Of a DNA stretch of 38,251 bases, positions 1 through 38,251 are shown one piece after another. Origin of the DNA: a virus; the IMG/VR virus record IMGVR_UViG_3300021142_001776, positions 1 to 38,251 of that record. One strand, given 5' to 3'. Under the pieces are notes generated by a model. That model saw nothing but the letters and a program-made list of their open reading frames with translations. It was not told where the DNA came from and made no database searches. Both the position numbers and the translations under genes were made by a program. Each line of letters opens with the position of its first letter. Positions within the stretch are counted from its first letter, which is position 1.

Positions 1-13
1 TACCAATATATTA

Positions 14-42
14 AGTATACCTACTTATATATACTAAGTCAA
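14..42 (-). promoter_or_regulatory. sigma70-like (early) promoter firing out of the left edge
   Basis: On the minus strand TTGACT (42-37) is followed by exactly 17 bases and TATACT (19-14), close to the bacterial sigma70 consensus. It lies just after the stop codon of the phosphomannomutase gene, so it would drive the next leftward gene outside the window. It fits the T4-like use of host-type promoters for early genes. That it is active is inference. Confidence 0.55.
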
Positions 43-49
43 TACTTTT

Positions 50-733
50 TTATAAATACTTTCGCAAAATTTCGTAATCTGTTAATATCGAATACCCTAG
101 TTTGTTTTCTTGTATGTGTTTTGCTAGAAAATAATCATTTCCATCTAATATTTGATTACCGTAAAATATCAGTTGAGCGTCTGGATCAGAAGCCAGAATA
201 TCTTTTGCTACTAAAGATTTGTTAATTCCTTTTTTTGTAATATCAATAGAAATTTCGCCGCCAATACAAATATCATAATTATCGTATTTTTTCAAACGAT
301 CTACTATTTGTTGTCTTTGTTTATGTATTTTATCGAACTCAGAATATTCTTTTCTTTGTTGGTCGTTTGCATTCCTGCCAACTACTGAAAAATTTATCAT
401 ACCAATTCTTTGGTTAATATGATTACCTGTTTTATCTTTGTAGTCATATAGATCAAGTAAAGTTTCAAGTTCTTTGATTAATTCTGGATCATTAATATCA
501 CAATCTGCTTCTATATTATCTAATCCTTCTGCTCCAGAACAAGTATAGAGTTTTACCAAAGATAAAAGTTTTTCTGGAATTTGTTCTAGCGCCAGTTTCT
601 TATCTGATCCAGTTACCAGTACTACTTTATTCTTTTTAGCAAAGGAATAGAATTTTTCAAAGAAATCTGTATCCATAGGTTTTCTTGGTACAGTAATTGT
701 ACCATCAATATCAAACACGTAATATATATTCAT
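50..733 (-). CDS. Phosphomannomutase, eukaryotic PMM-type HAD phosphatase fold
   Basis: Predicted to interconvert mannose-6-phosphate and mannose-1-phosphate in the cytoplasm, feeding GDP-mannose. The 227-residue protein shows the HAD motif DIDGT (residues 8-12, nucleophile Asp8) and VTGS of motif II. The middle block RIGMINFSVVGR, the IGGEISIDI stretch and a C-terminal GNDYFLA loop line up with human PMM2 elements (RNGMLNVSPIGR, IGGQISFDV, GGNDYEI). Family length is about 245 residues, so this is near full length. The ATG at 733 has an AGGTG Shine-Dalgarno and a promoter just upstream. The eukaryotic-like PMM class is unusual in bacteria, whose typical enzyme is ManB. It is far from the sugar cluster (18862-33147), but its product is the precursor for the GDP-mannose dehydratase there. 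A related HAD sugar phosphatase is possible, but the PMM-specific blocks argue against it. Confidence 0.85.
   Translation of the reverse strand: MNIYYVFDIDGTITVPRKPMDTDFFEKFYSFAKKNKVVLVTGSDKKLALEQIPEKLLSLVKLYTCSGAEGLDNIEADCDINDPELIKELETLLDLYDYKDKTGNHINQRIGMINFSVVGRNANDQQRKEYSEFDKIHKQRQQIVDRLKKYDNYDICIGGEISIDITKKGINKSLVAKDILASDPDAQLIFYGNQILDGNDYFLAKHIQENKLGYSILTDYEILRKYL
697..725 (+). promoter_or_regulatory. Possible sigma70-like promoter for the plus-strand HNH-like gene
   Basis: TTGTAC (697-702), a 17-base spacer and TAATAT (720-725) precede the ATG at 763 with a leader of about 30 bases. It lies inside the 5' end of the opposite-strand phosphomannomutase gene. The match is moderate and the region is AT-rich, so chance is possible. 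Confidence 0.3.
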
Positions 734-754
734 GTATCACCTAATAAAAATGTA

Positions 755-783
755 CTTATATCATGCAATTTCCAGAAAGTAAA
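755..783 (-). promoter_or_regulatory. sigma70-like promoter for the phosphomannomutase gene
   Basis: On the minus strand TTTACT (783-778), 17 bases, TATAAG (760-755). Transcription would start near 748, giving a short leader with an AGGTG ribosome-binding site before the ATG at 733. It overlaps the first codons of the divergent plus-strand gene. Confidence 0.45.
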
Positions 784-1083
784 AAGTTATATAATAGATT
801 AAAGGCATCAGCAAAGAAGAGGAATATTGATTTTGATTTAACATTAACAGATTTGAATAATCTTACATATCCAATTACTTGTCCTATATTGGGAATTCCA
901 TTAAAGGTTAATCGTGAACAAAAAGATGATTCATATTCAATTGACAGGATTGATTCTAATAAAGGATATACAATAGACAATATTATTGTAATATCATGGA
1001 AAGCCAATAGGTTAAAGAATAACGCAACATCTAATGAATTAAAACAGATTGCTGAATTTTATGATGAAAAAAGCCAGGAATAA
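763..1083 (+). CDS. Small HNH-like phage nuclease family protein (putative)
   Basis: This is the only plus-strand gene in the window: 106 residues starting MQFPESKKL. It carries the pattern CPILGIPL (about residues 41-48), then SIDRIDSNKGYTIDNI and ISWKANRLKN. The family I recall has the form CPxLGIPL...SLDRIDPxKGY...N, often annotated as HNH endonuclease-like in phages and mobile elements. The DRID-KGY-N core resembles the second half of an HNH motif, but a canonical first histidine is not obvious. Catalysis is therefore uncertain. No strong Shine-Dalgarno is visible before the ATG. Orientation opposite to all neighbours, with its own terminator, suggests a moron or mobile gene. Confidence 0.55.
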   Translation: MQFPESKKLYNRLKASAKKRNIDFDLTLTDLNNLTYPITCPILGIPLKVNREQKDDSYSIDRIDSNKGYTIDNIIVISWKANRLKNNATSNELKQIAEFYDEKSQE

Positions 1084-1095
1084 ATCCTGGCTTTT
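1067..1095. terminator. Bidirectional intrinsic terminator between convergent genes
   Basis: AAGCCAGGA (1071-1079) pairs with TCCTGGCTT (1085-1093) around a five-base loop holding the TAA stop of the plus-strand gene. An A-run (1067-1072) and a T-run (1092-1095) flank the stem, so a U-tract follows the hairpin on either strand. It serves both the plus-strand HNH-like gene and the leftward late gene ending at 1118. Confidence 0.8.
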
Positions 1096-1117
1096 GTTTA
1101 GATATCAGAATATCTTA

Positions 1118-2131
1118 TTACTTCTTGCTCATATGATGAGCAATAACCGCCTTAACAGCATCTGCACGACTAGAATGAACGCCTAGATCTTTATCGCCAG
1201 CAAATGCAGCGTGAGATCCGCCATCTCTAGCAACAACTGATCCAACATCCTTACCTTTGTGCTTTACGTCATGGATGTTTGGAGTGTCTTCTCTAGCGAC
1301 TGTTTCCCATTCCTTAGCCTTGCCTTTTCCTGAAGTCTTATCAGGAACAGAAGCCTTTTTAGGAGCAGCTTCAGTTGCAGACCCTTGGCCTTCGTGATGA
1401 TTTACGTGTGCTCTAATTGCTTCTCCTTCTTCGTCAGAGAAAAAAGAAGGTTTGTTTTCTTTCTTAGCTGAATCGTGATGCTCTAATGCAGATTTCAGCT
1501 GTTCTGGGGATTTACCTTTTAACATAGGATGTAGAGCAGGTAACTTAGATGCTTCGTGTTGCGCTAAATGTTTGCGTATGACTTCTTTATCAGCATCATC
1601 GAGGAATGGTGCATCTAGAGCAGATTTAAGTTGTTCTGGTGTTTTTCCAGCTATTAAAGGATGTGTGGAACTTTTGCTTGATCTACCTGAAGTAGGACTA
1701 GAAGACGCAGTAAAACTTGAACTGGTAGTAGCACTCTTGTAATGGCTATGTGCACCGATAGCTCCAGTATGAGCTTTTTCTCCAGTATATGCTTTATTTG
1801 CTCTAGCTCTATCAGCTACCCAAGCATTTCCAGCATCGCCTTTTTCATGCCAAGATTTAGGATGATTACCAAAATCAGCTAAATGGTTTGCAACTTCTGC
1901 GTGAGTAGTTTGATTAGCGAGGTGTCCTGCAAATTGCACAGGATTTCCGTGAATACCACCGCTTGAATCTTTGAATTTAGATCCACGAGGAAGCTTTTTC
2001 AACTTTTCAATCTTAGCAAGCTGCGCTTCCTTTGATGGATTAGCTGCTATCCATGATTTTACTTCTGCCGCACCTTCTTCTAGAAGATCTTCGTTCACTA
2101 ATTTTAAAATGTACTGTTTATATGATAACAT
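1118..2131 (-). CDS. Ala/His/Ser-rich repeat protein, probable late (internal virion?) protein
   Basis: No enzyme family is recognised. I place the start at the ATG at 2131 (337 residues), because AGGTGG lies eight bases upstream; an in-frame GTG at 2143 overlaps that site. The N-terminus MLSYKQYILKLVNEDLLEE resembles the T4 capsid-targeting sequence, and LLEE followed by Gly would suit a prohead-protease-like cut. A Ser/Thr-rich stretch near residues 135-155 precedes two imperfect repeats containing (K)TPEQLKSAL and (K)SPEQLKSAL. A Lys-rich linker and a C-terminal domain ending in KAVIAHHMSKK follow. The composition (Ala, His, Lys, Ser) is unlike the neighbours. A TATAAATA late promoter lies directly upstream, supporting late expression and a virion or internal head role; that role is inference. 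Confidence 0.6.
   Translation of the reverse strand: MLSYKQYILKLVNEDLLEEGAAEVKSWIAANPSKEAQLAKIEKLKKLPRGSKFKDSSGGIHGNPVQFAGHLANQTTHAEVANHLADFGNHPKSWHEKGDAGNAWVADRARANKAYTGEKAHTGAIGAHSHYKSATTSSSFTASSSPTSGRSSKSSTHPLIAGKTPEQLKSALDAPFLDDADKEVIRKHLAQHEASKLPALHPMLKGKSPEQLKSALEHHDSAKKENKPSFFSDEEGEAIRAHVNHHEGQGSATEAAPKKASVPDKTSGKGKAKEWETVAREDTPNIHDVKHKGKDVGSVVARDGGSHAAFAGDKDLGVHSSRADAVKAVIAHHMSKK
1391..1663 (-). repeat. Tandem imperfect coding repeat in the late Ala/His-rich protein
   Basis: Two copies of a 37-47 residue unit are encoded at 1553-1663 and 1391-1531. Each has the form HP(L/M)-x-GK(T/S)PEQLKSAL, an acidic segment, then (I)R-x-H-x-x-x-HE. They look like duplicated helical hairpins. The second copy has an insertion of about ten residues rich in Lys and Asp. 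Confidence 0.7.
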
Positions 2132-2168
2132 TATACCAACCACCTATTTTTTAGTTGTTAAATAATAG

Positions 2169-2176
2169 TATTTATA
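2169..2176 (-). promoter_or_regulatory. T4-type late promoter (TATAAATA)
   Basis: The minus strand reads TATAAATA at 2176-2169, identical to the T4 late consensus, 38 bases before the chosen ATG at 2131. It stands alone in the gap between the terminator of the lipoprotein gene and this gene. Confidence 0.65.
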
Positions 2177-2194
2177 AAAACAATAATTTTAATG

Positions 2195-2218
2195 AAAAAA
2201 GGGGGCCAAAGCCCCCTT
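2195..2218 (-). terminator. Intrinsic terminator of the lipoprotein gene
   Basis: Read on the minus strand, GGGGGC-TTTG-GCCCCC (2216-2201) forms a very stable GC stem extended by A-T pairs and followed by six T residues (2200-2195). It lies about 25 bases after the lipoprotein stop codon. Confidence 0.9.
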
Positions 2219-2240
2219 AAATTCACATTTTAGCTGTTTA

Positions 2241-2645
2241 TTACCAAACAACAGGATGGCCAAGTTGGCTCATACAACTGTTATAAGCACGCTTATATGT
2301 TTCATCAGCTTCGTATAGTCCATAATAAAGACCTACTACAGCACCAATTGGAGCGCCAATAACTGCACCAGTACCAGCACTAACAGCACCGGGAATAAGT
2401 GCACCAGAAATTGCACCAACAGCAGCTGCTCCTGATGAAGCTACTAGAACATCACCAACAGTTTCCTTTGTCCAGCCAGCTGCAGTAGCAGCAAGACCGC
2501 TACAATAGTCAAGATCACCAGAAATCTTTTCTTGGCTAACTGCTTTTGTATATGCGCGTTCGTTAACAGTGGGCTTATAGCCAGAAACGGTTGAACAACC
2601 AGTTACAAAAGCAACTGCAAAAATAATAGAAATGATTTTCTTCAT
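2241..2645 (-). CDS. Small glycine-zipper lipoprotein
   Basis: The 134-residue product has a classic lipoprotein signal peptide: MKK, a hydrophobic core, and the lipobox VTGC with Cys17 as lipidation site. Residues about 70-105 form a Gly/Ala-rich GxxxG glycine-zipper stretch (GAAAVGAISGALIPG...GAVIGAPIGAVVG). This suggests membrane association or oligomerisation, as in bacterial outer-membrane 2TM glycine-zipper lipoproteins. The remaining two cysteines (in DYCSGL and NSCMSQ) could form a disulfide. The start has a strong AGGAG site. Known phage lipoproteins act as o-spanins or in superinfection exclusion; nothing in the sequence decides between these, and host-gene capture is also possible. 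It has its own structured leader and terminator. Confidence 0.8.
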   Translation of the reverse strand: MKKIISIIFAVAFVTGCSTVSGYKPTVNERAYTKAVSQEKISGDLDYCSGLAATAAGWTKETVGDVLVASSGAAAVGAISGALIPGAVSAGTGAVIGAPIGAVVGLYYGLYEADETYKRAYNSCMSQLGHPVVW

Positions 2646-2670
2646 TTAATTTTCTCCTAAAGTTTAAAGT

Positions 2671-2702
2671 GTGTCTATCCTTACGAATAGACTTCGTAAC
2701 AC
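2671..2702 (-). promoter_or_regulatory. Overlapping alternative hairpins in the lipoprotein leader
   Basis: In the minus-strand leader of the lipoprotein gene, TTACGAA (2699-2693) pairs with TTCGTAA (2687-2681) around GTCTA. Alternatively GTCTAT (2692-2687) pairs with ATAGAC (2678-2673) around an eight-base loop. The two stems share bases and exclude each other. They lie 15-45 bases before the AGGAG site. Confidence 0.4.
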
Positions 2703-2715
2703 AAAATAATAATTT

Positions 2716-2871
2716 TTAAAGTAGATTATATTTTGTGATTACTGCAGCAATAACTTCATACCACGCATATGGAGGAAATATTACTGCAATAATTTTTAAA
2801 ATTGCGCCATTAGCGACATAAATGCCTACAAACCACCAAATAATAAAAATTAGTTCGATGATATGTTTCAT
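2716..2871 (-). CDS. Small membrane protein (51 aa)
   Basis: ATG at 2871 overlaps the stop of the preceding gene (ATGA), and translation gives 51 residues: MKHIIELIFIIWWFVGIYVA, then a second hydrophobic segment ending in an FPPYAWY box and VIAAVITKYNLL. Two short hydrophobic segments around a PPYAWY box recall tiny membrane proteins frequent in tailed phages; I recognise the pattern but no function. The coupling argues that it is real. Confidence 0.65.
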   Translation of the reverse strand: MKHIIELIFIIWWFVGIYVANGAILKIIAVIFPPYAWYEVIAAVITKYNLL

Positions 2872-3062
2872 TCTTGTAGAAGTTGAACAACTTTTACAGA
2901 TTCATTAGTTAAGCGTATTACCGATTTATCTGGAAAAACGAAATCTTCTTCTGGCATCGAAGAGATTGGCTTTCCACTATTTTCAAGAATAATAGCTAAC
3001 GCTTCTCCATAAGAAAATGGCTTGTTATTAAGTGATTCAAAAATAATTTTAGACGTATTCAT
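2868..3062 (-). CDS. Small hypothetical protein (64 aa)
   Basis: The product starts MNTSKIIFESLNNKPFSYGEA and ends VKVVQLLQE. It is mildly acidic and probably helical, with no recognised motif. Its ATG sits inside the end of the upstream basic 45-residue gene, and its stop overlaps the start of the 51-residue membrane protein, so it belongs to a tightly packed run of tiny genes. This packing and the codon pattern are the main support. Confidence 0.55.
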   Translation of the reverse strand: MNTSKIIFESLNNKPFSYGEALAIILENSGKPISSMPEEDFVFPDKSVIRLTNESVKVVQLLQE

Positions 3063-3186
3063 TGGTTTTCAGATAATATTTTTTGTTTTTACGAGAAGGG
3101 TCAAATTTATGTTCAATATCTTTACTCTTCTTTCTCTTTTTATTCTCAACAGGATCAAAATCTTTAAATTTCTTACTCTTGTTCAT
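3049..3186 (-). CDS. Small, highly basic hypothetical protein (45 aa)
   Basis: ATG at 3186 follows the stop of the upstream gene by two bases. The 45-residue product (MNKSKKFKDFDPVENKKRKK...) has about 17 lysine or arginine residues. It contains two similar FDP motifs, KDFDPVENKKRK and HKFDPSRKNKK, like a tandem short linear motif. Nucleic-acid binding is possible but unproven. It overlaps the following 64-residue gene by 14 bases, which supports a coupled operon. Confidence 0.5.
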   Translation of the reverse strand: MNKSKKFKDFDPVENKKRKKSKDIEHKFDPSRKNKKYYLKTNEYV

Positions 3187-3188
3187 CG

Positions 3189-3617
3189 TTAAGGCAATAG
3201 TCCTGGAAATGTTTCCTCTACAAGTTTATATGTTAAACCTTTTGTTTTAAGGTCTTTTGAAAGCATTTTATAAAATGCAACGGCTTCTCTTGGTTCAAAA
3301 CTTTCTAACATTTGAATCAATAGAATATTTCGCTTAGATTCTGTTAAAGAATCAGCTGTTGGATTTCCCTTTTGGAAAAGATAAATCCTTTTAATTTCGT
3401 GCTGGATGTCCGAATACGTGATTCCAGGTAGAACATCTTTTGGTTCTTTATAATCTTCTGGAAACTTATCGACATAGAATTGAATAGCTGGATCAAACAC
3501 ACACTTTAAATAATGTCTAAACCAAGGCGCATCGTTTTCAACTAAAACATTCTTCTTTTCTTCTTTTGAAGAAGCGTTTTCAAACTTCTCCAAAATCTCA
3601 TAAGCATATCTCTTCAT
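3189..3617 (-). CDS. Conserved T4-like hypothetical protein (DUF6433-like)
   Basis: The 142-residue protein begins MKRYAYEILEKFENASSKEEK and contains CVFDPAIQFYV, then a helical region with LLIQMLESFEPREAVAFYKML and ends in ETFPGLLP. This matches my recollection of a family (DUF6433-like) next to RNase H in T4-like marine phages. Shared traits are an N-terminal EIL helix, FDP, and MLExLxxxEA followed by KGLTYxLVxExFPGL. Function is unknown. It lies immediately downstream of the RNase H gene. The family assignment is from memory of the motif pattern. Confidence 0.6.
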   Translation of the reverse strand: MKRYAYEILEKFENASSKEEKKNVLVENDAPWFRHYLKCVFDPAIQFYVDKFPEDYKEPKDVLPGITYSDIQHEIKRIYLFQKGNPTADSLTESKRNILLIQMLESFEPREAVAFYKMLSKDLKTKGLTYKLVEETFPGLLP

Positions 3618-3625
3618 ACTTCCTC

Positions 3626-4468
3626 TTAAAATTCATCAATAACTTCAAGTAATGAAATTAATTTATTATCTAGTAAATAACTATATAGTGTTTGTTTTGA
3701 CGCCTTTTTAACATTATCATATTCATTAATGATATTAACCCTAATATCTTCTGGAATATTCGCAAAGTTAATTAACGTATCATTACGCACATAATTCCTG
3801 TAAAATTCTTCTTCTAATGTCGTCTTTGGATCAGCAGTTAACCAAGCCTCAAGTTTCTTAGCTGAAATTGGTTTTTGTCTAATGCCTTCTACGATAACAG
3901 TGTCGCCATTTACAATTGATGGAATGCCATCACCTCTATCACCTTTAATAATTTTCTCTTTTAGGTCTTTATGAGGATCTGAGGATGTCACAAACACGTT
4001 AAGCATTGGATTGTATTGCTTTACGTTGGGATATTGTTGTAACTGAATAAAGTCTTTATCAGATGACAGAATTAATACGTTCTGATTTGATGCTAATCTT
4101 GGAGCCAAAGTACCAATTACATCATCTGCTTCTGCACCATCAACATCAATAACCTTATAAGGGAAATGAGTTTTTAAATCTTCTCTTAGCCCATTAAGAA
4201 CTTTAAAGATCATATTCCAATCCCAATCAGATTTTTCTCTATCCTTTGTTCTATGTGCCTTGTAATGTGGAAAATATTCCTTTCTCCAATACTTTTTATT
4301 ATCACAACAAACAATGATTTCACCATAGTCCTTAAATTTTTTCACGTTTGAACGCAAAGTGTTAAGGACTATATGTCTGACTAATCCTTCTTCAAGTTTA
4401 TCTCTTGGCGATAGATTAGCCATTATACCAGAAATAAACAACTGGTTTGAGTCAATTAAAATAGCCAT
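3626..4468 (-). CDS. rnh: RNase H, T4 rnh type 5'-3' exonuclease (FEN-1 family)
   Basis: Removes RNA primers from lagging-strand fragments, with the helicase-primase and polymerase encoded in the same window. The 280-residue protein has the FEN/5'-exonuclease acidic residues: IDSNQL (Asp6), CCDNKKYWRKEYFPHYKAHR (arched/helical region), VDGAEADDVIG (central Asp/Glu cluster), LSSDKDFIQL (Asp pair) and KGDRGDGIPSI. The last is the RGDGIP helix-three-turn-like motif typical of T4 RNase H. T4 RNase H is 305 residues, so this is essentially complete. It is followed by the DUF6433-like gene. Confidence 0.92.
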   Translation of the reverse strand: MAILIDSNQLFISGIMANLSPRDKLEEGLVRHIVLNTLRSNVKKFKDYGEIIVCCDNKKYWRKEYFPHYKAHRTKDREKSDWDWNMIFKVLNGLREDLKTHFPYKVIDVDGAEADDVIGTLAPRLASNQNVLILSSDKDFIQLQQYPNVKQYNPMLNVFVTSSDPHKDLKEKIIKGDRGDGIPSIVNGDTVIVEGIRQKPISAKKLEAWLTADPKTTLEEEFYRNYVRNDTLINFANIPEDIRVNIINEYDNVKKASKQTLYSYLLDNKLISLLEVIDEF

Positions 4469-4477
4469 TATATTTTC

Positions 4478-5572
4478 CTATTTTATAACTTTTAATAATA
4501 TTGTATCAGAATTTATTCTTCCATTCAAAGCGGAATCTTTTGAATTTATTCCAGATACAATCTTCTTTAATTCGGTTTTCTTAGCTTTCAATACGCTTGG
4601 AAGAATATCTAACGGTTTCCTTAATGTTTTCTGTATAGACAATAATTCATCGTAATTTTCTATTGAAGTTCCCTTAATAGAAAATCCAGAATCATCCTTT
4701 GCAATATAAACACCAAGTTTCTTAGTTTTAGTATTAAATACAACTAATTGCTTTGCTGCTATAATATCAACAGGATTTATGGAAGCCAATTTATATTCAT
4801 TATCTTCTTTCTTGTATTGTACTTTACTTACTTTTTTATCTACAGATATTGCTTTCTTCTTTCTTGGTTTTCTTGTGATCTTTTTATTGTTGATAATTTT
4901 TTCACAATCATCAATTATTCCACATATGAGATCCAAATAACCTTTCAATTCAGACTTTTTAAAATTTGAATAGCCTTCTACTAAATCCGAATCTTTCTTA
5001 GATATTGCTAATTGTAATTCTTCTTTTGTTGGTGTAAAATGATCAATTATCTGTTTAGCATAAACTGCTTTGATATCATTTTTAAGCATCCAATCATATG
5101 GATTAAAATCAATCTTCTTTTTTGTTTTGACAAAAGAATCTACAAAATCCTCTATTTCTGAAATATATGAATTGCACTGGTTATAAATTCTATCCTGTAC
5201 AGAAATAGCTTCTTTCTGTTTATCGGAATCGATATCGTCTTCAGATTGAACTACAACATTAAACAATTCATCTATTCTACTTTCAATCCAATCTAATTGT
5301 TTCTGTTCAAGTTGAGCGCCATTAGTAACAACTCTACAACAGAACCCAAGATTTCTGAATCTCCAATCTTCAACAGAAGAGATTTTATCGATTATTGCTG
5401 TATCATACTTGTTCTTTTTTAAATAGTCAAGCGTATATTTTTTTGATTCTTTTGGCCCGTATTGGTTTGAATACCAAGATAGTGCGCTAATTAGATTAGT
5501 TTTTGGAGAATCCCATCTTGGTTCTGCACCAATAAACTTTTGTTCAAGATCAGTCTGATTTCTGACTTTCAT
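4478..5572 (-). CDS. Conserved T4-like hypothetical protein upstream of RNase H
   Basis: 364 residues, no enzymatic motif recognised. The N-terminus (RWDSPKTNLISALSWYSNQYG, then LDYLKKN) has a helical look similar to conserved hypotheticals next to rnh in T4-like cyanophages. Residues about 120-230 are strongly charged and helical, followed by a very basic stretch KKITRKPRKKKAIS. The C-terminal third (LASINPVDIIAAKQLVVFNTKTKKLGVYIA) looks like a compact beta domain. Nucleic-acid binding is possible because of the basic linker, but this is inference. It overlaps the upstream gene by 23 bases. Confidence 0.6.
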   Translation of the reverse strand: MKVRNQTDLEQKFIGAEPRWDSPKTNLISALSWYSNQYGPKESKKYTLDYLKKNKYDTAIIDKISSVEDWRFRNLGFCCRVVTNGAQLEQKQLDWIESRIDELFNVVVQSEDDIDSDKQKEAISVQDRIYNQCNSYISEIEDFVDSFVKTKKKIDFNPYDWMLKNDIKAVYAKQIIDHFTPTKEELQLAISKKDSDLVEGYSNFKKSELKGYLDLICGIIDDCEKIINNKKITRKPRKKKAISVDKKVSKVQYKKEDNEYKLASINPVDIIAAKQLVVFNTKTKKLGVYIAKDDSGFSIKGTSIENYDELLSIQKTLRKPLDILPSVLKAKKTELKKIVSGINSKDSALNGRINSDTILLKVIK

Positions 5573-5918
5573 TGTATTCTAAACTTTTGTATTTTGTATA
5601 CAAATCTTTTGCAATTTTTTGAGACTTTTTTGTTTTCTTAAAGACAACGCCATAAAACCCACTCTTAATTATATTATCAATATAAATTGTCGGGTCGGTT
5701 AGTGTTGCCTCAAACAAATCAAGACTCACAACGAATCCATCGTCACAAAGTTTATATACAAGTATGTGATACCTATGCCCTAATGAGCTTAATTCATATT
5801 TTGATTTCTTATCATATTTAAATCCACTAAATGCAACGTCTCCATCATCATTCATAGGATTGAAACAGATTCCATCAATTCCCTTATCATCAATAATTTC
5901 ACGAATAATATCTTTCAT
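5550..5918 (-). CDS. Hypothetical protein (122 aa)
   Basis: Not recognised. The product starts MKDIIREIIDDKGIDGICFNP and is an alternating alpha/beta sequence ending with a basic, polar tail (KKTKKSQKIAKDLYTKYKSLEYNES). There is no Shine-Dalgarno before the ATG. A sigma70-like promoter ends six bases upstream, which would give a leaderless transcript. Its 3' end overlaps the 364-residue gene, implying co-translation. Confidence 0.55.
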   Translation of the reverse strand: MKDIIREIIDDKGIDGICFNPMNDDGDVAFSGFKYDKKSKYELSSLGHRYHILVYKLCDDGFVVSLDLFEATLTDPTIYIDNIIKSGFYGVVFKKTKKSQKIAKDLYTKYKSLEYNESQKSD

Positions 5919-5924
5919 AGTTTA

Positions 5925-5952
5925 ATTATATATTAATACACACATAAGTAAA
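5925..5952 (-). promoter_or_regulatory. sigma70-like promoter close to a start codon
   Basis: Minus strand: TTTACT (5952-5947), 16 bases, TATAAT (5930-5925), then six bases and the ATG at 5918. This is the largest intergenic gap in the local run. The predicted transcription start falls on or next to the ATG. Confidence 0.45.
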
Positions 5953-6354
5953 TCATTTTTTTACTAAATGTCGTCTACTTACTTTACAGGAAATCCATTC
6001 ATTATAGAATTCTTCTGGTTTAAGTAATACGTCAAGATCCATTTGTAACTTAGCTTCCCAATAAGAACATTCACTTTTTGAATAGCATAACCGAAGAATT
6101 TTTCTTTCAAAATTATCTTCGCCTTTTATGGTGATTTCATTCTTTAAAACATCACTAGAACCAAAATATGTTTTCCAATCAGATTCAACCATAATCCTTT
6201 TTTTCTTACCTTTTAAGGTTTTAGTTTTCTTAAAAAGGAATTGCTTCTTACCAATATATCGTTTGTTGTTGGATAAGTCAACTATCTCGTAGACAAATCC
6301 CCAAGCATCACCCGGATCTGTGAATTCTTGATCTTCATATAACCAAGATTTCAT
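5953..6354 (-). CDS. GIY-YIG-fold phage nuclease-like protein
   Basis: 133 residues. The N-terminal region holds GFVY (19-22) and RYIGKK (32-37), the two strands of a GIY-YIG domain. SDWKTYFGSS, a FERKILRLC strand and an EAKLQ helix follow; the glutamate there would be the metal-binding residue. This matches a conserved single-domain family in T4-like phages with the layout GFVYEI..., YIGKK..., ESDWKTYxGS, LRLCxSKxECxYxEA, YNxWI. Without a DNA-binding tail it may be a resolvase- or repair-like nuclease rather than a homing endonuclease. It is coupled by ATGA to the zinc-ribbon gene upstream. Confidence 0.7.
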   Translation of the reverse strand: MKSWLYEDQEFTDPGDAWGFVYEIVDLSNNKRYIGKKQFLFKKTKTLKGKKKRIMVESDWKTYFGSSDVLKNEITIKGEDNFERKILRLCYSKSECSYWEAKLQMDLDVLLKPEEFYNEWISCKVSRRHLVKK

Positions 6355-6545
6355 TCATCTTCCCACATATCCGTTTGGTAAGGAACTGAATCATCGTCAT
6401 CTTCTTCTTTTTCATCAGAAGATTCAATGATTTCCTTACAGAACGGACAGTATACCTCTTCGTAATCTTTCACAAATTTCTCGTTAAAATTTAAATCAAA
6501 TTCTGACGCACATTCGTCACAAATTATGTTTATTGTTTTGCGCAT
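6351..6545 (-). CDS. Small zinc-ribbon protein
   Basis: 64 residues with two CxxC pairs, Cys9/Cys12 (ICDEC) and Cys33/Cys36 (YCPFC), that would bind one zinc, followed by a long acidic tail (SSDEKEEDDDDS). Small acidic-tailed zinc ribbons are common in T4-like genomes and usually uncharacterised. It overlaps the GIY-YIG gene by four bases. Confidence 0.6.
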   Translation of the reverse strand: MRKTINIICDECASEFDLNFNEKFVKDYEEVYCPFCKEIIESSDEKEEDDDDSVPYQTDMWEDE

Positions 6546-6556
6546 TAATTGCTCCC

Positions 6557-7390
6557 TTAATCGTATCTTGTAATATCATCTTCCTTTAAATACTCTCCAA
6601 TTTGTACTTCAATAATTTGTAAAACATCGTCAGTGTTGTTAATTAACTTATGTTTCGCTTTAACTGGAATGTATATAGATTCGTTTCTTTCTATGATTTT
6701 TTCTAATTTATATTTATCTTCTTCCAGAATTACTGTGGCAATCCCTTCCACTACAGTCCAATGTTCAGATCTATGGTCATGCGATTGCAAACTTAATGCC
6801 TTATGAGGCATAACTTCAATAACTTTTACTTTTTTGTATGCGTCTTGATATATAACTTTATAATTACCCCAAACACGTTCTTCCATTTCAAAATGCCAAT
6901 TTCTATAACGGTTTAGAATCCAAGAACTTGAATTACTCTTATCACCACCAAGATTCCATAACAATTCAATACCATTTTCTTCACAATATACTTGTTCAAT
7001 TGAAGGTGTTGAATTGGCTTTTCTATCACCACCATTACCAAATGCAAATTGTGTTTCTAGTAGTTGCTCTGTATATATTTCGCCATCTGAAATATATGTA
7101 TAATCTTTAAAATGATTTGTATACTTTTCTACTACTGCTTTAATTCCATTAACAGCAGAACCATATTCATCATCTTCAAAAGTAATAACATCATCAACAT
7201 ATGAAATGTTCTTTATGATATTCATTCTTTCTTTAATCGGAAGAAAGTTAATTCCCTTTTTCTTTACCAACCACTCGTCTGAATTAAGACATACTACCAG
7301 AAATCCACCAAGACGTTTGGCGTTCTCCATCATTTCTATATGTCCAGAATGAAGAGGGTCAAATCCACCGCTTAAAATTACTACTTTCAT
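6557..7390 (-). CDS. Fusion: HxGH nucleotidyltransferase + type II mannose-6-phosphate isomerase cupin
   Basis: 277 residues from the ATG at 7390, which has GGTGA nine bases upstream; the in-frame GTG at 7402 overlaps that site. Residues about 1-150 form a cytidylyltransferase-like domain: GGFDPLHSGH with the HSGH nucleotide-binding motif (14-17), LNSDEWLVKKKG, ERMNII and FGNGGDR. Residues about 170-277 are the cupin of type II phosphomannose isomerases: ERVWGNYKV, LSLQSHDHRSEHW (metal ligands, about 200-211), YIPVKAKHKL and EVQIGEYLKEDDITRYD. Normal ManC/AlgA joins this cupin to a GT-A-type GDP-mannose pyrophosphorylase instead. Likely role: fructose-6-phosphate to mannose-6-phosphate, perhaps plus mannose-1-phosphate nucleotidylation. 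The second activity is inference. It lies just downstream of nrdA rather than in the sugar cluster. Confidence 0.8.
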   Translation of the reverse strand: MKVVILSGGFDPLHSGHIEMMENAKRLGGFLVVCLNSDEWLVKKKGINFLPIKERMNIIKNISYVDDVITFEDDEYGSAVNGIKAVVEKYTNHFKDYTYISDGEIYTEQLLETQFAFGNGGDRKANSTPSIEQVYCEENGIELLWNLGGDKSNSSSWILNRYRNWHFEMEERVWGNYKVIYQDAYKKVKVIEVMPHKALSLQSHDHRSEHWTVVEGIATVILEEDKYKLEKIIERNESIYIPVKAKHKLINNTDDVLQIIEVQIGEYLKEDDITRYD

Positions 7391-7398
7391 GTATAATA

Positions 7399-7746
7399 TC
7401 ACCCATAAGTTTTAATATAATCTCTACATCTATCAACTTCCGCATCTATTCTAGCCCAACGCCACTCGTCTGAAAGAAAAGGCGGTCCATATTTTTGAGA
7501 TTCTTCAATTGCTATTCTAATTCGTTCTTCTTCCTTTGCTCTCTTAATGGAATATTCAGCATATTCTTCAGCAGTTGGTGTCCTTAAATGTTTATTAACT
7601 GCATTAATTAATTCAGCTGGCAGTTTATTTTGATCTAATTTATATTCGCTGAAATGCGATATTTGTTTAACATCCAAGCTATTGGTTAGCGGTTTATCGC
7701 CAACCAATAGATCAAGAATAGCAAATAATTCTTCATTGTTGCACAT
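7399..7746 (-). CDS. Hypothetical protein (115 aa)
   Basis: Not recognised. The ATG at 7746 overlaps the stop region of nrdA and is preferred to a TTG three codons earlier. The sequence is acidic and helical (TPTAEEYAEYSIKRAKEEERIR) with a Trp-rich end (SDEWRWARIDAEVDRCRDYIK). It sits between nrdA and the isomerase fusion within the same operon. Confidence 0.5.
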   Translation of the reverse strand: MCNNEELFAILDLLVGDKPLTNSLDVKQISHFSEYKLDQNKLPAELINAVNKHLRTPTAEEYAEYSIKRAKEEERIRIAIEESQKYGPPFLSDEWRWARIDAEVDRCRDYIKTYG

Positions 7747-7751
7747 ATAAA

Positions 7752-9446
7752 TCAACCCGAACAGGATTCACATTCACCTTTACTAGATTGAACACCAGCT
7801 TCAGATCTAATGTAATATAATGATTTGATCATTGGATCTTTGAAAGCCATTTGATGAACCTCAGATATATATGATTCAGATTCATCTGCAGAAAAGAACA
7901 AATTAATTGATTGAGCTTGGTCGATATACTTTTGTCTGGTTGAAGCTAATCTAATAACTACCTTCTGATCAATCTCGAATGCAGTTTTAAATACTTTTTT
8001 CTCGTGTTCATCCAACCAATCAACGTTTTGAACAGATCCATTATCGTTAATAATTTGGTTAATGGTTGCTTCGCTATAAACGCCTTTTTCTTTCATAACA
8101 TCGAGAAGAACAGGATTGATTCTATTCATTTCTCCAGCAGCAGAACCCTTTACATAGACGTTCTTATAAATCGGTTCAATACCTTGGGAAACTCCTGCCA
8201 TAATCTCAGCAGTGCTTAAAGTCGGAGGACAGCACAATCTATGAGTATTTCTAATACCATATCCTACGCACCACTCAGGTTCGCCATAAACCTCAGCCAT
8301 CCACTTACTTGCCTTTAATGATTCTTCATCAATATGTTTAAAGATGCTGATATTTTCGAAATGAGCTTCTAGACTTTCAAAAGGAATTCGTTTTTCTTGT
8401 AAATATGTATGGAAACCCATAACACCAAGTCCTAATGCCCTACCCTTTTCAGTAAATGCAACAGCCTTTTCGAGTCCTTTGATATCTTTACCCATAGAAA
8501 TGAATTCAGATGCCACGCAATCAAGAAATACTGTTGAAGTAAATACTACATCCTTATCTTTCCATTCATCATATTTCGCAAGATTCAAAGAAGAAAGAAC
8601 GCAAGTAAATGTATGATCTTCGTCTGAAAAAAGAGTAATTTCACAACATAGATTACTCGCTTTTACAGTTAATCCTTTATCTTTATATACTTGTGGATTT
8701 AAACGATTAACTTTATCAGGAAAGAAATAATATCCTTTTCCAGTAACCATTTTAGTTTTCATGGCCTTTTGATATTTGGATATAGCTTTCTTATCACCAG
8801 AATCTAGCTTTTTAATAAAATCATCAGTAACATTCCAACCAATATTACAATCATCAGGATTAGCATTTACAAAATTAGCAATTTCCCAAAAATCTTTATG
8901 GTCAATTTCCACATATCCTGCCCAAGCACCTCTTCTGGTGTTACCTTGAGATACATCTCTTGATAATTGTACGAAGTCCTTTAAAACAGGCAAAACACCA
9001 GACGCCTTACCGCCAGATTTAATTTCTGTACCTCTTGGTCTAATTGCACCAAGATAAGCGGATGTACCAAAGCCATTTTTAGAAAGAATAGCAGCTTCTT
9101 TTTGTGCATCATAAAAAGAATATACTGAATCAGATACATAACCTCCTGAACAACTTACACAACAACCTCTATCTGTGCCCATATTTGCTAGTACGGGAGT
9201 TGAACAAGACAACCATCCATTCCAGATGGCTTCAAAGAACTTTTTTTCCCAATATGCAGGATTTTCAGTCCATTTAGCAGCGCATTTACTAATTCTCTCA
9301 GCTACAGATTTAAAATCTTTTTCATCTTTAGTTAAATATTTGGAAGAGAATAATTGCCAACCAGTTGTAGTGAACCATTCTGGTAGTAATTCTTTTTCCT
9401 GTAATACTTTTCTTTCTTCTGATAATTCTTCGTAAATTGTCTTCAT
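7752..9446 (-). CDS. nrdA: Class I ribonucleotide reductase, large subunit
   Basis: Reduces ribonucleoside diphosphates together with NrdB. The 564-residue protein shows the expected core: STPVLANMGTDRGCC (first redox Cys), a Gly-rich substrate loop (GFGTSAYLGAIRPRG), ASNLCCEITL (radical Asn-Cys-Glu), TCVLSSLNLA (second redox Cys), PTLSTAEIMAGVSQGIEP (phosphate loop) and the C-terminal CESC pair that is recharged by thioredoxin or glutaredoxin. E. coli and T4 NrdA are about 750-760 residues. The missing part includes the N-terminal ATP-cone, so dATP inhibition of overall activity is probably absent. Its start overlaps the nrdB stop by four bases. Confidence 0.95.
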   Translation of the reverse strand: MKTIYEELSEERKVLQEKELLPEWFTTTGWQLFSSKYLTKDEKDFKSVAERISKCAAKWTENPAYWEKKFFEAIWNGWLSCSTPVLANMGTDRGCCVSCSGGYVSDSVYSFYDAQKEAAILSKNGFGTSAYLGAIRPRGTEIKSGGKASGVLPVLKDFVQLSRDVSQGNTRRGAWAGYVEIDHKDFWEIANFVNANPDDCNIGWNVTDDFIKKLDSGDKKAISKYQKAMKTKMVTGKGYYFFPDKVNRLNPQVYKDKGLTVKASNLCCEITLFSDEDHTFTCVLSSLNLAKYDEWKDKDVVFTSTVFLDCVASEFISMGKDIKGLEKAVAFTEKGRALGLGVMGFHTYLQEKRIPFESLEAHFENISIFKHIDEESLKASKWMAEVYGEPEWCVGYGIRNTHRLCCPPTLSTAEIMAGVSQGIEPIYKNVYVKGSAAGEMNRINPVLLDVMKEKGVYSEATINQIINDNGSVQNVDWLDEHEKKVFKTAFEIDQKVVIRLASTRQKYIDQAQSINLFFSADESESYISEVHQMAFKDPMIKSLYYIRSEAGVQSSKGECESCSG

Positions 9447-10459
9447 GCTGCTTCTACCGTTTTATCTTCTACTTTCCAAACAAACGCTTGTTCGTTCCAA
9501 TCCCTCTTGTATTGATTACCTATCTTATAGAAAAAGTCATGTAATTGCGGAGCATTAATGTTTTTATAGAACCAAGTTTTAATCGGATTGTAATGCGGAT
9601 TATACTTCTTTTCAAATCCTAACTGTTCTAAACAAACATCCAATCTATGTTGGATAAACGCTTTCAATTGATGGTCTGTTATACCTTTAATATGCCCTCT
9701 TTCAAAAATCATTTCAATAATTCTGTCTTCATGTTCTCTGATATGCTCTACAGTTTTTAGAATATCGTTCTTCAAACTTTCAATATCATCTTGACTCAAT
9801 TCACATTCAGCAAGTAATGTTTTGAACAACCAAGCGCCAGCTAATGAATGGAGATTTTCATCTCTTACTGAGAAATTAATTCCTGCTGTAACATTAACTA
9901 ACTTATTCTTACCTTCTGCTTGGAAGTGCTTCAAGAAAGCAAAGGAGGAATATAAAATAGCGCCTTCAATCATTGAAAACACTGCCAAAGACTTTAGAAT
10001 ATCAAAATGATTATCAGAAGGTTTTTCAATTACTTTATGAATCCAATTAATTCTATTATAAAGTTCTTCGTCATTAACATAAGAATTATAAAATTCTTCT
10101 GTATTTAATCCAAGAACTTCGTTCAACTTATTATAGAATGGTGCATGGACGTTGATTTCAAAATAAGAGAAACAATTAGACATTCTTTCAATATCTGGAC
10201 GTTGGAACAATTTCTTTATCTTACCAGACCAATACTCATTACCGACAACTAACTCATAAAGCGTAAATAAACGTAAAGTGGTAATCACTCCATGATATTC
10301 AGCTTCTGTGAAATTTGTCTTCATATCATGGAGGTCTTTCTCCACTTCAATTTCATCAGCTAACCAAAAGATTTCATTTTGGGTTTTAGCAAATTCAATA
10401 GCTTGAGGATAATCTATTGTGTAAGTTGATTTTGGTTGTAAAAGTCTAGGTTCTGCCAT
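9443..10459 (-). CDS. nrdB: Class I ribonucleotide reductase, small (radical) subunit
   Basis: 338-residue R2 protein that supplies the radical for NrdA. Visible metal-site elements are EKDLHD (Asp), SYFEINVHAPFY (Glu, His and the candidate radical Tyr four residues after His), IEGAILYSSF (Glu) and SVRDENLHS (ExxH). The first site has Glu and His separated by three residues (E-I-N-V-H) instead of the usual ExxH. NCFSYFEINVHAPFYNKLN otherwise seems to be typical of a phage/marine subgroup as I recall it. Shorter than T4 NrdB (388). It precedes nrdA in the order MazG-like, nrdB, nrdA. Confidence 0.93.
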   Translation of the reverse strand: MAEPRLLQPKSTYTIDYPQAIEFAKTQNEIFWLADEIEVEKDLHDMKTNFTEAEYHGVITTLRLFTLYELVVGNEYWSGKIKKLFQRPDIERMSNCFSYFEINVHAPFYNKLNEVLGLNTEEFYNSYVNDEELYNRINWIHKVIEKPSDNHFDILKSLAVFSMIEGAILYSSFAFLKHFQAEGKNKLVNVTAGINFSVRDENLHSLAGAWLFKTLLAECELSQDDIESLKNDILKTVEHIREHEDRIIEMIFERGHIKGITDHQLKAFIQHRLDVCLEQLGFEKKYNPHYNPIKTWFYKNINAPQLHDFFYKIGNQYKRDWNEQAFVWKVEDKTVEAA

Positions 10460-10476
10460 AAAAGTTCCTTTTATTA

Positions 10477-11064
10477 TTATACTAAGTCGTGCTTTTCTAG
10501 AATTGCTCTAATGTTTGCAGGGCTAAATGTTGAAGGTTTTTGGATCTTTCCAAATTCATTTTTTAACACCTTACCATTCTCTGAAATCTTGCTCATATTT
10601 GATCTAGAGACTTCATCCCAAACTTCCTGCATAGGAATATTATATATGTCTCCTAACCGCAATAGGTCAGCAATTAATAATGCAGCTGATCCAGAGACGA
10701 AAGCGTTCATCTGTACTCTATAATCGCTGCGCAGAGTAACATAGCCATTTACTACAGCTTCAATCATAGACTCTTTGGTTATTTCTTCTTTTTCGCTGTA
10801 TTTCAGGATATTTTTTACATCCATCCAAACATAATTCAAATTCTGATCTAACGTAATGCATAGACCTTCAATAACCCAAATACTATCAGCAATACCATCA
10901 GCTATTTCAACTATATCGTCTTTATCAAATGCTTTAAACGTTTCAAAAATAACTTCTTCTGTAACCAATTTCAGATAAAGATCTGACTGGGATCCAAATC
11001 CTTTTTCTATCTGGTCACCAGCAATCATAAATTTTTCTACATCATTTCTAGTATCAATAATCAT
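10477..11064 (-). CDS. MazG/HisE-like nucleotide pyrophosphohydrolase
   Basis: 195 residues, all-alpha NTP pyrophosphohydrolase fold. The N-terminal half has KLVTEEVIFETFKAF and DIVEIADGIADSIWVI, giving the ExxE...ExxD pattern of the magnesium site. The C-terminal part EVSRSNMSKISENGK followed by FSPANI is typical of phage members related to phosphoribosyl-ATP pyrophosphohydrolase. Likely role: hydrolysis of NTPs or dNTPs (dCTP, dUTP or alarmone substrates are possible) to balance the pool next to ThyX and ribonucleotide reductase. The exact substrate cannot be read from the sequence. Confidence 0.82.
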   Translation of the reverse strand: MIIDTRNDVEKFMIAGDQIEKGFGSQSDLYLKLVTEEVIFETFKAFDKDDIVEIADGIADSIWVIEGLCITLDQNLNYVWMDVKNILKYSEKEEITKESMIEAVVNGYVTLRSDYRVQMNAFVSGSAALLIADLLRLGDIYNIPMQEVWDEVSRSNMSKISENGKVLKNEFGKIQKPSTFSPANIRAILEKHDLV

Positions 11065-11084
11065 AATAATTCCATTAATATATG

Positions 11085-11828
11085 TTAGTTATTTCCTAAT
11101 ACGTTTATAAGGTATTCTTCTGCTTCTATAGAATGAACTGCATGTAATTCTTTAGATATTTCATGCGTCCAACTTGAAATGTCAACAAATCTGTAAATCA
11201 TTGGAAAAATTGGAGCCAATGCATCTGCACAAGCAACTGCAATTTCTCTATGTTCCTTTTGGGTTTCAACCCCAGAACGTATTTGTATATAGTGAATCCA
11301 AGAACGAATACTTCCTTTCATATACATTCTTGAAACTGTTAGACCTTCTGGAAGGACTACTCTTGCCTGTTCTTTAGCCAACCCGTTATTGATTGCCCAC
11401 TTATATGCTGATTTAGCATTATTCAAAACAGTTCTTTGGTAATTTTCCCATTCAGCTTTAATAAAATCGTCATCGAAATCGACACTATTTTGTCTATTCT
11501 TTTCGTCTTGAAGTCTTGCTTCTCTTGTCACAAAACCAAGGTCTTTGGTTGGATCAGCATATCTTTGACTAAATTCTTGAAATGTGAATGAACGGTGTCT
11601 AAGTATTTGTCTTGCAATATCTCTGGTAGTCTCAATCTCTAAAGTAGCATCTACCATTTCTAAAGGTGACCAATGCTTATGTTTTATGAGATAATCTACA
11701 AGTTTTTCTGCAGTAGTATCATTATTTTGGTTAGAAGGATTAGATACTCTGGCAACGTAAGCAATTTGTTCTAATAAATTCCGTTTACCTTCAACATCTT
11801 GTGTAAAGCTTTTCAAAGTCACTTTCAT
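11085..11828 (-). CDS. thyX: Flavin-dependent thymidylate synthase ThyX
   Basis: Makes dTMP from dUMP using FAD, NADPH and methylene-tetrahydrofolate. The ThyX signature appears as RHRSFTFQEFSQRY, a variant of RHRxxSxNExSxR with Thr and Gln at two positions. The LPEGLTVSRMYMKGSIRSWIHYI region and the C-terminal ELHAVHSIEAEEYL helix are also typical. I use the ATG at 11828 (247 residues), which overlaps the primase stop as TAATG and has GGAG nine bases upstream; earlier in-frame ATGs overlap that site. Part of the gp61-thyX-mazG-nrdB-nrdA operon. Confidence 0.93.
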   Translation of the reverse strand: MKVTLKSFTQDVEGKRNLLEQIAYVARVSNPSNQNNDTTAEKLVDYLIKHKHWSPLEMVDATLEIETTRDIARQILRHRSFTFQEFSQRYADPTKDLGFVTREARLQDEKNRQNSVDFDDDFIKAEWENYQRTVLNNAKSAYKWAINNGLAKEQARVVLPEGLTVSRMYMKGSIRSWIHYIQIRSGVETQKEHREIAVACADALAPIFPMIYRFVDISSWTHEISKELHAVHSIEAEEYLINVLGNN

Positions 11829-12844
11829 TAACATTTTCTCCATGTTATAATTTCTAATTTGGCTCTCAAATCAGAAAACGTATTTTTATTTATAATATCA
11901 ATTATATCGTCAGAAGTCATTCCTGAAAGAATGGCATCGTTAATATCTTTATGCCTAAACGTATCTGGGAATAAACAAACTTTAAAATTCTGGTCAATTG
12001 CTTTTTCTATTTGTTTGATCAAAGCAAGATTTCTTGGTTCATTATCAAATATAAGGACAACATTATCTTTATCTTGGATAATATTTTTTACAGACGATAA
12101 ATTCGCATCAGCAGTTGCGATACAATTATCTATGAACATTGAATCAATTGGACCTTCACAAACATATACTAATTTGTTTAGATTTGCTTTATCAATTCCA
12201 TAGACTTTATCTGAATTAGTATCAATCTTTATTGTTATATATCGTACTTTTGAATTAGTTAAGGTTCTCCCTTGTATAGCAATAATCTTATTAAATTTAT
12301 TTCTAAAAGGAATAACCAACCTTTTATCGCCTTCAAACAAATCTTTACCGTGATCAGGAAGAAATTCATCAAGGAATTTTTTAAAGTCTTCTGCATAGTA
12401 TAGATCAGAAAAATATTTTTCTGGTATTTGTCGTTCTTCTACGTACTTTCTGGCTAAGTTATCAGAATCAAGACTTTTTACAGTTGGAATATTTAACTTT
12501 TCTTTTGTATTAAAGACTGGCTTTTCAAATTCAAATTTCGGCTTTGTATAATTATGGTGTCCAGTCTCTCCGTTTGCATATCGCTCATACGAATATTCTT
12601 TTGCAAGAGATGGGTCTATGAAACTAAGGAATTTATAAAATGTTTTTCCTTTACCGCAATTATGACAATGAAAGAACATGTCATTATTTTTACGGAAAAA
12701 GTATCCTCTTTTTCTGGTTTTCTTTTTTTGTGAATCGCCGCAATAAGGGCATCTGCACGTATAGAGATCATTATTTTTCTGTGTAAAGCCTTCAAGCTTA
12801 CAAGAAACCATTTTCAAATATTTTACATCAATATAAAAGCTCAT
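11828..12844 (-). CDS. 61: DNA primase, T4 gp61 type
   Basis: Makes RNA primers with the gp41 helicase. 338 residues, very close to T4 gp61 (342). The N-terminal zinc ribbon uses Cys32/Cys35 (CPYC) and Cys60/Cys63 (CHNC), with the basic KKKTRKRGYFF between. A TOPRIM-like catalytic region follows: VYVCEGPIDSMF (Glu), then NVVLIFDNEPRN (Asp) and KDINDAI. In T4 gene 61 is next to 41; here the helicase gene lies about 20 kb upstream. No clear Shine-Dalgarno precedes the ATG, and a hairpin and promoter occupy the leader. Confidence 0.9.
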   Translation of the reverse strand: MSFYIDVKYLKMVSCKLEGFTQKNNDLYTCRCPYCGDSQKKKTRKRGYFFRKNNDMFFHCHNCGKGKTFYKFLSFIDPSLAKEYSYERYANGETGHHNYTKPKFEFEKPVFNTKEKLNIPTVKSLDSDNLARKYVEERQIPEKYFSDLYYAEDFKKFLDEFLPDHGKDLFEGDKRLVIPFRNKFNKIIAIQGRTLTNSKVRYITIKIDTNSDKVYGIDKANLNKLVYVCEGPIDSMFIDNCIATADANLSSVKNIIQDKDNVVLIFDNEPRNLALIKQIEKAIDQNFKVCLFPDTFRHKDINDAILSGMTSDDIIDIINKNTFSDLRAKLEIITWRKC

Positions 12845-12851
12845 ACTATAA

Positions 12852-12881
12852 ACTATACTTTCATTTCGCCAAAAGTATAGT
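12852..12881 (-). promoter_or_regulatory. Hairpin in the primase leader
   Basis: ACTATACTTT (12852-12861) and AAAGTATAGT (12872-12881) form a perfect ten-base inverted repeat with a ten-base loop. It is just upstream of the primase ATG at 12844 and overlaps the promoter's -10 region. There is no T-run after it, so it is not a standard terminator. It may be an operator or a translational control element. Confidence 0.4.
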
Positions 12882-12907
12882 ATTACGCGATACGGCTATA
12901 AAGTCAA
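12880..12907 (-). promoter_or_regulatory. 61: sigma70-like promoter for the primase-thyX-nrd operon
   Basis: Minus strand: TTGACT (12907-12902), a 16-base spacer and TAATAC (12885-12880). The -35 hexamer overlaps the stop codon of the upstream late membrane-protein gene. It would separate early primase/nucleotide genes from that late unit. The -35 is identical to the one at the left edge of the window. Confidence 0.45.
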
Positions 12908-13437
12908 TCTATCTGTTTGAACGCTCTGGTACAGTGATTGTCGACAGGAATGCATTTCGTTAAACGGGTGTCATAGGTCAAAGAAATGGTTTTATCTATG
13001 CCGAAAATTTTATTGATTTGGATGGAAACTTTGTCTTCTGTATTACAATTGTTGTTTACGTTACAGATTTGTAAACCAACTATTCCTAAAAAGGCATCAA
13101 CTCTTTCTATCTTAACTATCTTATAAGTTTCTTCGTTTTTTGCACTAGGAGTAAACGATTCAATAACTATAAAACTACCACCAATACTACCATCACCAAT
13201 GCTTATAAGAACATCACCAATAGAAGATTGCCAATGGCCTTCTATATATTTTAATAATCTATCTTCAGCGTCTGATTTTAGAACGTTATATTCATCAGCT
13301 ACTGTCATATTTGGTGTTATTCTTATGGGAGACAATAATTCTTGCCACAAAATACCAGCGATACACCCAATAATAATACCAATAGAAAATAGTTTTAATT
13401 GTGTTATTGTAGAAACAGTAAGTTTATCAGAAGACAT
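12904..13437 (-). CDS. Membrane-anchored protein with periplasmic domain (late)
   Basis: 177 residues. A single hydrophobic segment at about 15-32 (LFSIGIIIGCIAGILW) is preceded by a short polar N-terminus, so the rest probably lies in the periplasm. The sequence IIGC within it resembles a lipobox, but the hydrophobic run continues past the cysteine, which argues for a transmembrane anchor. The C-terminal domain is beta-rich with four cysteines (ICNVNNNC and CIPVDNHC) likely to form disulfides, supporting export. It overlaps the upstream coiled-coil membrane gene by one base (TAATG). The family is unknown. A role in lysis or envelope function is possible. Confidence 0.6.
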   Translation of the reverse strand: MSSDKLTVSTITQLKLFSIGIIIGCIAGILWQELLSPIRITPNMTVADEYNVLKSDAEDRLLKYIEGHWQSSIGDVLISIGDGSIGGSFIVIESFTPSAKNEETYKIVKIERVDAFLGIVGLQICNVNNNCNTEDKVSIQINKIFGIDKTISLTYDTRLTKCIPVDNHCTRAFKQID

Positions 13438-13862
13438 TACTTTTTACCCTTTTGATATTCATCAATTATTTTTTTTGCAATGTCACCTATCTCTTCGCTA
13501 GACGTATTTAAACGCATAGATACGTCTTGTGAAGATCTAATTACAACAGTGTTCCATATCAAGCCAAGAAACGCAGTTAATACGAATGCAACTAAGCCCA
13601 TAACCAGTTTTTTCATTAATCGAATTTCTGGCAATTCTAGTCTGATTGCATCTACTTGATCTTCAAGATATTTAATCCGTTCTTCAAGATCTGGAATTAC
13701 TTTAAGATTGTGTAAGTCATCTTTTAGTTGCTCTATTTTCCTATTTAAGTCTAATAGAGTTATATCCAATTTGTCCAGGGATTTTTCTTTATCGCGTAAT
13801 TCCCTTTCTATGACAAAGATTTTGGACCAAATATCCTGACCGTTTTGATTTTGGTTTGGCAC
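13437..13862 (-). CDS. Coiled-coil protein with one C-terminal membrane segment (late)
   Basis: 141 residues. About 10-75 is a heptad-rich coiled coil (IERELRDKEKSLDKLDITLL, then LNRKIEQLKDDLHNL and LEERIKYLEDQ). A hydrophobic transmembrane segment of about 20 residues (LVMGLVAFVLTAFLGLIW) follows, then a polar tail ending EYQKGKK. The topology is like XhlA-type holin-associated proteins rather than an i-spanin, whose membrane segment is N-terminal. A TATAAATA late promoter lies directly upstream, and the gene is coupled to the membrane-anchored gene downstream. A lysis or membrane-remodelling role is inference; the topology itself is clear. Confidence 0.6.
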   Translation of the reverse strand: MPNQNQNGQDIWSKIFVIERELRDKEKSLDKLDITLLDLNRKIEQLKDDLHNLKVIPDLEERIKYLEDQVDAIRLELPEIRLMKKLVMGLVAFVLTAFLGLIWNTVVIRSSQDVSMRLNTSSEEIGDIAKKIIDEYQKGKK

Positions 13863-13884
13863 AGGATATTCCTCTTAAAAAAGT

Positions 13885-13892
13885 TATTTATA
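13885..13892 (-). promoter_or_regulatory. T4-type late promoter (TATAAATA)
   Basis: Minus strand TATAAATA at 13892-13885, immediately after the stop codon of the Dps-like-fold gene and 22 bases before the ATG of the coiled-coil membrane gene. Confidence 0.6.
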
Positions 13893-14306
13893 TTATTTTA
13901 GTTCTCTTAATTTGTATATAGTTGTGTTTATAAGACCTGTTATCTCATCTATGATATTTTGTATTTCAGTATCATCGGATAACATTAGTCTGTTTGCATC
14001 AACCCATTGTAATAACGTAACCGCAATGGATAATCCATCTGCTGTAATAACTTTAATCTTTGGAGGAGTTTCTAATTTCCCATATCTTCCACCAAAACAC
14101 TCCATCAATTGATCTAATAATGGAGGAAGTCCAGTATAATATTCATTACTTGCAATATGAGCAGAATATGAAGAAGTGGTTAGATGAAAATAATGCATTG
14201 AAACTACTGAGCTATAAATTTGTGAAAAGAATTCAGTTGCCTTTGCTTTACCTTCCATGAGGGTATTTTGCGTCAAAGCTTCTTTTAATTCGACAAAATT
14301 TTTCAT
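13893..14306 (-). CDS. Dps/ferritin-like-fold phage protein (DUF5856-like)
   Basis: 137 residues beginning MKNFVELKEALTQNTLMEGK. A helical bundle follows, with MHYFHLTTSSYSAHIASNEYY, LLDQLMECFGGRYGKL and a C-terminal long helix. The pattern HxxHLxTxSxxxHxAxxxYY...LxDxLxExxxGRxGK is what I recall for DUF5856-type proteins of T4-like phages, which resemble Dps/starvation proteins. Metal binding or DNA protection has not been shown. It ends the structural gene run, and its N-terminus begins with a short helix typical of that run. Confidence 0.6.
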   Translation of the reverse strand: MKNFVELKEALTQNTLMEGKAKATEFFSQIYSSVVSMHYFHLTTSSYSAHIASNEYYTGLPPLLDQLMECFGGRYGKLETPPKIKVITADGLSIAVTLLQWVDANRLMLSDDTEIQNIIDEITGLINTTIYKLRELK

Positions 14307-14531
14307 TTACTTCTCCGAAATTTTTATATATTGGTTATTTACCTTGATTCTTGATATACATTTTCTTAGAGGTAAACAGGCAGCTACGTTATATGAAAAT
14401 TCTATATATTCTCGTAGACTTCTTGAATCTAATCCATTTAACTTTAAATAAAGATCATTATCATCAAAATAATAATCAAAACGTAAATTAAAATCAGATT
14501 CTAATTTAGAAGGTATTTCTCTGATATCCAT
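14307..14531 (-). CDS. Hypothetical protein (74 aa)
   Basis: Not recognised. Begins MDIREIPSKLESDFNLRFDYYF and ends INNQYIKISEK-like (VNNQYIKISEK). It directly abuts the next gene downstream and the Gly/Pro-rich gene upstream, all in the late operon. The predicted structure is mixed alpha/beta, with LDSRSLREYIEFSYN in the middle. Confidence 0.5.
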   Translation of the reverse strand: MDIREIPSKLESDFNLRFDYYFDDNDLYLKLNGLDSRSLREYIEFSYNVAACLPLRKCISRIKVNNQYIKISEK

Positions 14532-14762
14532 TTATGGTAGTTTTCGTTTAATCGTTCCCATAACTGGAGAAGCTGGTGATGTACCTGGATAATCTTTTTT
14601 CTTTCTCTTCTTTAAATTAACAGGAGGCGAATCTGGTGGAGCACCAGCAATACTACCGCCACTAATAACATTAGTAGGAGATGCGCCGCCAGAGATGCCA
14701 GCACCAACACTAACGCCACCATCTTCTTTTAAACCTTTTACGAACTCTTTATATGTTTTCAT
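14532..14762 (-). CDS. Short Gly/Ser/Pro-rich protein with capsid-targeting-like N-terminus
   Basis: 76 residues. The N-terminus MKTYKEFVKGLKEDGG closely resembles the T4 capsid-targeting sequence of internal head proteins (MKTYQEFIAEA). The body is low complexity: VGAGISGGAS, APPDSPP, a basic NLKKRKKKDY and a C-terminal KRKLP. The usual glutamate for prohead-protease cleavage is missing at the expected place (VKG), but LKED follows. It overlaps the upstream gene by four bases (ATGA). A packaged or scaffold-associated peptide is a reasonable guess. Confidence 0.55.
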   Translation of the reverse strand: MKTYKEFVKGLKEDGGVSVGAGISGGASPTNVISGGSIAGAPPDSPPVNLKKRKKKDYPGTSPASPVMGTIKRKLP

Positions 14763-15145
14763 ATCTTTCTAAGTAGATTTGCTAAGTCTTGATGTATTTG
14801 TATATCTGATGATACTATATTATTACCATTTATAGATTTAACTACATCAGGCATATAATTCAAATACACTAAAAATGTTTTTAATACTGGATAGTGTTCT
14901 TCTTTGATTTTAAAGAATAACATCCTAGTACAAGCTTCAACGTTAAATACGTTGTAGCTCATTATAATATTATTTAAAACTAATCTATCGTTGATAGAAT
15001 CTTTTAAATAATATTTTTGTATCGACCCTTTGATATATTTGAATCGTCTCAAATCATCAAAAAACTCGTCCTCAATATAATGCGGCGAAACATAATTATT
15101 CGCCGCATATAAAATAAAATTATCAGAAGTCAAATTACGAAACAT
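14759..15145 (-). CDS. Hypothetical protein (128 aa), late operon
   Basis: Not recognised. MFRNLTSDNFILYAANNYVSP at the start is followed by a helical, aromatic-rich sequence (FKYIKGSIQKYYLKDSIND, then VLNNIIMSYNVFNVEACTRM) and ends LANLLRKI. The length and helix pattern recall small T4-like proteins of the tail-completion or neck region, but no specific match can be claimed. It lies between two genes with capsid-targeting-like N-termini. Confidence 0.5.
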   Translation of the reverse strand: MFRNLTSDNFILYAANNYVSPHYIEDEFFDDLRRFKYIKGSIQKYYLKDSINDRLVLNNIIMSYNVFNVEACTRMLFFKIKEEHYPVLKTFLVYLNYMPDVVKSINGNNIVSSDIQIHQDLANLLRKI

Positions 15146-15153
15146 TAATTATA

Positions 15154-15558
15154 TTATTTTTCTACTATTTCGGCAGTTACATTATAAACGCCTTTTTCCA
15201 TAGTATAGTTGATATTCAAATTGAATTTATTTGAAGTATCTCTACCAGGAGCAATATAATCCTTTAGAGATAATCCAGTAATATCACAATAAGAAACAGG
15301 AAAAGTGAAAGTACCCGTTTTTTTATCTAACGGAATACTATCTTCTTTTGGAAATTTCAAAGCATACATTGAAAGGAGTTTTCTGATTTTATTTAACGCT
15401 TCTCTTAAATCAGCAAATCCAGTAGATGTTTGTATTGCCAAATTCTTATTTAATTCATCTAAACCTTCTGGTTGATGAATGTTTGGATATTGCCTGTCGA
15501 TAGACACGACAGGCACGTTTGGTTGCATTTCAGAAATAAACTGTTTATAAGTTTTCAT
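15154..15558 (-). CDS. Late protein with capsid-targeting-like N-terminus (134 aa)
   Basis: The N-terminus MKTYKQFISEMQPN is nearly the T4 capsid-targeting sequence MKTYQEFIAEA. The ISE that ends residue 10 fits the (L/I)-x-E consensus cleaved by the T4 prohead protease gp21. The remainder (134 residues) has a helical middle (LNKNLAIQTSTGFADLREAL) and a beta C-terminus (YTMEKGVYNVTAEIVEK). No fold is recognised. It follows the structural protein gene in the late operon. Packaging inside the head is inference from the leader. Confidence 0.6.
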   Translation of the reverse strand: MKTYKQFISEMQPNVPVVSIDRQYPNIHQPEGLDELNKNLAIQTSTGFADLREALNKIRKLLSMYALKFPKEDSIPLDKKTGTFTFPVSYCDITGLSLKDYIAPGRDTSNKFNLNINYTMEKGVYNVTAEIVEK

Positions 15559-15571
15559 TAGCTATCTCAGA

Positions 15572-16393
15572 TTATAGTCCAGGGAAATATGTTCCGCCAG
15601 AATTTGCATTAGTAACATTAGGAGAACTTAAAGCAACTAAAGTTTCGCTCTGAATTCTTCCTAATCTACCACCAGGAATAACAGTAACAGTTAAAGTTGT
15701 ATTATTTGCTCCAGAGATGGTTGCTGTAGGAATAGCGTTATATGATGCACCGTTAGAAGTTAATGTTGCGGTAACAACGTTTCCATAAGCAGTAATGTAA
15801 CCATTAGCAGCATAAGCATTAGGTGAACCAGTTGGTGCGCTAAAAGTAATATAAGCATTAGAATAAGTTAAGGTTGAACTAACGTTTCCTAAAGCGATAT
15901 CATAAACATATCCTCTTCCTTGCATTACGCGATTCCATCCAGTATGCGCTACTGGGTTATCGAATGTTGTGCCATTACCAAAAGTAGCGTTAGCAATTCT
16001 ACCACTGTCTACAAGATAAGTATTAGCGTTATAATAAACTTCTACTGGCTTTGACGCAGGATAAGCAATTGCTGTATCAAATTCAAATGTGTCGCCAATA
16101 TTAACATTAGCAGTAACATTAGTTGATAATACTACAGAAGTAGCATTAACAGATACAACAGTTACGTTACCTAAAAAGAAGCCAGGAACTGTACTATTTA
16201 AATAAAGATTGTTTCCACTGACATATTGTCCAGTAGTGATTCCTGAAGTATTGGCAATGAAAAGAGTATTTGCACTTGTTGAATTATAAATGGTAGGAGC
16301 ATTTACTGTGAATTGATTTACGTCTCTTGCTCTACGTTCCATCGGGAACTTAGGAGTAGAGATCTGATTGTCGGTATTTCCCCATGCTGGCAT
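15572..16393 (-). CDS. T4-like virion structural protein
   Basis: 273 residues, rich in Thr, Asn, Ser and Val, predicted beta. It opens MPAWGNTDNQ and near the end has AHTGWNRV and GGRLGRIQSETLVAL. These are the marks I recall for a T4-like cyanophage structural family: WGNTDN at the start and HxGWVRRxxGTGGRAGRVQYExLVA near the end. Middle domains look like repeated beta units (SGITTGQYVSG, VTVVSVNATSVVLSTNV). It has an AGGA site and a TATAAATA late promoter upstream. The location in the virion is not known to me. The many Asn/Thr/Ser make it a conceivable target of the glycosyltransferases nearby, which is only a hypothesis. Confidence 0.7.
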   Translation of the reverse strand: MPAWGNTDNQISTPKFPMERRARDVNQFTVNAPTIYNSTSANTLFIANTSGITTGQYVSGNNLYLNSTVPGFFLGNVTVVSVNATSVVLSTNVTANVNIGDTFEFDTAIAYPASKPVEVYYNANTYLVDSGRIANATFGNGTTFDNPVAHTGWNRVMQGRGYVYDIALGNVSSTLTYSNAYITFSAPTGSPNAYAANGYITAYGNVVTATLTSNGASYNAIPTATISGANNTTLTVTVIPGGRLGRIQSETLVALSSPNVTNANSGGTYFPGL

Positions 16394-16434
16394 GTTCGTT
16401 TCCTATAGTTAAATTGTTGAAGAATTTATAATAT

Positions 16435-16442
16435 TATTTATA
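16435..16442 (-). promoter_or_regulatory. T4-type late promoter (TATAAATA)
   Basis: Minus strand TATAAATA at 16442-16435, 42 bases before the ATG of the structural gene, in the only sizeable gap of this region. Confidence 0.65.
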
Positions 16443-16453
16443 AAAAATTAAAA

Positions 16454-16945
16454 TTATACATTAAACAGTAACTTCAATTGTTTTATGGTGTTCTCTGGAT
16501 TTTTATGAAGTATTGCTATTCCTCCATTCTTTTCCCATTCGGAGCAATTTAAATCATAATCATCAATTAATACATTAGGATGATTGTTAGTTTTTGCAAA
16601 CAATTGTTTTTCATCTCTTAACACGCAATAAAAATTATAATTTGGAATGTCGCAATTTTTTTGTATCCATTCCCATTTTTCTTTTTTTGCTCTTGAATCC
16701 CATATTGTATTGGCTGTTAATATTTTAGGATTCATTTTTGAAACTGTTTCCCACAATTGATCAAATCCTTCCATTTTTGGTAAATTGGACCAAAAATTTG
16801 GGGTTTCTAATACTTTATCTTTTAAAGTAGGATTGAGTAATGGTCCTTGTTTGTTCATTTGAAATGTCTTATCTAGTTTTTTTAAACCAGCATCCAAATC
16901 AACAAGAACCATATCCATATCAACAAATAAAGAACAATTAATCAT
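16454..16945 (-). CDS. HAD-family 5'(3')-deoxyribonucleotidase-like phosphatase
   Basis: 163 residues. HAD motif I is FVDMDMVLVDLD (nucleophile Asp near residue 9), motif II is the Thr in ILTANTIW, and the C-terminal NVLIDDYDLNCSEWEKNGGIAILHK is motif IV with the Asp pair. The DMD-x-VL and IDDY-x-x-N-x-x-x-W-x-x-x-GG pattern is typical of the NT5C nucleotidase group found in phages. It may remove phosphate from deoxynucleotides. Overlap with the upstream gene is four bases. Confidence 0.75.
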   Translation of the reverse strand: MINCSLFVDMDMVLVDLDAGLKKLDKTFQMNKQGPLLNPTLKDKVLETPNFWSNLPKMEGFDQLWETVSKMNPKILTANTIWDSRAKKEKWEWIQKNCDIPNYNFYCVLRDEKQLFAKTNNHPNVLIDDYDLNCSEWEKNGGIAILHKNPENTIKQLKLLFNV

Positions 16946-17769
16946 TTTTTTTCCTTTTCGGCTTTATTTGAAGGTTTCTTAATTTGCTCTTTTTTAATCT
17001 CTTTATCTTTATCAGACTTTCTAATAACTTTCATATTAGGATTTATCTGTACAGTATTTGTTTGATTTTCGCCAGTTAAAGTTTTTGTAATTTCAAATTC
17101 TTTTTCACATTGTTTCTCATCTTCTGGTTTTATTTCTTTCATGTGATTCAATTTAGGAATAGCTTTCTTTTTAAATTGATCAGCTTCATTGAAAGTATTG
17201 AACTCTTCATAAGTAGCAGCTTTACCAGTATATTCTTTTCTTTTATGAAGTTCTCTTTTGGTTATAGATCCAACAACTTTAGTTTGTCCGGTAGGAGTAA
17301 CTTGGGTTTTTCTAAATGTAAGAACGTCTGGTTTTCTTGCTTTAAATCCTTTTGGTCCAAGACTTTTATATAATGGTGCAGTCTTTAGTGCAGAATATCC
17401 TTTATTAATCAATCCTGCGTAATATTGCTGTCTCGTTACGTGTTTAGGATTTAAATGTTTATATTTTTTACTGGGTTCATATTCTTTAGGAGGATGGGGA
17501 GTATAATCTTCATCAACAGATTCATTATATCTAATATTGTTTAATATAGGATTAGTTTTTTTAAAAGTATATTTGATACTATTAAGTTTACGAAATTCTT
17601 TATATGCTTGGCTATCTTTTATCCTATTCAATTGTTCTGTTGATAATTTGGACCAATCCATACCAATTGATGTAATATATTTCCTGAGCGGCCCCATTCT
17701 TTCTTCAAAAATTTCTTCTACTTGAGCTTCGCTGTAATATTTGCGTAATAATTTGTTTTCTAATGACAT
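16942..17769 (-). CDS. Hypothetical basic protein (275 aa)
   Basis: No family recognised. The N-terminal third (RKYYSEAQVEEIFEERMGPL, then RKYITSIGMDWSKL) is helical. The middle is Lys/Tyr-rich and likely extended (PKEYEPSKKYKHLNPKHV, YKSLGPKGFKARKPD). The C-terminus is almost all Lys, Glu and Asn (KPSNKAEKEKK) and probably disordered. It shares the Lys-rich disordered style and a GPKGF/GPTF-like element with the next upstream P-loop protein, suggesting related evolution or a joint role. Confidence 0.5.
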   Translation of the reverse strand: MSLENKLLRKYYSEAQVEEIFEERMGPLRKYITSIGMDWSKLSTEQLNRIKDSQAYKEFRKLNSIKYTFKKTNPILNNIRYNESVDEDYTPHPPKEYEPSKKYKHLNPKHVTRQQYYAGLINKGYSALKTAPLYKSLGPKGFKARKPDVLTFRKTQVTPTGQTKVVGSITKRELHKRKEYTGKAATYEEFNTFNEADQFKKKAIPKLNHMKEIKPEDEKQCEKEFEITKTLTGENQTNTVQINPNMKVIRKSDKDKEIKKEQIKKPSNKAEKEKK

Positions 17770-17772
17770 TTT

Positions 17773-18819
17773 TTAACCCTTAAAAAATATTTTCTTTATT
17801 TTGACATACGTCGATTCTTTTTTGGTTTCTTTATCAGTTTCAAAATTCTTTTTTCTGTTTTTATTTTTTTCTTTTGAAACTTGATAACCAAATAAAGGTT
17901 TATCATTTGATTGATTAACGTTTGGACTATTCACGCCGCCAAATAAGCCAGTATCGGCATCATTTGGAGAATCAACAGCTTCATCCAGAAACTGATCCAA
18001 ATTATCATATTCTTCAAACGCTTTATTAGTTGCAAAGGTTTGTATAAGTGCAGTATCGCCAGTTTCTCTTGTATCAAATGTTGGACCTAAAGATTTCCTT
18101 GGTATTATTCCCTTCAAAAATTTGTCTTTAGGTATCTTCTTTTCTTTCTTTACTTCTTTATCTGTTTTGAAATTATTGTATTCAGAATCTTCTTCTACTT
18201 TTTTTAAATCGTGAGTTAGTTTTTTTCTGAAATGTAATTCTAAATAATCTTTTACTTGCTTATCTAACTGGTGAGGATTTAATTTAGAATTCTCTTTAGC
18301 TGTGGTTTCTACTTTATTCTTATATATTTGTCTATTGTTAGATGCTGCAGCAATTCCTTTTTGCCGTTTTGATTTCAGACTTGTGGCATCTAACGATTCA
18401 ACTAAAGATTTTAATTGACTTCCTGTTTCATCAGAATCCTTATCAAAACTATTATCGAAATAGAATAAATTTGTAAATTGTTCTTCAAACACATCAAGAT
18501 TCAATTTAGAATCCAATAATCTATCTATTCTAACTGATTCATTTAGATTCCTATTTGTTAATCTTTGTTTCGAAACATCATCATTAACATCAACATATAT
18601 TGCTGATATGTTATGTGATTCCTCTAAAGATTCTTTTATTGATAGGATTTGATCTTTTTTGTATGCGTTGGCTGATATTATACAATCTTCAGCCAACGAA
18701 GTGAATTGCTTTATTTGCTCTATATTATATTCTTTAAGAATATATAAAGCATTAAGTTCTTTTATGACTAAATCTTTCCCAGAACCTGGGCCACCTATAA
18801 GAAATAATATATTACTCAT
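17773..18819 (-). CDS. P-loop kinase-like domain with a long disordered tail
   Basis: 348 residues. Residues 1-130 are an adenylate-kinase-like NTPase: IGGPGSGKD (Walker A, residues 8-16), YVDVNDDVSKQRLTNRN and a lid-like RIDRL. The rest is Lys/Asp/Asn-rich and probably unstructured. It contains LGPTFDTRETGDTALIQTF and an acidic helix EEYDNLDQFLDEA, which look like short binding motifs. Homologous P-loop proteins with low-complexity tails occur in T4-like marine phages next to structural genes. The substrate is unknown. A GATAAATA late-like element and the terminator of the sugar operon lie upstream. Confidence 0.65.
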   Translation of the reverse strand: MSNILFLIGGPGSGKDLVIKELNALYILKEYNIEQIKQFTSLAEDCIISANAYKKDQILSIKESLEESHNISAIYVDVNDDVSKQRLTNRNLNESVRIDRLLDSKLNLDVFEEQFTNLFYFDNSFDKDSDETGSQLKSLVESLDATSLKSKRQKGIAAASNNRQIYKNKVETTAKENSKLNPHQLDKQVKDYLELHFRKKLTHDLKKVEEDSEYNNFKTDKEVKKEKKIPKDKFLKGIIPRKSLGPTFDTRETGDTALIQTFATNKAFEEYDNLDQFLDEAVDSPNDADTGLFGGVNSPNVNQSNDKPLFGYQVSKEKNKNRKKNFETDKETKKESTYVKIKKIFFKG

Positions 18820-18823
18820 CGAA

Positions 18824-18851
18824 AAACTACTCTTATTTTAACAATAAGAGT
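18824..18851 (-). terminator. Terminator at the end of the sugar cluster
   Basis: Minus strand: ACTCTTATT (18851-18843), loop GTTAA, AATAAGAGT (18837-18829), then AGTTTTT. It is a nine-base AT-rich stem followed by a short T-run after the last glycosyltransferase gene. The downstream gene begins only a few bases later, so some read-through is likely. Confidence 0.5.
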
Positions 18852-18858
18852 ATTTATC
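18851..18858 (-). promoter_or_regulatory. Possible late promoter (GATAAATA)
   Basis: Minus strand GATAAATA at 18858-18851, one base off TATAAATA, 32 bases before the ATG of the P-loop gene and abutting the terminator stem. This would start the late unit independently of the sugar operon. Confidence 0.35.
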
Positions 18859-18861
18859 GTT

Positions 18862-19656
18862 TTAATTATTCTTGATATTGATAAGTTCCGAATTTATAAA
18901 GATTTTTCCTCCTTTTGCCTTAACTCCTTGGCAAAAAGAAATAATATCTGATTCTTCAAAATTATTTTCTACATTGAACCCTCTATATCTACAACCTTTA
19001 ATTGTTTGTGATTTATAGATAGAGAATCCTCCATGAGCAGCATCAACTTCAATTAACCCATAATCTTTAGGGATTTTAATAAATCTTGATTGTACAAATA
19101 TATTCTTTGCATCCTCTAAAGACATATATGAAGGTTTTCTGTATACCTCATACCAACAATCATAATCTAACCAACCTTCTTTTCGTAATGTCCAAAGATC
19201 ATAATATGTATTTTGGTTAGCAGTCATAGCATCCCAAGAATCAATATCATACTTGAAGCAACTCAGTACTCCATCAAGATCCATCTCTTGTGCCATAACA
19301 TCATCTACGCACATTTGTATATAAAAATCATGAGAATCTAGTAATCCTTTATCTTCGCAAATTTGAATTGCTGCATTTCTTGCAGTAGCAATCCTAATTG
19401 TTCTGGACATAATTCTAGGTTCTAATCTACCCAAACTTGTAACATATACGTTTTTATTTTTCTTAGCATACTCTTCTAAAATTTCATAGCTATTATCTGA
19501 AGAATCGCTTTCGACAAAAACACAAGAATATGATTTGAATAAACTACCAATACGTTCAATATTCTTAAATACGTCTCTCAAATAAGGAGAGCAATTACGA
19601 ACAGGGCCAACAAATACTACAGAATATTTTTTTGTTATATCTTTCAAGTTATGCAT
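18862..19656 (-). CDS. GT-A-fold glycosyltransferase
   Basis: 264 residues, last gene of the sugar operon. VVFVGPVRNCSPYL at residues about 13-26 is followed by VFVESDSSDNSYEIL, the nucleotide-binding strand with Asp/Ser pattern. RIATARNAAI and MCVDDVMAQEMD, a DxD-like metal motif, come next. The overall form resembles CMT1/GT69-like or GT2-like transferases that act on sugar-nucleotide donors. Donor and acceptor are unknown. It overlaps the upstream ColD-like gene by eight bases. Confidence 0.7.
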   Translation of the reverse strand: MHNLKDITKKYSVVFVGPVRNCSPYLRDVFKNIERIGSLFKSYSCVFVESDSSDNSYEILEEYAKKNKNVYVTSLGRLEPRIMSRTIRIATARNAAIQICEDKGLLDSHDFYIQMCVDDVMAQEMDLDGVLSCFKYDIDSWDAMTANQNTYYDLWTLRKEGWLDYDCWYEVYRKPSYMSLEDAKNIFVQSRFIKIPKDYGLIEVDAAHGGFSIYKSQTIKGCRYRGFNVENNFEESDIISFCQGVKAKGGKIFINSELINIKNN

Positions 19657-20824
19657 AATCGTCCAAAATAGTGCTTAATAATTCTAAATGCTTTTTGCCT
19701 ACGAATTGACTGTTTCCAATATACAATCCGAAATCATGAATAATATCAGCATTAGTTAATTGTTTTTTAGTATCAATTTTATAATACTTCAAGAAAGGAT
19801 GGCGTAATAAATTACCAGAAACAATAGGTCTGTATTCTATACCATGTTCTGTAAATGCTTTCTGTAACTTCATCTTAACAGCTTTACTACTACAGATAAA
19901 CGGTAAACAAAAACTACTGCAAGTATCAGAATATTCCATAGGGAAAAATCTATTTGCATGATCTAATAGAATATCACAAAACTCTTTGTAATTCTCATTT
20001 CTTATTTTAATGGAATCGTTCAACTTATTTAACTGTGATAATCCTAGTACAGCATTCAGATCAGTATTTCTAAAATTATACCCATCAGTAATGAATAAGA
20101 ATTGTTTATCAATGTCTGGATACTTTTCAGCATACCTATTAAACATTAATGATTCTCTAGCCATACCATGACTTCGCTTCATCTTCATGAGATCATACAA
20201 TTCAAAATTGTTAGTGGAAACGAATCCTCCTTCAACCGAAGTTAAATGATGCCCGAAGTATGTAGAAAACGTAGAACCTATGGAACTATTATCAGAGCCA
20301 ACCTTTCCACCATCAGCAAGTTTACAACCGTGAGATTCACAAACATCATCCATTATGATTGCTTTTGGGAATAGTTCTTGTAGCGTTCCATTAATTCTGG
20401 TTTTTGACGAAAATCCTAATAAGTGAGTAACAAATATCAATTTGATATCTTTATGTTTTACAGCAAGTTTCTTCAACTCACTTTCATCAAAACTAAAATC
20501 AACGATATTAATATCACAGAAAACTGGTTGCAATCCTAACTGAATAATAGGAGCAACATTAGTCACCCAAGTACAAGCTGGTAATAATACCTTATCACCG
20601 TCTTTTAATCCATAATATTCTTTAACAGCTGCAACAAGAAGGAAATTAGCAGTGCTACCAGATGAAACGAAAAGAGAATGATTACAACCTAACCATTCAC
20701 TCCAAGCCTTCTCAAGTTCTTTTACTTTAGGGCCATTAGTGAACTGATTAGTAGTTAATGCAAACTTAGCTAATTTGAGTCTATCTCCAAAAGAGATAGC
20801 GTCTTCCATTAAGTTCCATTTCAT
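19649..20824 (-). CDS. ColD-like GDP-4-keto-6-deoxymannose 3-dehydratase (PLP-fold, Lys to His)
   Basis: DegT/DnrJ/EryC1 fold, 391 residues from the ATG at 20824 (TAATG overlap with the synthase gene). The PLP-binding stretch reads STYFGHHLTSVEGG, with His192 where aminotransferases carry the Schiff-base lysine. This substitution marks ColD-type dehydratases, which use PMP and glutamate to remove the 3-OH of GDP-4-keto-6-deoxymannose. Other ColD-like blocks are SSGSTANFLL, PACTWVTNVAPI, DVCESHG and MKRSHGMARES. It lacks the cysteine set of RfbH, as does ColD. GDP-mannose 4,6-dehydratase (23267-24289) would provide the substrate. An aminotransferase (perosamine synthetase) is unlikely without the lysine. 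Confidence 0.78.
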   Translation of the reverse strand: MKWNLMEDAISFGDRLKLAKFALTTNQFTNGPKVKELEKAWSEWLGCNHSLFVSSGSTANFLLVAAVKEYYGLKDGDKVLLPACTWVTNVAPIIQLGLQPVFCDINIVDFSFDESELKKLAVKHKDIKLIFVTHLLGFSSKTRINGTLQELFPKAIIMDDVCESHGCKLADGGKVGSDNSSIGSTFSTYFGHHLTSVEGGFVSTNNFELYDLMKMKRSHGMARESLMFNRYAEKYPDIDKQFLFITDGYNFRNTDLNAVLGLSQLNKLNDSIKIRNENYKEFCDILLDHANRFFPMEYSDTCSSFCLPFICSSKAVKMKLQKAFTEHGIEYRPIVSGNLLRHPFLKYYKIDTKKQLTNADIIHDFGLYIGNSQFVGKKHLELLSTILDDYA

Positions 20825-21768
20825 TATTTGCAACTCTCTCTATTGTTTAGAAACCAATCAATAGTGATTTTCAACCCTTCGTCCAATTCATATTTTGGAC
20901 GCCATCCAAGGTCATATAACTTTTCATTACATACTTTTCTTCTTGGAGTTCCGTTTGGTTTATCCTTATCCCAGATAATTTCTCCTTTAAAATCAACGAT
21001 TTGCTTTAACTTTTCAGCTAAATCGAACATAGTGATTTCATTATCAATACCTACATTAATGATTTCTTCTGAATCGTATGTATTCATTAAGAAGATACAA
21101 GCATCTGCTAAATCGTCTGCAAAAAGGAATTCTCTTGTTGGAGTTCCATCGCCCCAACAGGTAATAGAATTGTCTCCGTTTTCTTTAGCAGTAACGAACT
21201 TATTGATTAATCCAGGAATAACGTGGCCGTTTTCAACGTTGAATCTATCATTTATACCATATAGATTAGTAGGCATTAAACTAATACAATTAAATCCATA
21301 TTGTTGTTTATATTTCTGACACATCGTCAAACCAGCAATCTTTGCAATAGCGTATGCATTATTGGTTTGTTCCAATGGACCAGTCATCAAATATTCTTCT
21401 TTGATTGGTTGTGGCGTAATCTTAGGATAGATACATGCGCTGCCTAAAAACAGTAACTTCTTACAACCTTGTTTATGAGCATATTTAATTACGTTTGTTT
21501 GGATTTCAAGATTCTCAACAATAAAATCAGCTGGATATGTTTTGTTATAATTAATCCCACCAACCTTTGCTGCAGCTAGGAAAACGTAATCAGGATGTTC
21601 TTTGAAGAAAAACCATTCAACAGCTTCTTGATCAGTTAAATCCAATTCCTCTCTTGATTTTGTAATAATATTTGTATAACCTTGTTTTTTCAATTCTCTT
21701 ACAATAGCTGAACCAACTAATCCATTATGTCCGGCAACATAAATCTTATCATTTTTTTCCATAATCAT
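20824..21768 (-). CDS. fcl: GDP-L-fucose synthase (or GDP-L-colitose synthase)
   Basis: 314-residue SDR epimerase-reductase. GHNGLVGSAIV binds NADPH; LGSACIYPK holds the catalytic Ser and Cys; NAYAIAKIAG the Tyr-Lys pair; NGHVIPGL the His base. PTNLYG and TPTREFLFADDLA are typical of Fcl. It would convert GDP-4-keto-6-deoxymannose to GDP-L-fucose. ColC, which makes GDP-colitose from the 3-deoxy intermediate, is a homologue. Adjacency to the ColD-like gene keeps that option open, but motif similarity favours Fcl. The exact start is either the ATG at 21768 or the one at 21762. Confidence 0.88.
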   Translation of the reverse strand: MIMEKNDKIYVAGHNGLVGSAIVRELKKQGYTNIITKSREELDLTDQEAVEWFFFKEHPDYVFLAAAKVGGINYNKTYPADFIVENLEIQTNVIKYAHKQGCKKLLFLGSACIYPKITPQPIKEEYLMTGPLEQTNNAYAIAKIAGLTMCQKYKQQYGFNCISLMPTNLYGINDRFNVENGHVIPGLINKFVTAKENGDNSITCWGDGTPTREFLFADDLADACIFLMNTYDSEEIINVGIDNEITMFDLAEKLKQIVDFKGEIIWDKDKPNGTPRRKVCNEKLYDLGWRPKYELDEGLKITIDWFLNNRESCK

Positions 21769-22583
21769 TATCCAATAAAATATTTTAGATGTTTATTCGC
21801 GATATATTTGCGATTTCTTTCGTATATATATCCAACTCTATCGTTATATGTTGAAGGATTATCTGAACGCATAGTTCCCCAATTTACGTCACTCTTGAAT
21901 TTCATAGCATAGACTCCATTAATATATCCAGCCATTTTCATTCTTATACTGAAGTCATGACAATCATATCCGCAAGGACGTAAATTTTCATCGAAAAAAC
22001 CACATTCTTCGAATCGTCTCCATTGAGTGCAAGTTGGACTTCTGATAGCAATCTCGGATTCTACAAATTCGCCATGATTTACAGTTTTATGGAATTTCCA
22101 ACTTAATTGATTCCAATGCCCGAATTCAGATTCTATGTAATCATCTTCTTTGATTTCATCATTCATTATATGTACAGAAACCCCAAGTCTCATAGAAATA
22201 TAACCTAAATCATCTCTAGAATTAAATAATTCTACGAACTTCTTATCTATATCAGTTTCTTGTAAAATAACATCGTCCTGAACCATGAATACTAAATCAT
22301 CAAGAGATGGGGAAAGATTATCTCTAATAAAAGTTAGTCCCATGTTTAAACATTCAATTTCATGAACGTCATTTGCTTTTAAGATATGAAAGTATTCTGG
22401 TAATATACATTTATCCTTAACCCCATACACCTTATCTTCTGTACTATCCACACAACCATCTAATATACAAATAATCGTTGGTGGCAAATTCTCTCTTGAA
22501 TGAGAATCTAAAATACCATAAAGAACATTTTCAATCAAATTTTCTTTATTATGTACTGGTACTATATAATATGCCTTACTCAT
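21768..22583 (-). CDS. Family 2-type glycosyltransferase
   Basis: 271 residues, GT-A fold. YYIVPVHNKENLIENVL is the N-terminal nucleotide-binding strand, IICILDGCVDST follows, and FMVQDDVILQE supplies the acidic metal motif. A GYDCHDFSIRMKMAGY segment resembles the acceptor/base region (ED-like). There is no membrane segment, so it is cytoplasmic. Donor unknown. It overlaps the preceding glycosyltransferase by eight bases and abuts fcl, so they are co-translated. Confidence 0.8.
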   Translation of the reverse strand: MSKAYYIVPVHNKENLIENVLYGILDSHSRENLPPTIICILDGCVDSTEDKVYGVKDKCILPEYFHILKANDVHEIECLNMGLTFIRDNLSPSLDDLVFMVQDDVILQETDIDKKFVELFNSRDDLGYISMRLGVSVHIMNDEIKEDDYIESEFGHWNQLSWKFHKTVNHGEFVESEIAIRSPTCTQWRRFEECGFFDENLRPCGYDCHDFSIRMKMAGYINGVYAMKFKSDVNWGTMRSDNPSTYNDRVGYIYERNRKYIANKHLKYFIG

Positions 22584-23274
22584 CCATCACTCCTTCATCG
22601 AACTTATATTCATCAGCAACCCATTTAGGATCAAATCTTTTCATTGCCGCCAAGGAAGCAGCATATAATGGCATATCGTTTTCGTCATATCCATTACCAC
22701 AGAAAGAATATTCATTCTTCAATTTACTTCTAGTATCTTTAAACCACCCTTCTTCGTTCATACTATGAATCATCATACTATTTTTGATTACCGGATAGAT
22801 ATAATCTCTCAAGAAGAATTGATCACTTAGATAAAACTTATTAGTCTTAGCATATTCAATCATTAATTCTTCAAGTTGGTTACCAAAACAACCTTTATAA
22901 GCGAACGCGCACCCAATAATAGGAAACTCAAAATGAGCATCATGGTCCCTGAATACGTGAAAAACTTGATCAGATTCTATCCATTCGTGTATAGCTGCCG
23001 CTTCTCTAATTGTAATTCTACTATCGGAATCCCGAACCATTACTATATTATTTGGGTCTTCGAACATAGGAAGGAAACGCCAAAACATACCATACATATC
23101 AGTATCTGCTTTGACTATATCAACCCCATAACCTGTAAAATTATTTGGTTTATCGGTGTAAATCCTTACTCTCCAATTAGGATAATACTTTTCAGCCAAT
23201 TGTATTTGGCGTTTGGCTCCGACGATGTATCTGGGGTTATCTCCCCAGACACTCATAGAAATAATTTTATTCAT
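22576..23274 (-). CDS. GT-A-fold glycosyltransferase (capsular type)
   Basis: 232 residues. [20 protein letters not shown] at the N-terminus, [13 protein letters not shown], then MVRDSDSR (DxD metal motif near residue 82) and a [23 protein letters not shown] region. These are typical of a transferase family found in capsule and phage sugar clusters. No membrane segment. It overlaps gmd upstream by eight bases. The sugar moved is unknown. Confidence 0.68.
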
Positions 23275-24289
23275 TATTATTACCTAATACAGACTTACAC
23301 ATTTCATAAACCAAAGTTTCAAACGTATACTTTGGTTCCCATCCAAGCAGCGTTTTAGCCTTTGTTGGATCACCAAGGAGAGTAGCAACTTCTGTAGGTC
23401 TAAAGTATTTTGGATCTACAGTAACAACTACTTTACCAGTATTAGTATCAATACCAACTTCATCAAGACCTTCTCCTTCCCAACGAATATTCATACCAAA
23501 ATAAGGAGCGCAAGATTCAACGAATTGTCTAACCGAATATTGCTCTCCTGTGGCAACAACGTAATCATCTGGAGTATCTTGTTGTAGCATCAGATACATC
23601 GCTTCAACATAATCTTTAGCGTGTCCCCAATCGCGAAGAGCATCAAGATTACCTAATGATAGAACATCAGCCTTCTTGTTTAATATATCATTCAATCCTA
23701 AAACGATCTTTTGAGTTACGAAAGTTTCGCCTCTACGTGGACTTTCATGATTAAATAGAATTCCGTTACAAGCAAATACGTTATATGCTTCTCTATAATT
23801 CTTTAGAATCCAGAACCCGTAAAGTTTAGCAACTCCATATGGACTTCTAGGATAGAACGGTGTAGTTTCTCTTTGAGGAATTTCCTGTACCAAACCATAA
23901 AGTTCGGAAGTGGACGCTTGATAAAACTTGATATGATTTTCCATACCAAGTAACTTAATAGATTCAAGAATACGTAAAGTACCTAATGCATCCACATTGC
24001 CAGTATATTCTGGAATTTCAAACGATACCTTTACGTGGGATTGTGCTGCTAGATTATAAATCTCATCAGGCTTAATTGATTGAATCAATGCAGTGACGTT
24101 TAGTGAATCAGTAACGTCACCATAATGCAACTTAAAATTAGGATCAGAGTAGATATGGTCAACTCTTGAAGTATTATAAGAAGAACTCCTTCGTTTTACT
24201 CCATGTACCTCGTATCCTTTCTCTAATAGTAGTTCAGCAAGATACGATCCATCTTGCCCAGTCACACCAAAAATTAACGCTTTTTTCAT
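23267..24289 (-). CDS. gmd: GDP-mannose 4,6-dehydratase
   Basis: 340 residues, the usual length. [20 protein letters not shown] is the NADP-binding loop; [24 protein letters not shown] (Thr/Glu pair), [12 protein letters not shown] (Tyr-Lys), [17 protein letters not shown] and [20 protein letters not shown] are diagnostic. It converts GDP-mannose to GDP-4-keto-6-deoxymannose, the branch point for both Fcl (fucose) and the ColD-like enzyme (3,6-dideoxy sugar). AAGGTGA lies before the ATG. GDP-mannose supply would come from the host or from the phage phosphomannomutase and isomerase genes. Confidence 0.95.
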
Positions 24290-24300
24290 ATTATTTCACC

Positions 24301-25242
24301 TTACCAAATAAACTTTTCTTTATTATATTGTACTATATATTTTAATTCTTCATCGAAATCAACTTTTGGTTTCCAACCAAGACTTCTTAACTTAGAATCA
24401 TCTATGGAATATCTTACGTCTTGTCCGGGTCTTGAATAGTCAAAATCAACGTATGGAGTGATATCGTCTTTTCCATTATATAACTTAATTAGCTTCTTTA
24501 AAACATTGATATTTTTGTCTTCGTAATTCCCGCCGATATTATAAATTTCATTTACAACGCCAGATTCAATTATCGTGAGTACAGCCCTAGCAGTATCTCC
24601 AGCATGTAACCAAGTTCTGCTTGGTTCCCCACCTTCATGTACAGGAATCTTTCTCCCAAGTTTTAAGTATTTACAAGCTTTGGGAATTAATTTTTCAGCG
24701 TACTGCCCTTTACCATAATTATTAGATGGTCTAACAATAATATACGGAACTCCGAAAGTCCTATTCCACGCAGTAATAAGCATATCAGCGGAAGCTTTAG
24801 TTGCAGAATAAGGGTTTGACGGTTTTAATAGATCAGTTTCTTTATGGGCTCCATCTACAATATCCCCATAAACTTCATCTGTACTGAAATGAAGCAGAAC
24901 TGGCATTTTAAACTTGTGTTTATTCTTAATTAATTCAAGAAGTCTATGAACACCATTAACGTTACTACTCAGAAACTCTGAAGAACTTACAATCGAATTG
25001 TCTACATGAGTTTCTGCTGCGGTATTAATAATATAATCGCAATCGTACAAATAATCAAGATCATTAATATCAGATTTGATGAATTTAAATGTTTTAAACG
25101 TTTTAAATCCCTCCAAAACTTCTTCATCTGCCGCATACGTTATTTTATCTACGCCTATAACATACCAACCCATATTTAAACAAGCGGTAGTAACATAAGA
25201 TCCTATGAATCCTAAACATCCAGTAACATAAACAACTTTCAT
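24301..25242 (-). CDS. RmlB-like NDP-hexose 4,6-dehydratase
   Basis: 313-residue extended SDR. YVTGCLGFIGSYV (NAD loop), AAETHVDNSI, STDEVYGD (Thr-Asp-Glu of dehydratases), KPSNPYSATKAS (Tyr-Lys), RPSNNYGKGQ and EPSRTWLHAGDTARA match dTDP-glucose 4,6-dehydratase; RmlB is about 360 residues. It could act on dTDP- or CDP-glucose; the RfbH-like partner upstream would prefer a CDP-4-keto-6-deoxyglucose. No RmlA or RfbF-type glucose-1-phosphate nucleotidyltransferase is in the window, so that substrate must come from the host or from elsewhere in the genome. Confidence 0.85.
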   Translation of the reverse strand: MKVVYVTGCLGFIGSYVTTACLNMGWYVIGVDKITYAADEEVLEGFKTFKTFKFIKSDINDLDYLYDCDYIINTAAETHVDNSIVSSSEFLSSNVNGVHRLLELIKNKHKFKMPVLLHFSTDEVYGDIVDGAHKETDLLKPSNPYSATKASADMLITAWNRTFGVPYIIVRPSNNYGKGQYAEKLIPKACKYLKLGRKIPVHEGGEPSRTWLHAGDTARAVLTIIESGVVNEIYNIGGNYEDKNINVLKKLIKLYNGKDDITPYVDFDYSRPGQDVRYSIDDSKLRSLGWKPKVDFDEELKYIVQYNKEKFIW

Positions 25243-26021
25243 ATTTTATATTTCCTTAATTCATCATTAATTCCAACTAATGGCAAATTCAATTCACTCA
25301 ATCTTTCACCAGATCCCGTATAATTTTTATTACTCTTTGTTGAATTTATCTTCTTATTTAATTTATTATATTTGTATATAGTATAGATATAATCACTCAA
25401 TCTATATTTGTCTTTATATACTAAATTCACATCTTTATACTTTGGCGTATTTTCACAGAAGTATTTAACAACTGTTACTAGATCTTTCTCCGAGAAATAA
25501 TCAAAATACCTATCAACCAACGCAAAATCATCATCGAATATATGATTGAACAATCTGTTTTTATCTTTATGGGATAATAAACCGAACAATCTAAGATTAT
25601 ATACAGAATTCGTTTTTTCCACGGATCTGGCTATTATATTTTTACTTATTCCATAATGATCATATGGAAAACTACAACAAATATCAGATTCTTTAGCATT
25701 GTCGATAGATGTCCTCCTATCAAATTCTGCTCCGGAACCAAAACATATCATTTTACCATAATAAGGTTTAGCATCAAGTAAATTATGAAATATAGATATA
25801 TTTTCGTTAAAAATATCATAATTAAACATGTGCATAGTAGTGTCTGTATTAGATACACAATTTATTATAACATCTGGATTATGTTTTGCAATAAAAGAAA
25901 TAACGTTTGCATTATCTAATAAATTACATTCATTTCTGGTTACTGGTATAACGTCTATATTTTCTTTTAAAATACTTCCGATTATACCAGTACTACCGAA
26001 TAGTAATATCTTATTTGCCAT
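25239..26021 (-). CDS. NAD(P)-dependent SDR sugar epimerase/reductase
   Basis: 260 residues, divergent extended SDR. LLFGSTGIIGSILKENI gives the nucleotide loop, DVIINCVSNTD the strand that follows, CFGSGAEFDRR the Ser region and YDHYGISKNI the Tyr-x-x-x-Lys catalytic pair. Such short members accompany RfbH and thiamine-enzyme genes in bacterial surface-sugar clusters and would reduce a 4-keto group, by analogy with YerF of yersiniose synthesis; that is inference. It overlaps the thiamine beta gene by 11 bases. Confidence 0.65.
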   Translation of the reverse strand: MANKILLFGSTGIIGSILKENIDVIPVTRNECNLLDNANVISFIAKHNPDVIINCVSNTDTTMHMFNYDIFNENISIFHNLLDAKPYYGKMICFGSGAEFDRRTSIDNAKESDICCSFPYDHYGISKNIIARSVEKTNSVYNLRLFGLLSHKDKNRLFNHIFDDDFALVDRYFDYFSEKDLVTVVKYFCENTPKYKDVNLVYKDKYRLSDYIYTIYKYNKLNKKINSTKSNKNYTGSGERLSELNLPLVGINDELRKYKI

Positions 26022-26544
26022 AATCCGGAAACTCTACTAAAATAGTGCTTCCTTTTCTACGATACGCATCCACATAACTGTCAACGATCTTAGTAGGATC
26101 GGTTAATTCAACTACAGTAACGTAATTTAGCATACTTCTAAAAGCATCTGAGAAATTACCTTTATGTTGATCTTGTGGATCAACAGGAATTTCAGAACCA
26201 ACAGCAACTCTAATAATGACTTTCGGATCATATCCGCCATCACTCATCTTATGCAACTTATCTAAGTGATTAACTAATTGATCAGCAGCGCATAGAAGGA
26301 AATTCCATCTAGGGAAACAAGACACAGGAACAAATCCATTTAGAGCCATTCCTATACTAAATCCCATTTGGAAATTTTCGGCTACAGGAAATTCCATTCT
26401 CTTAGATTTTGGTAAATGATCTAATGTATCATATAAACCAGTACCTTCATATAGTACAGATTGTCCTAAGAATATTGTATCTGGCTGTTCAGATAACCAA
26501 GACATTGCGTCTCTCAATTCTTGTTTATAATATAACTGACTCAT
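26011..26544 (-). CDS. Thiamine-diphosphate enzyme, beta (E1-beta/transketolase Pyr-like) subunit
   Basis: 177 residues. The central EFPVAENFQMGFSIGMALNG matches the E1-beta pyrimidine domain, with Glu56 as the cofactor-activating glutamate. FPRWNFLLCAADQLVNHLDK and a VGSEIPVDPQDQHKGNFSDAF region (E1-beta His loop) follow. The usual C-terminal transketolase domain of E1-beta (about 325 residues) is missing, so it is a minimal Pyr domain. Its partner is the alpha-type gene at 27148-27789. Its AAGGTGA site lies in the last codons of the intervening endonuclease gene. Confidence 0.75.
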   Translation of the reverse strand: MSQLYYKQELRDAMSWLSEQPDTIFLGQSVLYEGTGLYDTLDHLPKSKRMEFPVAENFQMGFSIGMALNGFVPVSCFPRWNFLLCAADQLVNHLDKLHKMSDGGYDPKVIIRVAVGSEIPVDPQDQHKGNFSDAFRSMLNYVTVVELTDPTKIVDSYVDAYRRKGSTILVEFPDYGK

Positions 26545-27194
26545 TCATCACCTTTAGAAGTTAATCCTTTATTCCAACCTCTACCCTTTTTCAAGCCTTC
26601 TGTATTTTGTTTACTTTTTTGTTCTTCTGTCATTTTTATTCCTTTATTCCAAGGAGGTCTATTACCAAATGAGCCGGCATTCTTTTTACCTTTACTAATT
26701 TCACTGAGTTTTTTCTTTTGTTCTTCACTCATAGGAATACCCTTCCTTCCAGTAGGTCTTCCTTTCAACGTATTAGATCTTTTTAAATTTGATTCTACTG
26801 ATCTAAAAGATTTCTTCTTTTGTTTATACCCTTTGGTGTTTCTAAATCGTTTTTTATTAAAAAAACAAGATTTATCCAATAATAAAGGATTATCCCAATT
26901 TTCATATATCAATCTTTGCTCGAAATCATAAGCATCATCACTATTAAAAAATTCTGCTATTATGAAATAATTATATTCATCAAAATTAGGATTTATCAGT
27001 TTAGAAGAAGTTTTATATAATGGAAAATCTTCATTTGAAGGAAGTTTATTACTACGTCTATATCCTATATAAAACTCATTAGTTTCTCTATGGATACATA
27101 CATAAACATAAGGTACGGCCTTAGTCGAAGAATAATTACAAAATCCGTCAAAAAGTAACACGAACACCTGCCCCTGCATGGGGATATTTTTCAT
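26541..27194 (-). CDS. GIY-YIG homing endonuclease with NUMOD3 motifs
   Basis: 217 residues. VPYVYVCIH and EFYIGYRRS are the two GIY-YIG strands, and FEQRLIYENW supplies the helix with the catalytic Glu. The C-terminal half is basic and has tandem NUMOD3-like DNA-binding motifs: KGIPMSEEQKKKLSEISKGK and KGIKMTEEQKSKQNTEGLKKG. This layout is that of phage Seg/freestanding homing endonucleases. The first in-frame ATG at 27194 overlaps the alpha-gene end by 47 bases. The start may instead be downstream, for instance the GTG that follows GGGGCAGG. It sits between two genes of one enzyme. Confidence 0.85.
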   Translation of the reverse strand: MKNIPMQGQVFVLLFDGFCNYSSTKAVPYVYVCIHRETNEFYIGYRRSNKLPSNEDFPLYKTSSKLINPNFDEYNYFIIAEFFNSDDAYDFEQRLIYENWDNPLLLDKSCFFNKKRFRNTKGYKQKKKSFRSVESNLKRSNTLKGRPTGRKGIPMSEEQKKKLSEISKGKKNAGSFGNRPPWNKGIKMTEEQKSKQNTEGLKKGRGWNKGLTSKGDE

Positions 27195-27789
27195 TTTTGT
27201 AAGTATAACAAATTAAATGGGCGCCATCAAAATCAAAACTATCCTCAAGTCCTCGTTGATAATACATGGGAATATACCAAGGAAACAATCTATTCCAGAC
27301 TTCGTTGGTGGGTGACGTAACGCTTAGACCATTATTCTCAACGACAAACGTTATTGGTAAACGATTATTTACCGCATATTTGTACGCTTCATGGAACGCT
27401 CCGGTTTCCGCACTCATATCGCCCAACCAACACCAAACCCTAGAGTCTTGTCTGTTATGTTTTATTGCTTGTGCTATTCCCACAGCTATACTTGGAATGC
27501 CACCCACAATACTTGAGCATACGATCTTATATTCAGGTAGATTCATAACCATACTTTTACCTTCTACGATCTTCTGCATTAGAAGATCTTCAGGAACTCC
27601 TTTAAGGAGACATTGGTAATGATTTCGCCAAGTACAACAAACCCAATCTTTTTCAATATTGATTCTTTCGAAAACTCTGAGCATCTTAGCTTCATTACCA
27701 TGATACAAATGTACAGGTGCTCTTATCTCAGCATTGTTGAACTTTTCCGCTACTTTATTTTCAAATTCAATTAATTGTTCTTTATTCAT
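27148..27789 (-). CDS. Thiamine-diphosphate enzyme, alpha (E1-alpha/transketolase PP-like) subunit
   Basis: 213 residues. LGDMSAETGAFHEAYKYAVN starts the ThDP motif (GD at 123-124, variant Met for Gly) and ends with VVENNG (NN at 152-153), the spacing used for Mg and diphosphate binding. NHYQCLLKGVPEDLL and SIVGGIPSIAVGIAQAIK fit E1-alpha. The C-terminus KYPHAGAGVRVTF looks natural for this short family. With the beta gene it would form a two-carbon transferring enzyme. AviB1/B2 (avilamycin) and YerE (yersiniose) are precedents for ThDP enzymes attaching two-carbon branches to nucleotide sugars. Confidence 0.75.
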   Translation of the reverse strand: MNKEQLIEFENKVAEKFNNAEIRAPVHLYHGNEAKMLRVFERINIEKDWVCCTWRNHYQCLLKGVPEDLLMQKIVEGKSMVMNLPEYKIVCSSIVGGIPSIAVGIAQAIKHNRQDSRVWCWLGDMSAETGAFHEAYKYAVNNRLPITFVVENNGLSVTSPTNEVWNRLFPWYIPMYYQRGLEDSFDFDGAHLICYTYKNEKYPHAGAGVRVTF

Positions 27790-29110
27790 ATTGCTTCATA
27801 AAATAGTCAACTTGTTCACTTATATATGCAATTTGATCCTGCGTTATTACTGGACTTGTTCCATGGAAAAATGTATTCGTAGTAGTAAATGTAGCATTTG
27901 GATAATTGTTCACAGCTTCATCAGTACTCATCAAGTGAGAATACGCTGGCTGTAAAATGATATTTCCAGCAAAATATGGTCTTGTTTGTATCTTCTTGTC
28001 TTCCAAGAAATTAACGAATTCATTCCTAGTGAATGGAGCGTCTTTTCTTACAGTCAAAGGAAACGCAAACCAACTTGGATCGCTTAAATTCGTCGCTCTT
28101 GGTAGATGAAAGTATTCTTCATATTTACTATAAGCATCAAACAACAATTTATAATTACGAACACGTAATTCTTTAATTTCATCAAGTTTTTCTAGCTGGC
28201 GAAGACCCATAGAACCTTGTAGTTCAATTGGCTTTAAGTTATACCCTATCTCATCGTAAACATATTTGTGATCAAAAGTTTCGTCAGGTAAAGACGGAAT
28301 CCAATTACTGAATCTATTCTTACAAGTTCCGCACTTCAACGTATTTGCTTTAGGACCAACACAATAACACCCTCTTCCCCATTCTCTAAAGCTTCTAAGG
28401 ATGATTTCTTGTTCTTTAGTAGAACAAGATACAAAGCCACCTTCTCCCATCGTAATATGGTGAGCAGGATAGAAACTACACGAAGCCATTTCACCAAAAC
28501 TTCCCAACTGTTGTCCTGCGTAAGTTGATCCCAAAGCATCGCAACAATCTTCAAGGAGTATTAGATCATACCTAGATACAAGTTCCATCAACCTAATCAT
28601 ATTAGGAGGATTTCCTAATACATGAGCAAATGTAATTACCTTAATGTCTGGATTATTTTCTAACGTTTGTTCTACTTTATCCAGATCAAGATTAAGAGTA
28701 TCAAGTTCAACATCAACAAAAACTGGTTCAAATCCCATTTGAATAATGGGATTTAACGTTGTGGGAAATCCCGCAATTGGAGTGAGAACTTTTGTTCCTT
28801 TTGGAAGGTTATGTCCACGTTTACTCGTAAGACTAGCCATCATCAATAGATTAGAACTAGAACCGCTATTAGTCAAAACACCATAATCTTTTCCAAAGTA
28901 TTTTGGGAATTTGTTTTCGAATTTTAGGCAATCATTACCCATCACTAGCCATCCCTTTAATAGCGATTCTACTGCAGAAACGAATTCAGTATGATCAAAA
29001 TAAGGTCCAGCATAATTAATATAATCTTGACCAGGAACCCAAACTTTATTTTGTTGTTTAGTTTTAATATATTCTTCAACTAAAGTTAGGATTTCATTCA
29101 AACTATTCAT
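27782..29110 (-). CDS. rfbH: RfbH-like CDP-4-keto-6-deoxyglucose 3-dehydratase (E1)
   Basis: 442 residues from the ATG at 29110 (TAATG overlap, GGAG nine bases upstream). DegT fold with SFYPAHHITMGEGG, where His217 replaces the PLP lysine exactly as in RfbH/DdhC. The Fe-S cysteines fit E1: Cys190, then 57 residues to Cys248, one residue to Cys250, and Cys260 after nine (seven in E1, C-X57-C-X-C-X7-C). LPDETFDHKYVYDEIGYNLKP is another RfbH block. It dehydrates CDP-4-keto-6-deoxyglucose to a 3-deoxy product using PMP. Its partner reductase (RfbI/DdhD) is not in the window and would be host-supplied or encoded elsewhere. It overlaps the ThDP alpha gene by eight bases. Confidence 0.88.
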   Translation of the reverse strand: MNSLNEILTLVEEYIKTKQQNKVWVPGQDYINYAGPYFDHTEFVSAVESLLKGWLVMGNDCLKFENKFPKYFGKDYGVLTNSGSSSNLLMMASLTSKRGHNLPKGTKVLTPIAGFPTTLNPIIQMGFEPVFVDVELDTLNLDLDKVEQTLENNPDIKVITFAHVLGNPPNMIRLMELVSRYDLILLEDCCDALGSTYAGQQLGSFGEMASCSFYPAHHITMGEGGFVSCSTKEQEIILRSFREWGRGCYCVGPKANTLKCGTCKNRFSNWIPSLPDETFDHKYVYDEIGYNLKPIELQGSMGLRQLEKLDEIKELRVRNYKLLFDAYSKYEEYFHLPRATNLSDPSWFAFPLTVRKDAPFTRNEFVNFLEDKKIQTRPYFAGNIILQPAYSHLMSTDEAVNNYPNATFTTTNTFFHGTSPVITQDQIAYISEQVDYFMKQYE

Positions 29111-30027
29111 TATTGTCCACTCCAATATGCATATGATGTTTCAAGATGACGTATTTCGTTTATTTTCTGAGGTTCATCCAACCGTAAAGGATAGATCCAA
29201 TGCTCATTAAACATATTTGAACCATTTGGATAATACGCATTATAATTTATTTCCCAACGCTTTCCTTTTATACCGAAGAATAATTGAATTATTCCTCCTG
29301 TTTGTATACCTACTTTTCCTTTTTGTTTTGCATGTTCAACATAAAATGGCGATTGCGTTGTCACTCCTGTGATTAGCACATCATAATCGTATTGATCTAT
29401 AATGCTCTTCGTATGTTCTACAACTTCTTCAAAGTTATTACAATTAGGATATTGCCTATCGTCTACTAAAGGATGGAATGGAGTTTTAATACAACCAACC
29501 AATTCAAACGGTACTATATTATCTCGTTCTTTTCCCCAAATATTATCAATGTTATTCCATTGATGTAATATACTATTTGCATGAGATGATATAACTAATA
29601 CTTTTTTTCCTTTTAGGTATTTTGTCCAAGGATCATTCAATTCACCGAAAACGGATCGTCCAGTTAATGCACCTGGATCTACAATTTCCATATCAAAGTA
29701 GATAGTTTTATCACCAAACATATCCAAAAAATCTTTGTCATTTCTAGTTTGATGAGATATATCCACAAATCCTAGTATATCGCAAGATTTCATAATTTCA
29801 ACCGTTTTTGGATATACTGTTGAAAAAGCATATTCTAATGAAGAAGGATATACTCCAGCTTCAATCATCGTATTTTCATTAAAGAATTCGTATACTGGTC
29901 TTTGTCCTTTATGTAAACAATTTGTTACATATGTGGCAGTATTATCAATACGCAACATAGAGAAGGATTCATTATTTTTTAATTTATCAGAAACTAATTG
30001 GTTAATTTCAAAAAAGTTTTTTATCAT
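29110..30027 (-). CDS. Putative GT-D-like glycosyltransferase
   Basis: 305 residues. The N-terminus SFSMLRIDNTATYV resembles the FSxIRIGDGE start of DUF1792/GT-D transferases. VLVISSHANSILHQW, YDVLITGVTTQSPFYVEHAK and GIIQLFFGIKGKRW are also seen in such proteins of capsule and phage clusters, as far as I recall. The Asp-x-x motif is weak because DNTA replaces DGE. No membrane segment. Located between the RfbH-like and GT10 genes. The glycosyltransferase call is moderate; a different sugar-related function is possible. Confidence 0.45.
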   Translation of the reverse strand: MIKNFFEINQLVSDKLKNNESFSMLRIDNTATYVTNCLHKGQRPVYEFFNENTMIEAGVYPSSLEYAFSTVYPKTVEIMKSCDILGFVDISHQTRNDKDFLDMFGDKTIYFDMEIVDPGALTGRSVFGELNDPWTKYLKGKKVLVISSHANSILHQWNNIDNIWGKERDNIVPFELVGCIKTPFHPLVDDRQYPNCNNFEEVVEHTKSIIDQYDYDVLITGVTTQSPFYVEHAKQKGKVGIQTGGIIQLFFGIKGKRWEINYNAYYPNGSNMFNEHWIYPLRLDEPQKINEIRHLETSYAYWSGQ

Positions 30028-30884
30028 AATTTTCCTTTGAATATAACGCTGAAAAACGCATAGATAAAATCAAGATTAGGCATAGTATGAAATAATGGTT
30101 CTTTTGCTCTTAGAACAAAGTTATCTTTATTATTAAGATGATACATCTGATCTATTAATCCACTATCATCAGCAAAATCAGCATAATTAATGGCACACAT
30201 AGGATTAAAATCTTTTGTGTATGTTGAATGTCCATAATAAATCGGAATACAACCAGCAACTTTAGCTTGTAATAGCTTCTCAGTCACATAACCATCAGTT
30301 ATAGAATTTTCAAAACAAATATTGAACTTATATTTTTCAAGAAGTTTTACTTTATCACCATCATAGGGATTGCCGAATACTCTGCCGTAACAATGTACTT
30401 TTCCAAAAGTAGAATCAATAAGATTAGCAACAGTCAATCTGTTTTGAACTGGATTACCTATCATAATTGAACAAAATTCATTTCTATTCCAAATCTCTTC
30501 TGGATCCCATTTTTTATTCAATTGCTCTAATGATATTTGTGCTGCGTGTTCGAAATTGGGTTCATTCCACCAATTAACATACAAATACCAATGTGGTAAA
30601 CGAAGATTGCGACCGTTATATGTATCAAAATCAAAACTTAATGAATATTCACCGAAAGTCAAATCAGGACGTTCATTTTCTCCAGTATAGAAAATACGAA
30701 TAGCTTTCTTGTTGATTATATTACGTCTTTCACTACCAAAACTAGACGCAACAATAATATCTGCGTCTGTTTGATCGTTTGAAAAAATTAAGTCTTTATT
30801 TTGAAAATATTCCTTGAATAAAAGATTAAACCAATTAGATTGGACATCAAATCCAGGCCAGAAATCAAGATAACAAATCTTCAA
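30024..30884 (-). CDS. GT10 fucosyltransferase (alpha-1,3-type)
   Basis: 286 residues. YTGENERPDLTFGEYSLSFD and RLPHWYLY precede the GT10 signature at about 185-218: YKFNICFENS, DGYVTEKLLQA and AGCIPIYYG. These bind GDP-fucose in bacterial and animal alpha-1,3/4-fucosyltransferases; Helicobacter enzymes are slightly longer. It starts at an unusual TTG (30884) backed by a strong GAGGGGG site and overlapping the upstream stop. It has no membrane anchor, so it would act in the cytoplasm. Fucose or its 3-deoxy form colitose could both be donors, since GT10 enzymes tolerate a missing 3-OH in known cases. Confidence 0.9.
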   Translation of the reverse strand: MKICYLDFWPGFDVQSNWFNLLFKEYFQNKDLIFSNDQTDADIIVASSFGSERRNIINKKAIRIFYTGENERPDLTFGEYSLSFDFDTYNGRNLRLPHWYLYVNWWNEPNFEHAAQISLEQLNKKWDPEEIWNRNEFCSIMIGNPVQNRLTVANLIDSTFGKVHCYGRVFGNPYDGDKVKLLEKYKFNICFENSITDGYVTEKLLQAKVAGCIPIYYGHSTYTKDFNPMCAINYADFADDSGLIDQMYHLNNKDNFVLRAKEPLFHTMPNLDFIYAFFSVIFKGKL

Positions 30885-31630
30885 ACTAACCCCCTCGCAG
30901 TATCATACGTAAAAAAGTCAGTTTGCTTTCCATAATATTTCGATAAAGATTTTGGTTGTACCTTAATATAATAGATTACTTCCTTCAAGGATTCAGGACA
31001 TTTACTAAACATCTGTTGCATTTCTTCTTCAGCTTTTTCTTTCTTATATCCTGTTGAAGGAGGATGATCAACAATAAAATTATAATCTCTAATAACCTTT
31101 CTTTGAGCTAGATGGGCAAATCCACAAATTAATAAATCCCATCCCCAACCAAGATCATTATAATCCATTAAATGTATATTTTCAATCATCTTATTGAGCA
31201 TATCTTTATGGATAAACCAACAAGTATTATCTGTGGTTGCAACAACAGACAATCTATTATCCAAGGTAAATATGTCCGTTCTATCGGAAGTGTAGAAAGT
31301 ATCGTCTACGTTAGGTGCATATACGCCCCAATTATACTTGTTAAACGTATTGTTAGCTGCATCGATAATATCTTCAAAATTATCATATGATGCGTCTGCT
31401 TGGATGTGGCAAATGGCATCAATATCACTATTTTCTTGATAAGTTTTTAATGCTGTCCTAAATTGATCAGAAAAATAGCATTCATTACCAATATTAATCC
31501 AACCAACTTCTTCATTATCATCGTCTGAATTAACAACTACAACTTTTCCGTGTGGTATAAGTTTCATTTCCCACTCTTTGGCCTTTTCGTATTGACCTTT
31601 CCAAGAAAAAACAAAATATAAAATATTCAT
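30881..31630 (-). CDS. GT-A-fold glycosyltransferase
   Basis: 249 residues from the ATG at 31630 (ATGA overlap, GGAG nine bases upstream; an earlier TTG is less likely). MNILYFVFSWKGQYEKAK, HIQADASYDNF (DxD-like metal site) and WFIHKDMLNKMIENI with DLGWGWDLLICGFA (conserved GWGxD, acceptor-side) fit a family 2-like transferase. VDHPPSTGYKK follows. The donor sugar is unknown. Directly upstream of GT10. Confidence 0.7.
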   Translation of the reverse strand: MNILYFVFSWKGQYEKAKEWEMKLIPHGKVVVVNSDDDNEEVGWINIGNECYFSDQFRTALKTYQENSDIDAICHIQADASYDNFEDIIDAANNTFNKYNWGVYAPNVDDTFYTSDRTDIFTLDNRLSVVATTDNTCWFIHKDMLNKMIENIHLMDYNDLGWGWDLLICGFAHLAQRKVIRDYNFIVDHPPSTGYKKEKAEEEMQQMFSKCPESLKEVIYYIKVQPKSLSKYYGKQTDFFTYDTARGLV

Positions 31631-32007
31631 AGCGTTATGCTCCAATTATTTAATCTTCTAATTACGTCTTCACTTGTGTGACCATCCCATTCAGGAGCTT
31701 TCTCAAGAGTCGGTATATCTTCCACTAAAGACCAAAACTTATCAGAAATATGATAAGTGATATCACCGGAAGGTAACTTCATTCCAGCAATAAACCATTC
31801 TGGAAAGGAAGTACCGTCACTATGCATTCTAGATTTCCAAGATAAATCTTTATGTGATTTCATCAAAGAAATAAAAAGAAGGATTCTATGAGCGTACAAT
31901 TCATCAAATGAATGATATGAATCAGTTACTTCTATTTCACCTTCAACAATCATCTTGTTATCTTTATAAGTTACTTTGGCTATTTCGCCTTTCAATTCAC
32001 ATTTCAC
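31627..32007 (-). CDS. WDGH-motif phage protein
   Basis: 126 residues from a GTG at 32007, chosen because GGAG lies about ten bases upstream and it overlaps the stop of the preceding gene; the in-frame ATG at 32085 would overlap that gene by 89 bases. SYHSFDELYAHRILLFISLM, HSDGTSFPEWFIAGM, ITYHISDKFW and APEWDGHTSEDVIRRLNNW match a widespread tailed-phage family of unknown function named for its WDGH motif. It is interleaved among glycosyltransferases, though elsewhere it is not tied to sugars. Confidence 0.72.
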   Translation of the reverse strand: MKCELKGEIAKVTYKDNKMIVEGEIEVTDSYHSFDELYAHRILLFISLMKSHKDLSWKSRMHSDGTSFPEWFIAGMKLPSGDITYHISDKFWSLVEDIPTLEKAPEWDGHTSEDVIRRLNNWSITL

Positions 32008-32734
32008 TATTCTTTCTCCAAGGCATTTCTTTATCTTTATATAATTCTTCCACTTTTGCGTTACCCGCTTCCCAAAATGCACCATTCAAATTATTATCAC
32101 CGCCTAATCTGTAATTAGTAGTATATTTTCCAGTACAGTCAAATTTCTTAAAGTTTGCAGCAAGGACTTGTAAATATCTTCTATCATGTCCCCACCCTCC
32201 TACGAAATAAGGAGCAACCATCATAGCAACTTCTCGTTTGATACAATAACAATTAGTATCAACTAATTGATAATTACATACCGGAGAATACATTCCTAAA
32301 CTTTCACAGTCATCATTACATACATATCCCGCATATTCCGTGAATATTTTTCTTAGAGAATAAACCCAATCCAAATCTTGCTTTTCAAGCAGAGTTATAC
32401 ACGATTCTACATGGTTTTCATCAAACCAACAGTCTTGATCAAGATAGAATAGATAATCTGCATTTGATAAGAAAGACATAGCAGAATATATTCTATGTCC
32501 ATTCTGTCCATTGGCTCCAGTATTTTCTTCCAATTCATAAATTAATAATCTATCACGTTGTTCACGATCAAGATTCAAATCCCAATCAGTTCTATCTACT
32601 TTATAAGAATGTTGAGATCCATCAATAATCAAATAGACTTTTGTATTCTTGTAGGTTTGTTTAAGCGCTGATTCTACAGCGTATTGAACTTTACTATTTC
32701 CTGTTGTAGGAATAATAATGGCTGCTTGTTTCAT
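31997..32734 (-). CDS. Family 2 glycosyltransferase
   Basis: 245 residues. AAIIIPTTGNSKVQYAVES and a VYLIIDGS strand precede LFYLDQDCWFDENH, the DxD motif, and WVYSLRKIF. MMVAPYFVGGWGHDRRYLQ marks the acceptor region. A classic soluble GT2 of about 240 residues. It overlaps the deaminase-like gene upstream by four bases and the WDGH gene downstream, showing operon coupling. Donor unknown. Confidence 0.8.
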   Translation of the reverse strand: MKQAAIIIPTTGNSKVQYAVESALKQTYKNTKVYLIIDGSQHSYKVDRTDWDLNLDREQRDRLLIYELEENTGANGQNGHRIYSAMSFLSNADYLFYLDQDCWFDENHVESCITLLEKQDLDWVYSLRKIFTEYAGYVCNDDCESLGMYSPVCNYQLVDTNCYCIKREVAMMVAPYFVGGWGHDRRYLQVLAANFKKFDCTGKYTTNYRLGGDNNLNGAFWEAGNAKVEELYKDKEMPWRKNSEM

Positions 32735-33147
32735 GATATAATAACTCCATAATTATCAGGTTCATCCATCGTATATATTACAGACTTGATTCCATAATGT
32801 TGGATACAACGCATACAACCATCGCATGGTTTTGCTAAACCAGTAACCAATGATAATTTTTCTGTAGATTCATATTTCAATCTACAAACATAAAGTATTG
32901 AATTATGGAACTTATCAAATCCTATTCGTTTATCTGCAGTGTATATTGCCGATGTTTCTGCGTGAAAATATATAGCTTCTTCGTTTCTACCATATTTTTT
33001 CTGGTATGGATGGGATTTCATACAATTGATTCCATAGGAAATAATTTTATTCCTATGAACAAGACAAGACGCAACCCAAACAGATGGATGGGTTGACGTC
33101 TTAGTTAGAATTTTAAGATTTTCAATAATTTTCAAGTCTATCTTCAT
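32731..33147 (-). CDS. Cytidine/dCMP deaminase-fold protein
   Basis: 138 residues. Zinc-binding and catalytic residues are visible: HAETSAI (His62, Glu64) and PCDGCMRCI (Cys108, Cys111), the signature of the cytidine deaminase superfamily. SYGINCMKSHPYQKKYG and GIKSVIY fit the dCMP deaminase-like branch. It could make dUMP for ThyX, though the substrate is not fixed by the motifs. It is first in the sugar operon, right after the gp41 helicase gene, so it may belong to nucleotide metabolism rather than glycan synthesis. Confidence 0.8.
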   Translation of the reverse strand: MKIDLKIIENLKILTKTSTHPSVWVASCLVHRNKIISYGINCMKSHPYQKKYGRNEEAIYFHAETSAIYTADKRIGFDKFHNSILYVCRLKYESTEKLSLVTGLAKPCDGCMRCIQHYGIKSVIYTMDEPDNYGVIIS

Positions 33148-33162
33148 TATTCTAGTATATAA

Positions 33163-34539
33163 CTAGAATTTGAATTCGTCAAATGCTTTCTTATTGAATT
33201 TCTGTTTATTTTCCATTTCTGGCTGTCCGGAATCTACTATACCATGTTGTGCAGAAGCTTCAGCATCGTATAATTTCATCTTCGCTCTATCAACCCCAAT
33301 AACAAACCTTTTATTTTTAGTAGGATCGTAATACCTGTTTTTTATTTGTTTAACCATTAATTGATTAAGTTGCTCAAGTTCTTCTGTTGATATCAAAGCA
33401 AACATCATATCAGCAGTTGCTGCAACGCCAAAAGATTCAGATACATCATCCATACCAGGATCAGAACTCGCAGCACCTCCACGAGTCAACTGAGAAGCTG
33501 TGAGAATTGGAAGATTAAATTCTACCGCCAATCCTCTTAGTTCTTCAGCAATACTCTTTACGAAAGCATAAGAATTAACGCTGGCGCCCATCTTTAATCT
33601 GGAAGACGAACAAATATTCATATAATCGATTATAAGAATCTCTGGCCTAAAGTTCTTCTTCAAGTTCAATTCATTAAGCAATGCTCTAAAATGAACTATT
33701 GAAGCAGAAGCAGTCGGATATTCCTTAATGATTAACTTACCAACATTAGTATTCTTTAATTTAGAAACTCTTTTTGCATATTCATCCCTACTCAAAGATT
33801 CAAGATCATCGACAGTAACATTAAGAAGATTCGCGTCAATTCTTTCGGCAATACGTTCTTCTGCCATTTCCATGGTTATATAAAGAACGTTTCTACCTTG
33901 CATTAAACAAGTAGCAGCATGGTGGCACATTAATAGGCTTTTACCAACTCCTGGACCAGCTAAGATTATATTAAGACTCTTCTTAGGTAAACCGCCTTTA
34001 GTAATCTTATTCAAATAATCCAAATCAAATGGAATCTTTTCTTCTTGTTTATGATAAAAATCATAACGAGATTCAAAATCATCAATATAATCGTGACCAA
34101 TATGATTATCAAAACTGACAGACAATGCCTTAGTAAGGATATCTGGAATTGCTCCTTTGTCATGGGTTTTATTTTTCCCATCAAGAATCGCAATAGATTC
34201 TCTGACACCATTTAATATTGCTTTATCTTGGCAAAATTTTTCAGTTTCAGTAATCAACCAATCATCTTTACTTTTTTCGTTTTTACTTTCGTTGATCTCG
34301 TTAATGAGTTCTATAGAACCTTTATATTCATCTTCTGAAATATTCTTATTATTAATTTCAATAACCAAAGATTCATAAGTAGGGGTTGTATTATATTTCG
34401 AAATATATGTATCTATTTCATTAAATACTAATTTCTCAATTCTATCACCGAAATATTCTTCCTTCAAAAAAGGTAATACTTTTCTAGTATATTCCTCATT
34501 AAAGATCAACGATTTCAGAATTACTTGTTCAAATCTCAC
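33163..34539 (-). CDS. 41: Replicative DNA helicase, T4 gp41 type (DnaB-like)
   Basis: 458 residues (T4 gp41: 475). An N-terminal helical domain with QVILKSLIFNEEYTRKVLPF is followed by the RecA-like core: AGPGVGKSLL (Walker A, about 194-203), EILIIDYMNI (Walker B) and LTASQLTRGGAASSD. MKQIKNRYYDPTK and FVIGVDRAKMKLYD complete the DnaB family fold. It unwinds DNA ahead of the polymerase and recruits gp61. An AGGAG site precedes the ATG. It ends the replication block before the sugar cluster. Confidence 0.94.
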   Translation of the reverse strand: MRFEQVILKSLIFNEEYTRKVLPFLKEEYFGDRIEKLVFNEIDTYISKYNTTPTYESLVIEINNKNISEDEYKGSIELINEINESKNEKSKDDWLITETEKFCQDKAILNGVRESIAILDGKNKTHDKGAIPDILTKALSVSFDNHIGHDYIDDFESRYDFYHKQEEKIPFDLDYLNKITKGGLPKKSLNIILAGPGVGKSLLMCHHAATCLMQGRNVLYITMEMAEERIAERIDANLLNVTVDDLESLSRDEYAKRVSKLKNTNVGKLIIKEYPTASASIVHFRALLNELNLKKNFRPEILIIDYMNICSSSRLKMGASVNSYAFVKSIAEELRGLAVEFNLPILTASQLTRGGAASSDPGMDDVSESFGVAATADMMFALISTEELEQLNQLMVKQIKNRYYDPTKNKRFVIGVDRAKMKLYDAEASAQHGIVDSGQPEMENKQKFNKKAFDEFKF

Positions 34540-34541
34540 AT

Positions 34542-34859
34542 TTACTCCTTGTCAACAGTATTCGTATCATTCTTAATGATATTATTCCATATGATGGAAG
34601 TCAATACGTCTCCAAGGTAATTTTTAAATTCTTCGTTTTCTTCTAAAAATAAAGAACCATTTGCATCAACAACGTCAAAAGAGAAATTTAAGTATGCTTC
34701 TGTTGCGTCATCATTTTCTTGCATGGAAACATCAGCAAATTTTACAGAAATTCCTTCATAATCTCCGGAAATAAGTTTAACAACTGCTTCTGGATCTTCT
34801 TCTGAGTAAACAAAATTGTAATCTTTATTTTCTTCTAAGTTATAATTTGCTTCACGCAT
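34542..34859 (-). CDS. Small acidic hypothetical protein between uvsX and 41
   Basis: 105 residues from the ATG at 34859 (MREANYNLEENKDYNFVYS), chosen because GAGG lies nine bases upstream; the open frame upstream lies inside uvsX. The protein is very acidic, beta-rich in the middle (GISVKFADVSMQENDDATEAYLNFSFDVVD) and ends KNDTNTVDKE. T4-like marine phages, as I recall, have a similar small gene between uvsX and 41, where T4 has gene 40. No function is known to me. Confidence 0.6.
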   Translation of the reverse strand: MREANYNLEENKDYNFVYSEEDPEAVVKLISGDYEGISVKFADVSMQENDDATEAYLNFSFDVVDANGSLFLEENEEFKNYLGDVLTSIIWNNIIKNDTNTVDKE

Positions 34860-35955
34860 ATTCATTACCCTCGTCAAAATCAGTTTCTTTATTTTCATCA
34901 TCAGCGAATTCATCTTCAATATCAGAATCACCTAGTAATGTACCAGTAGAAACACCATATCGTTTATGAATCGCATCTTTGAAAGCTTGGGAACGTAAAA
35001 TATCTTCCCAAAACTCTTTATTATTAGTATCTTTTAACCTATAGTTCTTATCTTCAAGCTCACCAGTATCAAGATTAACCCTTGTATACCAACCTTGTTT
35101 AGGTTTAGCGCAGAAACCAAGATCAATAGCAATATCCATCAATCCTGACCATTTATTAATTCCGCCTTCAAATGTTACTGTAAAAGTAAATTTAGACTTC
35201 TCTCTTACAAATCTTGATTTCTCGACGTTAAGAGTGAAATTAAATCCAGATAATTCAGTACCATCCTTTTCTTGCGATTTACCAATAATAAGAACCTGAT
35301 TAGCTGAATACATACCACCAGTACCACCAGACATTACTGTCTTACTAAACATTTCCATAGTTTGATAGGTATGATTAACAGCAACGCAAGGAATATCCTT
35401 AGTTGTAAGCGCTGGTGTAACGATTCTCCAAAGAGATTTCATCACCCTTGCCCTAGACATATCAGCAACAGACTTTTCTTCAAGAGCATCTTCCAGTTCC
35501 TTCTTAGAAGCCAAATTACCAATAGAGTCAATAAAGATAACAACCTTATCACCCCTATCAATTTCATCCAATCGCTTAGAGATATCGAACTTTAATTGTT
35601 CTAAGTGTTCAATTGGAATATGAAGAACTCTAGAAGTATCAATACCATTAGCAGTGATATAATCTGGTGTGATACCAAATTCAGAATCATAAAATAAACA
35701 AATAGCATCTTTATATTTGTCCAAATACGCTTTTATTAATAGTAACCCAAGAAGGGATTTAAAATGCTTTGATGGTCCTGCTAGGAAAGTTAATCCAGAA
35801 GATAAACCACCATCTACATTAGCAGAGAGTCCAATATTAATAATTGGTACTTCTGTTGGGACAGTTTCTTTTTGATTAAAGAACAGAGATTCTGAAAGAA
35901 TAGAAGTTTCTTTCACGGCACCTGCTGCCTTCAATTTAGACATTAAATTACTCAT
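34852..35955 (-). CDS. uvsX: UvsX recombinase (RecA-like)
   Basis: 367 residues (T4: 391). GPSKHFKS (Walker A, residues 60-67, the UvsX form of GxxxxGKS), KVVIFIDSIGNL (Walker B, Asp143), VNHTYQTMEMF and SGGTGGMYSANQVLII match UvsX. The C-terminal tail is acidic (DSDIEDEFADDENKETDF). It catalyses strand exchange and recombination-dependent replication. AGAGG precedes the ATG, and a hairpin stands in the leader. Confidence 0.95.
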   Translation of the reverse strand: MSNLMSKLKAAGAVKETSILSESLFFNQKETVPTEVPIINIGLSANVDGGLSSGLTFLAGPSKHFKSLLGLLLIKAYLDKYKDAICLFYDSEFGITPDYITANGIDTSRVLHIPIEHLEQLKFDISKRLDEIDRGDKVVIFIDSIGNLASKKELEDALEEKSVADMSRARVMKSLWRIVTPALTTKDIPCVAVNHTYQTMEMFSKTVMSGGTGGMYSANQVLIIGKSQEKDGTELSGFNFTLNVEKSRFVREKSKFTFTVTFEGGINKWSGLMDIAIDLGFCAKPKQGWYTRVNLDTGELEDKNYRLKDTNNKEFWEDILRSQAFKDAIHKRYGVSTGTLLGDSDIEDEFADDENKETDFDEGNEYA

Positions 35956-35985
35956 TTTTTACCTCTTTGTGTTGATTATTTTATA

Positions 35986-36002
35986 GAGGGGAACTACCCC
36001 TC
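35986..36002 (-). promoter_or_regulatory. Hairpin in the uvsX leader
   Basis: GAGGGG (35986-35991) and CCCCTC (35997-36002) form a six-base GC stem with a five-base loop, 31 bases before the uvsX ATG. On the minus strand it is followed by TATAAAATAATC, not a T-run. It could be a weak terminator for the upstream gene, an RNA processing site or a translational element. Confidence 0.4.
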
Positions 36003-36015
36003 ATTCATATTTAGA

Positions 36016-36408
36016 TCAATGTAAAACTCTATTCTTTGGAATTTGTACATCAATCTCTTCATCGTCGCTTAAAATATGGTCTTCTAATTGATCAATATTA
36101 AATTGATCAATTTCGTTAAAATCTTCGTCAAATACAATAATAATTGCAGCAATAGAAGTATCTTTGTATAATATTGAATACATATCTATTAGATTTAGAG
36201 CAAGGCATTTAGGACAATCCATAGTAATATCATGTACTAAAGTTACACATTTCATAGTAGAAAGGTCTTTATGTTCCTTACCATCTTCTAAAAAATATGT
36301 TACATGAGGATTGTAATACTTGTCACCACTATTCTCGTATTCAACCATTGAAATACCAATTTTTCTAACACCGTATATTGACCAACTTTTGATATCCAAA
36401 TCACTCAT
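36016..36408 (-). CDS. Hypothetical protein between 43 and uvsX (130 aa)
   Basis: Not recognised. SDLDIKSWSIYGVRKIGISMVEYEN at the start suggests a beta-rich domain. A CxxC pair (CPKC) lies mid-protein, before LALNLIDMYSILY and a hydrophobic IAAIIIVFDEDFNEIDQF strand. The C-terminus is acidic (SDDEEIDVQ). Not T4's gp42 or beta-glucosyltransferase, which occupy this interval in T4. A short gap and stop separate it from the polymerase upstream. Confidence 0.55.
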   Translation of the reverse strand: MSDLDIKSWSIYGVRKIGISMVEYENSGDKYYNPHVTYFLEDGKEHKDLSTMKCVTLVHDITMDCPKCLALNLIDMYSILYKDTSIAAIIIVFDEDFNEIDQFNIDQLEDHILSDDEEIDVQIPKNRVLH

Positions 36409-36415
36409 ATAATCC

Positions 36416-38251
36416 TCAACTAAAAAAATCTTCTAGCGTATTTCTATCTTCCATTTCCCAACCAATAAGAGCAGTAACTGAAGATAATGGTTCTACAAAA
36501 GTTTTATTCCACATTATCTCATAATCGACATATTTTTCTAATCCAAATTCTTTTGGTAATTTTTCTGGAAAAGAAATAACATCTTCTTTTATTGGATTAG
36601 GAAGTTTCAAATAACAATACTTGATTTTATCTGATTCTTTGATAGCTTCATAAACGGAATTAACGTTATTAACATCCAAATAATGGTTAAATAATAAACT
36701 TCCTCTTACATGAATAGGAGTTTTTTCACCATAAATGGTAGAGGAGTTGTAATACTTGTCAATACCTTTAACTCCTCTTGGAAAAGAAATCTTTTCCACA
36801 GGCATATTTACAAACTCATCTTTAAATCCAGCCAAATACTCTTTCAAATCAGATTCAGTACCATCTAGGATGATCTTGATACAATGCTTTAAAGCATTTC
36901 TAACGACAGCAGGAGTCGAAGACTTAACAATTTCTAATCCTGTAACTTTAATCTTTGGTTCGTTATAGAATACACCTTCATTAACAAACACATTAAGAGC
37001 ATATCGTTTCTTGGCTACGAAAACTCCTGAAGAACAAATCTTTTCTAGTTTATACGAGATTGTATTCTTATATACATTCAACGTAGAACCTAGCTCAGAA
37101 CAAAAATCATCAATCTTAGGTTGAATTCTTTCAGTAATGATCTTATACAATATCTTTGCAATCTGATCCCTTGTCTTACCTTCTGGAATAACTTTTTCAA
37201 CTAGCTCGCCAAGATAAATTCCACAAGAATCCGTATCCATGAATAATATATAATCTTTATCAGACTTCAGAATATTATTAAGGAAATCATTAAGATTCTT
37301 AGCAGTCCATTTATTAGCCAGCTGTCCAGCTAATGTAATGGCTTCTGCTAACTTAGAATCATAGAATCTGAAATACTTACTGCCTAACGCTCCATATACC
37401 GAATTAGCCACCAACTTAGTTGCTGTTTGTAGAGCATTAAATTTAGCAATATTGTTCTCAAGTTCTTTGGTGTTGATTGCGTTTTTCTTAGCAACTTCAA
37501 GTTCTTTCTCATAATCCAACATCGTTCTTTTATATTCTTTTCTTTTATTGAAAAGGTCTTCAACAATGTCAGCAATGAAACCTCTTTTATCTGTTCTAAA
37601 AAATTGTCCATTAGGTGTTATACAGACATTATCTTCTTTAAGAGAAGATAAATCAACTTGCTTATTCAAAATTGATTCAACAGATATACCTTGTGATAAT
37701 ATATTTCGCATATTATCAGTATAATCATCTGGCTTAACCAAAGTTTCTGGACTGATATTAAATCCGTTGATTACGGATGGATATAGACTTGTCGCGTCAA
37801 CAGTAGAAACCCAAGAATATAAGCCAAGTAATGGTTTCTTTACGAATCCTCCTGCATATTCTGTGAACTCATTATCATTAGCATTAGGTACTTGAATATT
37901 TTTAGCCTTCAAGAAGTTATAACATAACGCATCACCAAGTCTAGTTTGGTGATATGGGTCTTCAAAATTAGTCTTAGTATAGAAAGCAAGAGACAATACC
38001 AAATAAAACAGATTAAATTTGTTATCTAACTGTTCTACCAGATTAACGTCTTGTACGTTATATTCATAAAACTTTTGTTTATCAGTTACATACAAATTAT
38101 GAAGAGTTCCTTCATATTCGACTTTATTCTGACCTATCTGAGTTTCAGCAATAAAATCTAACTTATATTGTTCCTGCGACTTACCATCAGGATGATACTT
38201 TTTAAATACTTCAAGATAATCTAACGAAGAAACACCATAGATACTATAGAA
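36416..38251 (-). CDS. 43: DNA polymerase, family B, T4 gp43 type (5' end outside the window)
   Basis: About 611 residues are in the window; the reading frame is open to the right edge with no stop, so the start lies beyond. SSLDYLEVFKKY and LDFIAETQIG match gp43 upstream of ExoIII (YNVQDVNLVEQL). Then VDATSLYPSVI (motif A), KLVANSVYGALGSKYFRFYD (motif B) and FMDTDSCGIYLG (motif C) give the polymerase active site. KKRYALNVFVNEG (KKRY) follows. The C-terminal TLEDFF resembles the clamp-binding tail of T4/RB69 polymerase. T4 gp43 is 898 residues. The gene lies at the head of the replication block. Confidence 0.96.
   Translation of the reverse strand, partial: FYSIYGVSSLDYLEVFKKYHPDGKSQEQYKLDFIAETQIGQNKVEYEGTLHNLYVTDKQKFYEYNVQDVNLVEQLDNKFNLFYLVLSLAFYTKTNFEDPYHQTRLGDALCYNFLKAKNIQVPNANDNEFTEYAGGFVKKPLLGLYSWVSTVDATSLYPSVINGFNISPETLVKPDDYTDNMRNILSQGISVESILNKQVDLSSLKEDNVCITPNGQFFRTDKRGFIADIVEDLFNKRKEYKRTMLDYEKELEVAKKNAINTKELENNIAKFNALQTATKLVANSVYGALGSKYFRFYDSKLAEAITLAGQLANKWTAKNLNDFLNNILKSDKDYILFMDTDSCGIYLGELVEKVIPEGKTRDQIAKILYKIITERIQPKIDDFCSELGSTLNVYKNTISYKLEKICSSGVFVAKKRYALNVFVNEGVFYNEPKIKVTGLEIVKSSTPAVVRNALKHCIKIILDGTESDLKEYLAGFKDEFVNMPVEKISFPRGVKGIDKYYNSSTIYGEKTPIHVRGSLLFNHYLDVNNVNSVYEAIKESDKIKYCYLKLPNPIKEDVISFPEKLPKEFGLEKYVDYEIMWNKTFVEPLSSVTALIGWEMEDRNTLEDFFS

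Follow-up and report, generated by a model that had tools for sequence, protein, structure and literature searches.

The window analysed here is the whole of a 38,251-base IMG/VR record, of which a fragment of a T4-superfamily myovirus gives the best account; T4-type replication genes are present in it. On the minus strand, a gene whose product begins MPAWGNTDN is followed by ORF 1, a DUF7207 gene, ORF 2, a 74-aa ORF, a DUF5856 ferritin-like gene, a coiled-coil membrane gene, a further membrane gene and the primase gene (Table 1). The DUF7207 gene end and the ORF 2 start overlap by 4 nt. An earlier note on this DNA had singled out ORFs 1 and 2 for an N-terminus resembling that of T4 internal head proteins, and both genes are indeed found on the minus strand, each starting MKTYK[QE]F. 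The nearest relative of the window, L003/G001, displays an identical gene order and 60% identity in ORF 1, and a nucleotide search of the region against named phages gave no match.

Table 1. Features of the minus-strand block and their positions in the window
Feature	Position	Strand	Remarks
TATAAATA, late-promoter-like (T4-type)	16435..16442	-	lies 42 nt ahead of the first block gene
First gene of the block	15572..16393	-	N-terminus MPAWGNTDN
ORF 1	15154..15558	-	134 aa, starts MKTYKQFISEMQPN
ORF 1 capsid-targeting-like leader, MKTYKQFISE	15529..15558	-	predicted prohead-protease cut after E10
DUF7207 (phrog_407) protein	14759..15145	-	between the two leader genes
ORF 2	14532..14762	-	76 aa, starts MKTYKEFVKGLKEDGG, pI 10.1
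ORF 2 leader, MKTYKEFVKG then LKE	14724..14762	-	predicted cut after E13, not E10
ORF 2 segment ASPTNVISGGSIAG	14643..14684	-	resembles the mature gp23 N-arm of T4-like phages
ORF 2 basic tail, KKRKKK	14595..14612	-	after the arm-like segment, common to relatives
DUF5856 ferritin/Dps-like protein	13893..14306	-	N-terminus MKNFVELKEAL
Primase (gp61-like)	11828..12844	-	block ends upstream of it

This arrangement echoes that of known phages. In T4, gene 61.1 precedes gene 61, and the window block likewise ends upstream of the primase gene. The virion-gene block of cyanophages, which extends from the GC190 cytidylyltransferase/NMNAT to the ‘major head protein’, has the order of the window around DUF7207, the coiled-coil gene and primase, and several of its products occur in virions. 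It differs in that no NMNAT-type gene was seen in the window block, where ORF 1 lies directly before DUF7207. The product of the first gene resembles that of an S-SCSM1 gene at an equal position (MALWGNSDN), annotated as a virion protein. A DUF7207 search matched 539 records, mostly T4-superfamily phages with cyanophages in the majority; other carriers are Sinorhizobium, Caulobacter and Pelagibacter phages and Ackermannviridae phages.

The earlier note had called the two proteins late. All four minus-strand copies of TATAAATA in the window are found 23-44 nt upstream of ORF starts, so that late expression of the block is a reasonable and plausible reading of the sequence, although the number of such sites in the window is not above chance.

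Separately from this block, a large island with NDP-sugar, aminotransferase and glycosyltransferase-like genes adjoins the replication genes (18862-32734, minus strand). Within the block, the DUF5856 protein was considered as a third leader protein, its L003 counterpart starting MKTYIELKEAL, a weak leader. In RB49 and the Klebsiella phage phiKp_16, however, the N-terminus is no more than leader-like, and we do not claim it as such. Virions of the Vi01-like phage Sajous1 have been reported to contain a ferritin-like protein, gp217 (PMC10892097), whose match to DUF5856 is a candidate one.

A leader of T4 type on unrelated proteins

Experimental mapping in T4 has assigned targeting to leader residues 4 and 7 and processing to residues 8 and 10, and targeting can persist when no cut is made at residue 10 (PMC9026906). 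ORF 1 agrees with the rule at each of these positions (Y4, F7, I8 and E10). The earlier remark that ISE ends the leader at the right distance for cleavage thus holds for ORF 1, where it closes at residue 10, and does not extend to ORF 2, which has V8 but G10 and offers no site there. The nearest consensus site in ORF 2 is LKE at residues 11-13 and, since this protein has no E10, a cut after LKE13 appears more likely.

Searched as a DNA pattern, MKTYK[QE]F has two matches in the window and none in 100 dinucleotide-preserving shuffles, and the reversed control pattern gave nothing in the window. ORF 1 and ORF 2 display no similarity beyond the leader. More generally, the T4-type leader rule recurs on unrelated proteins: in related loci the leader pattern gave 21 sense matches versus 0 antisense, and five unrelated genes near each other on contig G007 all carry strict leaders. 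The N-terminal MKTY/F-x-x-F of T4 IPI, IPII and IPIII lies at an equal distance in both window ORFs and, in both sets, a leader is joined to unrelated mature domains. On the other hand, the mature domains of the window ORFs are unrelated to those of the T4 proteins, and their genes are located in the block before primase and not in the T4 ip loci. ORF 1 also has I8 and E10, whereas residue 10 of ORF 2 offers no cut site.

As for the prohead protease, to which the earlier note attributed leader removal, the T4 family (gp21) is encoded in 12 of 17 related or reference records, T4 included, whereas neither gp21 nor gp23 was found in the 38-kb window or in G001. The proposed capsid targeting is sustained by the fit of the leader to the T4 rule, by gp21 in relatives and by the virion data described below, while for ORF 2 its processing part breaks down at G10. 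We consider that the capsid-targeting reading of both leaders is well supported, though not proven for this phage, and that packaging of both proteins is likely. The leader mechanism itself is familiar from T4, and this environmental lineage would be a new instance of its use.

Cleaved after E10, ORF 1 would leave a mature part of 14.0 kDa with a predicted start at residue 11. An iterative profile search of the loci gave a family of 26 environmental members, most of which lie directly before DUF7207, in many T4-like contigs. Their leaders are mostly kept (MKSFKSFISEE, MKSFKQFVNEE, MESFKKFVSEA and, in L004, MKTYKQFIAEA), and a few relatives (L011, L015) have none. The structure predicted from 24 members comprises a helix at residues 4-10 in the leader, a disordered linker and a domain of two helices and three strands. 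This model had no significant match in a PDB fold search and, in a viral structure library, it matched four phage proteins to which no function is assigned. A tblastn search against named phages found no relative of ORF 1.

Leader-bearing proteins in virions

The virion proteome of the cyanophage isolate S-CREM2 comprises 52 proteins detected by mass spectrometry (PMC10665884), and we ran the T4 rule in six frames over the whole genome, in strict and relaxed versions. The strict rule selected only four ORFs, 6 (SAM hydrolase), 14 (kinase-like), 136 and 154 (cytidylyltransferase), and the relaxed rule added ORF 13. All of them, four of four and five of five respectively, are in the virion list (PMC10665884). 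With 52 proteins detected out of 221 annotated features, the chance of this is 0.003 for the four and 0.0006 for the five. Altered control rules gave a single match in all, an ORF not in the virion list. Detection in a virion preparation does not, alone, prove an internal position.

The rule is also matched by S-SM1 GC190 (MKKFSAFLNEA) and S-SCSM1 NMNAT (MKSFLQFLKEA), both reported in virions (PMC3037559, PMC9602691). In the T4 genome, it selects IPII, IPIII and gp61.1 only; IPI has an identical leader core and departs from the processing part of the rule. The T4 leader rule thus predicts virion proteins in a marine cyanophage, which means that packaged cargo could be listed directly from environmental phage genomes.

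Several other proteins display leaders of this kind. In S-CREM2 (OR473000; ORFs 6, 12, 13, 14, 15, 136 and 154), several virion-detected non-structural products have CTS-like leaders at or near the N-terminus, among them the SAM hydrolase and a protein annotated as a Cas9-like nuclease, in which the motif is internal. Very different phages also share a family of proteins, some 400 aa long, with HLEHLED/HLEHAED-type motifs and FxxFLxE-like leaders (L129:11965-13179; L004:4255-5484; DLP6 52316-53551; C48C1 61827-63047). In the Caulobacter phage Cr30, gp060 (L007:8383-8703) begins with the leader MKTFKQFFNESL, followed by a weak PARP-like match that is below the cut-off (E=0.0018). Its outline is reminiscent of T4 Alt, a packaged ADP-ribosyltransferase.

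ORF 2 and the proposed copy of the gp23 arm

ORF 2 is short, basic and probably disordered. By its residue 10 it would fall outside the classical internal proteins, and its position and layout favour membership in a gp61.1-type family. It starts at the end of DUF7207, with primase 1.7 kb downstream, and its layout, GLKED...SPTNVISGGSIAG...KKRKKK, combines a cleavage site, a PTN..GG.IAG arm and a basic tail, the site being further upstream of the arm-like element than in most members. It was assigned to phrog_3286 and weakly (E=0.0014) to phrog_1823, which, judging from PHROG length, would hold T4 gp61.1. A tblastn search against named phages gave one short weak match, in a marine single-cell virus.

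T4 gp61.1 itself (54 aa, starting MKTFKEFIKEDMVAGDSGGNPENISIGTTSGAVVNKGPEQIPKKKK) is encoded directly before primase gene 61 and has the leader MKTFKEFIKE. Together with its counterparts in RB49, 44RR and Aeh1, it shares with ORF 2 the place upstream of primase, an IKE/LKE site followed by D, an arm-like stretch and a KKKK tail. In contrast to T4 gp61.1, the ORF 2 stretch is of the arm type of other T4-like phages (PTN..GG.I), its gene lies 1.7 kb before primase and sequence similarity is weak. The likeness to the pro-segment and N-arm of T4 gp23 consists of an (L/I)xE site followed by a Gly/Asn/Thr-rich arm; unlike gp23, the arm copy of ORF 2 is succeeded by a basic tail, with no capsid fold.

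The cleavage site and N-arm of T4 gp23 (FLTE, the cut, then AEIGGDHGYNATNIAAGQTSGAVTQIGP) are resembled by the post-cut stretch of gp61.1-type proteins. We compared the mature gp23 arm of each phage alone with all ORFs of its own genome, in 14 genomes, with arm segments delimited by hand after the first genomes had prompted the idea. In 8 of the 14, the gp61.1-position ORF was the top match to the arm of its own gp23, with scores (against the next ORF) of 69/39 in T4, 90/40 in RB49, 97/38 in 44RR, 83/43 in Aeh1, 62/41 in S-SM1, 98/38 in syn9, 95/39 in S-CREM2 and 46/38 in phiM12. It was not on top in the other six, ranking 2 in HTVC008M, 4 in Vi01, 15 in Cr30, 27 in DLP6 and 271 in C48C1; in S-PM2 no gp61.1-position ORF was assigned in this ranking. 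When arms were permuted over genomes, the observed sum was reached in 0 of 100,000 trials, and within clades in 2 of 20,000; this run missed the 44RR ORF, through a miscalled primase start, and is consequently conservative. For T4, RB49 and 44RR, the similarity continues for 20-35 residues beyond the cut. On contig G008, the element AAPTNNAGSGNI pairs with AAPTNNYGSGNI of its own gp23.

A first profile, built from nine arm-like elements including those of the window, L003, DLP6 and Cr30, found 45 ORFs and no antisense match in 87 DUF7207 loci. These ORFs mostly start within a few bases of the DUF7207 end, and their N-terminal parts differ in sequence. A strict [LIVMF]xE[DE] site is found within 14 residues before the element in 38 of the 45, against a background of 13.6% in random 15-mers of the same proteins. 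The profile was then rebuilt from 35 environmental elements, named phages excluded, and searched against the 15,736 ORFs of the 14 genomes. Cluster ORFs of DLP6, Cr30 and C48C1 came first, and the next match was a gp23 arm, non-significant (E 0.08).

For the window itself, similarity of ORF 2 to the gp23 arms of the other, tested phages is modest, the best score being 39 (C48C1). The exact string PTNVISGG, used to look for the gp23 of the window, was found just in ORF 2 of L003/G001 and in out-of-context matches, and a less strict gp23-arm pattern had matches on 62 contigs, none of which could be linked to the window. Sequence comparisons place ORF 2, probably, in a widespread, unnamed family that copies part of the capsid protein of its own phage after a likely cut site, the match to own gp23 being seen in other phages. 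A member from S-CREM2, ORF160, is in the virion list with 7 peptides; that of S-SCSM1 is not marked as a virion protein. No description of gp61.1-type proteins as gp23-arm copies was found in the literature searched, beyond which such work may exist.

Two observations were made in named phages. In Salmonella phage Vi01 (NC_015296, 6316-6537), Vi01_007 (MKSFQDYLEDSSAPATTTADVGKP) adjoins DUF7207 and Ig-domain genes, and looks like an Ackermannviridae counterpart of gp61.1. In Aeh1 (NC_005260, 109698-110120, minus strand), a 141-aa ORF matches part of the gp23 Pfam model, over a short length (E=4e-8), and is apparently a partial capsid-gene copy.

Proposed roles in the phage head

We think it probable that the two genes are part of a late, head-associated block, with ORF 1 encoding cargo and ORF 2 a gp61.1-type arm copy. 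What has been observed are the motifs, which recur, the gene order, an arm-like stretch that tracks gp23 in most of the tested genomes and leader-bearing relatives in virions; packaging, cutting and peptide function in the window phage are what we infer from them. The amphipathic N-terminal leader would bring ORF 1 into the prohead core, where gp21 would cut after ISE10, and the folded remainder would be retained in the head, from which it may leave together with the DNA. ORF 2 would be loaded by the same type of leader and cut by gp21 after LKE13, giving a basic peptide of 63 residues (6 kDa, pI 10.2) made of a gp23 N-arm copy and a lysine-rich tail. The arm copy could dock on the inner side of the capsid, or it could compete with the real arm for its site; the tail could bind DNA or core. 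We further suppose, tentatively and with slightly less than even confidence, that the T4 superfamily, T4 with its gp61.1 included, encodes a small head-targeted protein from which gp21 releases a gp23-arm copy with a basic tail, which coevolves with gp23 and works within the capsid, either tethering shell to DNA or regulating how the arm docks, ORF 2 of the window being an environmental member. If true, the arm copy would add a so far overlooked part to a virus head that is among the most thoroughly studied.

Other explanations have to be weighed against this reading. Both proteins could instead be core or scaffold components, targeted by the leader to the prohead, serving shell assembly, then degraded or retained and never injected. 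This is the most serious competitor, although we find it the less probable account. The T4 core proteins gp67, gp68 and gp22 are processed likewise (PMC9026906), ORF 2 contains a capsid-arm-like segment, and conservation of the block across very different hosts suits assembly better than anti-defence; yet the mature domain of ORF 1 is predicted to be folded and is diverging, as cargo would, and leader-bearing proteins of S-CREM2 include enzymes such as the SAM hydrolase. It is rather unlikely that the gp23-like stretch of ORF 2 is a mere extended recognition sequence for gp21, with no mimicry of capsid binding. In 38 of 45 relatives it directly follows a consensus site and so, like the arm in gp23, lies downstream of the cut, which would suit such a sequence, but similarity that reaches well past the cut and tracks own gp23 would not, and IPII and IPIII, other proteins whose leaders fit the rule, were not found as arm matches.

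We doubt to a like degree that both are effectors, expressed late and injected together with the DNA, for host takeover or anti-defence, a role that the earlier note had allowed for. T4 Ip1, Ip2 and Ip3 are injected and inhibit Type IV restriction enzymes (PMC12373910), and the Cr30 leader protein, with its weak PARP-like match and Alt-like outline, points the same way. However, neither window protein matches an effector by sequence, fold or family, and the short, basic, probably disordered ORF 2, to judge by its C-terminal part, would rather have a role in capsid assembly or the head interior. Finally, a short motif that some relatives do without (L011 and L015 for ORF 1, many for ORF 2) could have arisen by chance or be a generic start of phage proteins that are not packaged, as the earlier note had cautioned. 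Absence from the shuffles, the sense/antisense contrast and the virion list of S-CREM2, where all rule-positive ORFs appear, make this very improbable, and we reject it.

Elsewhere in the window, a gene on the minus strand (1118-2143) has TATAAATA 26 nt before its GTG start and encodes a His/Lys-rich, basic protein (337 aa, ATG at 2131, pI 9.2) with the start MLSYKQYILKLVNEDLLEEGA. It is possible that this is a third packaged protein with an atypical leader.

Follow-up and report, generated by a model that had tools for sequence, protein, structure and literature searches.

A T4-like environmental phage was found to carry a compact set of sugar enzymes (an RfbH-type 3-dehydratase, the alpha and beta subunits of a very small ThDP enzyme, an SDR and an RmlB-like 4,6-dehydratase) with which it probably makes a C-branched 3,6-dideoxyhexose in nucleotide-activated form. 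Judging from its genes, this pathway is most likely a variant of a known one for branched sugars. The genes lie on the minus strand of the window, the whole 38,251-nucleotide stretch of viral DNA that was analyzed, and run downstream from RfbH (27782–29110, 442 aa) through alpha (27148–27789, 213 aa), a homing endonuclease (26541–27194), beta (26011–26544, 177 aa) and the SDR (25239–26021) to the 4,6-dehydratase (24301–25242), with overlaps of 8 nt between RfbH and alpha, 11 nt between beta and the SDR, and 4 nt between the SDR and the dehydratase. The initial annotation had given the order as RfbH, alpha, beta, SDR; all four genes are present, but the endonuclease splits alpha from beta. This GIY-YIG/NUMOD3-like ORF (phrog_314 match, 2.4e-13) stands outside the pathway and is absent between alpha and beta in relatives. 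There was no sign of an intron at this point: each flanking gene has a complete ORF, and that of the endonuclease appears free-standing. Within the same gene block, also on the minus strand, is a GT10 alpha-1,3-fucosyltransferase-like glycosyltransferase (30024–30884). The RfbH–ThDP–reductase block was found again in many independent phage contigs, a recurrence that rules out a chance assortment of genes.

The ORF at 27782–29110 is, by its sequence, a true RfbH/E1-type NDP-4-keto-6-deoxyhexose 3-dehydratase of the PMP- and [2Fe-2S]-dependent kind, with a predicted [2Fe-2S] cluster. It passed the cut-off of the NCBIfam RfbH equivalog NF011936 (458.9 versus 423 bits), and its alignment with 3bcx, the wild-type E1 (E 1.1e-103), paired His217 with His220, the position at which 3bb8 has a lysine. 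The proposal that this protein is an RfbH homolog with His217 in place of the PLP lysine was thereby borne out, and the pattern Cys190-X57-Cys248-X-Cys250 proposed with it was also present, together with a fourth cysteine, Cys263, that had been overlooked. His217 and all four cysteines were invariant in 46 phage sequences, and also in a 17-row alignment that included cyanophages. The phage RfbHs formed a separate clade with an altered cysteine spacing, C-X-C-X12-C in 69 of 83 phage proteins versus C-X-C-X7-C in the 38 bacterial sequences matched.

The two genes that follow have the features of a pyruvate dehydrogenase (PDH) E1-like enzyme, with both a ThDP motif and a catalytic glutamate, albeit in a minimal form. 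Alpha, the ThDP-binding (PP) subunit, matched PF00676 (2.4e-17) and must be complete, since its relatives align with it across residues 1–213; truncation by the homing endonuclease was ruled out, as the relatives likewise end at residue 213. Its motif residues G123-D124-M125 and N153 are invariant, the third motif residue being methionine rather than the glycine of the usual GDG. In beta, the pyrimidine-domain (PYR) subunit, Transket_pyr was the sole domain matched, at 22.4 bits and so under the cut-off of 27, and its identity was backed by the NCBIfam model for PDH E1 beta (8e-13) and by PDB matches to E1-beta proteins obtained with the family profile; its catalytic Glu56 is invariant. Beta has no transketolase C-terminal domain, such as PDH E1-beta possesses, which sets it apart from ordinary PDH subunits. 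The short chains and the restriction of beta to Transket_pyr also led us to regard the pair as a functional analog, and not a member, of the alphaKADH2 group typified by AviB1/B2. Its best named profiles, PDH E1 alpha and beta, would suit an auxiliary metabolic role for the pair, with pyruvate, acetoin or other central metabolites as substrates; this is most improbable, as the scores fell far short of equivalog level (83 bits where 394 were required), beta lacks a domain of the full-length protein, and the pair is locked into a sugar operon in which it is interchanged with quite different ThDP enzymes.

That interchange became apparent from a sample of phage RfbH genes that was gathered independently of thiamine genes and was confined to those matching the window's family best; 92 of them could be classified. 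All frequencies given here for phage loci come from such RfbH-selected counts, those from alpha- or transketolase-selected scans being biased. A ThDP enzyme was encoded within 4.2 kb downstream in 81 of the 92 (a first, smaller RfbH-selected scan had found one in 33 of 34), and it was YerE-like in 45, an E1-alpha/beta pair in 19 and a split transketolase-like enzyme in 17. The ThDP gene was within 60 nt of RfbH in 59 of these 81 loci (26 YerE-like, 18 alpha/beta and 15 transketolase-like), so that alpha followed RfbH this closely in 18 of 19 cases. The ThDP type switched at least 13 times over the RfbH tree, and even the nearest relative of the window (L003, 85% identical in RfbH) has the transketolase type, unlike the alpha/beta of the window. 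All three groups, YerE-type decarboxylases, alphaKADH2 alpha/beta pairs and split transketolases, are known or proposed to branch keto-sugars (PMC12247030), and their occurrence in the slot after RfbH is what one would predict for a ThDP enzyme whose substrate is made by RfbH. The enzyme families, their catalytic residues, the conserved gene order and the exchange of three ThDP superfamilies can all be read from the sequences themselves. The logic of dehydratase, ThDP enzyme and reductase put forward in the initial annotation thus corresponds to a conserved module whose ThDP slot is filled in related phages by three superfamilies with a known or proposed role in sugar branching, and comparison among loci lends good support to the branched-sugar reading.

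No ThDP gene was present within 4.2 kb downstream in the remaining 11 of the 92, and some of these loci, e.g., L453, resemble plain dideoxysugar routes. L453 and L475, in which an SDR or dehydratase gene directly follows RfbH, are what would favor RfbH, the RmlB-like enzyme and the SDR making an unbranched 3,6-dideoxyhexose, with alpha/beta producing another compound for the same glycan. We consider this improbable, given that ThDP genes abut RfbH in most loci and that three unrelated types occupy the same position.

The window also contains a second 3-dehydratase route, overlooked in the initial annotation, which consists of minus-strand genes for a GDP-mannose 4,6-dehydratase (gmd, 23267–24289), a GDP-L-fucose-synthase/ColC-like SDR (20824–21768) and a ColD-like, DegT-fold 3-dehydratase that has the histidine and no Fe-S loop (19649–20833). 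Bacterial minimal alpha/beta pairs (L142-L221, from Nitrospira, Betaproteobacteria, Verrucomicrobia and others) are the same small ThDP enzyme, with 43–51% identity in alpha, and a His-type 3-dehydratase adjoins them in 44 of the 49 loci with full flanks, the histidine being present in 70 of 70. There, however, the dehydratase is ColD-like and without the Fe-S loop, as opposed to RfbH in the phages, and the neighboring genes for a GHMP kinase, an NTP transferase and sometimes GmhA indicate a GDP-heptose-like sugar. In the surroundings of 80 bacterial alpha loci no RfbH was seen beside the minimal pair, the proteins that matched rfbH there being the weaker ColD-like enzymes, and the 40 bacterial RfbH regions obtained from searches of 398 + 296 genomes had only YerE-like or transketolase-like neighbors. 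The bacterial associations, and the presence of gmd, Fcl-like and ColD-like genes a few kb downstream, raise the prospect that the partner of alpha/beta in the window is not RfbH but the ColD-like enzyme with its GDP-mannose-derived route. This seems very unlikely: alpha is placed directly behind RfbH in the phages, phages whose ThDP enzyme is YerE-like or transketolase-like (L003, L006) have the ColD-like gene too, and no such gene turned up near the alpha/beta of other phages, L058 and L065 among them. A further variation on the small enzyme is found in the cyanophages S-SM2 and P-TIM68, where the same PP and PYR domains are fused in one chain of ~400 aa (phrog_34187), with no RfbH beside it and with a Zn alcohol dehydrogenase, sugar kinase, nucleotidyltransferase and phosphoheptose isomerase as neighbors.

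The RmlB-like protein bears on the nucleotide carried by the sugar. It scored 305 bits under TIGR01181 versus 79 under TIGR02622, and its PDB matches were of the RmlB type; the score is under the TIGR01181 equivalog cut-off of 365. An Asp-Glu dyad marks RmlB-like enzymes and Asp-Lys those like RfbG (PMC8987622). The protein of the window has Asp-Glu (in STDEVYG), as did the RmlB-like neighbor in 78 of 79 phage cases, versus Asp-Lys in each of the 26 RfbH loci from bacteria that yielded a dyad. No RfbG-type enzyme was seen next to a phage RfbH, nor was RfbF seen, although the window, itself a 38-kb fragment, is no proof of its absence. Among 18 large related contigs, themselves fragmentary records, NTP-transferase genes occurred in one and a Fer2-domain reductase in none, which makes it probable that the phages encode neither RfbF nor RfbI; the RfbI/E3 function could come from the host. 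The lack of a CDP-sugar context of RfbF and RfbG concerns the substrate and not the enzyme family. The search for RfbF, RfbG and RfbI recommended in the initial annotation yielded an RmlB-like enzyme in place of RfbG, and its CDP framing is probably wrong. The same pathway operating on CDP-sugars by way of a host RfbF would agree with the characterized RfbH/E1 and YerE enzymes, which use CDP-sugars, and with the RfbF and RfbG of bacterial RfbH loci, yet is unlikely in light of the Asp-Glu neighbor, the missing RfbG and the separate phage RfbH clade. From these comparisons, dTDP-glucose as substrate and a host ferredoxin/flavodoxin system as electron source appear more likely.

We infer substrates, donor, product and use as follows. 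Host NDP-glucose, most likely dTDP-glucose, would be converted by the RmlB-like enzyme to the 4-keto-6-deoxy sugar, from which RfbH, with PMP and its [2Fe-2S] cluster, would remove the 3-hydroxyl, a ferredoxin or flavodoxin reductase of the host providing the electrons. The model for this is SpnQ of spinosyn biosynthesis, which uses ferredoxin/flavodoxin (PMC8987622) and which, likened here by description, is an Fe-S, His-type 3-dehydratase of TDP-sugars, in a pathway that, unlike the one proposed, has no ThDP branching. Alpha/beta would then decarboxylate a 2-oxo acid, probably pyruvate, and attach the resulting two-carbon acyl group at the C4 ketone, which is the action of YerE and the presumed action of AviB1/B2-type pairs. 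The SDR, which has an RmlD/GDP-fucose-synthase fold of the extended type (PF01370, 3e-10; GSTGIIG and YGISK motifs), is the proposed side-chain or ring reductase and would reduce the new side-chain ketone, after which neighboring glycosyltransferases would place the sugar on a host-surface or virion glycan. The SDR evolves fast, with the YxxxK lysine missing in some relatives. Its co-evolution with ThDP type was considered and set aside: the residual difference in identity came to 0.7 points (p 0.04 by permutation, ignoring relatedness), and close pairs had none.

In its chemistry the block is closest to the yersiniose A pathway of Yersinia pseudotuberculosis (E1/RfbH, E3, YerE and a side-chain reductase), with which it would share 4,6-dehydration, RfbH 3-deoxygenation, two-carbon ThDP transfer and reduction. 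It differs in having an E1-alpha/beta pair instead of the acetolactate-synthase-like YerE, and an RmlB-like enzyme instead of RfbG; RfbF and E3 were not seen in the window, and sister phages do carry YerE-like enzymes. The actinomycete alphaKADH2 enzymes AviB1/AviB2, Pau11/Pau12 and KbDH-alpha/beta are likewise two-gene, PDH-E1-like ThDP enzymes, which transfer an acetyl unit, from pyruvate where tested, to a keto-sugar. The phage pair is much shorter (213 + 177 aa versus 325 + 345 for Pau11/Pau12, the phage beta lacking the C-terminal domain) and, unlike them, sits beside an RfbH-type 3-dehydratase.

Our searches of an open-access library found no paper describing this pathway in phages, which stops short of proving novelty. 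C-branched dideoxy sugars have previously come from a few O-antigens and antibiotics. The phage loci supply candidates for very small ThDP carboligases, of ~390 aa over two chains, and place split transketolases outside Streptomyces; a 2025 review noted that sugar-branching transketolase candidates were so far all from Streptomycetes, with none tested in vitro (PMC12247030). The phage system also permits a direct in vitro test of RfbH enzymes on dTDP-sugars with generic reductases. The chances are about even that a modular pathway is common to large phages, T4-like ones included, in which a dTDP-glucose dehydratase feeds a phage-specific RfbH clade and the resulting 4-keto-3,6-dideoxy sugar goes to a swappable ThDP slot, whose YerE-like, minimal E1-alpha/beta or split transketolase enzymes add different branches and so diversify the C-branched sugars, some without a known bacterial counterpart. 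If phages do run such a pathway, with three kinds of ThDP enzyme exchanged at one position, then some of them make rare sugars themselves, perhaps altering host receptors or decorating their virions.

The four genes from which the initial annotation had proposed a phage branched dideoxy sugar pathway, encoding RfbH (27782-29110), E1-alpha-like and E1-beta-like ThDP proteins (alpha, 27148-27789; beta, 26011-26544) and an SDR (25239-26021), lie where it placed them, all on the - strand, within a sugar-gene block spanning ~18.8 to 32.7 kb. The window covers the full IMG/VR record (38,251 bases, linear), is probably a fragment, and has T4-like replication genes (UvsX, DnaB-like helicase, DNA polymerase, primase, NrdA/NrdB and an exonuclease). 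Several proteins in or near the block had no Pfam match (29110-30027, 22576-23274 and 15572-18819), the first of which, u305, is directly upstream of RfbH and kept in many relatives. A CTP_transf_like nucleotidyltransferase domain fused to a mannose-6-phosphate-isomerase-type cupin (6557-7402, - strand) is a possible phage-encoded sugar activation enzyme.

RfbH exceeded the curated RfbH profile cut-off and matched E1 of Yersinia pseudotuberculosis (3bcx) at E 1.1e-103, with His217, as proposed, at the place of the PLP lysine, where it aligns with E1 His220 (Lys in the 3bb8 mutant). Cysteines 190, 248 and 250 also stand, and with a fourth that had been omitted, Cys263, are invariant in 46 phage homologues. 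The last cysteine spacing is X12 in 69 of 83 phage sequences versus X7 in the 38 bacterial RfbH matched; the 83 phage sequences are monophyletic in the RfbH tree (support 0.987). The observation was confirmed with small corrections, that cysteine and a homing endonuclease between alpha and beta. This free-standing ORF (26541-27194, - strand; phrog_314, 2.4e-13), in which GIY-YIG-like and NUMOD3-like segments were seen by eye, overlaps the alpha 3' end in a different frame and runs at its stop into the start codon of beta (ATGA); in relatives alpha adjoins beta directly, and the insertion sets the two apart with both left unbroken. Alpha (213 aa) is complete, since relatives align across residues 1-213; its motif G123-D124-M125, in which Met replaces the last Gly of the ThDP motif, and N153 are invariant in 17 sequences, and its predicted structure (pLDDT 82) had PDH and 2-oxoacid dehydrogenase E1-alpha as top matches. 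Beta (177 aa, catalytic-type Glu56 invariant) consists solely of the pyrimidine-binding domain and lacks the transketolase C-terminal domain of E1-beta, so that, from what is known of E1/E2 binding, it probably does not dock into a PDH complex.

The order RfbH, alpha, beta, SDR, RmlB-like is kept in related contigs, and in others the place downstream of RfbH is occupied by a YerE/acetolactate-synthase-like enzyme, whole or split (L006, L008, L009, L016, L044), or a split transketolase-like enzyme (L003, L026, L029). Counting only RfbH-found loci to avoid bias, a ThDP gene lay <=4.2 kb downstream for 33 of 34 unique RfbH in a first scan and 81 of 92 in a larger set (45 YerE-like, 19 alpha/beta, 17 transketolase-like), 59 of these 81 having it <=60 nt away. 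ThDP type changed at least 13 times on the tree of 83 phage sequences, versus at least 22 with shuffled labels, and is therefore inherited, yet repeatedly exchanged; L003, the relative closest to the window (85% in RfbH), carries the transketolase type. According to a 2025 review (PMC12247030), the superfamilies with a known or proposed role in sugar branching are these same three. Together, these findings on the ThDP slot are the strongest evidence for the original idea. The SDR, with GxxGxxG and YxxxK (Lys missing in a few relatives) and a predicted structure (pLDDT 92) matching GDP-fucose synthase and RmlD reductases, is a plausible side-chain reductase, but its identity did not track ThDP type once relatedness was considered. 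Split transketolase-like genes also follow RfbH in the bacterial loci L367, L374 and L391, which extends this pairing beyond phages and Streptomyces.

The CDP-sugar framing is probably wrong. RfbF- and RfbG-like genes usually precede bacterial RfbH (confirmed by family models at L355), but the phage neighbour is RmlB-like rather than RfbG-type: the window protein (24301-25242) scored 305 bits with TIGR01181 versus 79 with TIGR02622, and its closest PDB matches are dTDP-glucose 4,6-dehydratases. The acid/base dyad is Asp-Glu in 78/79 phage cases, as in dTDP-glucose (and UDP-GlcNAc) 4,6-dehydratases, and Asp-Lys, as in CDP-glucose 4,6-dehydratases, in 26/26 bacterial loci where found; both dyad assignments, and the use by SpnQ of ferredoxin or flavodoxin pairs in place of E3, are from PMC8987622. 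Among 18 large related phage contigs, an NTP transferase occurred in one and a Fer2 domain in none. Given the pathway, these points together favour, with fair confidence, dTDP-glucose as substrate and a host reductase; UDP-glucose is also possible, because the RmlB-like protein scores under its equivalog cut-off.

The window also encodes a ColD-like His-type 3-dehydratase (19649-20833; closest PDB ColD, 1.1e-49), an Fcl/ColC-like SDR (20824-21768) and gmd (23267-24289), all on the - strand, and a GT10 fucosyltransferase, which form a second route of GDP-colitose or GDP-fucose (3,6-dideoxy or fucose) chemistry. Alpha/beta might serve this route instead, but it adjoins RfbH directly in 18 of 19 alpha/beta phages. 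Minimal alpha/beta pairs occur in Nitrospira, Betaproteobacteria, Verrucomicrobia, SAR116 and other bacteria, where, of 49 loci with complete flanks, 44 have a ColD-like His-type neighbour (His in 70/70 aligned, Fe-S loop missing). Large phage contigs L395, L396 and L398 carry a shorter DegT-fold protein of ~384 aa, lacking Fe-S cysteines and with His in place of the lysine ('SFYASHVITAGG'), adjacent to alpha/beta or transketolase-like genes; 3-dehydratases and ThDP enzymes therefore pair repeatedly. A widespread bacterial operon (L142-L221) joins the pair and ColD-like His-type dehydratase to a GHMP kinase and NTP transferase, and sometimes also to GmhA and a B12 radical SAM protein; it resembles a modified GDP-heptose pathway. 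In cyanophages S-SM2 and P-TIM68 a single protein holds both the alpha and the beta domain (L078:8977-10185, L079:9049-10194); RfbH is absent there, and the neighbours are a Zn alcohol dehydrogenase, a sugar kinase and heptose genes.

Judged by enzyme families and gene order, a phage branched-dideoxysugar pathway is the best explanation and probably the right one; the CDP variant, although counted as a rival, shares its branching chemistry, so our confidences overlap rather than adding up to one. The chemistry of the pathway is already known and its phage form is a new variant, the surprising parts being a ThDP slot whose occupant can be exchanged and an RfbH clade specific to phages, with its X12 cysteine spacing.
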